Source: Castanea sativa
Lineage: Eukaryota > Streptophyta > Magnoliopsida > Fagales > Fagaceae
Reading direction: 5' to 3'
Length of the DNA stretch: 64,000 nucleotides
Assembly (NCBI RefSeq): GCF_040712315.1
Contig: NC_134014.1
Location: 41,157,634-41,221,633 of the forward strand
The notes below the pieces were generated by a model that did not search any database, was not told the DNA's origin, and worked only from the letters and a program-made list of their open reading frames with translations. This document shows, piece by piece, positions 1 to 64,000 of this stretch; positions within the stretch are counted from its first letter, which is position 1, and each line of letters starts with the position of its first letter. A program made the position numbers and the translations under genes.

Positions 1-990
1 TGTTTGATATTTAGGAACATATCAATTTCAACAAGGTATGTGGTCTGAGGACCATCCATTACCAAGTTTTTGTTTGATATTTTAGAACATATCAATTTCC
101 ACAAGGTATGTGGTCCGAGGACCATACATTACCAAGTTTCTGTTTAATATTTTAGAACATATCAATTTTCACAAGGTATGTGGTTCGAGGACCTGGCATT
201 ACCAAGTTTCTGTTTGATATTTAGGAACATATCAATTTCCACAAGGTATGTGGTCCGAAGACCATGCATTACCAAGTTTCTGTTTGATATTTAGGAACAT
301 ATCAATTTTCACAAGGTATGTGGTCCGAGGACCATCCATTACCAAGTTTCTGTTTGATATTTTAGAATATATCAATTTCCACAAGGTATGTGGTCCGAGG
401 ACCATCCATTACCAAGTTTCTGTTTGATATTTTAGAACATATCAATTTCCACAAGGTATGTGGTCCGAGGACCATCCATTACCAAGTTTCTGTTTGATAT
501 TTAGGAACATATCAATTTTCACAAGGTATGTGGTCCGAGGACCATGCATTACCAAGTTTCTGTTTGATATTTAGGAACATATAAATTTCCACAAGGTATG
601 TGGTCCGAGGACCATGCATTACCAAGTTTCTGTTTGATATTTTAGAACATATCGATTTTCACAAGATATGTGGTCCGAGGACCATGCATTACCAAGTTTC
701 TATTTGATATTTTAGAACATATCAATTTCCACAAGGTATGTGGTCGGAGGATCATGCATTACCAAGTTTCTGTTTGATATTTTAGAACATATCAATTTCT
801 ACAAGGTATGTGGTTCGAGGACCATGCATTACCAAGTTTCTGTTTGATATTTTAGAACATATCAATTTCCATAAGGTATGTGGTCCGAGGACCATCCATT
901 ACCAAGTTTCTGTTTGATATTTAGGAACATATCAATTTCCACAAGGTATGTGGTCCGAGGACCATCCATTACCAAGTTTCTGTTTGATAT
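1..990. repeat. 70-bp tandem array (14 units) in the 3' part of Tat-A
   Basis: The word TGTTTGATAT recurs at 1, 71, 141 and so on to 981, that is every 70 bases with no insertion or deletion over 14 units. Each unit carries the palindrome GGTCCGAGGACC. The array starts just after the gag-pol stop (minus-strand sense), where Tat-C has related but differently amplified repeats. It continues past the window start, so its real length is unknown. Confidence 0.95.
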
Positions 991-1060
991 TTTGAGAGTT
1001 GTAATTTATAAGCCCGTAAACATTCATAATTTAGACCACGAACGACAAAAGTACCTTACA

Positions 1061-4000
1061 TTAATAATAATACCTTCGTAGGTTGTTTACATTCCACGGG
1101 CGTTGTATAACTTTTTCATCTAGATCACTTAGCCGATATGACCCTATGCCCGCTACAGAAATAATCCGATATGGTCCTTCCTAGTTCGGTCCTAGTTTAC
1201 CCCAAGCTGAGTTTCTAGCAGTACCCACAACTTTTCTCAGCACCAGATCCCTAGGCGTGAGTGGCCTTAGCTTCACACAAGCATCATACCCTCGTTTAAG
1301 CTTCTGCTGATAATAAGCCATTTGGACCATAGCTGCCTCTCGCCGTTCCTCAACTAAATTCAGGCTTTTCTCCAGGAGGCCGTTGTTATTTTCTGGACTA
1401 AATGAACTCATCCTTAGTGTGGGGAAACCAGATTCTAAAAGTATCACTGCCTCGGCTCCATAAGTCATAGAGAATGACGTTTCTCCAGTGGATCTACGCG
1501 GCGTAGTTCGATACGTCCATAGAACATGTGGTAGTTCTTCTACCCGTCTGCCCTTCACATCGTCTAGCCTTTTCTTGAGTCCACTAACTATGACCTTGTT
1601 AACGGCCTTGGCTTGCCCGTTTCCCTGAGGATAAGCTGGAGTGGAGTATCTATTTATGATGCCCATGTCACCACAATATTTCCTAAAAGCTATACTATGA
1701 AATTGAACGCCATTGTCCGAAATGAGTGTGTGTGGTACCCCAAATCTAGTGATGATGTTCTTCCAAATAAACTTCTTAGAATTAGCGTCCCTAATATTTG
1801 CTAAGGGCTCAGCCTCTACCCATTTAGTGAAGTAGTCGGTCCCCACAAGCAGCCACCTTTTGTTTCCTACGGCCCTCGGAAATGACTCTACTATGTCCAA
1901 TCCCTATTGAGCGAAAGGCCACGGACTAGAGAGAGGATTAAGGACTCCTCCCGGCTGATGAATGTTAGGAGCGAACCTCTGGCATTGGTCACACTTTCTT
2001 GCATAGTCCTGAGCTTCCCTCTGCATATTGGGCCACTAATATCCTTGAGTCAGGGTCCTATGAGCTGGGGACCTTCTCCTAGTATGGCTCCCACAAATTC
2101 CCTCATGCAGTTCTTCCAAAAGCACCTCCGTTGATTCGGGGTGCACGCATAACAAATATGGTCCTGAGAAGGATTGTTTGTACAATTTCTGATCCTCGGA
2201 CAACCAGAAACGCGGTGCCTTTCGACGGATCTTGTATGCTTCAGACTTGTCCTCGGGAAGAATGTCATTTTTCAGAAAAGATATCATAGGATCAATCCAA
2301 CTAGGTCCAGGCCTTATTAAATGGATCCGGGCTGCACTAACAGTGGTAAGAGCTGACTCTAGCAAATTTTCGACAAGGATAGTCCTAGGCAAACTCTGGG
2401 CCGAGGATGTTGCTAAGGTAGCCAAAGAGTCTGCATGTGTATTTCCACTTCTAGAAACATGAGACAAGATGAAGGAATCGAATTCAGATTGTAAACGTTT
2501 GACCCGGGTCAGGTATTCTTGCATTCTTAGGTCCCTAGCCTCCATGGTCCCTGTCACCTGGCCAACCACTAACTGAGAATCCGAGAGCATGTGAACTTCC
2601 TTTCTGCCCATCCTATGTACCATGTTCATGTCAACCAAGACTGCTTAGTACTCGACCTCATTATTAGTAGCCAAGAACGCCAACCTCCGGGATTTTTTGA
2701 ATACAATTCCCTCGGGGGATACTAAGACAAGTCCGATGCTAGACCCTCTCTGGTTAGCTACCCTATCAACGGATACGTTCCAAGTCAAAGGTCTTTTGTT
2801 CGTAATCATGCCAACTGATTTCTCATCCATGTGTGATTCCTTCAAAGTTTCTTCCAACAATGGTTCAGCAAACTCTGCCATCAAATCTGCAAGAACCTGG
2901 CCCTTCACTGAGGTACGTGGCATGTATTTGATATCAAAGGCTCCCAAAATAGTCCCCCATTTAGCCACCCTTCCAGAATAGTCGGCACTGCGTAATACCG
3001 ACTTAAGGGGCAGTTGGGTCAAAACTACAACGGTGTGGGACTGGAAATAGTGAGGGAGCTTTCGCGTGGCATGAATTGCGGCTAAAAGCGCTTTCTCCAA
3101 AAGTAGGTAACGCACCTCGGCTTCATTAAGATATTTACTGACATAGTAGACCGGTCTTTGCACTCCACTGTCGTCCCTTATGAGGACCAGGCTGACCGCA
3201 TGGACGACCACTGCCAGATACGCAAACAGGACCTCATCTACTTCCGGCGGAGACATAATGGGTGGCCGGGAAAGATATTCCTTAAGTTTTTGGAAGGCTA
3301 CAATGCACTCCTCGGACCATTGGAACCCTCTCCACTTATTCAACAGTTGGAAGAAAGGCCTGCATCGGTCAGCTGATCGAGAGATGAACCTGCTGAGAGC
3401 AGCGATCATTCCGGTCAATTTCTGAACTTCCTTTGGATTTCGAGATGGCTGTAAGGTTTGAATAGGTCTGACCTATGCCGGATTCACCTCTATCCTTCTA
3501 TGAGTGACCATATAACCCAAGAACTTCCCAGAACCCACACCAAAAGAACACTTCGAGGCATTAAGACGCAACTTGTACTTTCTAAGTACCTGAAAAGTGT
3601 CGTCCAAATCTTTCACGTGCGTAGATATCGTCTTACTCTTCACTACCATGTCATTTACGTATATCTCAATGGTCTTTCCAAGCTGCAATTCAAATATTCT
3701 GGTCATCATCCTTTGGTAAGTAGCCCCAGCATTCTTCAATCCGAACGGCATCACTTTATAGTGATAATTTCCTGTTGGAGTAATAAAGGCAGTTTTCTCC
3801 TGATCCTCTGCCGCTAGTGGAATTTGGTGATAACCCTGGAAGGCATCCAAAAAACTCATCCGAGGATGTCCGACCGTGGCATCCACTAGCTGGTCGATGC
3901 GCGGCATCGGGAACGAGTCCTTTGGGCAGGCTTTGTTTAAATCTGTGAAGTCTACACATACTCGCCATTTTCCGTTTTTCTTTTTGACCACAACCGTGTT

Positions 4001-6388
4001 CGCCAACCACTCCGAGTAGAAAACTTCCTGAATAGCCCCAGCCCTCTTGAGCTTGAGCACCTCTTCTTTGATGGCTTCGGAATGCTCCTTGGAAGAACGC
4101 CGAGGGGGCTGCCTTCTAGGAGGAATAACAGGATTGACATTCAAATGATGACAAATGAAGTTAGGATCTACGCCCGGAGCCTCATAGGGACCCCACGCAA
4201 AGACATCAATGTTATCCTTCAATAACTCCAGTAACTCCGTCTTTTCTTGACATGGTAAATGTACGCCAACTTGAAAGAACTTTTCAGGGTCATCCGATAT
4301 TATAAACTTCTTCAGGTCTTCGCATATGGCCCCCTCTGTTGTCACCACGTTGGGCATATCTAGAGTCGTTAATTGCTATAAGTCTTTCACAGTCAAGGTC
4401 AAGGACTGTGCTTCGATCTAATGTAGCACCGCGGACGATATGCATTGCCTGGCCACCAATTGGCTGCTGAGAATCTCTTCAATGTATTCCCCCGAATGGA
4501 ACTTAACCTTAACATGCAAGGTGGAGGAGACAGCTCCCAAAGCGTGCAGCCAGGGCCGGGCAAGGATGGCTGTGTATGGGGAATATATGTCCACTATAAT
4601 AAAAACCACCTCAACCGTTTTCGAGCCAGATTGCACGGGCAACCGAATCTATCCCTTTGGTACGACAGCTTTACCTCCAAAGCTTATGAGTGGCGAGTCA
4701 TAAGGAGTGAGATCTTCCAATTTCAACCTCAGCCCCTTGAATAAATCAGGATACATGATATCCGCGGCGCTGCCTTGATCAATCATTACCCTTTTTACAT
4801 CGTAATTTCCTATCCTCAAAGTGACCACTAGGGCGTCGTCATGGGGTTGGATGGTCCCAACCTTATCCTCCTCTAAAAATCCCAAGACGGGTACATTCAG
4901 CTTCAATCTCTTCAGCTTGGAGCTCGCCTCCTCAGCTTGGGAATGCGAAACTGCCATCACCCTGGTGGGACATGAGCCGGTCCTGCCAGGTGCAGCGAAG
5001 ATAACGTTGATAGTTCCCAAGGGAGGCCGAAATGAATTATTTCTCTGATTATTCGAACCAAACTGACTGCCCTGTCCGTTAGGTTGGTAGAGGTGCTGCT
5101 TTTATTTTTCTTCACTAACAAGCTGCTCCCAGTGGTTCCAGAGGGTCCGACAGTTCTTGGTAGTATGACCCATGTCTTGATGGTACTGACAAAAGAGATT
5201 CTGATTCCTCTTGGCAGGATCCCCCGCCATCTTACTGGGCCACTTGAAGTAGGGTTCCTTACGGACCTTCTCCAGTAGTTGATGCACCGGTTCTCAGAAT
5301 ACAGTATTAACAGTCTGAGGTGTTGCAGAGCCAGACTACCTGGAGTAGTCTCTTCTCGGCTTCTTGTTGTGATATCTTTCCGACCTAAAATCCCTTCTTT
5401 CCTGCGGGATAACCTTCGCCTTACCCTTTCCCTGCTGTTGGTCTTCCTCGACCCTTTTATATTCGTCAATACGGTCCATGAGGTGACGTACACTCCGTAC
5501 GGGTTTTTTGGTCAAGGACTTCCTCAAGTCATGATCAGTTGGAAGGCCTACTTTAAAGGTATTGATCGTCACCTCATCAAAATCACCATCTATCTCATTA
5601 AACATCTCCCAATACCTGTCAGAGTATGCTTTCAACGTCTCGCCCTCCTTCATAGCCATAGACAACAGTGAGTCCAACGGTTGAGGAACTCTGCTACATG
5701 TAATAAACCGTGACGTGAATGCTCTAGTCAGTTCCCCGAACAAACCTACAGACCCTGATTTAAGATCGTTGAACTACCTCATAGCAACAGGTCCCAAGCT
5801 AGATGGGAAGACTTTGCACATCAGGGTCTCATTGTGAGAATGCACCGCCATTCTCTGGTTAAAGTGGCTCACATGTTCTACCAGGTCAGTCCGGCCATTA
5901 TAAATGGTGAAGGTGGGCTGGGTGAACTTCCTAGGGAGCCTCCCATTCTCAATCTTGCGTGAGAATGGCGATTTGGAGAGTTGGTGCAACGCCTGGCTCA
6001 TGGCATCGTTCCCTAAGCCCCTAGAGGGGAGCTTTCTGTTCCTACGACCTGGTGGGTCATCCTCTTTGCAAGAGGATGTCTTGCTGGGGGGCGACCATGA
6101 CCTCGAACTGTAACTACTTCCCCGGGGTTCTCCCGAAGAGGTATTAGATGAGGGTGAAGCATGCCTCCGCCTGACGCGACGCAGCTTCTTCTTAAGGTTA
6201 TCCATCTCATTTTGCATGGCCTTAGCATCATCTTCGTGGGTGGCCCTGCCTCCACTGTGAGTATAACTTGCTCTAGGATATTCAGTGTGAACGCTACCCT
6301 CTCGATCCTCCCGACGTTCAAGACATTCGAAAGGATCCTCAGATTGCGATCCCTGAGATTCTTCATGGTACGAGCCTAAGCCTGCCAT
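1061..6388 (-). pseudogene. Tat-A gag-pol polyprotein pseudogene
   Basis: One reading frame of 1,776 codons runs from the ATG at 6388 to a TAA at 1061-1063. It encodes Gag (6388 to about 5100, with retrotransposon gag domain and a CQYHQDMGHTTKNC knuckle), aspartic protease (VMIDQGSAAD, about 4760), reverse transcriptase (about 4200-3500), RNase H (about 3000-2500) and integrase (HEGICGSH and CDQC zinc ligands, then core ISDNG). Twelve in-frame stops interrupt it (for example 5774, 5336, 5294, 5102, 4649, 3473, 2645, 2036, 1904, 1181), yet there is no frameshift. The reverse transcriptase YVDD box reads YVND, and the integrase catalytic Glu in NGQAE reads Lys. By comparison with Tat-C, stops at 5774, 2036, 1904 and 1181 replace Trp codons. 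Confidence 0.93.
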
Positions 6389-6418
6389 GGTGTTCGAGTT
6401 CTTTTCACACTAGATTCT

Positions 6419-6434
6419 CACAGACGACGCCAAT
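6419..6434 (-). other. Primer-binding site of Tat-A
   Basis: On the minus strand ATTGGCGTCGTCTGTG directly follows the 5' LTR. It matches the Tat-C and Tat-B sites (TTGGCGCCGTCTGTG) except for one C-to-T change. The TGGCGCC start fits pairing with a tRNA 3' end in CCA. I do not assign the tRNA. Confidence 0.8.
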
Positions 6435-7203
6435 TGTAAGTGCACAATTGTGTCTGGACCCAAAAACAAACGTGGGCTCAGGCCCAATGAGCCTTAAACA
6501 ATAAAATTTGTAGAGTGTCGGCTCGCAATCTAGTTTGATGATATTCGAAGTTTGATGAATAGGCTAGAATGTTACTGTGTTTGCAAACAATAGACTAGTA
6601 GGGCAAATAAACTTCCTTGGATGTAAGTCGAGGACGATTTATGTATTATTTCTCTTTTTCTTTCAAGGATTCCAGTTCTTTTTCTTTGTCCAGCTCTATG
6701 AAACCCCCCTATTTTCTTTACTCCCTTTCCTCCTTAAATACTTCTTCTCCTTCCCTCTTTATCCACGTGTCACACAAATTACCCTATTAGACACCTGTCC
6801 CATCCACCACCTTCTAGAAGTCTTCAAATGATAGCAAAAAGGCTGACTTCTACTGTTCAGGGGTCATTTCTCCATTAATGCGGCTAGGGAGGTAGATGTA
6901 GGATCTTTAATGTGAAGGTAGCAGCCTTTTTCCCAAGATATTTCTGTTACACCTTTGCATCTAGAGGGTGTTTAGATCACCCTCTTACCCTTTGGTTTTC
7001 CCAGAGTTTTGCCTTTAATCTTTTTAGCTAGTCTCAGGGTCATTGCTGGGCTTGTCCGAGAAGACAATACTCCTCGGACACATCCTCGGACCATTACAAC
7101 GTAGACTAACTTGTGGGCCTAGAGGCCTTAATCAAAAACAAACTGGTATCCATCAAAAAAGCCCCGAGCCCAAATGTTTATTTGGGAACTTCTACCTCCC
7201 ACA
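6435..7203 (-). repeat. 5' LTR of Tat-A (769 bp)
   Basis: Minus-strand sequence starts TGTGGGAGG and ends GTGCACTTACA, the same TG...CA ends as the Tat-C LTR. A TATTTAAG box on the minus strand near 6735 is in the same position as in Tat-C and probably serves as the LTR TATA box. The right flank is ATAGT; the matching duplication lies outside the window. Confidence 0.9.
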
Positions 7204-7716
7204 ATAGTTATTAATCTTTAATTTTTAAGAAATTTTGCAAGCATAGAGAACATAAGGAGAAAATGTGATTCAACGGTGGACTTGTTAAAATTCATTTCCA
7301 ATAAAAAAGATATTAAGTAAGTTTGTAGCCTAAGGTTACAACTAATTTTGTAGCTAAACTTTATCCTAATTTTATCAAGTTAAAAATCATAAAATTGCTC
7401 ACATGTCCCAAATGTGTGAAAAAAAAAATTGATGGAACTATAATAATTTCATTTTTATCCAAGTTTTAGGACATTATTAGTTTTATTGCGTTTATTTAAT
7501 TAGCACGTTAAGGACACACATTGAACAATAATTCATATTCATGTTTGATTTGGAGCTAGCAAAAGTGGTTCATACAAATAATAAAATAAAACAAACACAC
7601 AAATAACAATATTTAATGTGGTTTGATAAAATTCCAAACCAACTAAAATCTATTACCCACTATATGAATTACAACTACTCTCAATCAAACCCACAAGTTC
7701 ACACAAATAACACTTA

Positions 7717-7902
7717 AGAGCAGTAGCATTGGGGGTGTAACACCCCCCCCCTCCCCCAATTGTTGTATTTTAGCAACTGACACACTAAAAAGGAGCTTAA
7801 TCGGGAAATGTATATCTAAATTTTTTTAGCATCTTTGAACATTATGTACTTATATTTACAACTTATTGTTCATGAGTTGTAAACTCGAAATACTATATTT
7901 TA

Positions 7903-7951
<49 letters not shown>

Positions 7952-8544
7952 TTGCGATTTTGGGTAGGTATCTCTGAATCTCTCTTATCTCTCAATTCTC
8001 CCTCATGATTTTTGGGTTGGTGGCATAGATTGGAGTTTGGGTTAGTGGTTGTGGTCAGCGTTTGGATTGGTGGCTATGGTTGTTGTTTGGGTTAGTCATT
8101 TGGGGGGGGGGGGTTTGGATCAGTTGTTTGGGTCGGCGTTTGGGTTGAAGCTTGGGTGGTGTTTAGATCAACATTTGGGTGGCGATTGGGTCAGATTTTG
8201 GGTGGTGTTTGAGTTGGAGTTCCGGTCGGTGGGTGTTTTGGTGGTGGCGATGGTCTGGATTTTCGGTGGTGGTGGCAATTTTTTTTTTGGTTTTTTGCGT
8301 AATTTTGATGGTGATGAATTGGTGTTTGTGGCTGAGTTTTGGCGGAAGGTGGTTGTGTGGGTTTACTAGAGAGAGAGAGAGATTTTACATTATTTGATGT
8401 GTAGTTTATATTATTTAATTGAGTTGTATGTTAAAATAAGAATTCAAATGTTGGGTATATTGTTAAATGAGTTGGTAAAATAGATAAAATAGTGTTTGAG
8501 AATGTAAAATATGCATTTGTTTACATTATTAGATGTGAATGCTC
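7717..8544. mobile_element. Non-autonomous DNA transposon, TTA target site (Harbinger-like)
   Basis: The insert is flanked by TTA on both sides (7714-7716 and 8545-8547). R2 shows the unoccupied site (CACTTACAAACAC near 9457), which fixes both ends. The ends share AGAGCA / GAGCATTCAC as short inverted repeats. The TTA duplication fits the PIF/Harbinger superfamily. Inside are a CT microsatellite and a GT-rich stretch near 8000-8370; the apparent frame there is low-complexity and not a gene. Confidence 0.75.
7906..7949. repeat. (CT)n microsatellite
   Basis: About 22 uninterrupted CT units lie inside the Harbinger-like element. Confidence 0.95.
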
Positions 8545-8942
8545 TTACAAACACAAACTAACTCATAAACCGAAGTCCAAATACACCCTCAATAACTCTC
8601 TAACACAAACACTTAATTATTCTTTCAAAATTTTCATTCGTGTTCTTCTAGGAGTCTTCTCATCGCCCCATATGAGAGAAGCCTTGGCTCCAAATTTTAT
8701 TCAATGATGGATAAGGAATACATGATTACATCTTCAATAGGAAAACCTCTTCCTTAGGAGAATCATTTTCTTCCACACCAAGGAAACCTAAATAAAATCA
8801 AATAAGACTGTAAGACAGATTTTAACAATTCAATTATAATTTTAGTGCACACTTTTAAATATATATACACACACACACATATATTATCAAGTTAAGAATT
8901 ACTATAAAATTGCTCACATGTCCCAAAAGTGTGAAAAAAATG

Positions 8943-9059
8943 TTTTTTTTAAATTTTTTTTTTTTTGAAATAGTTACAATATATTGCTAACCCAACAACT
9001 TAAACCTTTTCTCCCTACATCCTCAAGCACTTTGTGCATTGGGATGTGCCAATTCGGCT
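8943..9059 (-). mobile_element. Short SINE-like retroposed insert
   Basis: The insert begins with a T-rich stretch (a poly(A) tail on the minus strand) and is flanked by direct repeats TGTGAAAAAAATG and TGTGAAAAAATG (8930-8942, 9060-9071). R1 lacks it. Ends and tail fit a truncated SINE or other retroposed RNA. Promoter boxes are not clear. Confidence 0.55.
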
Positions 9060-9779
9060 GTGAAAAAATGTCAAATCTTGATGGAACCATAATAATTTCA
9101 TTTTTATCTAAGTTTTAGGACATAATAGTAGCAATTAAATCTTATACATTAAACTATGATAAGACCAAATCATAAGAAAAAATTTATAATTTATCTTAAA
9201 AATCAATAGATTTTATTGTGTTTCTTTATTAATTAGCATTTTAAGGACACATATTGAACAATAATTCATATTTAAGTTTGATTTGGAGTCAGTGTAAGCG
9301 ATTCACACAAATAATAAAATAAAACAAACATGCTAATAACAATATTTAATGTGGTTTGAAAAATTAAAAACCTACATCCACAAACAACTTCAACTAAAAT
9401 CTATTATCAATTATATGAATTACGACTACTCTCAACCAAACCCACAAGTCACACAAACAACACTTACAAACACAAACTAACTCACAAACCAAAGTCCTAA
9501 TAAACCCCCAATAACTCTCTAACATAAACACTTAAATTCAATGTTATGAATATTGTTTCGGTGCCTGTTTCGGTTTGTCTATTGGAATGAAATATTTCGG
9601 TACTGGCCTATTTCGGAGTACAATTGTGTATTGTTTTGGGGTTACCACTAATATATATATATATACACACACACATATATCATTACTATTATTTTTAAAG
9701 TAATGATATTAACTAATTTATTTAATATAGAGGTTTTAAAAAATTCCTAATCAACTTATCAGAGTAGTTACTATCGCGT

Positions 9780-10620
9780 ACTTTTGGCGTGATGGTCACT
9801 ATACAAATATAAAATTTTTGTGGGGTGGGTAGAGGTAAGGGCTGGAATTCAAATCTCTAAGAGAAAGTTTCACACACTATATACTTAAATTGGGTTAAAG
9901 TAAAGTTACTATGTTGTATAAAGAAAAACTTATTAGAGTAGTTAGTTGGTTTTTTTTTTTTTTAATAAACATGGATGCTGGGGGGGTGGGGATTGTAGAA
10001 TATGAAGCTCCCAAGAAATTTCCAACCCCACGTCATTGTCTTTTCAATGACTTCCTATCTCCTACTTTTTATATTATTTCACTTTTATTTACTTTTTTTT
10101 TTGTTGATAAGTTCACTTTTATTTACTTGCTTGGGTTGTCTAGACAACTCAATAAATGCAAGTAAATAAAAGTGAAATAATATAAAAAGTTCATAGGAAG
10201 TCATTGAAAAGACAATGACGTGGGGTTAAAAATTTCCTGGGAGCTTCCTATTTTACAATGCCCCGGCATTCATGTTTATTAAAAAAAAAAAAAAAAAACC
10301 AACTAACTAATCTAACAAGTGTTTTTTTTATATTTTTTTTAGATGTATTACATCCACAATATTTTTACAACAAATCATAAGTGGTTAGTTATTATTGGTT
10401 TAAATTTGAACCTAACACTAAGATTATTTTTTTGCCCCAACAATAACAACCAGTAATATCCTGCCACTTAGGATTTGTTGTAAAAATGTTGTGAAAATGT
10501 TGTGGACATATCATTTTTTTTTATACAAGATGGTAATTCTACTCTAACCTAATCTAAGTATATAGTGTGCGAAATTACCTCCTAAAAATTTGTCCATCAC
10601 TATTATTTACTTGCTAGTGT
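9780..10620. mobile_element. Large foldback element with central palindrome
   Basis: An inner inverted repeat of roughly 190 bp per arm (9928-10130 and 10145-10320) centres on GGTTGTCTAGACAACTC. Similar but weaker pairing continues outward: CACACTATATACTTAAATT near 9875 matches the opposite strand near 10560. A MITE (10340-10512) sits in the right arm. No protein is encoded. The arms include shared pieces such as CCCCACGTCATTGTC. Confidence 0.75.
10340..10512. mobile_element. MITE with inverted ends (ACAACAAATC family)
   Basis: The ends contain TTTTTACAACAAATC in inverted orientation around a centre with AACAATAACAACCAG. A further partial copy lies at 11715-11845. Confidence 0.6.
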
Positions 10621-10651
10621 TGTCTAGTTAACTCAATAAATGCAAGTAAAA

Positions 10652-10804
10652 CCATGGTTTAAAAACCAGACTAGACCGGTCAGTCTGACCCATTCAATTG
10701 GGAACCAAGTAGTAGTTCGGTCTGGAAAAATATCCAAAACCAGTCAAAAATCGGGAACCAAAGGCAAATTTGGTTCTGCCCCCGGTCCGATTTTTAAAAC
10801 CATG
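10652..10804. mobile_element. 153-bp MITE with AGTAAAA target duplication
   Basis: The ends CCATGGTTTAAAAACC and its inverted partner (GGTTTTAAAAATCGG read from the right) are flanked by AGTAAAA (10645-10651 and 10805-10811). The interior is non-coding. Superfamily is not certain; a 7-8 bp duplication would fit hAT. Confidence 0.7.
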
Positions 10805-11565
10805 AGTAAAACAATACTTTTCTGAAAACTCCATATCTAGTTCTTAGAGAGCTTCTCAGCTGGGTTCTGGTTGAGTCTTTGCAAAGACATGGATTCTAGC
10901 CTTCTACAAGGAAGCATACATAAATCTTATTATCGTAAGCTTCTCTTGATTTTTTTACTTCTCACCTCCTCCTCCTCCTCCTTCGTCTTCCTTTTATATT
11001 TTCCCCCTCATCGTGGTTCATTACTTTTTCATTTTTCCTCACAATCTGTCAAGTTTTATTTATTAATTTATTTTTTCACCTGAATTTCATTCCGGCCAAA
11101 TCCATAATTTTGGCTAGTATTGTCCGAAATCACCCAAAACCGTCAGAACACCGTGAAATTTATTCCAAGGTAGCATAGGGGGTATACCATTCCAGTTTGC
11201 ATGTTGAAAAGGTATTTTCTAGCCATTCTGGCTAGAACGAATCGAAATTAATAACTTTGCTTACATTTCTCTTTAAAAAACTTCACTCATGTTCTTCTAG
11301 GAGTTTTCTCATCTCCCCATGTGATAGAGAGTTTCTCTTTAAGTTTTCTCATGTATACATTTCTCTTTAAGTTTTCTCATGTTCTTGACTCCAAATTTTA
11401 TTCAGTGATGGATAAGGAATACATGATTACCTTTTCAATAAGAAAGCCTCTTCCTTAGGAGAATCGTTTTCTTAAATACTAAGAAAACTTAAATCAAATT
11501 AAACTAAAATTTAAGAAAATTTTTAACAATTCAATTATAGCGTAGCGCACACTTTAAAAGAATAT

Positions 11566-12070
11566 ATATAATTTTTAATTTATTTACTTGGATGCACAAA
11601 TTCAATATAATGTATACAGTTATATACTTTTTTTAATATTCATACACAATTTAGCTTTATATTTTTATAAAAATATTATTTAATAAATATTAAATGCAAT
11701 TTAAAATTAAGAAATGATATGTCCACAACATTTTCACAACATTTTTATAACAAATCCTAAGTAGCAGGTTGTTACTGGTTGTTATTGTTGGGACAAAAAA
11801 GTAATTTTCATGTTAGGTTCAAATTTAAACCAATTTAAGCATATTTCTTGTTGGAACGTTGGAATTGTGAAGTGAGCTACTATAAAATAAAAAGGAACGT
11901 AGTTGTTGCACGTGTACACGTGTGCGAAATTTTAATGTATATTTTTGTTGGAATTGTCAAATGAACTATTATAAAATAAATGAAATGTTATGTTCATAAC
12001 ACTTTCACAATAAATTTTAAGGGATAAGTTGTAAGCAAAAAAATAATACTTTTCATAAAATAATGGAAAG
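11566..12070. other. Intergenic, AT-rich, no gene
   Basis: This holds a partial MITE of the ACAACAAATC family (11715-11845), a diverged related piece near 11985-12050 and a palindrome CACGTGTACACGTG near 11910. I see no coding sequence. Confidence 0.6.
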
Positions 12071-12684
12071 TGATGATGTGAAGAAAATCAGTAGACTAGA
12101 TGCTTCGGACTTGAAAGGACCACTCGCTCTCTCAATGGTCTGAAAAAGAAAGAGAAGCTATCAAAGGTGACCGGGGCCGCCGGCCAAGAACCCTCCGATG
12201 GTGAAGTTAGTTTTCTTTCTACCTTTTTGGAATTCCAATTTTTTGGGAGAAGTAAAAAATGTACCTCTTATTGGTCTGAATGAGTGTTTATATAGTGTCT
12301 TGGGGACAGTTATTGAAATTGTAACCTCCCCTAGATTTGAGAAGGTCGGGGGGTTCTTGGATAACTCCCATAACCATTTAGGAGTTATATTTTCTTATAC
12401 AACGGTCACTGGAAGTTATACGTATATTACGGAGTGGTGAAATGTATTTAGTAATTCCCAAGTGTAAAATTCTCGTCCAGGGGTCCTCGTGTGGACGAAT
12501 CCCTTCAGGACGGGGATGGGCGCTTTCCTTGGACGAGTGATGTGGGTTTGTTTTCGTCCATGGACGGTCATGGCGTTAGCCCCGTCTTGGTGCTTTCTTC
12601 TGGACGACTGCTGGTGTGCTTTCTTCTGGACGGCTGCTGGTGTGGATGATCATGGACGATCTGGAGTATCTTCATTCCTTATCA
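12071..12684 (-). repeat. Solo LTR related to the Tat-B LTR
   Basis: It starts TGATGATG and ends TTATCA in plus orientation, as the Tat-B LTRs do (TGATGATG...TATCA), and shares GCCGGCCAAG.ACCCTCCGA with them. Direct repeats GAAAG flank it (12066-12070 and 12685-12689). No internal sequence remains, so LTR-LTR recombination has removed the element. Strand is given by similarity to Tat-B. Confidence 0.85.
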
Positions 12685-12811
12685 GAAAGTAATGCTTCCT
12701 CCTACACCAACTATGAGGGAGGAAACGTACACTCGAAACAGGGTGTACTTTCTCTAACGATGATGTGGAGTTTATTAATTATAACAACAAAATTTCTCTA
12801 GAGTAGAATTA

Positions 12812-15800
12812 TCTATATATTCTATATATAAAACCGAAGCTCTACTAGCTCCACAATTTTCCATGTCACCCTTTTTTTTAAAATTCTTTTTGATGTTTTA
12901 TTATATTTGAATTTATCCATTTAACTCCCCTATCAGTATACAATAATACAACTCCCCCATCAGCTTTCACGTCACTTTTTATTTTATTTTATAAATTCTT
13001 CTTAACATTTTATTATTATATTAGAATTATCAATTTAGAACCCTAATACAAGTACACAACTCCCTCTCTAGCCTTCACGTCTAAACCCCACAACCTCTCT
13101 GATTTCTAATATACGCTGGCACGCCAAAACTCAGATCCTCCCGCTGCCGCTGCCACCATGGATCACCGCCACTGCATCAATTTCTCTTTGCCTCTCCATC
13201 GTCGCTCAATCCAGCCCATCATGTTTTATTTTGAGGTAATTAAAACATGTTTTTTACTCTCCTTAATTTCTATATATTGCTCTCTCTTTATCTGCTTCAA
13301 TTGTTCATGGAATTTTGTTAGTTTGTGTTTATGGGTTGCTCTGGATTTAAGTTTTTTTTGTTTTTGTTTTCATGGAATTTTGTTGGTTTGTGGTTGTGGG
13401 TTGCTCTGGATTTAAGTTTTTTATTTTTATTTTGATTTTGTTTTTTTTTTCTTTGCAGATTTCCATGTTTTCTTCTTCTTCCTTTGTTGTCAAATCAATG
13501 GCAAAGAAGAATCATGAAATTTTTGTAATTAGATTTTCTTTTTCCCTTTTTTTTTGTATGCAAGTTTTATTGGATTTTTGGTTTCTTGGGATTCTTCTAC
13601 TTGGTTTTAATTCTCGGTTTGTTTTGGTTGATATATAGTGTTTTCTCATATTTATTTTACATTGGTTTGGATTTTCTTTTTCCCTTTTTTTGGTTATGCA
13701 ATTTTTATTGGATTTTTGTTTCCTGGTATTCTTCTATTTGATTTCAATTTTGGGTTTGTTTTGGTTTGATATATAGTGTTACTATCGTCTTCATTTACAT
13801 TGGTTTTTCCTTTTTTATAAATTATTATAATCTCTGGGTCTTATTATATGATAGCCTATGGAATGTTATGTTGGGGCTGCCACTATTTTGGATTCCGTGG
13901 GAATATTTTTTGAAGGTTGGGGTTGGTTAGTATAGTTGTTTGAGATTGCTGAACATGTGTTTGATAGAATGCTCAGGTGTTTGTTCTCTGATTCTTCTTT
14001 GCCAATTCATTTGTGGTATTTCTTGAACAAGTTTGGAATGCATAGGTGTTTGTTCTCAGATTCATTTGTAATATGCCTTTTGTTCTCTGTTTAAAAGAAT
14101 TCAGCTACAAGAATTTACAAAAGACTATTGTTTGATATATAGTATTATTGTCGTCTTCATTTACATTGGTTTTCCCTTTTTATAAATTATTATAATCTCT
14201 GGGTTGTCTTATATGATAGCCTACGGAATGTTATGTTGGGGCTGCCGCTATTTTGGATTCTGTGGGAATATTTTTTTGAAGGTTGGGGTTGGTTAGTATA
14301 GTTGTTTGAGAGTTATATAACTCATTTATATATGATTATGCAAGATGGACATGGAATTAGATATTATAAATTTGAGGCAGAAATTCAGAGAGAGGGTTGA
14401 GAGAGACTTAACAAATAGCAAGCTTTAACGAATACCTCTATCATTATGCAAAATCAAAAGGCTTATGATTATAATATGCCTTTTATGTACTGCACCTATT
14501 TGTATTAAAAATTTGTTGTTTTTTTCCTCTTGGAATATACTTTTAAATGCTTTATGAGATTTTGTGTTACCAAGATTTGCTATAGTGGTGGAACTACTGA
14601 GTGTGTACTTTTGTTTCTGCAATGAAAATGATTGGTTTAAGATCTCTAAAAGTGGCAAGAATTATCTGCGAAATTGTGAAGTTTTGTTTAATGGTGGGGA
14701 ATAGACTTTTGTGTTGTGTAGGAAGCATAGATAACCACAAAATTTCAGAGGGTGGTTAGAGATGATAACCCATAATGGAAGTGGTGGTTGGATGGTATGG
14801 ATGATATAATATATTAAGTAAATGTTTTGAGTTGTTGTGAGAGTGAATATTATTTTTTCACTTTAACATTAGAGAAGTCGTTGCATCAATAATAAAATTT
14901 ATATATTATTTTTATTAATATATTTCATTCTATTTTTTTCCTCAAAATTTTGATAAAGATGGTAATAGCTTCAAAGCATACACAAGTAATTTATTCATAT
15001 TATTTTTTTCCTATAAAGTTTTATTCTCTCATCGTCACCATTATCTACTCATCAATATGTTTTAGTGTACCAATTACTTGCATTGGTACCAATTAATGAA
15101 TTTCCAATAGGTGTAATTCTTTTTCTTGGTTATAGGTTTCAAATTTGCTACATAGAACGTTTGGTCTTTGTTTTCCTTTTTGTTCTTGAAAAAATATAAT
15201 AATTTCATTGTTAGATGATAGTTGGAAATATTTACAATTTTTCAATTAGTCCAGAAATTTGATTTTCCAGGTTCTAGGGATGAAGGAGATCAAGATTTCA
15301 AAGGCCAATTTGATGAAAGCCGTGGCTTTTGTGATGGATGGAATTCAGGAAGCCTACAATGATATTTAAATCGCTCAACGGTATCATATACATAATACCA
15401 AGTTTTGTATTTTTATATTCCCAGTATTTGAAATATTGTTTTAACCAATCCAGTTGATTGTATTGGTTGCGGTGAAGGTTGGCTATTATGGTTAAATCGG
15501 AACCAAAGGCATGTGGATGAAACTCTGAAGTTAGTAGTGGATTTGGTGCAAACAACCTGTACACTTGCTGTGGAATATATGGAAGCTTAGAGAAATAATA
15601 AGTCTAGATAGCCTGTTAAAGGGTGTCCATGGCATCTGTGGATTTGGGGCTTCAAGCTGTAGAGGTAGAGTGTGAATTTAAAAGTCCAGTAGATGAAGTA
15701 AAGTCAGCTGGACCTACCAATTTGAGTATTGGCCACATCCTTAATGATGTTAGACTACTTGGTAGTTGGTTCTTCTATTAGGAATATATTTTTCTCTTGT

Positions 15801-16443
15801 GGCTTTCCTTGAACAAACGGACCAACAGAGAAGATAGCATTTGAAGCAAAGAACTGGTTGGGTTTGCTAGACAATGATGTATTGGATGGAGGAGTGTCCC
15901 CCATGTATTAAGACTCTACTAGACAGTAATGTACCTGCTCAATGAAAAAAAAAACCCAAATGTATTTGTAGCATTTTTCAGTGGAATTTCTTGCATCCTT
16001 TCGGCATTTTTACTATAGTGTTACTCCAAAAAATTTTAAATCAGATTTTTTTATTATTAAAAGTTGTGTTATTACCCCAATCCATTAAAAATCACTACTC
16101 ATGTTTTAGTTTTAAAGTTGTAATATCTATTGGACAATATAGTATTTTGTGTTTAAATGCATTAATATTGTTCTTTTTTTAAAACAAAAAAATTGTCATA
16201 TTTGAATGATATCTTGACTAATCACTAACTATATATAGTATATTATTAATGTCATCTCTTATTTATAAGCATTTCATTTAATTATATAAGTTATTCCAAC
16301 TAAAATAGAATGAAATGAAGATTTGAAATAATATTTTAAACTACCATAAATAAATGTTCGATATAAACTAAAATTAATAAAATTTTCTTTTTGAAATTTT
16401 ATTTTCAATAATTTTTGCGTGCATTGCACATGTTAGCAACTAG
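12812..16443. mobile_element. Non-autonomous Helitron H1 (3.6 kb)
   Basis: It starts TCTATATAT after an A, ends CTAG before a T, and has a small hairpin (GTGCATTGCAC, 16419-16429) 14 bases from the 3' end. Its two ends match those of H2 (43897-55840): AAAACCGAAG followed by TTTTCCA.GTCA at the 5' side, and GTGCAT..CACA.GTTAGC.ACTA at the 3' side. No Rep/helicase gene is visible, so it depends on another element. The interior has gene-like GC-rich pieces (13095-13230) and an internal duplication, possibly captured host DNA. Confidence 0.85.
13770..14312. repeat. Internal direct duplication in Helitron H1
   Basis: About 180 bp at 13770-13951 recur at 14134-14312 in the same orientation, including GGAATGTTATGTTGGGGCTG and GAAGGTTGGGGTTGGTTAG. 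The spacing is about 364 bp and the copies differ at few bases, so the duplication is fairly young. Confidence 0.9.
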
Positions 16444-16668
16444 TAGTATTTTATTTTGTTTTGGGCCGGGTGAAAACACCATGGGACCCTGTCACGGGGA
16501 GGTCCACTTTGCACAAATAAATGTGCCTCTAAAAATGCTCTATGAATGTCAATCATAGGCTCATAGCATCCACGGTGTTTAAATTACGATACTGCTTCGT
16601 TTTTTTTTTTTTTTTTTTTTTTTTGTGAGAAATACGATGCTGCTTCTTGGTCCTTGTCAATATGGTCA

Positions 16669-16969
16669 TAAGCTTAGTTTGGATAGTGCGTTTTGTGGCC
16701 ACGTTTTGAGATTCTGCACTTTTTTTTTTTCAACGTGCATGAACAGTAATTGGTACTGTTCATGCACGTTATTTTACTGTACGGGAGACCAATTTTACTG
16801 TTCACACACTGTAGCTGCACTGTTTACGCACTATTTATGGGACTCACAAGTACTTTATTCAAAAAAAATATTAAAAATGGGTCCCACAACACTATTCACA
16901 CATTTAAAAATTATTTTGCTACAGTGTTTTCAGTTTTCAGCAATAAGCTCTATCCAAACGGACCCTATA
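16669..16969. mobile_element. MITE (TTTGGATAG family)
   Basis: The ends read GTTTGGATAGTGC at left and, on the opposite strand, GTTTGGATAGAGC at right. The interior is non-coding and holds a perfect 39-base hairpin. Confidence 0.7.
16732..16770. other. Perfect hairpin, 17-bp arms
   Basis: AACGTGCATGAACAGTA is followed by a 5-base loop (ATTGG) and its exact reverse complement. It lies inside the MITE. Confidence 0.95.
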
Positions 16970-17126
16970 GTCTCCTATTTTTACGCGTTTCAAATGCGGA
17001 ACTTTGTAATTTACATCCTTTTTAATTTTAATTACCTTAATTAAATACTATAATTATGATGATGACATCTAACATATTTATTTACCAAAAAAAGAAAGAT
17101 TAGTGACATCTAAATTCTAACAATCC

Positions 17127-17280
17127 TAGGGTTGTTTGGTACATGTTTTAAAACAACAATTTTCAGTTTTTAAATAATATTTCACATATTTTTACACAAT
17201 TTTTTATTCACATGTATTTTCAAAAAAATCTTTTAAACTTGAAAACTGTTGTTTAAACACGCGTACCAAATAGACTCTTA
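17127..17280. mobile_element. 154-bp MITE (GTTTGGTAC family)
   Basis: Left end TAGGGTTGTTTGGTAC pairs with right end CGTACCAAATAGACTCTTA. Inner AAAACAACA / TGTTGTTT also pairs. Non-coding. Confidence 0.7.
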
Positions 17281-17890
17281 ATTTTTTTTTTTTGTTTGAG
17301 AGGGGACAATCCTAGACTTCTAACATCCATTTCTCTACTAATATTAATGGTAGCCTTTGCTTGACTTTTGAGTGACAACAATTTTGCATCGTGAGTACGC
17401 ACATTATTTCGGATCGATCCTCCTTCTTCCTCACAATGTGATTAATGTCCACAAAATTTCCAGTATCATCTCCTTCCTAATTTCAAATCTGAAAGCAAAG
17501 AAAAACAGGGGCAAAGGCAATTTCTTGAAAGCAACAAATTAAACTTGTTGTCCGGTTCGCACCTAACCCCACCCACAAAATTAAATTGTACTTGAAATTT
17601 AATACTTTTGTTCTTATTGGAGGATGTATATCATATCATGTTTCTGTTCCTCCCTCTCATGTGAGGGGAAGGACTTATGTTAAATATGATGTATTTTCTT
17701 CTACTATTGGGGTATTGCTTAGAAGAGATAGATTGCTTATTTTGAAACTTCTTAGAACTTTTCTTTCTGCCATTATTTTTTCAAAGGACTATTTATACGA
17801 GGTATAGTTTGAGAGTTGAGAGAGAGGTTAGTTCTAATTAATAGCAACAGTTGTAAACATGAGACAAGAAGGCGAAAATGGAGAGCTATA

Positions 17891-18277
17891 TATATAGGAA
17901 AAATTGAAAGAAAATTCAATTAGATTCTACAATTGAAGTTTAATTTTGCGCTACATGTCCTAAATTATTTATTTTTAGAGAGAGTTTTGTTTCTTAATTT
18001 TAGAGTCAACTGTGAGACCAAATCATAAATATCCATCCAAGTAAGTTATTGCGTACAAAAACCAAAGAGTTTAAGATTAATGAACATAAAAAAATTAAAA
18101 AAAATGGACAATTTACATTTTCTAACTAATAATATTCTTACAAGACTTTTTAAAAAGCTAAAAAAAAAAAAAAATGACTATCAACAATATTTAAAATATA
18201 TATGTAAGAATTATACTATGCATTTTAATGTATATCTTTTAAGTATATCCATGCATATACATGGAGTTATAAGCTAG
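17891..18277. mobile_element. Helitron-like insertion in the ACA pseudogene
   Basis: The insert sits between A and T of CTATA|TTTT, as judged against the intact exon. It ends CTAG with a perfect hairpin TCCATG-CATATA-CATGGA (18248-18265) 12 bases before the end, as Helitron 3' ends do. The 5' end starts TATATAGG and not TC, so the 5' terminus is atypical or eroded. Confidence 0.6.
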
Positions 18278-18429
18278 TTTTAATAATTTTAAAGTGAGAC
18301 CGAAGCACTCCTTGGAGGGTGCGCTTCAGAAATAAAGGAAGTTGTGTGGATTTGTGAAGAACCCAAAGCGAAGGTTTCATTTCACACAGCTTCCTCCATT
18401 TCTGAAGTGTCACACCAATCTATCTAAGT

Positions 18430-19251
18430 AGAGTCTAAATCTTTTGTACCACTCTCGTTGCTCTACTCTATACTTCACAAATAAAAATTTGACACGTGTC
18501 TATCTATTTAATTAGATGCTAATTTTTTGCCTTTTTATATTCCAAACATTCAGTTTCCTAAAAAAAATAAATAAATAAAAAACCAACACACGTTTACCAG
18601 TCACCACCATCGGTCCACCACCACCAACTTCGCCAGCTCCATTAGAAAGAAATCACCAATGTTATCATCAGCCATCCACTACCACCGTTAGGTCCACACC
18701 TCAGTCGGCCAGCCAATTACCAAAAAAAGAAAAAAGAAAAAAACCAATACATCTTCATCAGTCACCACCACTAAACAATCCATCAAAAATTTACCAGATA
18801 CTCAACCCCAAAATGTTCATTAAATGTAGCCTTGATAGCCTTACTCGAAGTCCAATGAGCCACCAGTGTCACTCATCAAAATGAAAACTTTTTTGAGGGT
18901 CTTAGTGGCCACACCATTTGAAGCCAGCCCTTTATCTACCATTACATCACTCCCATCTTCTTTAATCCATTTGTCCCCTGAACGAACCTGAACCGAGGCA
19001 TACCAATTGGGATTCTCTTACAATGGAACTTTATAGATCTGTTAAAGTCATTGGCTTTTCAATCTAATACTTTCTGTGTGGTTGTTTGGTGGTAGACCGG
19101 TGGTGGCGAGTTTAAGTTATTTATTTATTTTTGGAAACTAAAACAAGAAAAGGTAAAAACTTAACATTTAATTAAATAGGTAGACATGTGTCAAATTATT
19201 ATTTGTGGAGCATAGAGTAGAGCAAGGTCAGTAAGATAGAAGATTTGAACT
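18430..19251. mobile_element. Mutator-like element (822 bp) with 9-bp target duplication
   Basis: TATCTAAGT flanks both sides (18421-18429, 19252-19260). The terminal inverted repeats are about 110 bp; both contain TTGCTCTACTCTAT and TTTGACAC.TGTCTA.CTATT. Long inverted ends and a 9-bp duplication define Mutator-like elements. There is no transposase. The middle holds a short minus-strand open stretch (about 19000-18830) that resembles coding DNA but which I do not recognise, so this may be a Pack-MULE with a captured gene piece. Confidence 0.9.
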
Positions 19252-19334
19252 TATCTAAGTGTTACGAAGCCTAGGCTATGTGGCACAACCAAGTATCACC
19301 TCTTTTTCTCTCTTTCATTAACTATTTGTTTTAT

Positions 19335-19513
19335 GAGTAAGACTTAGGTACAATACTTAGGTGCTATTCTTTAGGTTCTCCTTTTAAGATTCTGCCATGT
19401 AGATTTTTTCTTATGGGATGGAAGTGTATTTTTTAATTAACTAGCCACATGACTGAATCTTAAAAAAGGAACTTAAGGAACAATACCTAATATACTGTTC
19501 CTAAGTTTTGTCC
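19335..19513. mobile_element. 179-bp MITE with 9-bp target duplication
   Basis: TTGTTTTAT flanks both sides (19326-19334, 19514-19522). The ends are inverted repeats: GTAAGACTTAGGTACAATAC at left, and ACAAAACTTAGGAACAGTA read from the right. The 9-bp duplication suggests a Mutator-type MITE, placed in the former intron 1 of the ACA copy. Confidence 0.8.
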
Positions 19514-19582
19514 TTGTTTTATTTAAGATTCGGTTTATTTCGTTCAACCAAATACAGAAACAGTGCAAGAAACAGTCCACAA

Positions 19583-20348
19583 TGATGATGCCTAAGAAAT
19601 CACCAGTAAGCTGCTAGTACTCCACCGATTGAAGCAACACCTGCGAAGAAAAAGTAGGTGATCGACAGTGAGCACCGGTGTGGTGCCGGCCAAAGACCCT
19701 CCGACAATCAAGTTAGAATCTTTAAACAACCCTAGAGTGCCAGAGTTGAGGTAATTGTGCGTACCTTTTGTCATGAGGGTTTTTGGGGTTTATATAGTGG
19801 TGTAGAGCCGAAATAAACGCCTTGGCGAGGAAGTACTTTCCTTTTAGAAGAGCAATTCGCGGATCTTTGCATATCGTATAGAGCTCTTTTCCTTATAGGG
19901 ATCCTTTTGACTAAGACCAAACGTGTAGCGAAAGAACTTTCCTTATATTCACGTATGTAGAAGTCAAGATAGATTAAGAATGGAGGTTGGATCACCCCTT
20001 CAGCCTTTTTCTGCCTAGGTCGTCAACCAATATGCACATCCTATACTGCCGCCAGCCTAGGTCGTTAACCAAAGTACACCTCCTATGCTGCCGTCAGCCT
20101 AGGTACATCTCCAAAGATATCGTCAGCTAAGGACCTTCTCACCTTGGCCGTCAGTCTTCGCTATCTTGATTCCTTTAGCCTAACGTCACCACGTAAGGGG
20201 TGTGGCCTCGAACATTAAAAGAGGCGTCAACGACAATAGCTGATGGATAGTATATTTCCGTCAGCTTATTAACGTGCAGTCAGTATGTAATAAGTATAAT
20301 TCCGTCAACTTCTTAACGTACCGTCAGCATAAAATAACGTCACTATCA
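19583..20348 (-). repeat. 3' LTR of Tat-B
   Basis: The 766-bp LTR has TG...CA ends. A minus-strand TATATAAA box lies at 19789-19796. The polypurine tract (minus strand GGAGTGGGGGGCAGC) abuts it at 20349-20363. Confidence 0.95.
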
Positions 20349-20530
20349 GCTGCCCCCCACTCCATTATCCCGTCGGCTATGGGTGACGGATCATGGAGTA
20401 GGTGTTACCGGGGAAATGGTGTTTGCATGGTGATTTGTGCCATGTTCATTAAATGGTGGGACACATGTCATAGACTGATTGGCTCCGCGTCTGGACGAGT
20501 GTGTCGCTTCGTCTTTCGCGCCTCCTCTCT

Positions 20531-20538
20531 CCTATATA
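20531..20538 (+). promoter_or_regulatory. TATA box of the Tat-B antisense gene
   Basis: CTCCTATATATACCTC lies on the plus strand about 220 bases before the antisense ATG. A likely 5'-UTR intron starts CAC|GTAAGTTTTCC (20660) and ends at one of the AGs just before the ATG at 20759. The spacing and donor fit an independent plant promoter. Confidence 0.65.
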
Positions 20539-20758
20539 TACCTCACTGTTTACCTTTTTTCCACTTTTTTCGCCTTGTTCATCTGGAGAGAAAGAATCCG
20601 TCACTGCCAATTTTATCACACCGTCGATCGTGCAACCGTCACCTTCTCGAGACCGTCCACGTAAGTTTTCCTTTACCTTTTTACTTTTTCTAGTGACGCC
20701 CTTTAGCGAAGTCGTCTGCCTAGGATCTTAGAAAAACCCGTCGTTTGTAGGTAGTCAG

Positions 20759-23039
20759 ATGTCTAGGGAGACGCCGAGTAATCAATCGTCAATCCGCGAC
20801 GGAGCGGGTTACGACGAAGTTTTCCCATCAGGTCGTGAGCCCGCGGAGGGCCTATCCTGGTCGTTAGAAAGAGAATCGTCAACTCCTTCTGACGGTGAAG
20901 TAGAGAGTTCTAGAGGAAGTGAGGTGTACGGTGATGAAGAAGGGGTAGCCGACGAAGATCAAGGGGTTCGTGGAAGGGAAAGTAGAAGTGACGGAGGTGA
21001 AAGTGACGGTGACGAGGAAGCCTCAGTGAGCACCTCGGGATCCTCTGGTGATGACCGTCCCTTCATCTTACCCCCCGAGTGGTCCGTCAACAATTTCCTC
21101 CCGACGATGTCGGAGAACGTTTTCAAAAGTTTGCGGTCCCGTTACCAAATACCAGACGACATTCCCATCCGTCCGCACCGAGGAGGGTGAGAGGTGCTAC
21201 TCGGTGACGAACCGCGGACGTCGGCATGTATGATGCCATGTTCGCGGCAGACTAAGGTTGCCGCCGACCCGCATTACACCATCAACTGGATAACTTCCTT
21301 TGGATTTCCGTCGCCCGCATTGCCCCCAATGCTTGGCGAACCTTCATTGGTGCCGAGATCTTGTGGGGTAGTCTAAGTGGTGGGAACCGTCAGCTGACCT
21401 TGGACGAGTTCTTTTGGTGTTATCGTCCTCAACACATTTCCTCGTCAAAAGGAGTGTACCATTTTGCGTGCCGAGGGATAAGGAGTTGAAGCTAGTGTCG
21501 ATATGCCCGACTCCAATAGGAAGTGGAAGGGCGTATACTTTTGTAGAAGGGACAAATTGGGTATGTCGTCAAGAGGAGCTGGGAGTCAATGCCCAAGTGG
21601 TTTTGATAACATGGGCTTACGTTAGAGATTCAGGTTAATCCCGTCGACTCTTCTCGCCTCGTCTACTCTTTTGCTATCCTAACCCGTCACTTTTCATTGC
21701 AGCTAATAATCGTCCACGTATTACCGAGGAGCAGGAGGATTTCATTCATCGAGTGACGGCCATTCCATTGGACGAGAGGAAGTGTCGGGATCTAATCACG
21801 TTAGATACTCTTCACTTATATTGTGGAGGTCCTGAACCGACGGAGGAAGCTCGCAAATTGAACGCTTATTCACGTCGTCGTAAGTGCTTTTTAACTTCTT
21901 GCCTTTATCCCGACGTTGTCTCTTTCTAACCCTTATTCTTCGCAGAAATGGAGTCGGCTAAACAACGGATTCGAGCGCTCGCCGCGGCCAAGAAGAGACA
22001 AGCAGGAGAAGGTCGGGGACGAGTCAACCCCACCGTCAACCCACGTGCCCGTCGGGAAGGTCGCGGCCAAGAGGAAACCTCGACGGTAGGGAAGACCGTC
22101 AAGGAAGAAAGCCGCCCCAACCCCCGGGGACAAGTTCGCGAAGGCCGTCGCCTCCTGTGCCCGTTCATGGGGCGTGTAGCGGCCCATGACCTCGTCGGGC
22201 CCTATCTCCTGTGGGTCCGCTTCGTCGCCTTCGACCCACAAAGATTACGCCGTAGAGGTGACGGAGTCCATTTTGAAGGATGAGGAAATGGACCTTTGTG
22301 CCGAGCGTACCATTGACGAGATAAAGGCGTCAGCCTCGACCTTACTGTGGTGAGTCTCGCTTTCTATTTTGATGCCCGTCCAACTTTTTATGCCCCGACG
22401 TTGTCCCGTCCCCTTTTTCTTTCAAGAGGCTATGGTTCGCATGAAGGCACGGCCAAGTCTGTGTGCTCGCCAAGGAAGGGGTGATCACCCGTCCGAACGA
22501 GCGCGTCAAGTACCTAGGCCGACGGTCCGGGCGCGGTTCAAGGAGGCGAACAAAATCTTGGGCACGGAGCTGAGGGACTATAAGGAAAAGCTGACGGAGG
22601 AAACCCGTCGAAGGGAGCTGGAGACGGAAGCCAAGGTGTCGGTGGAGAAGGAGTTGAGGTCCATCCTAGTCCAAGTGGAGACGGCTAGGAATGACGCTGT
22701 GGCGGAGTTCAAGGAGTCGTCAGCCTTTATAGACGCTTGCACCGCCTACTACGGGGACGGGTTCGAGGACCGCTTGAAGCAAGTGAAATCGCCTATCCCG
22801 ACTTGGATTTGTCATGGTTTTCAATGGACGTGTCAATCCGGTCAACCCCTGCTGGGGACGCCGTTCATGAAGAAGCCGACGACAATAATCGCAGAGACAA
22901 CGGCCGTCGTCTAGCCCAGCCAGCTGCGGATAACTCCGTCACTCTGACTCCAAATCCTCGCAATGGCGACCCAAATGCCGTCAGCCCTTCCCTCTCCTGT
23001 GCCCAGCCTTTTACTGCCGAAGACGATGGAGGACACTGA
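20759..23039 (+). pseudogene. Antisense multi-exon gene of Tat-B (decayed)
   Basis: It runs opposite to gag-pol, between the tandem array and the 3' LTR, the place of the extra antisense ORF known in Tat elements. The N-terminus is acidic and Ser/Glu/Gly-rich (20759-21060), followed by a globular part (SLRSRYQIPDDIPIR; FVEGTNWVCRQEELG) and a charged coiled-coil region (22530-22700, KEANKILGTELRDYKEKL). Likely introns with GT..AG borders are 21634-21702, 21880-21945 and 22350-22426; joining across the second gives RRQMESAKQRIRALAAA. Frameshifts occur near 21180, 21360-21500 and 22790. Function is unknown. Homologous to the Tat-C antisense gene at 51585-54123 in layout and partly in sequence. 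Confidence 0.75.
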
Positions 23040-23078
23040 CGCTCCCCTATGAACTTAAAGTTTTCTTTTCTTCTTCTT

Positions 23079-23110
<32 letters not shown>

Positions 23111-23700
23111 AGAAGTGTAGACGGAATAGTACTTGACGCCCACTTTTCTGGGCCTTTGTAAAGACATTGCTTACTTTAATTTTAATGTCATTTTATGCTT
23201 CAAGTATGTGTGTGTTTTTTATTGCAATTTAGAATTGTTATTTATGTGCTTCGTCAGCTTAGGGGTGATGGGATTATTTTCTTTCAATTCAATTTTTTGA
23301 ACTGATGATGGCGTCAGCTTCTTTTCCATGAAAACTCGGGGTCTTTTTTTATCATTCCGTCAGTTTCATGGGCGACGTCGTTGGACAACTTAATTGTATG
23401 CCTTAGTTTCTTAACGGCGTCACCTTTTTCTTTTAGCTAATCTAGCTTGGCGTATCCATTTGGCAATACGCCCATTATTTCTACGAACAATGCCGTCAGC
23501 TAACTTTGAACATAACACCGTTATTAGGCCGTCACTTCGAACAGAACACCGTCACTTTGAACATAACACCGTCACTTTGTTGCATCATGGCAAGGTGACG
23601 AGCTCAAGAGGGACATCAGCATTTTATTGCCCTTGTGCATCTTATGCGTTTGGTGGTAAGGCCTTCTAGTAACGAGGTCGTCCACCTTGTTGTCCTTAGA
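23040..23700. other. Tat-B spacer between antisense gene and tandem array
   Basis: Non-coding. It holds a long T tract (23083-23109) and scattered CCGTCA/CGTCAG words like those in the LTR (for example ACACCGTCACTTTG repeated at 23545-23580). Confidence 0.6.
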
Positions 23701-23707
23701 TTGGGAT

Positions 23708-24062
23708 CGTCCATTTTGTGGATTTTAGGTGTAAGATTGTCCACTTTGTGGATTTATTTATGACGCCGTCCACTTTGTGGACTTGGATGTAGGCCGTCCA
23801 CTTTGTGGACTTGGATGTAGGCCGTCCACTTTGTGGACTTAGATGTAGGCCGTCCACTTTGTGGACTTATAAGCAGGTCGTCCACTTTGTGGACTTATAA
23901 GCAGGTCGTCCACTTTGTGGACTTGGATGTAGGCCGTCCACTTTGTGGACTTATAAGCAGGTCGTCCACTTTGTGGACTTATAAGCAGGTCGTCCACTTT
24001 GTGGACTTGGATGTAGGCCGTCCACTTTGTGGACTTATAAGCAGATCGTCCACTTTGTGGAC
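23708..24062. repeat. 28-bp palindromic tandem array of Tat-B
   Basis: GTCCACTTTGTGGAC, a perfect inverted repeat with a 3-base loop, recurs every 28 bases at 23768, 23796, 23824 and so on to 24048 (11 units). Two imperfect units precede it at 23708 and 23739. The 13-base linkers are of two kinds, and from 23852 they follow a b-b-a pattern that gives an 84-bp higher-order period. The apparent open frames across it are an effect of the 84-base period, not genes. Confidence 0.95.
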
Positions 24063-24295
24063 TTGGATGTAGAGGACCTGTTGTTTTCTTCAAGACATAA
24101 AAAATTCATTAGTCGTTTCTGAATGAACCTCCTCTTATTATGATGAATGCATAAGTAAAATTTTGTTCAAAAATAGGAAAGATAAGTTTTCAGCCCTTTG
24201 GACTTAAAATAAACTGTAGACAAGAATAAGCTAAGACAAATAATTAAGGATCCTAAACTGGCAATGAGGAGTAACGTTCTGCTTGCTATCTTCTA

Positions 24296-27200
24296 CTAGT
24301 AGTATTTTCTGAGGTGCTCGGCGTTCCATGGGTGTCGCAGCTTCTGCCCGTCGAGAGTCTCTAGGTGATAGGTGCCCTTTCTTCGCCATGATATGATCTT
24401 GTAGGGTCTTTCCTAGTTCGGGCCGAGCTTTCCTTGTGTAGGATCTCTGGCTGTGCCCATTACTTTCCTTAAAACAAGGTCTCCGACTTTGAAGTCTCGG
24501 TGCTTGACTTGGGAGTTGTAGTGCTTGCTTACGAGGTCCTGGTATCGCGCGAGTCTCTCGCTCGCCCACCGCCCTTACTTCGTCAATTAGATCCAGCTTG
24601 TAAACGAAGCTCTTGATCATTTCTTCCCTCGTCGTGATTGGCCACCCTATAACTTGGAGTCCTATCTCGGCCGGAATGACCGCTTCATTTCCGTATGTCA
24701 CTGGAAAGGGGTTTCTCCCGTAGGGTTCGCACCGTTGTTCCGTATGCCCACAACACGCCGGGTAGCATCTCGGGCCATACGCCCTTCGCCCCCTCGAGCC
24801 GAGTCTTGATGATTCGAAGCAAGGATCGGTTGGTGACTTCTACTTGTCCGTTTGCCCTCGAGGATGGGCCGGGGAGGAATAATGGTTCTTGATTCCTAAC
24901 TCGAAGAAGGCTCGAAAAGAGTCGTTGTCAAATTGTTTACCGTTGTCCGAGATTAAGACTCTTGGAATTCCATACCTGCAAACAATGTTTCTCCATACAA
25001 AACCCCGTATGTTCTTTTCAGTAATTGTGGCGAGGGCCTCAGCTTCAACCCATGTGGTGAAGTAATCGATGCCGACGACGAGGAACTTCAGCTGCCTTGC
25101 TGCCATCGGGAATGGCCCCATGATGTCCAACCCCCATTGGGCGAATGGCCACGGGGCAGTTATGGGGGTCAATTCTTCCGCCGGTTGTCGAATGATGTTG
25201 CTGAACCTTTGACACTTGTCGCAAGCTCTCACATAAACCTGGGCGTCATTTTGCATTGTTGGCCAATAGTATCCGGCCCGAATCAACTTTTGTACCAATG
25301 ACCGTGACCCGGAATGGTTGCCGCATATCCCCTCGTGTACTTTTCTCATAATATAGCTTGCTTCTTCGGGGTCCACGTACCTTAGGTATGGTCGAGAAAA
25401 GCCCCTTTTGTAGAGGACGCCCTTTATCAAGACAAACCGTGCAGACCGGACCTTCAGCTTCCTAGTAGCCTCCTTTTCGTCAGGCAACGTGCCATCTTTT
25501 AGGTAGGAGATCAAGGGTGTGTCGGAACCAATTTCCTGTATGCAGACAACGTCAATTAACGGTGAGGACTGAATGAAAGAAAGTACCTTGTCGATGGGGG
25601 TCATAGTTTCCGCAGATGCAGCTTTGGAAAGTCGGTCGGCATGTTCGTTTTCTCCTCTTAGAATTTGGACTATTTTGGCTTGCAGCCCGTCCATCCTCCT
25701 TTTTGCTTGCTCCCAGTACCTCTTCATTCTTTCACCCTTGCACTCGTACTCGCCGTTTACCTGGCTTGTGACGACTTGGGAGTCGCAATGAACAACCACA
25801 TTCGTGGCCCCTACAACTTGAGCAAGGTCCAAACCTGCTATCAGGGCTTCATACTCAGCTTCATTGTTAGTTGTAGGAAAGTCGAGGCGAATCATGCATT
25901 TGAGCTCGTCGCCTTCCGGAGAGTTAAGCACGACCCCTACCCCGCCAGCCCTTCTTGTTGGATGACCCGTCGTTGAAAATGTCCCATTGGGGATTCTTCT
26001 CCTCTTCGCCTTCCGGCCGGTGAACTCGCCGATGAAGTCGGCTACGCTTGTCCCTTGATGGCGACGCGGGGCGATATTGTATATCAAATTCACTTAGTTC
26101 TACTCGGACCATAACGCCATTCGTCCGGCAGCCGGGGGCTGCCCATTGCGCGCCGCAAAGGTTTGTCGGTTAGAACGACTATTGTATGGGCTTGAAAATA
26201 TGGCTTGAGCTTACGGGCCGCCGTAACCAAAGCGAAGGCAAGTTTCTCCATGGGGGGATACCTCTCTTCTCGCACCGTGCAATGCCTTGCTCGCGTAGTA
26301 CACGGGTCGTTGGACCTTATCGTCTTCTCTAATTAAGGCCGCGCCGACGGCCATCGGGGAAACGGCCGGATAGAGGAACGCTTCTTCTCCCGTTTGCGAG
26401 GGGCTTAGCAATGGCGGGAAGAGAGGTAGACCTTTAAATCTTCGAACGCTTGTTGACACTCGGCGGTCCATTCAAAGGATTTTTTCAATGTTCGAAAAAA
26501 AGGTAGACATCTATCTCGCGGCCTTCGACACAAATCGCTAAGCGCGGCGACCCTACCATTGAGGCTTTGTACTTCCTTGATATTTTTAGGAGGGGCCATC
26601 CCCATAATGGCCCGAATCTTGTCCGGGTTGGCCTCGATCCCTCTTTGGGATACCATGTACCCCAAGAACTTTCCCCGCCGTCACTCCAAAGGCACACTTG
26701 TTTGGGTTGAGCTTCATGTTGTAGGAGCGAAGAGTATCAAATGTTTCCTTAAGATCCTCTAGATGAGCTTCTTCCTCTTGGCTTTTGACTAGCATGTCGT
26801 CGACATACACCTGGACGTTCCTTCCAATCTGTCGTGCAAACATTTTGTTCATGAGCCTCTGATAGGTTGCGCCAGCGTTTATGCCGGGCGGGCATGACCC
26901 GTAGCAAAAAAGGCCTTGGCTTGTTACGAATGAAGTCTTCTCCTCGATCGACCCTCATCCATTCGGATCCGGTTATACCGTGAGAATGCATCCATGAAGC
27001 TTAGCAACTGATGTTTGGCTGTAGAATCCACCAGGACGTCGACCCGCGGGAGGGGGTAGCTATCTTTGGGGCATGCTTTGTTTAAGTCCGTGAAGTTGAC
27101 GCACATCCTCCATTTCCCGTTGTTCTTTTTGACCATTACGACGTTCGCCAACCAATCGGGGTAATATACTTCCCTAATAAATCCCGCTTCTTGCAGTTTG

Positions 27201-29501
27201 CGGACTTCTTCTGCTATTGCTTGGTCTCTTTCTTGGGCAAAGGTTCTTTTCTTCTGTCGGACGGGCGGAAAAGATGGCGACACGTTCAACCTGTGCACCA
27301 TGACCGACGGGTCGATTCCCGGCATGTCTTCGTGGCTCCATGCGAATACATCTTTGTTTTCTTTCAAGAAAGTTGCGATTTTCTGACGTACCGCCGGGTC
27401 GGCCAGGGTTCCGACTTTTGTCGTTTGCTTCGGGTGGGCTTCGTCGAGATGTACGTCTTCAAGCCTCTCGACGGGCTTTGTCGCCACCCGACGTTCTCCT
27501 ATGTTCATGGCTTGAATGTGATTGTCCATCTCCATCATGGCCACGTAACATTCTCGCGCGGATACCGATTTCCTCTCAATTCTCCAATTCCATGATCGCA
27601 GGGAATTTTATCATCAAATGGTATGTCGAGGTTACGGCTCTCCAGCGAGTTGAGGGTCGGGACGTCCTATGATGGCATTGTAAGCCGACGAGCAATCGAC
27701 TACCGTGAATGTTACGTTCCGGTGACTGCGTGGGTAGTCTCCAACGGTTACCGCTAAAGTGACAGCCAAGTGGATGTACCCTCGCCCCTCCAAAGCCAAT
27801 GAGTGGGGCATTAACCGGAGTTAGTCGCTCCCTTTCAATTCGCATCCGTTGGAAAGCGGGATAGTAAAGGATGTCTGCTGAACTACCGTTGTCTACGAGA
27901 ACTCGGTGTATGTTGTAGTCTCCCGCCTGTATGGTGACGACCAAAGTGTCGTCATGGGGGTGGTGAAGGCGCTGGGCATCTACTTCCGAGAATTCAATGG
28001 GGGGATTTCCAATCCGTGACCTTCCAAGCGCAGGACTTGCCGATTGGACGTTCTGGACCGTTCTGATGTATGTCTTTCGGGCTTTCTTCGAAGATCTGGC
28101 CCTTGTGGTGCCTCCTACAATCATCCTTATGTCTCCTACGGGTTGCCTGGGGCGATCATTATCTCGCCGAGGGGCTTGATTTTGTGGCGGGTCTGCCCTC
28201 TCTTTGTTGACAAACCTCTATAACCTCCCTTGCCTAATGAGAGCTTCTATTTGCTGTTTCAGGTCGTAGCAATCGGCGGTGTCATGGCCGTGGTCTTGAT
28301 GAAATCGGCAGTACTTATCCCTTGGCCTCCTGTTGGGATCTCCCTTCAGCTTTCCAGGAAAGGCCAAAGTTTCCTCGTCTTTAATCTGCATCAACACCTG
28401 GTCGATGGGCGCATTCAGGGGAGTGAAGTTCGTGTACCTTCCTGTAGGCGGCTTGGGTCGTCGATCATCTCGTCCCTCTCTCGGTTCTCCCCTTTTTCGT
28501 CCATTATCGGGTTTCGTATCTTCCCGTCTCTCCCTTTTTCTCGGGTTTATGGTCGTCTTCGTGCCAAGGCATCCTCCGCGTTCATATACTTCGTCGCCCC
28601 CCGTAGTATACGTCGGACATAGTCTTCGGGTCATTCTTGCATAGAGAGAACAAGAACTTACCCTCTTGTAGCCCGTTCGTGAATGCCGCCACAAGTATCT
28701 TGTCGTCTCGCGTCGTCTATCGAGAGGGATTCCTTGTTAAAGCGGCTATATAGGACCTTAACGTCTCGTCTTCTCGCCGCTTAATGCCCGCATACACGCA
28801 ATAGACCTCTTGTGTCGATGACTTCCAATAAAGTGTGACACGAACTGTGCGCCCAGTTCCTTAAAGGTGCTGATAGAATTAGGCGTCAGCTTGGTGTACC
28901 AATCCCTCGTAGGCCCCTTCAAGGTGGTAAGAAAAGCCCTGCACATGATTTCATCCGGTACCCCCTGAAGATGCATCAGGGTTCTAAAAGACTCCAGGTG
29001 GTCCAACGGGTCTTTGGATCCGTCGTAATTTTCAACATGGGGCATGCGAAACTTCGGAGGAACGGGGCATGAATTCACCAACGCTGTGAAAGGCGAATCC
29101 GTTCTATGAACTAGGTCGTCCAGATTGCTGGATACCCGTCCTCTGAGGGCGTTCATCATCACATCCATGCGTTCCCTCATCTCCTGCATCTCAGCCGTGA
29201 TATGAGGTGGTAGGGAGTCCGAGGCAGATGGCGGGTTTGTCTCCGGCCGCTCCAGCCTTGTTGGTGCGGTGCTACCTTCAGGCCTGGCGGCATTCCTCCC
29301 TTCTGGGCTTGCTACTTCCTGGTCCTCCCCTGGTGCACTTTGGTGTGCGGTCACCTGCCGTAGTTGCTCTTCTAAGTCGTGATTCTGTTTAGTAAGGCGC
29401 TCGACGGCAGCAGCCAGCATCTGGACTTGCCTTTCTAGCGCTGTAGCATGCGGTTCGTCGCCTTGGTTGTTGATTGTTGCCATCGATCGAGTGAGTACCA
29501 T
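24296..29501 (-). pseudogene. Tat-B gag-pol pseudogene
   Basis: The start is ATG 29501 (MVLTRSMATINN) and the end is TAG 24296-24298 after HLRKYY. Gag spans 29501-28218, with the knuckle CRFHQDHGHDTADCYDLK. Protease has VDNGSSADIL near 27880. Reverse transcriptase (27544-26500) keeps YVDD. RNase H lies at 26050-25580. Integrase (25350-24300) has HEGICGNHSG and CDKC zinc ligands and the core ISDNGKQF. The frame changes after Gag, between protease and reverse transcriptase, within reverse transcriptase and inside the integrase core near 24850, so the product is broken. The LTR promoter would drive it. The family resemblance to Tat-A/C is clear but distant. Confidence 0.93.
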
Positions 29502-29548
29502 ACAACTTTTTGTCTCAGGAATAGAGCAAGGCTGAATGTCTAGCTTCC

Positions 29549-29564
29549 CACAGACGGCGCCAAC
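29549..29564 (-). other. Primer-binding site of Tat-B
   Basis: Minus-strand GTTGGCGCCGTCTGTG abuts the 5' LTR. It is the same core as in Tat-C. Confidence 0.85.
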
Positions 29565-30331
29565 TGATGATGCCTAAGAAATCACCAGTAAGCTGCTAGT
29601 ACTCCACCGATTGAAGCAACACCTGCGAAGAAAAAGTAGGTGATCGACAGAGAGCACCGGTGTGGTGCCGGCCAAAGACCCTCCGACGATCAAGTTAGAA
29701 TCTTTAAACAACCCTAGAGTGCCAGAGTTGAGGTAATTGTGCGTACCTTTTGTCATGAGGGTTTTTGGGGTTTATATAGTGGTGTAGAGCCGAAATAAAC
29801 GCCTTGGCGAGGAAGTACTTTCCTTTTAGAAGAGCAATTCGCGGATCTTTGCATATCGTATAGAGCTCTTTTCCTTATATGGATCCTTTTGACTAAGACC
29901 AAACGTGTAGCGAAAGAACTTTCCTTATATTCACGTATGTAGAAGTCAAGATAGATTAAGAATGGAGGTTGGATTACCCCTTCAGCCTTTTTTCTGCCTA
30001 GGTCGTCAACCAATATGCACCTCCTACACTGCCGCTAGCCTAGGTCGTCAACCAAAGTGCACCTCCTACACTGCCGTCAGCCTAGGTACATCTCCAAAGA
30101 TGCCGCCAGCTAAGGACCTTCTCACCTTGGCCGTCAGTCTTCGCTATCTTGATTCCTTTAGCCTAACGTCACCACGTAAGGGGTGTGGCCTCGAACGTTA
30201 AAAGAGGTGTCAACGACAATAGCTGACGGATAGTATATTTCCGTCAGCTTATTAACGTGCAGTCAGTATGTAATAAGTATAATTCCGTCAACTTCTTAAC
30301 GTACCGTCAGCATAAAATAACGTCACTATCA
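29565..30331 (-). repeat. 5' LTR of Tat-B
   Basis: This 767-bp LTR pairs with 19583-20348. The minus-strand TATATAAA near 29771-29778 is the probable promoter of gag-pol. Confidence 0.95.
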
Positions 30332-30645
30332 CACAACATCAAATTAAAAGCTTACAGAAATATATATACGTCACATATTACCAAAGAAATTCAATTTCGT
30401 GTAGAAAACGAAAGAAAAATTCATTCTTCTTCTTGAAATAAAACCTCTATAGTTCTTCTACCTAAATCTTCATTCATACAATCAATAAAGCTGGAATTTG
30501 AAATTGGAATCTTGGAATTCCTCATAGCCTGTCTTATTGGAACAAATTGGAATCTTCATTTATAAGAAACATATTCAGACACAGTGTTCAAAATTCAAAT
30601 TTCAATTAATTAAATGAATTCTTCAAGGTTTGAAATTGAAATCTC
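30332..30645. other. Non-coding spacer
   Basis: AT-rich and unique in this window. It is the right flank of Tat-B and so possibly the continuation of the old ACA-copy intron; similarity to intron 1 at 60720 is too weak to say. Confidence 0.5.
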
Positions 30646-30842
30646 GGGGGTTGGCCGAGTGGTTGGACACTCGATCTTAAAGTGGTTGTCTTGGGTTTGA
30701 CTAGGAGCTCCCTAGTTCAAGTCCGGGCAACAGCAGGCCAGTCATTTACACCGCTATGGGCCCACTTGTTGCGAATAGTGATTAGTTTCTGGTTAAAAAC
30801 TTTGAGGAAACACTGTTGGAAACCAAAAAAAAAAAAAAATTT
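30646..30842 (+). mobile_element. tRNA-derived SINE
   Basis: The head has an A box (TTGGCCGAGTGGTTGG) and a B box (AGTTCAAGTCCGG) as in a leucine-type tRNA, and the tail is poly(A) (30825-30839). AAATCTC flanks both sides (30639-30645, 30843-30849). It is too degenerate and long to be a tRNA gene. Confidence 0.85.
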
Positions 30843-30995
30843 AAATCTCTAACAGCCATACACACGCAGGCCAATAGTGTATGTTTGGTACGCACAAAAA
30901 ATTGGGTCAACAGAAATTATTTAACATGTTGACTGTAAAATAACCCTTCCCACCCGTAAAATCATTTCCATTCTCATTTTACCTTCAAATCTCAT

Positions 30996-32126
30996 TGTGG
31001 ACGACTAAATTTCTTGGTTCGAAATAAATCAAACAAGTAAAATAGTTTCACAAATGCGAATTTGTATTGATGAATGTGTGGTACAATTCTCCGTGATTAC
31101 AAAAGAGTGATCTTTTGATTCGATCTCCTTGAAAGATTTGTTGATTGGAATTGTGGTAATGTGATTTTGATTCGAATACCGAATATACTTCAGTTTAGCT
31201 AAAGAATGGATCGAAGATCCTTGAAACAGAATTACAATGAATCTCTGGCTATGAGCTTGTTAGAAATCCTTTATTATTCACGTTCTTTGTGTTCTTTGTG
31301 TGTTCTTTGTCTTCGAAGATTTGTGGTGGAAGTTCTTTGGGGCTTTAGAGGCTTGAATCCGTAGAGCTTCATTGATTTGTGGTTTGTGAGGTTTCTGGAG
31401 GCTTTTGAGCTTGATTCCAGTGAACTTTGAGATCTAGGAATATGATTTGGATGATTCCTCTTCGATTGTTCTTCGTATTTGAAGGTTTGTGGTGGAAGTT
31501 CTTTGGGGTTTTGGAGGCTTGAATCCGTAGAACTTTGCCAATTTGTGGTTTGTTGAGGTTTCTGGAGGCTTTTGAGTTTGATCCCAGTGAACTTTAAGAT
31601 CTAGACAAGTAGTTTGGATGATTCTGCTTCGAATGTTCTTCATATTCAAGGTTAAAGTTCTTGAAGTTCCTGGAGGCTTCAGGGCTTTCTTTCGGCAGAG
31701 CTTCTGTACTTCTGAGTGCTTCTGAATCTTCTCTGATGCTGCTTGTGGTCTAGATGGCTTGGTGTCTCTTTAAATGTCTTAGGAAGGCTTCTATTTATAG
31801 GAGTTTGGGGGTGGGTGAGCAACACGTGGCGGAGTCTGATTGGTGACACATGTCACAGCCTGATTGGTCCACTTATGTCATCGCTTACACGTACTGGATT
31901 GCTTATGTCATTGCTTACACGTGCAGGGTTGCTTATGTCATCGCTTACACATGCTGATGCGTTTTATGCCCCTATTTCAATGACACTTGGCAAGTTTCTA
32001 TTGGTTTTTGAATAGTGATAGCAAAACCTAGTAGTAGTACATGGCGCTTTGTAATTGGTCGTATTTTGTGGACTTGATAATACGATGTGTCAGCTCGTGA
32101 TAGGTTGGGAATTTTCCCTCTCTACA
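30996..32126 (-). repeat. 3' LTR of the gag-only element
   Basis: 1,131 bp. A minus-strand TATAAATA box lies at 31792-31799. An internal direct repeat is visible: about 120 bp around 31460-31600 resembles 31310-31440 (TTTGTGGTGGAAGTTCTTTG in both). Confidence 0.95.
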
Positions 32127-35107
32127 AATGCACCCTCGAAACTCGTTCATGCACATAGTTTTTGGAGTGTGGTGAGTGAATAAGTCTTGATAATGGAATT
32201 TTATACTTAACTCTTCAAGTGAAGTAGTTGAAGGTGGTGGAGCTTTTAGCAGGATGAAGTAATTTCAGAAGAGTAAACCCACCCATATGAAAGGCTTTGA
32301 TGAGACTGAAAAGGGGTCTGCGAGTATTTGAATGTACTTGCATGACCGAGCCTTCCCAACAGAGGTTAAGTTGAAGTAATTTCAAAAGAGTGTTCCATGG
32401 TACTTGGAGTGGATTGGTGAGGCTGAAAGTTATTTGCAAGAAGTTGGATGTACTTGCAAGATTGAATCATTTCAACATAGGTTAAGCTGGAGTAATTTCA
32501 GAGGAATATTTTGGATCATTGGCGGCGATCACAGGGTGTAGAAGATGGAGAAGAAGTGAGAATGTTGGCTGGGTACAGCATGTAAAGCTATGGGGCTAGC
32601 CTCCTGTTTTTAAGAACTTCTGGTGAAGTTATATCTAAAGGATATACTTCGAATCACGGAGAGAACATGTGGGAAAGTGGCTGAATGTGCATGTGTTATT
32701 GTATCACTCAGGTTTAGTTGAGGTAATTTCAGAAGCTTTTGGATTCTAGGTCTGTTGGTGGTGGTTGTGAAGAAGATGGTGACGGAGCAAAGTGAATGGG
32801 TGAAACATATGCCATCATGGCGCTGGCCTTGTACGTTGGGGACCTTCTGGTGTAGATGTTTCTAGGAAGTACACCTTGGGATGTGGGACTGACTGCATGC
32901 TGAATGAGGTTTAACAGCAAGTTGTTGAATGCGCCTGTGTAACTGGACCATGCTGACGGACATTAAGTTGAAGTAATTTCAGAAGTATATTTTCTGGAAT
33001 TCTTCAAGCTGATCTTAAGTTGGAGTAATTCCAGAAAGTGTGTTTTGAGGTACCAACAATGATGACCTTTGGGCCCCACGTTGGTGGGAACACGGAATGA
33101 GGCTTTGGTGACCATTTACCAACACCAAAGGCTAATTTCTGGTGAGCTGGTACCTTGGAGGTCATCGTAAGTGTTGGATGGGAGACAATTTGTAGGATAC
33201 CCCAACACCTTTCACCACCTTCACCTAATGCCACTCGTTGGAAAAGCACAAAAAAAATGAAAGGTGGAGCCAACTTGTGATCCTGGTTTTAGAAACCAGC
33301 CAAGTTGCTGTTTGTTCCGAACCGCTGCTTCTGATGGGAGACCAAGCAATTGGAGAGAGACTACGGCGAGGACGTGTGGGAAACAAAATTTTTTTGGATC
33401 TTAAAACAACGATGATGTTGTGAGAAGGGTTTCTACTGAACCATGAGAGGGTTGATTTCAAACTGATTATGAAGCGATTTTGGTTGCTAGGTTTTGAGAA
33501 TGATGAGGCCATAGTGAGAAATGGCTGTGAGAAGGAGGATTTGAAAATTTGAAAGACGTAAATCTTCATTTCATGATTCAGTGTGTTTTTCTTGGTGAGT
33601 TTTCGATGGATCCGACCCTTCTATTTATAGCGGAGAGATGAAGAACGGTAGTTGAGAATGGCGGATGAGAATTTTTGGTGAGAATGGTGGATGAGAATGG
33701 TAGGCGCCGAATGGAAATGGTAGGTGACTCAATGTAATTTCAATTTTAAGACATACTTGTGAGAGTTCATCTGTTCTTTGAAAGGGGAGCCTTGATGAAG
33801 TCTGGAGGATAACTCTGAGGGAACCCAAACTAAGTGGATGAATCTCCAATTTTGATTTTGGGAGCTTGAGTTTTGGACACTGCTAGTACTTCGCAGAAGT
33901 GGGTCAGATTGGTGGTTTCCAAGTTCAAAACAAACAAGCTGATTTCAAAAACAGAGTTTTTGTGAAAATCTGAGTAGGACAAGCTTTGCTCAAGCATCTT
34001 GACTTTTGGTCAAAGTTCACACCAAAGCCAATAGCTGTAGAATCACACTACTTGAGCAATTTTGGATTCTCAAATGAATAAATAGACCCCAAAATTGGAA
34101 CGTACGAGCAAAATTGGGCAAGATAGGTCATTCTTGAAAATTTTGACTTTTGGTAAAGATTTGTGCAAAAGTCAACTTTCTAGAAATTGAACCGTTGTGC
34201 AATTTCTGAGTCTCAGTTGAAGAAACAGATCCCAAAATTGGAATGTACAAGAAAAACAGAGTGGGAAAGGCCCGTTTTGAAAATTTTGACTTTTTGGTCA
34301 AAGTCAAAGGTCAAAATTGGTCAAAACATTTTTTTTTTCAAGCAGTCCAGATCCGGGTTAGATTTCTAGGTTGGTCCAGGTCAAACCAGTTAGTGGAGGA
34401 TGACATCATAGGGGTGCGTGTAAGCACGTGAAGATGCTGGAGGGCCTGTCGACATGTGGTGCGTGTATGCGGGTGAGAGAGGAGCTAGCGCATGTGAGCA
34501 CATAGCGGAAGGAGTTGTGCGTGTTGCTGAAGGCAGCCACCGCCGAATCTTTTAGCGGTGTGTAGAGGCGCGTGCTTCGCTTTTTAGGCTTGAAATTTTC
34601 AGGTTTTGTAGTTCTAAGGTCATAGAAGACCCCTGTAGGGTCAGTTTTGTGAAATTGTGAACAGATTTGCAGAGTTTTGAGGGATTAAGCCATTGGTCAT
34701 TGCGAGTTTGTGGCGGCGCGTGGAGACGTGTGGTAGCTCCGTTGTTGATGATCTTTCTGGGTTTTGTGAACTGTGGACCGATGGATATTGTGGTGGCATT
34801 GGTTTTGTAAAAAATTTTCTTAGATTTGTGCAGATTTGAATGAGAAATCTGCGGGTCGTTGGGAATTTGTGGCCACACGTGGCCGCGCATTATGGCTCCA
34901 CCGTGGACGTCTTTTTTGAGTCTTGTTGTTTGAAATCCTTAGAAGATCTTTGTGGGTTGATTTTTTGACATCTTGTCAGAAGTTTTAGAAATCCAGAAGA
35001 GGAGTCAGCATGCATTGTTGAATTTGTTGCCATCTTAGTTTCCTCTATGCTTTTGACATAGTTTGACATCTCAGGATTTCAAGGTCGGTAGCACAGTCAG
35101 TTTGAAC
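32127..35107. other. Non-coding interior of the gag-only element
   Basis: No convincing gene on either strand; the open frames are short and unlike known proteins. The word AAGTAATTTCAGAAG recurs with small changes near 32255, 32371, 32476, 32711, 32963 and 33017. Its minus-strand 3' end next to the LTR is where a polypurine tract should be, but only CGAGGGTGCATT is seen. Confidence 0.6.
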
Positions 35108-35293
35108 AATGAATAATGCTAGAGATACAAATAATTTTACAAACTGCTAATGTGGTGAGTAATTATTGGTAAATGAAAAAATGATATTGATGGTAGGTCT
35201 AGATACAAACCAACAAGAGGTTGATCACATCAATATTTTGTAAAAAAAAATGTTGTAAAATAATTTGTGGCGATAGCATTACTCTTGAATAAT
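35108..35293. mobile_element. MITE upstream of the PMD promoter
   Basis: Its ends pair as AATGCTAGAGATACAAA at left and AATGCTATCGCCACAAA read from the right; TGAATAAT occurs on both flanks. This fits an hAT-type MITE. It lies about 155 bases upstream of the PMD gene TATA box. Confidence 0.7.
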
Positions 35294-35447
35294 ATGCGGA
35301 CTAGAACTTCATCCCAAGTCTAGTGCAATAAATTCTTTCTGACAACGTGATCTTCTGGGGGTAGTTAGCACAGTATTCTTTGAAAGTATGGTACTTTGCC
35401 TTTCCACAGCTCTTTTTCTTTTTATCTGTTAGTTTCCAAAGACTCCT

Positions 35448-35455
35448 ATATAAAG
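35448..35455 (+). promoter_or_regulatory. TATA box of the PMD gene
   Basis: CTATATAAAG lies on the plus strand 66 bases before a 5'-UTR intron donor. It is placed correctly for a transcript starting near 35480. Confidence 0.7.
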
Positions 35456-35514
35456 CCACCCGGGGCCATGCATTATGTTGCACAAGTGTAACCTTTAGTA
35501 ACTAACATATTATT

Positions 35515-35604
35515 GTAAGTGCAAAGAAACCACGTCTTTTCACCTTCTTTTTCTTTTCTTTTTCTTTTTAACTTGTACTAACTCTACTCTTTTTTTTTTG
35601 GTAG
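35515..35604 (+). other. 5'-UTR intron of the PMD gene
   Basis: Donor ATT|GTAAGTGC, a long pyrimidine tract, acceptor TTTGGTAG|CAACTT, 90 bases. The ATG follows 17 bases later. Confidence 0.65.
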
Positions 35605-35620
35605 CAACTTGCTTCTTGAT

Positions 35621-38525
35621 ATGGTGTACTTCAGAGATATTTCCTCGTCTAACAAGAAGTATCTTGTTATTTCAAAAGATCAAGGTGATGCAACTGAGAA
35701 AGGATTATCACTGCTCGTTAGGAAACCCATTATTGGTCGATTTTCACCAGTATGGCCGAAACAGAATGATCTTGGTGACATTGTTAAGTGGACGTCTGGC
35801 ACTTCTCAAAATTCAGGTTCTCCTTCTAGAGCATGGTCCCTATGTACTTCCCTCCACAAGAATACCACCGAGTCAGGCCCTTTAAGGACTCTTGGCTGTC
35901 ACATTATTTCCGGCAAAACACGTTAGGGCACAATTTTCAGAACAAATGGCGAGTTTGGTTATACACCCTACTATTGGGAATGGCTTGAAGATGTCCTCTT
36001 TTGTAGCAAGAAGACTCTTATCAAGGCCCAGATCTTTGAAGCAGTCCCTGCATCTTTATACACATATGATCGAAACAATGACATCATACGTGCATTTTGT
36101 GAAGCATGGTGCCCGAACACCAATACCCTTCATACCCCGTTGTGTGAGATGTCCATCTCTCTTTGGGACTTACATCGTCTAGGTGGGCTTGCCATCACTG
36201 GTAGTTTTTACAATGAAGTTGTCCCTTGTTATAAGGAAATGGTAGGGTGTGATGAGAAAGGCAGATTCATTCCAAAGAGTTGTGAATATCTGTTCGCCGC
36301 TTTTTATCAACTTCATAATGAGAAAGAAGGGAAGATACATGTTTTGGTAAATGACTGGATCAAATTTTGGTTTTGAGGAGACCCAAAATACATGAAGCCA
36401 CCTCCTTGAAGGCCAAAGAGGTCGTGTCGTCCTAAGCAGACTTACAATCCTGACGGTTCGTTTGGCAAGGCCTGTGCATGGTCTTCAAAAGAGAAAGGTG
36501 CATTTACAGACCTTGAAGTTCAAGAAGGACTATGTGAAGAAACTCACTTGGTTGCATTGTTATCTTGTTGGCTATGCATATTGGTGCTACCGAGTGAAGA
36601 TCTTAATGTTATCCATCCAGGAACATTCAAGGTTGTGAGCCTTATGGCTATTGGTAGGCCTTTCAGTCTTGCCATACCTATTCTTACTAGCCTTCATCAA
36701 GGATTAAATAAGCTTGCCCGTTCTCCTGTTGTTGGTAGTTCAAAGGCGTGCCTTCCCATGCACTATATTTATGGGTGGCTAGGCCACTACTTTGATACCC
36801 ATCATGGAGTTACATTGGAAGTCGTCGGGCCAAAGATGGTTAGATTTTCTGGTGCAAGAGGGGCCAGATATTATGACGAATATGAAGCCCGAAGGTTGAT
36901 TCAAGGCAACCACATGTTGTGGGGTGCCAATTTGCTTGTTAAGAATGCGAATGAAACTTTTGAAGACAGTGGAAACCTTTCTTGTACTTCACTGGCGCAC
37001 TTTATTAGTATTCGATCATCTTACTTGTCTATGCGACAAATTGATCATTTCATCATAGAACCCTACAGCCCTTGCCGATTCAGTCGTCAATTTGGACTTT
37101 GTCAAAGCATTATAGGTGGTATAAAGAAAGACATCCGTCATGCTTCTTTGGATGAAGTCTTAGAACTTTGGAGATTATGCACCAAGTCTAAGACCATATT
37201 GCAAGCATTCTTCCCAGCTCCTCCATCAAACTTAAAGCACCACACTACTCAAAGTTATGAGCATTGGTGGAGTAGCACGCATGGGACATACCTTGAAGAT
37301 GGTATAGCATCTTTGATTTCAAGCACATGTTCTCCTTTACCAAGAACGAAGATGGGCCAAATAAACCATGATAAGAATGACAATGGAGGGGGTATTCAAT
37401 TGTCTAACGATCACGTTACATGTGTTGTCCAAAAATTTGTGATTGACAAGGCTCAATTTGTAAAGCCACAAGACGTCACAGCAAGACCGGAGATGCCTCC
37501 CCTTAAAGCTTTTCTTGTTGAAGGGCCTCTAGGAGTGTGCATGGCATCTAATGAAAAGATGGACTCATATCTTGAGAAAGTGAGTGAGAGTAGTGACAAG
37601 GAGTGTCATTGGAGGCTGGCTAAGAAAAAGCTTAAATTGATAATCCCTAGCGAACCCGATTTCGTTGAAGGGACCTCCTATGCCCTTGAACATGTTGAAG
37701 TTGCTGCAGATCAAGTATTTTTCCACTATCTTTTTTTTTAGTCTTTATATACGTACATTTTTCGATGTAACGTATTCTTGATTGCAGCCTAGGCAACAAG
37801 CCTTAAACACAATCAATAGTGATGAGGTGACCTCTATTGATAGTGAAACTTCAATTTCTGGTCCACGACCTATTGCCATATTAGTGGGAAATGTAACTCA
37901 GATGCCTAGCATTGAATTTATGGAGAGGACTGTGAGTTTTGATATCCCTGAAGATTTTGTTTATCATGCCGAAGATGTGATTCTAAGAAATCGCATCGAT
38001 CTTGCATTGAACCTTTGGAAAAGTCTTTAGCAAAGGATTGCTAGGACCGCTTTCGAGAAAGCCCCTTCACTCATGGGAGAAGCTCAAAAGATTTTCGATG
38101 CCATAGTAGCCAATAAAGCTATTGATCCATCACCATTGCAAAGCTTAGTTGCTGATTATTTTGAGAAGGCCAGAAGTTTTGAATCACTTCAATCCTCCTT
38201 TTCTACGAGCGTGATGTCTGGACAACGTGACAAGCAATCGACAGATTGTAACTTTCACCTTGCTGAGCAGCCAACTATAAAGAATGAACTGTTAGCATGT
38301 GGTGAAACACTTAGGGATGGACTGGCGAGTGTTGAAGCCAGGATAGTGGAGTTGCAAGAAGAACTGGAACATCTATCCAATTGCAAGAAAGATCTTGAAG
38401 CTTCGATTCTTAATAATGATGAAAATTTGTCAAATCAAAGCTCTATCATCTCGAACATTCAAGATGAGATTTCTTTCATAGAGACTGGTCCTTCCATAAG
38501 TAATGCAAACATTGAATCTTTGTAG
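35621..38525 (+). pseudogene. Plant mobile domain (PMD, aminotransferase-like) gene inside the retrotransposon
   Basis: Two coding exons (35621-37714 and 37788-38525) join in phase 0 over a 73-base GT-AG intron, giving a 943-codon frame. The PMD core is clear: TLIKAQIFEAVPASLYTYDR, AFCEAWCPNTNTLHTPLCEM, SISLWDLHRLGG, then NDWIKFWF, SCWLCILVLPSED and YIYGWLGHYFDTHHG. The C-terminus (exon 2) is a predicted coiled coil (RIVELQEELEHLSNCKKDLE). PMD proteins such as MAIN and MAIL1 of Arabidopsis act in silencing and genome stability, and PMDs also occur in transposons; what this one does is unknown. Four in-frame stops (TAG 35924, TGA 36374, TGA 36407, TAG 38028) and no frameshift make it a recent pseudogene. 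It lies antisense and tail-to-tail to gag. Confidence 0.9.
37715..37787 (+). other. Coding intron of the PMD gene
   Basis: GATCAA|GTATTTTTCC to CTTGATTGCAG|CCTAGG, 73 bases, T-rich, with stop codons in frame. Removing it restores one open frame up to the next nonsense mutation. Its presence shows that this strand was transcribed and spliced as a gene and did not enter as a cDNA. Confidence 0.8.
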
Positions 38526-38670
38526 TTGTTGAGCCAATGGCTAGAGACAACACGTGATGAGTTAGAGAATTACAACTGGAAATACTGACTTGTACTTGCA
38601 ATCAATAATCATTGTAGCATCTCCCTTTTGTTTTCTTTGTTGTAGAAATTTCATGTCTTTCTTTTCAGTT

Positions 38671-38676
38671 AATAAA
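38671..38676 (+). terminator. Polyadenylation signal of the PMD gene
   Basis: AATAAA in TTAATAAAATTAG, 146 bases after the stop codon, in a T/A-rich 3' region. Confidence 0.6.
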
Positions 38677-38824
38677 ATTAGTTCTCTTTGCATCACTCGT
38701 TTATCTAATTTCTCCACCATTGCCTTCACTTTTTTTTTTTTGCATGTGACTGAACTCAGTAAATAATACTAAGTTGCCTACGTACCTTGTTAAGGGATCA
38801 AGTCATCATGTAGTTCAAAAAGAT

Positions 38825-39001
38825 TTTTTTGTTTTGTTTTGTTTTTGTAAAAAGGAGGGCTCATGTGTGTAATCCTCGCCTCACGCCCCACGGAATTTCA
38901 TGGGTACCAATTGCGCAATAGTGGGTATTACCACTAATTGAACCCAAGACCTCAGCCTCAAGGGCAACAATGGCATCCAGCCACTACGCCACACTCGCAA
39001 A
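38825..39001 (-). mobile_element. SINE-like insert between PMD and gag 3' ends
   Basis: On the minus strand it has a tRNA-like A box (TGGCGTAGTGGCTGG), a B-box-like GGTCTTGGGTTCAATTAG and an A-rich tail (T-rich at 38825-38850 on plus). Target duplications are not clear. Confidence 0.55.
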
Positions 39002-39128
39002 TGGTGGCATAGAGTGGGATTGATTTCTCCTTATTTGTACGCTTTCAAAGGTAATGGGAAGACATCATGTACCTTTGTAGCGCTGCAGTGGGTAGTTTAA
39101 GCTCTTACCGAGGAGTAGTCCTCGATTT

Positions 39129-40889
39129 TCAAGCATATAAGTGTTTGAGTAACTTTCCATTGATAGGGCCGATCCTTACACCATCCTGATCAATCAACTT
39201 GTAAGCTCCATTGGTGTTTGCCCCCTGCCTGAGAGTTGGAAGTACATCACAAGTAACAGTTACATGGTTTGACCCGACAACTTCATCAAGGTCTAGATCA
39301 ATCTTGTTTTCTTTGGCAAGTTTCATGATTTGTTCTTTGAAAATGAAACATTTTTGGATTGGGTGGCCGATGATGCGATGATATTTGCAGTTGTTAGGGT
39401 CATCAACTTTCCCCATGTCTTCTGGTCGCTTGCGTTCTGGCAATTCAATCAGCTTTAATTGCAATAGTTGTTCTAAGATGTTTGGCACATCTTCATTAGG
39501 GAACGAATATGCTTTTTGCTCACGTTCCTTAAAAGTCAGATGATGCACTTCGTTCTTTTGCCATCCTTCAAGTTGTTTTTCATTTGCCTTTGCTCCTTTC
39601 CTTGGAACCTTAACTATGACAGTGTTAACAGTTATTGGGTCTTTGAGATTACTTTTTGCATTCTTGTCATTCCTCCTTACTTCCTTTCTACTTTCCTCAG
39701 GTATGTGAGATTTTGTATTTCCGTGGCTAGAGATACTTAATAAAATGTCGTGCGCACGAGTTGCCAATTTTTCGAATGTTCGGGGCTTTATCCCTTGCAG
39801 GATGTACAGAAGTCCCCAGTGCACGCCTTGGATGCACATTTCTACAGCAGATATTTCAGAAAGTCTATTCTTATAGTCTAGACTCAAAGAACGCCACCAA
39901 TTGATATAGTCAACAACGGGCTCGTCTTTCCACTGCTTAGTATTGGTAAGCTCCATCATGCTTACCGTGCGGCGTGTGCTATAGAATCAGTTAAGGAACC
40001 CCTTTTCAAGCTGTTCCCAACTATCGATTGACTCAGGTTCTAAGTCTGTATACCAATCAAAGACATTCCTCTTTAGTGAACTGACAAACTGCTTTACAAA
40101 GAGGCCTCCTTGAGTCCCTGCATTCTCACAAGTTTCTACAAAGCGAGCAATGTGTTGCTTAGGGTTTCCTTTGCCATAAAATTGCAAGAACTTGGGGGGT
40201 TGATACCCATTTGGCATTCTCATGTTGTCTATGCGCTTTATGTAGGGTCTTGAATATGTGAGAGAACTTGTAGAAGAACCTCCATATTGTGCTCGGATGG
40301 TATTTATTATCATGTCTTGTAATTGTTGGACTGACAACGAAGCCACTGAAGCATATTGTTCTTGTCGGGGAGTGTTTTCAATTTCTCTCCCTTTGTCATC
40401 CTTTGCAGATGTGAATTTATGATCATGGCTTGATTCACCAAGATCTTGTACTTCGAGTTTGTTCATTAAAGTTGCAATTTGGAGGTCCTTATCTTCAACT
40501 ACTTTTGTGAGAGGGACAACCCTTTGTTCCATTTCAGCCATCTTTTCTTCCATGGTAGAGGTGTTAGTCATCATGACTGACACAACTTCCACAGATGATG
40601 GAGAAGAAATTGATTTGAAGTGAGCGCGTGAAATCTCATCTTTTGGGTTCCCTTTGATGGGAGAGAAATTGTGCGACCAACTTCTTGTGAAGGAAGAAGG
40701 GGATTTGCCCCCATACTTAAGGTGTTCCAAGGTGGAGATGTCCTTGTTGATGACCTTGTTTCTTGTGAAAGAGTCTAAGGAGATGATTTTCTGGACCTTG
40801 GCTTCCTTGGTTGATTGAGATTGAAGTTGATTATGAGCTTTAGGTTGGCTACAATTGATTGCACCAATGCAGTTGTTGGTGGTAGCCAT
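39129..40889 (-). pseudogene. Gag gene of the gag-only element
   Basis: A 587-codon frame starts at ATG 40889 (MATTNNC); an upstream in-frame extension reaches 41042 over the PBS and is less likely to be the start. It has a coiled-coil N-part (MEEKMAEMEQRVVPLTKVVE), the retrotransposon gag domain (PPKFLQFYGKGNPKQHIARF; FDWYTDLEPESIDSWEQLEK) and a knuckle-like C-terminus (CKYHRIIGHPIQKCFIFK). One TGA near 39993 interrupts it where LN*FYSTRRTVSMM suggests an Arg codon (CGA). Gag would form the particle; packaging and copying would need another element. Neither protease nor polymerase follows. Confidence 0.9.
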
Positions 40890-40903
40890 ACCAAGTTTAA
40901 TTG

Positions 40904-41647
40904 ACGTAGCTATTGTTGAAGCTTGAATGTTCTTGCTAGAGGCCACTGAAGTTGGTAGCAAGATGATGAAATTTCTTTCTTTGAAGGAGAATGTGATGAG
41001 AGGCAGAGAGGTCCCACCGGGCGTCCCAAAATTTGTGGACAACTAAATTTCTTGGTTCGAAATAAATCAAACAAGTAAAATAGTTTCACAAATGCGAATT
41101 TGTATTGATGAATGTGTGGTACAATTCTCTGTGATTACAAAAGAGTGATCCTTTGATTTGATCTCCTTGAAAGATTTGTTGATTGGAGTTGTGGTAATGT
41201 GATTTTGATTCGAACATCGAATATACTTCAATTTAGTTGAAGAATGGATCGAAGATCCTTGAAACATAATTATAATGAATCTTTGGCTATGAGCTTGTTA
41301 GAAATCCTTTATTCTTCACGTTCTTCGTGTTCTTTATGTGTTCTTCGTCTTCGAAAATTTGTGGTGGAAGTTCTTCGGGGCTTTAGAGGCTTGAATCCGT
41401 AAAGCTTCACTGATTTGTGGTTTGTGAGGTTTCTAGAGGCTTTTGAGCTTGATTCCAGTGAACTTTAAGATTTAGACAAGTAATTTGGATGATTCTGCTT
41501 CGAATGTTCTTCAATTTACGTAGCTATTGTTGAAGCTTGAATGTTCTTGCTAGAGGCCATTGAAGTTGGTAGCAAGATGATGAAATTTCTTTCTTTGAAG
41601 GAGAATGTGATGATAGGCCGAGAGGTCCCACCGGGCGTCCCAAAATT
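40904..41647 (-). repeat. 614-bp tandem duplication of leader, PBS and LTR edge
   Basis: The sequence starting ACGTAGCTATTGTTGAAGC at 40904 recurs at 41518. The first copy includes leader (40904-41033), PBS (41011-41031) and a 484-bp LTR piece (41034-41517); the second includes leader, PBS (41625-41645) and the full LTR. The offset between LTR edges (41034 and 41648) is 614 bases. The element RNA would therefore carry two primer-binding sites. Confidence 0.9.
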
Positions 41648-42778
41648 TGTGGACGACTAAACTTCTTGGTTCGAAATAAATCAAACAAGTAAAATAGTTT
41701 CACAAATGCGAATTTGTATTGATGAATGTGTGGTACAATTCTCTGTGATTACAAAAAAGTGATCCTTTGATTTGATCTCCTTGAAAGATTTGTTGATTGA
41801 AATTGTGGTAATGTGATTTTGATTCGAACATCGAATATACTTCAATTTAGTTGAAGAATGGATCGAAGATCCTTGAAATAGAATTACAATGAATCTCTGG
41901 CTATGAGCTTGTTAGAAATCCTTTATTCTTCACATTCTTCGTGTTCTTTGTGTGTTCTTCGTCTTTGAAAATTTGTGGTGGAAGTTCTTCGGGGCTTTAG
42001 AGGCTTAAATTCGTAAAGCTTCACTGGTTTGTGGTTTGTGAGGTTTCTAGAGGCTTTTGAGCTTGATTCCAGTGAATTTTGAGATCTAGGAATATGATTT
42101 GGATGATTCCTCTTCGATTGTTCTTCGTATTTGAAGGTTTGTGGTGGAAGTTCTTCGGGGCTTTGGAGTCTTGAATCCGTAGAGCTTCGCCAATTTATGG
42201 TTTGTTGAGGTTTCTAAAGGCTTTTGAGCTTGATTCCAGTGAACTTTAAGATTTAGACAAGTAATTTGGATGATTCTGCTTTGAATGTTCTTCGTATTCA
42301 AGTTTGAAATTCTTAAAGTTCCTAGAGGCTTCAGGGCTTGATTGTGGCAGAGCTTCTGTACTTCTGAGTGCTTCTGAATCTTCTCTGATGCTGCTTGTGC
42401 TCTAGATGGCTTGGTGTCTCTTTAAATGTCTTTGGAAGGCTTCTATTTATAGGAGTTTGGGGGTGGGTGAGCAACACGTGGCGGAGTCTGATTGGTGACA
42501 CATGTCATAGCCTGATTGGTCCACTTATGTCATCACTTACACGTACTGCATTGCTTGTGTCATTGCTTACACGTGCAGGGCTGCTTATGTCATCGCTTAC
42601 ACATGTTGATGCTTTTTATGCCCTTATTTCAATGACACTTGGCAAGTTTCTATTGGTTTCTGAATAGTGATAGCAAAACCTAGCAGTAATACGTGGCGCT
42701 TTGTAATTGGTCGTATTTTGTGGACTTGATAATATGATGTGTCAGCTTGTGATAGGTCGGGAATTTTACCTCTCTACA
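41648..42778 (-). repeat. 5' LTR of the gag-only element
   Basis: 1,131 bp, paired with 30996-32126. The minus-strand TATAAATA lies at 42444-42451 and would drive gag. Confidence 0.95.
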
Positions 42779-42798
42779 CTCATTTTTCAAACTGAAAA

Positions 42799-42800
<2 letters not shown>

Positions 42801-42880
<80 letters not shown>
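42801..42880. repeat. (GA)n microsatellite
   Basis: About 40 uninterrupted GA units start 18 bases after the CTCAT duplication. Confidence 0.98.
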
Positions 42881-42884
<4 letters not shown>

Positions 42885-42886
42885 CC

Positions 42887-43033
42887 CAGATTGCACATTC
42901 CCAGATCGCACCACGCTCCCAGATCGCACCACCGCTCCTAGATCGCACCACTGCCCCCAACCCCAGATCGCACCGGTCTCGTTGTACCCCAGCACCGGCG
43001 AGATCGCGTCCCAGCACCGGCGAGATCGCACCC
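42887..43033. repeat. GC-rich minisatellite
   Basis: CCAGATCGCACCAC/CCGCTC-type units (about 19 bp) repeat some five times, then CAGCACCGGCGAGATCGC twice. No coding role is clear. Confidence 0.8.
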
Positions 43034-43721
43034 TAAACACCCACAGTTGATCTGCCTTGTTTCTCTCTTCCTCCCTCTGCCACCCATGTCACCGATCTAC
43101 CCTTTTTCTCTCTACCTATGTTGAGCAAACCAGGGCAAGACGAGCGACCCACCGTAATATATGTAAATAGTCCACGTGTAAGGTAGATTGTGCTTTGCTT
43201 TCTTAAATAAATATTGAAGTTTATGAAAAGGAAGTAAATCTTTTTGGGAGGGGGAGGGGGAGTTTAAAAACAACTTTATGAACATGCTAAATTGAAAATA
43301 CAGATCATGTTTTTGCAATGCACATTTTTAGGACATCAATTCCTAAAACCATCAAGCATTTGCTTAATGACAAAAAATCAACTTGAAAAATGCATAATTA
43401 CCCTCACCTCCTTGACTTTCCAGCATTTGCCACTTCTTAGTGTAAGCTGCAGTGAGGCAATGGAGAACGTTGTCACAAAAAAAACGCAAGAAAGAGGAGA
43501 ATCCCATAAACCATACTATCCACAAAAACAAGCTTAATCGCATGTTTGTGAGCTCTGCAAACTACTTTGCTTGAAAGAGGCATCTAGTGGATGAAAAATA
43601 TTGACATTAATATAAAACTTTGGATATGCTAAAAAGAAAAAGTAGTAGATCTCTCAAATGGGTTCGCCACATGTCAAGTTTGATTTTCTTTGGATGTAAT
43701 ATTTGTGTAAGGGATAATTTC
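43034..43721. other. Unique spacer, no gene recognised
   Basis: Contains short open stretches on both strands without recognisable similarity, and CCACGTGTAAG near 43173. It may be ordinary single-copy DNA left between transposons. Confidence 0.5.
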
Positions 43722-43896
43722 ATAGAGTTAAGAATTATCAAATTGCTCACATGTCCCAAATGTGTGAAAAAAAAAAGTTAAACCTTGATGGAACCGTAAT
43801 AATTTATTTTATATCCAAAATTTAGGGCATTACCGTAGCAATTGAAATCTTATAGATTAGATTGAGGTAAGACAAACCACAAGGAAAAAGTTATAA
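43722..43896. repeat. Dispersed repeat, copy R3, left part
   Basis: Matches R1/R2 (CTCACATGTCCCAAATGTG; ATAATTT; AAGACAAACCACAAGG). It continues at 55841-56008 (TTTATCTTAAAAATCATTAG); the Helitron H2 separates the halves. Confidence 0.85.
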
Positions 43897-44211
43897 TCTC
43901 TCTCTCTCTCTCTCTCTCGATCTCACTCTCTATATGTATATATATTATTTATAAAACCGAAGTCTCTGAAGCTCTCACGATTTTCCACGTCAGCACAATA
44001 TTTAAATAAAATTATCATTCTATTTAAATAATTTTTTTTTGTTTAGTCCAAACTTAATAAGAAGTGAAACTCTATCTTTCTAAAAAATCCCACTTAAACT
44101 CAAACTCATCATTTTTTTTGTAAACAAAATTATTTTTGTTTAATCCAAACTTAACAACGAGTGAAACTCTATCTCTCTAACAAGTCCAACTTTAACTCAA
44201 ACTCAAACGTT

Positions 44212-44213
44212 GA

Positions 44214-44276
<63 letters not shown>
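44212..44276. repeat. (ATT)n microsatellite, Tat-C target
   Basis: About 21 units before Tat-C and about 9 after it (55383-55409) form one tract in the empty Helitron. Confidence 0.95.
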
Positions 44277-44277
<1 letters not shown>

Positions 44278-45027
44278 GTGGGGAGTAAAAAGACCCTGAT
44301 GGAGATGTAGGCCTTTGGGCCGTGCTAAGGAAGGCCGACCTGCTCTTGGGTTTAGAACTTGTTAGTACTACGGGTCGGCCCATACGCCGAGGATCCGAGG
44401 ATCCAGCCGAGGGTGAATTTCTCTTCGGACGGACACCGGAGAACCCGGGACTTCATGATAAATGTTAGGGAATGACATGGTCAAAACCAATGGTTAAAAG
44501 GGGGAAACCCTTGAATGTCCTAGAAGCATCGATGTTAGAGAAATACCAAGGATAAAGGCTGTCACCTCCACATTAAAGACCCTGCACCTACCACCCTGGC
44601 CGCATTAATGGGGAAGTGACACCTGAACAGTGGAAGGGAAACTTCTGGTTACTATTCAAAGGCACTGAGAAAAGAAATATCTAGGCTAAGGGGGAATTGG
44701 GGCAACACGTGTACAAAGTATCAAAAAGAAGAGTATTTAAGGAGCAACCTAGAACTGAAAAAGGGGGACAGACTACTTTGTAATCTAAAAGGAAAAGAAA
44801 AAAGAGGAAGAGATAATCTAAGAACAACTCTTGGCTTACGTCCGAGGAGGTTAATTTACAATATTCTTTGTTGTTTTCATGTGTTTGCAATTTTTGGCTT
44901 GTCATTTAATCCTTAAACACTTCTAACCTGGGTTTCAAGCCCACACTCTACAAATTCATATTGTTTAAGGCTCATTGGAGCTGAGCCGTGCTTGTTCTTG
45001 GGGCCGGGGTGCAATTGTGCACTTACA
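44277..45027 (+). repeat. 5' LTR of Tat-C
   Basis: TGTGGGGAG...CACTTACA, 751 bp. GAGTATTTAAGGAG near 44727 is the likely TATA region. Confidence 0.95.
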
Positions 45028-45044
45028 ATTGGCGCCGTCTGTGG
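45028..45044 (+). other. Primer-binding site of Tat-C
   Basis: ATTGGCGCCGTCTGTGG directly after the LTR, shared with Tat-A and Tat-B. Confidence 0.85.
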
Positions 45045-45073
45045 AAAATCTAGTCTAGAAGAGGCAGGGATAC

Positions 45074-48000
45074 TATGGCAGGCTTAGGTGCTCACCATGC
45101 TGAGTCACAGGGATCACAGCCGGAAGATCATTTTGAACGTCTTGAACATCGAAGGGATCGTGAGGGGAGTGTCCATACATAATACCCAGGTGCTAGCCAT
45201 ATTCATGAGGGGGGTAGCACCACCCACGATGAGGGTTCTAAATCCATGCGAAGGAAATCAACCGTTTAAAGAAAAGCTACGCCGCGCCAAGCGTAGGTTT
45301 TCACCGTCCTCGTCTAATTCCTCCTCGGAGGAGGATAGGGGAGGCGGCTACGGCTCAAGGGTCGCGCTCTCCCACCGGTGCAACATCTTCGGTGAGGAGG
45401 ACGACCGGCCAACTCGCGAACGTAAGAAGCCTCGTTCTAGGGGCTTAGGTAACGATGCTATGAGTAGGGCGTTGCACCGGCTCTCCAAATCTCCATTTGC
45501 ACGGAGGATTGAGAAAGGAAGGCTTCCCGAAGGTTTACCCATTTTCACCATCTATAATGGCCGGAGTGATCCGGTGGAGCATGTGAGTCACTTTAACCGG
45601 AGGATGGCGGTGCACTTTCTCACAACGAGACACGATGTGTAAAGTTTTCCCTCTAGCACAGGGACTGTTGCTATGAGGTGGTTCAACGGCCTTAAGTCGG
45701 GGTCTATAAGTTCGTTTGGGGAGCTTACTAGGGCATTCGCTTCACGGTTCATTACGTGTAGCAGAGTACCTCGGCCATTGGACTCGCTGTTATCCATGAC
45801 CATGAGGGAAGGGGAGACGTTGAAAGCATACTCCAATCGTTACTGGGAGATGTTTAATGAAATAGATGGCGACTTTGATGAGGTGGCGCTTAATACCTTT
45901 AAGGTAGGCCTCCCTACTATCACGACCTGAGAAAGTCTTTGACTAAAAAGCCTGTTCGCAGTGTACGTCGCCTCATGGACCGTATTGACGAGTATAAGAG
46001 AGTGGAGGAAGACCAACAGCAAGGAAAGGGAAATGAGAAGGTTATCCCGCAGGAGAGAAGGGATTTCGGGTCGGGACGAGATACCACAATAACGAGGCCG
46101 AGGAGAGATTACGTTGGACGATCCGCCTCGGTAGCACCTCGGGCCGTGAACCTTGTATTCGAGAACCGGTGCATCATTTCTTGGAGAAAGTTCGTAAGGA
46201 ACCCTTCTTTAAATGGCACGATAAGATGGCGGGAGACCTGCGAAGAGGAATCATAACCTCTTTTGCCGGTACCACCGGGATGTAGGCCACACTCACAGAA
46301 GCTGTCGGACCTGTGGAAGAACCATCTAGAGCGGCTTTCGTCGGTGAGGGAAAGTTAAGCGACACTTGTGTCGGCCCGGGCAGGTCAGTCAAGTTGGCTC
46401 AAACAACCAGAGGAACAATACATCTCGGCCAGCATTGGGAACAATTAATGTTATCTTCGTTGCCCCTGGTAGGACCGGCTCAGGTCCCACTAGGGTGATG
46501 GCGGTTTCCCATCCTCAGGCCGAGGATGTGGGTCGCAGGCCGAAGAGATTGAAGGGCACTTTGCCCGTCTTAGATTTCTCCGAGGAGGACAAGATGGGGA
46601 CTATCCAGCCCCATGACGATGCTCTTGTGGTCACCCTCAGAATAGGGAACTATGATGTGAGAAGGGTGATGATAGATCAGGGCAGTGGTGCAGATATCAT
46701 GTACCCTGATCTATTTAAGGGGTTAAGGTTGAAGGTGGAAGACCTTACTCCTTATGATTCGCCGCTTATAAGCTTTGAGGGGAGAGCCGTTGTGCCGAAG
46801 GAACAGATCCGTTTGCCCGTTCAATCCGGCTCAGAAACGGTTGAGGTGGACTTCATCGTGGTTGATGCGTACTCTCCATATACAGCCATCCTTGCCAGGC
46901 CTTGGCTGCATACGCTTGGAGCCGTCTCCTCTACCTTACATGTTAAAGTTAAATTCCCCTCGGGGGAATGTGTTGAGGAAATTCTCGGCAGCCAATCGGT
47001 AGCCAGGCAGTGCATATCGAGCCGTGCGCATCGGACGAAGCGAGTCTTCGGCTTTGATCACCAAAGACTTATAGCAGTTAACGGCTCCTGATTCATCTAG
47101 AATGGTGACAGGAGATGAGACACATTGCGAGGGGTTAGAGAAGTTTCCAGTAGCCGATGACCCAGAAAGATTCTTCCAAGTCGGTGTACTTTTGCCACAC
47201 TAAGAGAAGATGGAATTGTTAGAATTTCTGAAGGAAAATATTGATGTTTTTGCGTGGGATCCTTATGAAGCTCCAGGCGTCGATCCGAGCTTCATTTGTC
47301 ATCATTTAAATGTCAACCCAGCTATTGTTCCGAGAAGGCAACCACCTCGGCGCTCCTCCAGAGAACATTCGAAATTTGTGAAGGAAGAGGTGCTTAAACT
47401 CGAAAGAGGCTGGGGCTATCAAAGAAGTTTTCTACCCCGAGTGGTTGGCCCATCTGATTGTCGTTAAAAAGAAAAATGGAACGTGGAGGGTATGTGTGGA
47501 CTTCTTGATACGAACAAGGCTGTCCTAAAGATTCGTTCCCGATGCCACGTATTGATCAAGCTGGTGGATGCTGCTTGTCGGACATCCTCGGATGAGTTTT
47601 TGGACGCCTTCCGGGGTTATCACCGGATTCCACTTGGCATTAGAGGATCGGGAGAGAGTTGCCTTCATTACACCGACGGGGAATTATCATTATAAGGTCA
47701 TGCCATTCGGCTTGAAGAATGTTGGGGCTACCTATCAAAGGATGATGACCAGAATGTTCGAACAGCAAATGGGGAAAACCATTGAAGTATATGTTGACGA
47801 TATGGTGGTGAAAAGCAAAACAATACTTACACGTGAAAGATTTGGCCGACACTTTTCAGATATTAAGAAAGTACAAGTTGCGCCTCAACGCCTCAAAGTG
47901 TTCTTTCGGCGTGGGGTCTGGAAAGTTCTTGGGATACATGATTACTCATAGAGGCATAGAGGTCAATCCGGTGCGAGTCAAGGCTATTCGGGACTTGCTG

Positions 48001-50379
48001 ACCTCTCGCAACCCAAAAGAGATTCAAAAGTTAACGGGAATGATTGCCGCCTTGAATAGGTTCATATCTCGGTCGGTGACCGGTGTCGTCCTTTCTTCCA
48101 AGCTTGTTGAATAAGTGGAAAGGGTTTCAATGGACCGAGAATTTGCGAGTTAGCTTTTCAACGCTCAAGCAATATCCTTCTCGGCCACCCGTTCGTCTCG
48201 TCGGAGGCACATGAGATTTTGTTTGCTTATCTGGCAGTGGCCGTCCACGCGGTCAGCCTGGTCCTGATAAGAGATAATAACGGGGTGCAAAGACCGGTAT
48301 ATTACGTTAATAAGTCTTTGGGTGATGCCGAGGTGCGTTATCAACCCTTAGAGAAAGCGTTCCTGGCCGTGGTTCATGCCACGCGAAAGCTTCCCCATTA
48401 TTTTCGATCCAGGTAGTTGTTCGACCCATTGCCCCTTAAGGCGGTCTTTGCGTAGCGCGGAGCTACTCGGGAAGGATAGCGAAGTGGGGGACCATCTGGG
48501 GGGCTTTTGATGTTAAATACAAGCCTCGCACCTCGGTGAAGGGCCGGGTCCTCGGCGACTTGGTGGCGGAATTTGCCGAGCCATTACTGGAAGAAACTCT
48601 AAAAGAAGCACACATGGATGAAAAATCAGTTGGTGTGATTACAGCTACCATGCCTCCGATTTGGAAAGTGTATGTGGATGGGGCGGCTAATCAGAGGGGA
48701 TCTGGTGTTGGACTTGTTCTAACGTCCCCTGAGGGAATTGTCTTCGAAAAATCTTTGAGGTTGGCGTTCTCGGCCACTAACAATGAGGCCGAATACGAAG
48801 CGGTCTTGGTAGGCATGAAAATGGTGCATAGAATGGGTGGAAAGGAAATCCATGTCTTCTCGGACTCTCAACTGGTGGTCGGCCAAGTCACGGGGACCAT
48901 GGAGGCTAGAGATCCAAGGATGCAGGAATATTTGGCCCAGATCAAGCGCCAACAAACTGAATTTGACTCCTTCGCCTTAACTCATATCTCTCAGAGCGGA
49001 AACACCCATGCAGACTCTTTAGCCACGCTGGCCACGTCCTCTGCTCAAGGTTTACCTAGGGTTATCCTCGTTGAGGATTTACTAGAACCCACTCTTGTCA
49101 TTACTAACGCGCCTCACATCCATCTAATAAGGCCTGGACCTCGTTGGATTGACCCGGTCATATCTTTTCTTAGGAATGATGTCCTTCTTGAGGACAAATC
49201 TGAAGCAGATAAGATACGCCGAAAGGCGCCACGTTTGGTTGTCGAGGACCAGAAACTCTACAAACGATCCTTTTCGGGACCGTACTTGTTGTGTGTACAC
49301 CCCGATTCAATGGAAGGGCTTCTAGAAGAATTGCATGAAGGGATTTGTGGCGGCCACGGCGGGGAAGATCCTTAGCCCACGGAGCTCGACTCGGGGGTTA
49401 TTGGTGGCCCAATATGCAAAGAGAGGCCCAAGACTATGCCGGAAATGTGATCAATGTCGGAGGTTTGCTCCTAATATTCATCGGCAACTGGAGGAGTTCT
49501 TAACCCTCTTTCCGGTCCTTGGCCCTTCGCACGGTGGGGACTAGACATAGTTGGGCCATTTCCGAGGGCAACAGGTAATAAAAGATGGCTTCTCGTGGGA
49601 ACAGACCATTTCACTAAATGGGTTGAGGCCGAGCCCTTAGCAAATATTAGAGATGTTGACTCCAAGAAGTTTTTCTGGAAAAACATCGTTACTAGATTCG
49701 GTATACCACACACACTCATCTCAGACAATGGTGTTCAGTTCGACAGTAAGGCTTTTAGGAAGTATTGTGGTGACATGGGTATCATAAATAGATATTCCAC
49801 AGACTTATCCTCGAGGAAATGGGCAAGCCGAGGCCGTTAACAAAGTCATTGTCGGTGGGCTGAAGAAAAGGTTGGATGATGCGAAAGGCGGATGGGTAGA
49901 AGAGCTCCCTCATGTTCGTGGACGTATCGGACCACACCTCGCGAGGTCCCTTTGGAGAAACGCCATTCTCTATGACTTATGGAGCCGAGGTGGTGATACC
50001 TTCGGAATCTGGTTTTCCCACCCTAAAGACGAGCTCTTTTAATCTAGAGAATAACGCGGGACTCCTGGAGAAAGGCCTAGATTTGCTTGAGGAACGGCGC
50101 GAGGCAGCTATGGTCCAAATGGCTTATTATCAACAGAAGCTAAAACGGGAATATGATGCCCATGTGAGGCTAAGGCCACTTGCACCTGGTGATCTCGTAC
50201 TAAGAAAAGTTGTGGGCACCTCTAAGAACCCAGCTTGGGGTAAATTAGGACCCGGCGGGAAGGCCATTATCGCATTGTTTCGATAGCGAGGCATAGGGTC
50301 ATATCGACTAGCTGACCTAGATGAAAGATTTGTACCACGCCCATGGAATGTAAATAATCTTAGAAGATATTATTATTAA
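45074..50379 (+). pseudogene. Tat-C gag-pol pseudogene
   Basis: Start ATG 45074 (MAGLGAHHAESQGSQ) aligns with the Tat-A start; the stop after NNLRRYYY is TAA 50377-50379. Visible parts: Gag (45074-46250, including ALHRLSKSPFARRIEKGRLP and DSLLSMTMREGETLKAYSNR), protease (VMIDQGSGADIMY, 46665), reverse transcriptase (47270-47950, catalytic YVDD kept at about 47790), RNase H (48640-49060) and integrase (49330-50280, HEGICGGH, ISDNGVQF; the catalytic Glu context GQAEAVNK is kept near 49825). A TAA near 45180 and several frameshifts (about 45240, 45630, 45920, 47420, 47860, 48110, 49370, 49800) break it. Compared with Tat-A, decay here is mainly by small indels. Confidence 0.92.
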
Positions 50380-50460
50380 TAAAATGTGCTTTTGTTAGTA
50401 AACATTTCAAAGTTATGAGTACCTCTGACGCATGAAGTTACTGTTCTTAAGAATCAAACA

Positions 50461-51110
50461 GAAACTTGGTTAAGTGTAGTCTTCGGACCACAAACCTCGT
50501 GGAAATTGATGTCTTGTCATTTGTTAAACAGAACCTTAGTTATGTCGGGTCTTCGGACCTCCTACTTTGGGGAAATTAACATTTGAAGTTACTGTTCTTA
50601 AGAATCAAACAGAAACTTGGTTAAGTGCAGTCCTCGGACCACAAACCTCGTGGAAATTGATGTCTTGTCATTTGTTAAACAGAACCTTAGTTATGCCGGG
50701 TCTTCGGACCTCCTACTTTGGGGAAATTAACATTTGAAGTTAACGTTCTTTAAGAATCAAACAGAAACTTGGTTAAGTGCAGTCCTCGGACCACAAACCT
50801 CATGGAAATTGATGTCTTGTCATTTGTTAAACAGAACCTTAGTTATGCCGGGTCTTCGGACCTCCTACTTTGGGGAAATTAACATTTGAAGTTACTGTTC
50901 TTAAGAATCAAACAGAAACTTGGTTAAGTGCAGTCTTCGGACCACAAACCTCGTGGAAATTGATGTCTTGTCATTTGTTAAACAGAACCTTAGTTAGACC
51001 GGGTCCTCGGACCTCCTACTTTGGGAAATTTAACATTTGAAGTTACAATTTTTAAGAATCAAACGAAAAATTGGTTAAGTCTTATCTTCGGACCACGACT
51101 TTGATCAAAG
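50461..51110. repeat. 151-bp tandem array of Tat-C
   Basis: GAAACTTGGTTAAGTG begins units at 50461, 50612, 50764 and 50915, with a diverged fifth near 51065. Each 151-base unit is a dimer: half A (CTCGGACCACAAACC) and half B (CTTCGGACCTCCTAC) are related to each other and to the 70-bp unit of Tat-A (GAAACTTGGTAATG with GGTCCTCGGACC on its minus strand). Confidence 0.9.
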
Positions 51111-51584
51111 TTAACTCCTTATTATGTCTGGGTGTTAATGCGTTACTGTTTATTAACTCGGATCTTAAGTTTTATATCTTTAAGTGTTAAGCAAATTTGT
51201 GTAAGGAATGGTCCTCGGACCTTACATCCTACTAGAAATGGTGCTATACATTACAAGGGTTTGATCGTTATATGAGGTCTTTTCTTCTTTTTAATCAAGG
51301 CATTGTTTAAATATCTCAAACATGTCACCTTCTGTTAAGTCTTTAATAACATGCGCATTATTATGTGGAAGTTATGATTGTGCAATCCTTGGAGTTAGAT
51401 TTGTTTACTCTGAGAAACTTTTGCTATGTATTAATGGGAAATTTTTGCGATAAGTATAAAAAGAATAAAGTAAAAACAGATGCAACACGAGTGAAAATCA
51501 AATAAAGTTGTTCTTCATTAATCATTTGGACATGCATTACATATAAAGGCTGAACATGGAGAAAGAGAAGCCCTAAGCTAGGTC

Positions 51585-54123
51585 CTAAGCTTTTGGAGGA
51601 GGATCTTGCTGAGAAGTGCTGGTTCCCTCTGTCTCTTTCAGCTCCAACTCAAAAGGAGACAGAACCTTTTTTCCTTTGTCTGCTACTTTCGTTGGAGGGA
51701 CATTGGATTCCATGGCTTGGCTAAGGCCCTTCTCGGCATCTCCGCCTCCTTCTTTGTCTTTATTGGAACCCGAAGGTTCTGTAGGATCTGGAATTGGCTT
51801 CGGGACCATGGGAGGAAGAGCAGGAAGAGTTGTCTCAGGGGTAGGATTAGCGACGGAGCCTCTTCAATCCTCCTGTATCTCCGGGGGAAGCCAAACGTTC
51901 TCGGACTTCCTCAATCCGAAGATAGAGGAACTCCTTTACGTTTAAAGCTTCCCCCGGACTTTCGACAATACTCCGGCACGAGGCCGCGAAGTCCTCTGTC
52001 AGCTGCTCCTCGGTGGTTGCTACCCCTTCCTCGAAACTCGCTTGCTTGGCAGCTTGTAAAGAGAGTTGGAATGAGCTGGCTTCTTCCTTCATCAGCACAA
52101 GTTCTTTTTCCAAATCCGAGCGTTCCCGTTGGACTCGGGCGAGCTCATCATCTTTTTCGCGAAGGAGCTTGCGCTGCCCTTCTATCTGGGTCTTCATAGT
52201 CTTCAAGTTTGACTCGACCCCATTCTTCTCTCTCCTCAGCTCGGCCACCTCGAGGTAAGCTTTTTCATTCTCGGCAAGGGCTGTGCCCAAGGACTTCTCT
52301 GTCTCCCGGCCTAATCTCCGGCTTCGGTCCACGGCCTTCTTCGAGTGTCTTCTATAAATTTCTCGGCTACAAAGACCTCACTGAATGGCCTGTAACAAAG
52401 TGTGATGGAATCGGGAATAGTAAAAAAACTTATGAATAGTGTTAAAAGTGGAATCTTCCTAAAAGGGGTAAACTTACCAAGTGCTAAATCCCTTTTTAAA
52501 GAGAGGGAATAGTTGTGGGCGCTCATTTTTTCCAAGGTCTCCATGTCCTTGGGCAACGGAAAGAGGCGGCTCCAACACTTCGGCCAAGTGATGGGCATGG
52601 CCTTGTTGAAAACCGCCCTTATACTAGATTGGCGGGGAGATGGGTGCGCCGTCCGGTCTTAAGTCGGGGGACCAGGTGGTCGCTGCTCGGCGCACTTCGG
52701 CCTCGTCACGGTTTCCTTGCTTTCAACGGAGCGGGCCTACCCTTGCCTTTGTCCGGCTTCCTGGCTGAACGGGCAGGTGGGAGTTGTTGTCGTGATTTCT
52801 TGGGGTCCCTCATCGTCCCCTCGATCTCCCCCTTTCTCTTCTTCTTGGGATCCTCTGCTGGAAGTTTTGGCTCGGAGTGGAGGAGGGGGAGGTGGCAAAG
52901 ATGGGGGAACTTGGGACGTCCCCGTCTTTTTCTCCATAACCTTCGCAGCTACATTGGTTAGGAGACCTTTCATCCTGCCCGTATCTTCCTCGGATTCGTC
53001 CTCGGGTAGGGGCAACTACAAACCCTGCAATTCCGAGGAGGCCTCGGTGGCTTCTTCCTCCTCGTCGGAAAGTACGACGGGCGGTTCCCTCGAGGTCTCT
53101 CGGTGTCTTCAAAATGGAATTGATCTATCTCTTCGTCTAGTGTATGTGAAGAAGACACCTGCTCTTGGAATAATAGTTGCACGAGTGCACGGCGAGGGGA
53201 ATTGCCGCTATGGGTTGGTTGAACAAAACGGTGTGAGGGGCGTTAGGGAGCTCGCGGTCGTCCAAAAAGTGGGGCCGGGCTACGTTTATTCTCCTTCGTC
53301 TTCGGTCACCCGCAATTATGGCGTTCTCTATCTCCTGGAAGTCGAGGATATGGGAGTGTACCCCAGAATGAGATGAGCGGCCACGAGTTGTAAGTCTTCG
53401 TTAACGAACACCTCGGAGCGAAGTACTCGGTTTAGGTACGCGATGTTACGGTGACTCAAACGAGGGCGCACGTGTTGCTTATCTGCAAAAAAGACGTCAA
53501 AACAAACAAGCCTGATCAGATTCACACAGATATGTAATAAGTTTAAGTAATTATGAATACTCATTTTTGTGTGTGTTAGGGGAAGTTGTGTTGTGGGGAG
53601 ATTAATCCTATGGCATCGCACTTGGGTCCCCCCACTCAACTGGGCAGTGGAGGCCGTCGTGCCAGTTCCTAGAGACGATCAGGTGGTCGTCCTTCATGCC
53701 TTTGTTGGATTTGGGCAGACAGGAGATTAACTTAACGACACTAGAACGAGACTTAATGTAGTAACCTACATTGGAGAGTTTATGAGACTCGTACAGAAAA
53801 ACGACATCATGCCAGGAGAGGTTTAGACCCATTTGCTCGTTTAGAGCATCGACGCTACCCAAAACTCTAAAAACGTTTGGGAGGCACTGATCGGGACACA
53901 ACCGGTGGTTGCGAAGGTACTCCCTAGTTACAGGTTTCATTGGGAGGGTCATCCCACCCTCTATAAAGGCTATCATTGGGATGATAACCTCTCCCTCTTT
54001 CCTAGAATCGGCGACGGCTTCCGCCGGACAATATTCTAGACCTACGTCGTTGGGAATACGGTACTTGGCCCTAAAACCTTCCATCCCAGCGGCGGTATCA
54101 ACTAAACACTTGAATCTTCCCAT
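51585..54123 (-). pseudogene. Antisense gene of Tat-C (decayed, multi-exon)
   Basis: The ATG is at 54123 (MGRFKCLVDTAAGMEGFRAK). A 171-codon first part includes CPAEAVADSRKEGEVIIPM and SRNWHDGLHCPVEWGDP. A second exon-like part (about 53490-53330) has VFVNEDLQLVAAHLILGYTP, then Ser/Pro/acidic linkers (53180-52740), a coiled coil (52330-51850, RKLLREKDDELARVQRERSD) and a tail ending at 51585. A likely 5'-UTR intron runs from 54239 to 54148 (minus strand GTAAGTTCTT...CTCTTAG). Breaks in frame near 53350 and elsewhere suggest introns plus decay. Function unknown; it is the counterpart of the Tat-B antisense gene. Confidence 0.75.
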
Positions 54124-54631
54124 TACAGAGGAACGAAAGATTAAACTCTAAGAGGGAGAATGCTTATAGTGACAGCCGAGGAGAAGGACCGAGGAGAAAA
54201 GGTTAAGAATAGAAAGAACAAGAACTTACAAAGTTGAAAGTGTACAAATTCCCACGGTTTTCTGCAGATAAAGTATGATGGCTGATGTTTTGATGGGATT
54301 AACCCCTGGGGAATTAAATGAAGGCGTAGGTTCCCGAAGCGTCACGGCGTGCGGAAAAGCGGCCTCGAAATTATATTTGTCCCGCCCAAATTTTCGTGGA
54401 GTAACGAGAGCCGTTGGATGCCCATCTCGCCGTTGAACGTGGGGGACAAAGTGTAACTTGCAGTAATAAATGCGCGCGTTTTTGAAAATAAAACCGCCAA
54501 GTGGCATCTTCTGGGACGCGAAACGATTTCCACACGTGCCATCACTCACAAAGTGTGTGGAGTAGGTTCTCGTCAGATCAAAACCCTATTTTTCTCCTCG
54601 GACGTTGAAAATTAGTGTTTTGAGGGGCTAT

Positions 54632-55382
54632 TGTGGGGAGTAAAAAGACCCTGATGGAGATGTGGGCCTTTGGGCCGTGCTAAGGAAGGCCGACCTGCTC
54701 TTGGGTTTAGAACTTGTTAGTACTACGGGTCAGCCCATACGCTGAGGATCCGAGGATCCAGCCGAGGGTGAATTTCTCTTCGGACGGACACCGGAGAACC
54801 CGGGACTTCATGATAAATGTTAGGGAATGACATGGTCAAAACCAATGGTTAAAAGGGGGAAACCCTTGAATGTCCTAGAAGCACCGATGTTAGAGAAATA
54901 CCAAGGATAAATGCTGTCACCTCCACATTAAAGACCCTGCACCTACCACCTTGGCCGCATTAATGGAGAAGTGACACCTGAACAGTGGAAGGGAAACTTC
55001 TGGTTACTATTCAAAGGCACTGAGAAAAGAAATATCTAGGCTAAGGGGGAATTGGGGCAACATGTGTACAAAGTATCAAAAAGAAGAGTATTTAAGAAGC
55101 AACCTAGAACTGAAAAAGGGGGACGGACTACTTTGTAATCTAAAAGGAAAAGAAAAAAGAGGAAGAGATAATCTAAGAACAACTCTTGGCTTACGTCCGA
55201 GGAGGTTAATTTACAATATTCTTTGTTGTTTTCATGTGTTTGCAATCTTTGGCTTGTCATTTAATCCTTAAACACTTCTAACCTGGGTTTCAAGCCCACA
55301 CTCTACAAATTCATATTGTTTAAGACTCATTGGGCCTGAGCCCGTAACTGTTCTTGGGGCCAGGTGCAATTGTGCACTTACA
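54632..55382 (+). repeat. 3' LTR of Tat-C
   Basis: 751 bp, same ends as 44277-45027. The purine-rich TTTTGAGGGGCTAT (54618-54631) just before it is the likely polypurine tract. Confidence 0.95.
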
Positions 55383-55840
55383 ATTATTATTATTATTATT
55401 ATTATTATTATCTCTCTACTTCACTAACGTGATATTTTATGATAGGGTGCAAACTTATAGCCATGGATTATTCTTTTGAATGTAACCCAATCTTTTTCTT
55501 ATATTTTCTATTTTTTAGACATATATATTTTGTTTTGTTTCAATAATTTCTAAGCCGTGAATCATTTAATTTTTGAATATTTTTTAGTCTTTCAGAAGTT
55601 TTAATATCTGAATTTTAAAGTTATTTTTTTTCAGTATATGAAATTGTTTGACAAATTTTTTGTAAGCCATTGCATGTTTAAGCAATGATTTCTTCATCAA
55701 ACTGTAACATAAATTGAAGTCATACAAAAGCAAATCATGTAATGATGTAGTTTTTTAATCAATTTAAGATTTTTATAAAATTATTTTAGTTTACTTCACA
55801 AATAGATAGGTTCCCGTGCATAACACAAGTTAGCGACTAA

Positions 55841-56008
55841 TTTATCTTAAAAATCATTAGATTTCATTGTGAGTCGTTAACTAACACTTTCAGAACACAT
55901 ATTGAAAAATAATTTATATTTGTGTTTGATTTGGGGCTAGTAAAAGTGATTCACGTGAATGATAAAAAAAAATACACAAAAATATTCGTGTCATTAATTT
56001 ATGATTCA
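55841..56008. repeat. Dispersed repeat, copy R3, right part
   Basis: Continues the R3 copy after Helitron H2, with CACATATTGAA.AATAAT and TTTGATTTGGGGCTAG as in R1/R2. Confidence 0.8.
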
Positions 56009-56020
56009 GATGCTCAAATT

Positions 56021-56336
56021 TTTTATTTTATTTTATTTGGTTAAGAAGAAATGAAACAAACAGAGCTATCTCACCCTATCAGTGAGCACAGAGTTAGAAG
56101 TCCTATTATACAATATACTAGTAGCATCCATATTAACAAAATACAAAATATCGGGGCTAGGAGGATTATCAAAAACTACAAACTCCTCAGCCATGTTGAT
56201 GCCCCTTCTTGCAAGCACATCGACGCATCTATTCCCTTCCCTAAACACATACTCCACTCAGGTTTGAAGGAACCTGCTCAGCAAGTATCTGCAATCATTT
56301 AGAAGAGGGAGATAAGGTTTATTAGTACCACCTGTG
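56021..56336 (-). mobile_element. 5'-truncated LINE (non-LTR retrotransposon) 3' end
   Basis: A 12-base duplication GATGCTCAAATT flanks it (56009-56020, 56337-56348), and an A-rich tail (T-rich on plus, 56021-56040) ends it on the minus strand. The minus strand encodes the end of a plant LINE RNase H-like domain: EYVFREGNRCVDVLARRGIN, then FDNPPSPDILYFVNMD. A TGA precedes this block. It is a dead-on-arrival copy. Confidence 0.88.
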
Positions 56337-56636
56337 GATGCTCAAATTCATTATAATGAAGTATAAAATTTTCTTAATATTTGTACATAATTTAATATAT
56401 TTATTAAAATATTATTTAATAAATATTAAATGCAAGTTAAAATATAGTAATTATTGTCATTGGAAACATGGGAATTGTCAAAAACTCTTTTTTTTTTTTT
56501 TTTAAGAATAATTGTTCAAAACTCTTGGCAATGATATGACCCGTGACATTTATTACAACCAACCTATAATTTATTTTCTTGAAAGAAGTATCATAGATTT
56601 TTTTTTTTTTTTTAATTTTTAGAAACAAGTATCATA

Positions 56637-56766
56637 GGATAAAGTTTCTATAAAAATTGGTTTGGAGGAAGTTCCTCTAAACAACTAGGTGGCAATCTTA
56701 AACAATAACAAGTGTCTTGGTCACGGGGGAACTTCCTCCAAGCCAGTTTGTATAGAAACTTTATCC
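56637..56766. mobile_element. 130-bp MITE with 9-bp target duplication
   Basis: The ends GGATAAAGTTTCTATA and TATAGAAACTTTATCC are exact inverted repeats, and inner GGAGGAAGTTCC / GGAACTTCCTCC pairs too. AGTATCATA flanks it (56628-56636, 56767-56775). A Mutator-type MITE fits. Confidence 0.85.
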
Positions 56767-56775
56767 AGTATCATA

Positions 56776-57289
56776 GACTATAATGCTCCATTTTGTTTTG
56801 GGTTGAATGAGAGTGCCATTGGACCAGTCTGCCATGCAAAAAAAACAACTTGCATTTTAAAGAAATTTTTTTATGAGAAATTGAAAAAATTGTCAAAAAA
56901 TAATTAGTCACTTTTTCACTAACATAATTTAAAAAAAAAATTGATTTACTAACATATATGTTAGTAAAACCCATAAAAATATTATGACCATAATATTTTG
57001 GCAATAATTTCACATAAAGTTTTAGTGGAAAATAATACTTGTGGGTTTAAATTAAAGTAGAATCATGTTAACATGTGTTTTTAGAGAATTGTTAATAAGC
57101 CATTTTAGGAAAGTTTTAACACTATTTTCATGGGAAAAAAATTGTTAAAACAATTAATTGCTTTTTTCTTTTAGCATAAAACATTTCTAAAAATATTTCA
57201 TTAACTAATTCTCTGAGAGTATCTATTAACTCTTTTCATTAAAATATTATGAACATATCATTACTCTTTACAATACTCTATGTATGTTT
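56776..57289. other. AT-rich spacer, no gene
   Basis: No coding sequence. A stretch near 56870-56960 (TTTATGAGAAATTGAAAAA; CTAACAT; GTTAGTAAAA) resembles one near 59455-59570, so an old repeat is shared. Confidence 0.5.
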
Positions 57290-58738
57290 GTCATAGCATC
57301 TAGCAACTACATCAGTTCTTGTATAGTCTTTAAAATAGAAAAATGTACATATTTTACACATTCTGAGAAAAAAAAACCCACATCAGTGGGTGTAAAAATG
57401 TGTAAATATATACATTAACTACAGTAACCGTGTATATTTATACGGTGAGCATCCACATCAGTATGTGCAAAATTTTTTTCATTTTGCACATCTAAAACTT
57501 ACTTTTTCTATTTTACACACATATTTTTACAAAACACCCACATCAATTTGTCTATTATACACAATTATTCAAATAAAATATTCATTTCTTTAACACTGTG
57601 AACAATAACCGTGAGAGTGAGGTGAGAAAGGAAATGAGAAAAAGAGAGTGAGGAGAGAGAAAAAAAGAATAAAAAAATTATTTACATGGTGAATAGTAAC
57701 CGTGTATATATGCATGGTTATTGTTCATTTACAAGACCATTGTGTATATTTAGACATTTTTACAAAGACCGATGTGGGTGTTTTTGGGTTAAAATGTGTA
57801 AAATTGAACACTTTTTGTATTTTAGAAGACTATCCACGAGCTAATGTGGTTGCTCTATTACTGTAGCTCGTGTATTTACTATTTTAATAATTTTTTCTCT
57901 CTCTCTTTGTCTCTGTTTCTCTCACTCTTACCTCACTCTCCACTGTCGCCGATCACTTTTCTTCTTCCTCAGCAACCGTGACTTAAGTCCATAACTGACT
58001 GAATGATGTCGCCGTTCTTCAATCTGATATCCCCGCGAGCCAAAATGATGCCGTTGTTTTTCAATTTGATATTCCGGCGAGCCAAAATGATGCTGCCATT
58101 CCAACATCCTTCAATTTAATCTTCAATCAGATTGCTTAAAATGATGCCGCTGTTCCAAAATGATGCCGCCGTTCTTCAATCTGATCTTCAATCAAATCGC
58201 TCAAAAACTTAGAGAGCAAATCACTCAGATTGCCCAAACTTGAGAGCTGTTGAGGAAGAAGAAGAGTTTGATAACCCATGAGACCCATCTGCCAAGTCCA
58301 AGTCCAAGCAAGCCGCTTGGGGTAGCTCCATGAGACCCATCTACACCTTCTCTACCTAGGTTTCTTTTGTTTTGTTTTGTTTTTTTTGTTTTTTTTTTTT
58401 TTTTTTTCTATCTGGGTAACTTTGCAAGCTGCTTGTGTGTGTGTGTGTGTGTGTTTTCTTTTTGTTGACTGTTCATGTATTTGATAGGAATGAATTAGCT
58501 GAAGATTTGTGGGTTGATGATGGTGGTTGGGTGGGTTGATGATGGTGGCTGGGTGAGTTGAGGTGGGTTGATGATGGTGGTTGGGTGAGTTCACGGTGGG
58601 TGTGGATTGAATATTTTATTTGAATAAATGTGTATAATAGACAAACTGATGTGGGTGTTTTGTAAAAATAAAAGTGTAAAATAGAAAAAGAAGATTTTAG
58701 ATGTGTAAATTTATAAAATTTACACAGTGGATGCTCTA
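57290..58738. mobile_element. Interlocked MITE-type inverted repeats
   Basis: Pair A: 57296-57445 is inverted at about 57690-57870 (CCGTGTATAT, ACCCACATC, TAGTCTT). Pair B: 57446-57600 is inverted at 58600-58738 (GAGCATCCAC, AAAACACCCACATCA, TTTGTCTATTATACACA, AATAAAATATTCA). The right end of B stops exactly at the TAA that flanks the next MITE. Between them (57890-58600) are CT-rich and ATGATGCCG-rich stretches with no gene. Confidence 0.65.
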
Positions 58739-58739
58739 A

Positions 58740-59237
58740 GGGTCCTTTAGTTTGGAGTAAAAATAGGGAGGATGAAAAATAGAGAGAAAAATAGGGTGGA
58801 AAATGTTGTTTTCCACTGTTCGGCTGGGGAAAGAAAATAATAAGGAGAGAAAACCCAGGAGAAAGTTGTCTCTCCGGGCCCACATTTTTTTTCCTCCCAA
58901 ATCGGGAGGAAAATCTGGGGAGAAAAGTGCTATAGTAGTACTTTTACAAAAATGCCGTCTTCCCACCTCTCCTTATCACTTTCCTCTTCTCATCTCATTC
59001 ACCAACGGGTCCAGGTTCTCTTCTTTTTTTTTTTTTCAACATGACTTGATCTATTTTTTTTCAACATTCTCTTCTCTTTTTTTTTTTTTTTTTTAACATG
59101 ACCTGATCTATTTTTTTTCACCCCTCTAACCAAACACACTAGAGGGAAAACTAAATATTTTACATCCTCTCACAATTTTCTATCCTCTCACAATTTTCTA
59201 TCCTCCTATTTTTCCACTCTTCTAACCGAACAGACCC
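58740..59237. mobile_element. 498-bp Tourist/Harbinger-type MITE
   Basis: TAA flanks both sides (58737-58739, 59238-59240). Its ends are inverted repeats: GGGTCCTTTAGTTTGGAG at left and GGGTCTGTTCGGTTAGAAG read from the right, followed by AAATAGG(G/A)AGGAT in both. Non-coding. Confidence 0.85.
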
Positions 59238-59240
59238 TAA

Positions 59241-59849
59241 GGGTGAAGTCAGTAAGGGGGAGGGGGGCAATTGCCTCCTTGACTTTGTAAAAAATGCCCC
59301 AAGAGTCACTAGTCTTGGTGATATATTCCTAAGTTGTTTGACACTTTGACCCCTCTTATATGAAAAAAAAAAAAAAAAAGTGACCCCATTCCCCTTTTAA
59401 AGAAGGGTGCAGTTGATAAGGGCACACATTAAGCTATCTATTTTTAAATACATTTTATGAGAAATTGAAAAAGCTGTAAAAATTTTTCAATTCCCGACAA
59501 AACTTTTTTTAAAAATAGTATACTATTGTATGCCCTTAAGGTATACGTTAGTAAAATTCTTTAACAAAACAAACTGGAAAGTAAGTGAAAATGATTTCCT
59601 GACACACTTTACTTCATAAAAAATATATAAAAAATGTTATGTTAAAAAAATTTTACAACAAATGATAGGAACTAAGCAATTACGCCTATTTGAAACCGCG
59701 TAAGCTTGCTTTCTCTTTAAGTTTTCAACTTTTCTATAACAGTTTCTTGGTCCTTTTCAGAAACAGCTTCGCGTAAACAAAGTAAACAAAAAAAAAAAAG
59801 AAAAAAAAGCGCAACTGTTGGGAACAAATTTTTTTTTTTTTTTTAAATT
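59241..59849. other. Non-coding spacer with repeat debris
   Basis: Starts with GGGGGCAATTGCCTCCTTGAC, which shares the GGCAATTGCC palindrome with 60185-60200 and looks like a transposon edge. Several A/T tracts follow. No gene. Confidence 0.5.
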
Positions 59850-60542
59850 ATTACATTAATTTAATCCAATTGCTGGTAACGAACACCTAAACAAAGTGAA
59901 AGACTTCCAACGTCTCCAGAGTTAGTCTTTAATGGTAGTTATTTTTGTTTTGACTCCGTCTTTCTCTCGACTCCAAGAGACCAGGAAGTAGCAGACCCAG
60001 CCAGTTCAGTTACACCAATTAACCTCTTTAAGTAGTGCATCAAATCTCGGATCATCTTCTTCCTTATCCTCTCAATCTCCGAAAAATTTCCTGTTCCATT
60101 TACTATTTCCAATTCCAAATCAGGGAAAAAAGGAAATTACCCGGAAAGCACGCAGAGCCGACCCTTCCCTTAGGCGAGTTAGGCAATTGCCTAAGCGGAA
60201 GGAAGGCCACAAAATTTTAAAAAATTAGGGGTAGTAGGGGAAAAAAAATTTAGTTTTAGATGAATTACAAAAAACGTCTAGAGCAGACCGTCAAAGCACT
60301 AACTAAATATTACCGTGTTCTTAACTCTCTCAGTCTCTCTTTGTCAGGCTATGTAAGTGAAATTTCTCTGAAAAGGGACAGGCTGCTTGTTTCTTCGAAC
60401 TTTCCGAGGCTGCTTCTCTTGCAACTCCGAGGATGCTTCTGCTTCTTTTGCAACTTTGATAAGTTGTGCTTCCGTCCCTATATATGAGGCGAGGTATATT
60501 TGAGAGGGATTAGTCACAATATTGCGATTTTAGAAGGTGAAA
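59850..60542 (+). promoter_or_regulatory. Promoter and 5' leader region of the Ca2+-ATPase gene
   Basis: This is upstream of the ATPase start. A stretch near 60145-60240 (GCCGACCCTTCCCTTAGGCG, GGCAATTGCC) looks like a transposon fragment. TATATATGAGG at 60479-60489 is a possible TATA box only about 60 bases from the ATG; the copy at 17800 shares the sequence between it and the start. The true transcript start and any 5'-UTR intron cannot be settled from sequence alone. Confidence 0.45.
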
Positions 60543-63500
60543 ATGGAGAGCTATATTTTGAATGACTTTGAAGTGGAACCGAAGCACTCGTCTGAAGAGG
60601 TGCTTCAGAGATGGAGGAAGCTGTGTGGATTTGTGAAGAACCCGAAGCGAAGGTTTCGTTTTACAGCCAATCTCTCGAAGCGTTACGAAGCTCAGGCTAT
60701 GCGCCGCACCTACTACCAGGTCTCGCCTCTTTCTCTCATTTTATTTATGATTTATTTATTTCATTCAACCAATACCAAAAAATACAAAAAAAAGCAAAAC
60801 AGAAAAAAGTGCTCCTTCTACCAAGCAAAAAACACCCACATCGGTAAAATTATGCATTTATTCACTACATTAACCTTGCATGGTGCATCTAATATTTTAT
60901 AAGTTTTTTCTGTCTTGTCTCTGCTCTCACTATCACTCTCACCTGACTGTCACCTCACCTCACTCCCCCTTTGTCTCTGCTGAGTTCGCTTGTGGGTACG
61001 GTGCCAAACTCGTCTTTGCTGCCAGTGTAAGTGGTGGTTTTGGTGTTGGAATTTTCGTGGTAAGAGACAAAGCTTTTATCTTTTTCCTCTTCTTCTTTTT
61101 TCACAAACCCATCGTCGTTAGACAAGTCAAGTAGTTTATCTACAAAAAAACCGTCACAAGCCAAGCCGTTTTGCTCTTTGACTGCTCACAACTCTTCAGA
61201 AGTCGCCTGTGGGGTTGGTTTCAAGGCCATTTCTTTCCTAAAACTGGTTTTCAAAGCCGTTGCACAAATTTATGGTTGCAAAAAAATTTAATATGCATAA
61301 TTAAACTAACTTATTTGGTCTATTCTAAAGATAAATATCGAACACGCTAAGTTAAAACATGATCATCTTTACACGCACCCTGACTAGTAAAGTAGAAGGG
61401 AACGTGACTGCGTTTGGATTCCACTGAAGCTGTGTCTGCGTTTTCAGTTTTTTTTTTTTTTTTTTTTCCTCCAGCCGCAAGTGTTGACCCAATCTTCTGT
61501 GAACAGTGCAAGTCAATTTTTAATTTCGGTGAGAAAACACGCTACCTTTTGGACCATTTTAAGGACGGATTGGTATGACATTTTAAATAATAGTTTTTAA
61601 TCACACATATTTTTATATATTTTATCATTCATATGTATTTTTAAAAAATACAAATAACGTTATTAGAACAGTGTTATCAAACGGGCCCTAAAATTTGTTT
61701 GTACTGACATGCAAGTTTGGCTTTCAATTTTTTTTTTTAAAGAAATTTTGTATCTATTTAGTAATCTTGGGAGCAATTAGCCCAATAGATATATTATTAT
61801 TATTATTATTATTATTATTCTGCATATTGCTACGCTTTAGTTGAGCCATATCAGCAGCCACATTACTCACTTATTTTTTACCTTTTATTTTCTCTTTCTA
61901 AACTCTTATTTTCCCTATTCAAAAAAAAAAAAAAACCCTTATTTTCTCTAGTCCACATTTATTATTTCACTTTCTTCAACATTTCCCCTCCCTCTTTATC
62001 TCTCCGAATCCGATCTTTCACTAAGATTTCGAATAGTTGTCCCGAATTCAAGTTGATTTTGTTTTGCCTCTTCGTCGCTTACTACTCTCTACTTTACTTC
62101 TTTATCTTGATACTACTCTCTATTTTTTTGTTACATTTTATCATTTTTTTTTTAATATTTTGACTCTTCTTCTCCTTCGATATCATTTCTTGTATTCATT
62201 CCATATTTTCCCCGAAAAAGCTGAGTACTTACACTCTGGTGGTTTTCTATTTAAATATGTGTTTTGATATTGTGTTTTTCTTTTTTTAATTTCCCATTAC
62301 AAAGTCTTCTCTCTCCCTTCTCTCAAAAAAAAAAAAAAAGTCTTCTCTCTCTCTCTATTATAACTTTGGTTGAATTTTGATTTGCGTTAATACTCAGTTT
62401 TTTTGTAAATAGGAATTTGAGTTTATGTCAAAACACAATCTATATGACTATGAATTTGAATATGTCTACCAATTTTTTGAGTAATAAATTATTATAAAGT
62501 CTATCTTTTATTTCTTTTGTTTCATTTTAATTTTGGTTAAGATAATATTGTAATATTATAATTTTGTAATGAATTTTTATTATTACGATAATCTCATTAT
62601 TCGTTAAGAGATGAGAAATTTGAATAATAAATTTGAAATTTGTAAAATTTAGTTGTATGTAAAATATAACACACTACAACAGAAGTTAGAAAAATAAAGT
62701 TCACCTTAAAAAAATATTAATCAAACATACTAAATATAATGGTATGATATATTTGTACTTTGTAGAGACAAAAAGATAAAGAATACTTGTAAAAATATTT
62801 TAAAATAAATAAATAATACTTGAAGTAATTTTTATATGATTTGCTCCCATTCTTTGGCTCTTTCCATTGGCGTGTTTATCATTTCATAATCTCATAGTTT
62901 TGAACAATTTTTAATTATGTGTGGTGCTTAGTAATTCCATCATCCAAGATTGACACATCAACACTACCGATATTCCATTTCTGATCCGGTCAAATATATA
63001 TTGAGATGAATTTTCAGTCACGGCTTAATCAATCAAAACCTCCTTGTTTGTGATTGGCCTAGTATCACAGTTCACAAATATTATGTCGTAGTTGAGTGGG
63101 AAAAGACCACGTTAAATAATCACATTAGCCAGTAATCCAGCTTTGGAAACTGAAGTAGCTAACTGGTATCTTGACTCAGCTCTTCCATGAAAAAGTAATT
63201 GGTGGAAGTGCAACCATGAGCTTGATCTTAGAAAGAGAATCTTATGTGAATTTAAATTTCTCAAAGCAGAATGGGCACTTTGGTATTAGAATAGAACATG
63301 AATTGGATTTTAAAAAAAGAAAAGTAAAAAAGAACATAAATTGTGTCATGAAGTTATTAGTAATTTAGACCTCATTACTATTCATGAACGCAACAGGTAG
63401 GAGTTGGTTACTTGTTAATCTAAAAATCCCTGAAGTCTTTTGAATATTTTCAAAAGATAATTGTGTTTCATTTTTAAATTCACATTCTTTGTGCCTCCCC

Positions 63501-64000
63501 CTTGGGTTGTATTTTACGTTTCTTAGTCCAGTTACTCTTGTAGTTCTTATATCTTCTTGTTAATAATTGCACTCCTTGACTTACTCTTTTTTTTTTTTTT
63601 AAGACTATGGATACAAAATGGAAATCCAGATACCTGAATTCCTTTTGTGCAGATGGATTACCAAAACCGAACTGTACAGAGGTTATGATCATAACTCGGT
63701 TAAAACTTGGGAGACTAACTACTTTTCTATTTGAGTATTGTAGGAGAAGTTAAGGGTTGTTGTTTTAGTTTCCAAAGCTGCATTTCAATTTATCCAAGGC
63801 AAGTTTCTTCTAGGTTAATGTAAATTTAGATTATATTAAAAGGTTCTCCATTCTGACTATGATGTCTGCAGGCGTGCAACCAAGTGACTACACTGTACCT
63901 GAGGAAGTTAAAGCTGCAGGTTTTGGAATTTGTGGTGAAGAATTGGGATCTATTGTTGAAGGTCATAATTTGCAGAAGCTCAATGATCATGGTGGAATAG
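60543..64000 (+). CDS. ACA: Autoinhibited Ca2+-ATPase, type IIB (ACA1/2/7-like), first three exons
   Basis: The product is a calmodulin-regulated P-type Ca2+ pump that moves Ca2+ out of the cytosol. Exon 1 (60543-60719, 59 codons) has the N-terminal calmodulin-binding and autoinhibitory segment, QRWRKLCGFVKNPKRRFRFT. Exon 2 (63744-63798) reads EKLRVVVLVSKAAFQFIQ. Exon 3 (63872 to window end) reads GVQPSDYTVPEEVKAAGF and then ELGSIVEGHN. The order and phase match plant ACA proteins, whose full length is about 1,000 residues; membrane segments, phosphorylation site and ATP domain lie beyond the window. The start is ATG 60543; an in-frame GTG six bases earlier is not credible. Intron 1 (60720-63743) is phase 0. 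Intron 2 is phase 1 and has a GC donor. No damage is seen. Confidence 0.95.
60720..63743 (+). other. Intron 1 of the Ca2+-ATPase gene (3.0 kb)
   Basis: Donor CAG|GTCTCG, acceptor GTATTGTAG|GAGAAG. It is AT-rich with T tracts, an (ATT)n tract (61792-61819), a MITE (61560-61690) and a MITE edge near 60835-60900 similar to those at 57290-58738 (ACACCCACATCGGT). No second gene is recognised. Confidence 0.85.
61560..61690. mobile_element. MITE in ATPase intron 1
   Basis: Left end TAAGGACGGATTGGTATGAC and right end GTTATCAAACGGGCCCTA form imperfect inverted repeats; AAATAA.AGTT and AACGTTATT pair inside. Same general type as 17127-17280. Confidence 0.6.
63799..63871 (+). other. GC-AG intron 2 of the Ca2+-ATPase gene
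   Basis: The boundary is TTTATCCAAG|GCAAGTTTC to GATGTCTGCAG|GCGTGC, 73 bases. Only this choice keeps the reading frame FIQ-GVQPSDY; the nearby GT would shift the frame. AG|GCAAGT is the usual consensus of GC-type donors. Confidence 0.85.

Follow-up and report, generated by a model that had tools for sequence, protein, structure and literature searches.

The question raised by this locus is how a retrotransposon came to hold a gag gene, no detectable pol and an antisense plant mobile domain (PMD) gene, and what the PMD gene does for its carrier. The element occupies positions 30996-42778, on the minus strand, of a 64-kb stretch of Castanea sativa DNA that was analysed as a whole and is called the window below. 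The explanation that we consider fairly probable is that it is an old, inactivated, non-autonomous Ty3/gypsy copy, that its PMD-bearing Tat/Ogre-type ancestor lost pol in frame, that gag and PMD were then amplified, and that the PMD protein acted against silencing.

A single LTR retrotransposon is delimited by two 1131-bp LTRs on the minus strand, the 3′ LTR at 30996-32126 and the 5′ LTR at 41648-42778, which were aligned without gaps at 94.1% identity (56 transitions and 11 transversions, K2P 0.0625). Both are bounded by TG..CA, have the same orientation and are flanked by the target-site duplication CTCAT at 30991-30995 and 42779-42783, the combination by which LTR retrotransposons are defined. 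Plant substitution rates lie between 1.5e-9 and 1.3e-8 per site and year, and with these the LTR divergence corresponds to an insertion age of 2 to 21 million years; the element is an old, inactivated copy that has decayed since insertion. At the inner edge of the 5′ LTR, a 614-bp tandem duplication (units 40896-41509 and 41510-42123) has left an extra minus-strand copy of LTR end and leader at 41034-41647; its units are 95% alike, and its age is about that of the LTR split. The sequence immediately inside the LTR, at the position of the primer binding site, is AATTTTGGGACGCCCGGTGGGACC, and no tRNA genes were found within the 64-kb window. Among protein relatives with a named source, the closest were from Quercus suber and Castanea dentata. 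An A-tailed, tRNA-derived SINE-like sequence was seen by eye just outside the element at 30640-30840.

The gag frame (39129-40946, minus strand, about 605 codons) was matched to Retrotrans_gag at E 1.3e-8 (Pfam, its one in-frame stop read as X), and relative P0234 is an uninterrupted gag of 605 aa, 84% identical and carrying the same C-terminal tail. The region between the 3′ LTR and the candidate PMD promoter (32127-35440) is noncoding, a six-frame Pfam search of it having given nothing at E ≤ 0.1, and no pol domain was detected at that threshold either there or in the three minus frames of 38589-39128 and 35441-39128, while RVT_1, RNase H and rve were recovered by the same read-through method in the gypsy element at 1-7000. 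The first-pass annotation had described intact LTR borders with a CTCAT duplication, a gag gene and an absence of pol, and all of this was borne out. An element with only gag, or gag and protease, between its LTRs is a TR-GAG, the term in use for gag-only LTR elements (PMC6022998), and this one belongs there. Scans of viral contigs with gag, PMD and the gag alignment returned no relatives. One plant-type gag (P0043, 59% identical) is deposited under the name Salmonella enterica, probably because a bacterial assembly contains plant DNA.

The final 26 residues of gag, GAYKLIDQDGVRIGPINGKLLKHLYA (39132-39209, minus strand), resemble the terminus of plant gypsy pol, that is, the integrase tail. 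When a hand-written pol-end pattern was run over the six-frame translation of the window, two matches were obtained, the gag tail and the pol end of a gypsy element at 19583-30331. Compared with the latter pol end alone, the score of the gag end was reached in 41 of 5000 shuffles; when scores were summed over three pol ends of the window, 9 of 5000 shuffles of the tail came up to the summed score, and not one of 218 gag windows further upstream did. The same summed test on the tails of relatives P0003, P0008 and P0009 gave 57, 1 and 127 of 5000 shuffles, respectively. The gag search found 507 matches, and tails were sorted for the 120 listed, among which 28 (72-82% identical, 151-482 aa) include the complete tail, 37 run on for at least 30 residues with other sequence and 55 stop within 30 residues past the alignment end. 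P0053 (59% identical) and P0019 (67%) share sequence with the gag of the element up to ‘KQGA(D/N)T’, after which P0053 continues with ‘EEGWTMVTRRR’, like more distant gags. Because the gag tail resembles a pol end, pol appears to have been deleted and not replaced, and the simplest reading of these sequences would be one ancestral in-frame pol deletion followed by amplification.

The PMD gene lies on the plus strand, antisense to gag, and was matched to PF10536 at E 3.9e-24 (Pfam, stops read as X). Exon 1 (35621-37714, three in-frame stops) encodes the Pfam PMD at residues 138-551 and the predicted VANC21-like fold at residues 63-567; exon 2 (37788-38588, two in-frame stops) encodes a coiled-coil-like C-terminus, its frame end being taken from Q. 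suber models. Between them lies a phase 0 GT..AG coding intron (37715-37787), and Q. suber models P0124 and P0143 join their exons exactly there, with the same DQ|P junction. A candidate promoter, TATATAAA, was located at 35447-35454, a candidate 5′-UTR intron (GTAAGT..GGTAG) at 35515-35604 and a candidate poly(A) signal, AATAAA, at 38671-38676, all on the plus strand. Chance alone makes both outer motifs frequent, TATAWAW being present 52 times and AATAAA 65 times on the plus strand of the 64 kb, and since GTAAGT introns of comparable quality occur four times per strand in the window, the 5′-UTR intron is plausible but unproven. The first-pass annotation was thus right on the opposite-strand placement and on the coding intron; its TATA box, 5′-UTR intron and AATAAA exist as sequences, the two motifs being of a kind often met by chance, and its description of the gene as complete is not supported, with five in-frame stops in 964 codons of PMD and one more in gag. 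A MITE-like insert flanked by TTGAACAAT / TTGAATAAT occupies 35111-35284, some 160 bp upstream of the TATA motif of the PMD gene, and has inverted ends of 32 nt (81%); a tRNA-derived SINE-like sequence was noted by eye on the minus strand at 38850-39010, in the interval from the PMD 3′ end to gag.

The decay of the two frames was simulated from the present sequence, with half of the divergence between the LTRs and no CpG effect. For PMD, 2.8 new stops were expected (95% range 0-7) versus five observed, and for gag 1.9 (0-5) versus one; the remaining sense frames of the two PMD exons contain 43 and 101 stops. As the stop counts match simulated post-insertion decay, the element probably inserted with both frames open and decayed afterwards, although one or two stops may be older. 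None of six Q. suber PMD models at least about 68% identical over their longest piece spans the whole ORF, and in a tree of 26 PMD proteins, drawn from 112 matches plus the window protein and excluding MAIN/MAIL1, the window protein was placed with Q. suber P0122, P0124 and P0169. The PMD gene was also considered as a separate transposon and this was rejected: no inverted repeat of at least 14 nt brackets it (nine pairs within 34600-39300, none with arms outside both ends), and the only direct repeats enclosing it are the LTRs. Borders of its own, which would have spoken against the first-pass annotation, were therefore not found.

Ogre (Tat) elements are recognized by reverse transcriptase phylogeny, a second RNase H between RH and INT, and a tRNA-Arg primer binding site. 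Like Ogre (Tat Ty3/gypsy; Neumann et al. 2019, PMC6317226), the present element has a PF10536 ORF outside gag-pol and a long noncoding region, and a PMD extra ORF is recorded in 57% of Ogre elements in the accessible text of that source; the likeness covers the presence of the PMD ORF, not its orientation. Unlike Ogre, it has no pol and its gag is fused to a pol-like tail, so that its lineage is not placeable by reverse transcriptase. In partly accessible sources, PMD is the most frequent atypical domain (PMC9289625) and clades PMD-A1 and PMD-A2 are exclusive to Gypsy (PMC5418596, Ikeda et al. 2017). With TR-GAG (PMC6022998), the element shares gag as the only gag-pol domain between the LTRs, and it differs in its spliced antisense PMD gene, which the definition in the available part of that paper does not include. 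Retand (PMC11963269) also has an ORF in antisense, placed in the interval from pol to the 3′ LTR, as well as tandem repeats and some non-autonomous members, but the ORF is Transposase_28 and not PMD, and in the defective clusters described for it what is missing is gag, gag plus protease, or RNase H plus integrase, and not the whole of pol. The element is accordingly classed as a TR-GAG-type derivative of a PMD-bearing Tat/Ogre-type element, Ogre membership itself being assignable only with a reverse transcriptase. A gag-only element with a PMD gene was not found reported in the open literature, to which the search was confined.

PMD has been described as a domain of unknown function, host PMD proteins are described as silencing transposons, and gypsy elements are known to carry PMD genes (accessible text of PMC8616336 and PMC5418596). 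The predicted structure of the window PMD protein matched the fold of the VANC21 DNA-binding domain (9lnj) over about 310 residues at 5-6% identity; DNA-bound VANC21 was its sole clear fold match, which places the protein, as predicted, in the VANC21 fold. Among viral proteins, the best match to the PMD fold had E 1.7. When solved structures were searched with a PMD profile, most matches were coiled coils aligned to the C-terminal part, with VANC21 absent from the best 60 of 61, and neither DUF1985 nor DUF287 appeared among the top 25 by frequency, out of 84 Pfam families, in a scan of 55 PMD proteins. VANC21 of VANDAL21 (PMC5735166, PMC10398659; 9lnj) resembles the window protein in being encoded by a transposable element, in its predicted fold and possibly in motif repeats in noncoding DNA; it differs in belonging to a DNA transposon, in sequence and in motif, and anti-silencing has been demonstrated for it (PMC5735166, PMC10398659), whereas for the window PMD it is predicted from the modelled structure. 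The predicted match lends independent support to the link between PMD and silencing made in the first-pass annotation and, being to a DNA-bound VANC21, turns a guess at the job of PMD into a testable one.

That transposon PMD proteins counter silencing has been proposed before, for MULEs (PMC5418596) and in general (PMC8616336), in the accessible text of both without mechanism or structural evidence. No report of a fold shared by PMD and VANC was found in the open literature, the scope of the search excluding subscription papers and the VANC21 structure paper; the open papers found to mention both VANC and the plant mobile domain treat them apart and, in their accessible text, state no fold relation. 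This fold match is the surprising part of the analysis, and it opens the old question of PMD function to direct tests. On the structural model, the PMD protein would probably bind short repeated motifs in the noncoding DNA of its own element and thereby remove or block silencing. A wider proposal is put forward tentatively, as a possibility we hold to fall clearly short of even chances: that PMD is a VANC-type, sequence-specific DNA-binding fold; that Ogre-type retrotransposons carry it as a gene of their own against silencing, together with an array of its cognate motif in 3′ noncoding DNA; that gag-only derivatives kept both gene and sites as an escape from silencing which, unlike pol, could not be borrowed from diverged relatives; and that MAIN/MAIL1 represent the same fold turned to silencing. 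If the mechanism suggested by the fold match is right, one protein fold is used against silencing by two unrelated transposon classes, and a non-autonomous family retained its PMD gene after the replication enzymes were lost.

Candidate target sites were sought in the noncoding region adjoining the 3′ LTR, where six direct plus-strand copies of AGTAATTTCAGAAG (starts 32258, 32375, 32491, 32722, 32972 and 33024, spanning 32258-33037, 0-2 mismatches) are suggestive of binding sites. At up to two mismatches, these six same-strand sites were the only ones in the 64 kb; at up to three, 100 shuffles of the region gave a mean of 0.62 and a maximum of 3. Columns of the sites are 88% identical versus 31-39% in the flanks, the sites having been chosen by the motif itself. 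In an unbiased count of exact 9-mers, the top count was 6 against a shuffle mean of 3.05, but at least one of 200 shuffles also reached 6. For 14-mers with two mismatches, the count was 6 versus a maximum of 4 in 40 shuffles, and 2 of 17 other stretches of the window reached 6; for 11-mers with one mismatch, it was 6 versus a maximum of 5 in 40 shuffles, and 2 of 8 other stretches reached 6 or 7; for 20-mers, the count was 7, which was equalled or exceeded in 3 of 17 other stretches (AT-rich by eye). Of the known VANC motifs, that of VANC21 is present once in the element and twice in the window, and that of VANC6 twice and four times, raw counts with no sign of enrichment. With controls thus mixed, the array may be treated as a lead to PMD target sites.

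Taken stepwise, the history that we favour would begin with a PMD-bearing Tat/Ogre-type Ty3/gypsy element whose PMD gene lay antisense between pol and the 3′ LTR. An in-frame deletion would have taken out protease, reverse transcriptase, RNase H and integrase and fused gag with the final pol codons, leaving the antisense gene in place; the family may then have amplified with gag and PMD together in its copies, autonomous relatives supplying the enzymes in trans, while the VANC21-folded PMD protein would have bound motif repeats in its own noncoding DNA and removed or blocked silencing. The first-pass annotation instead saw a cargo system, with the PMD gene in place of pol; on this reading a gag-only carrier would have acquired a host PMD gene. 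A promoter-like motif, introns and a poly(A) signal belonging to the PMD gene would suit that view, but gypsy elements of the Ogre lineage are already known to carry PMD as an accessory ORF (PMC6317226 and PMC5418596, accessible text) and the gag tail indicates deletion of pol, not replacement, so that acquisition as cargo is considered very improbable. Still harder to credit is a composite, with PMD and gag derived from different nested elements or brought together by misassembly: small nested inserts do exist, yet a single LTR pair with matching target-site duplication encloses both genes, no repeats bracket the PMD gene, and accessory ORFs are known to occur in antisense in the interval from pol to the 3′ LTR (PMC7264820 and PMC11963269, accessible text).

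The family may also have spread through its LTRs and packaging signals alone, with gag and PMD as functionless leftovers. Stops in both genes, the lack of a complete model among the six close Q. suber PMD proteins and the existence of LARD and TRIM, non-autonomous elements without gag-pol domains (PMC6022998, accessible part), would fit; against this, the stop counts match ORFs open at insertion (one or two older stops being possible), the gag of P0234, 605 aa long and ending in the same tail, is uninterrupted, and 28 tail-bearing relatives at 72-82% identity were listed, although protein databases favour open frames. On balance, leftovers without function are possible but rather unlikely. For the role of PMD, binding to its own DNA competes with mimicry or blocking of host MAIN/MAIL1-PP7L and with regulation of the element by an antisense transcript. 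MAIN and MAIL1 are PMD proteins acting in transposon silencing, and antisense RNA control has been discussed for antisense ORFs (PMC7264820), each in partly accessible text (PMC5418596, PMC7156037 for the former). Their likeness to the window protein lies in the plant mobile domain, by description and not by sequence comparison, and they are host genes that promote silencing, unlike the element-borne PMD gene (accessible text of PMC5418596 and PMC7156037). As DNA-bound VANC21 was the only clear fold match and the PMD frame was seemingly open at insertion, these roles are judged distinctly unlikely, and anti-silencing through binding of the element's own DNA is preferred.

Further gypsy elements lie on either side. 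The one at 19583-30331, on the minus strand, has LTRs 97.8% alike and a broken gag-pol. Related copies at 1-6964 and 44274-55385, in opposite orientations, are 75% alike over 6.6 kb; the LTRs of the latter are 97.6% alike, and tandem repeats are present near the pol end in both.
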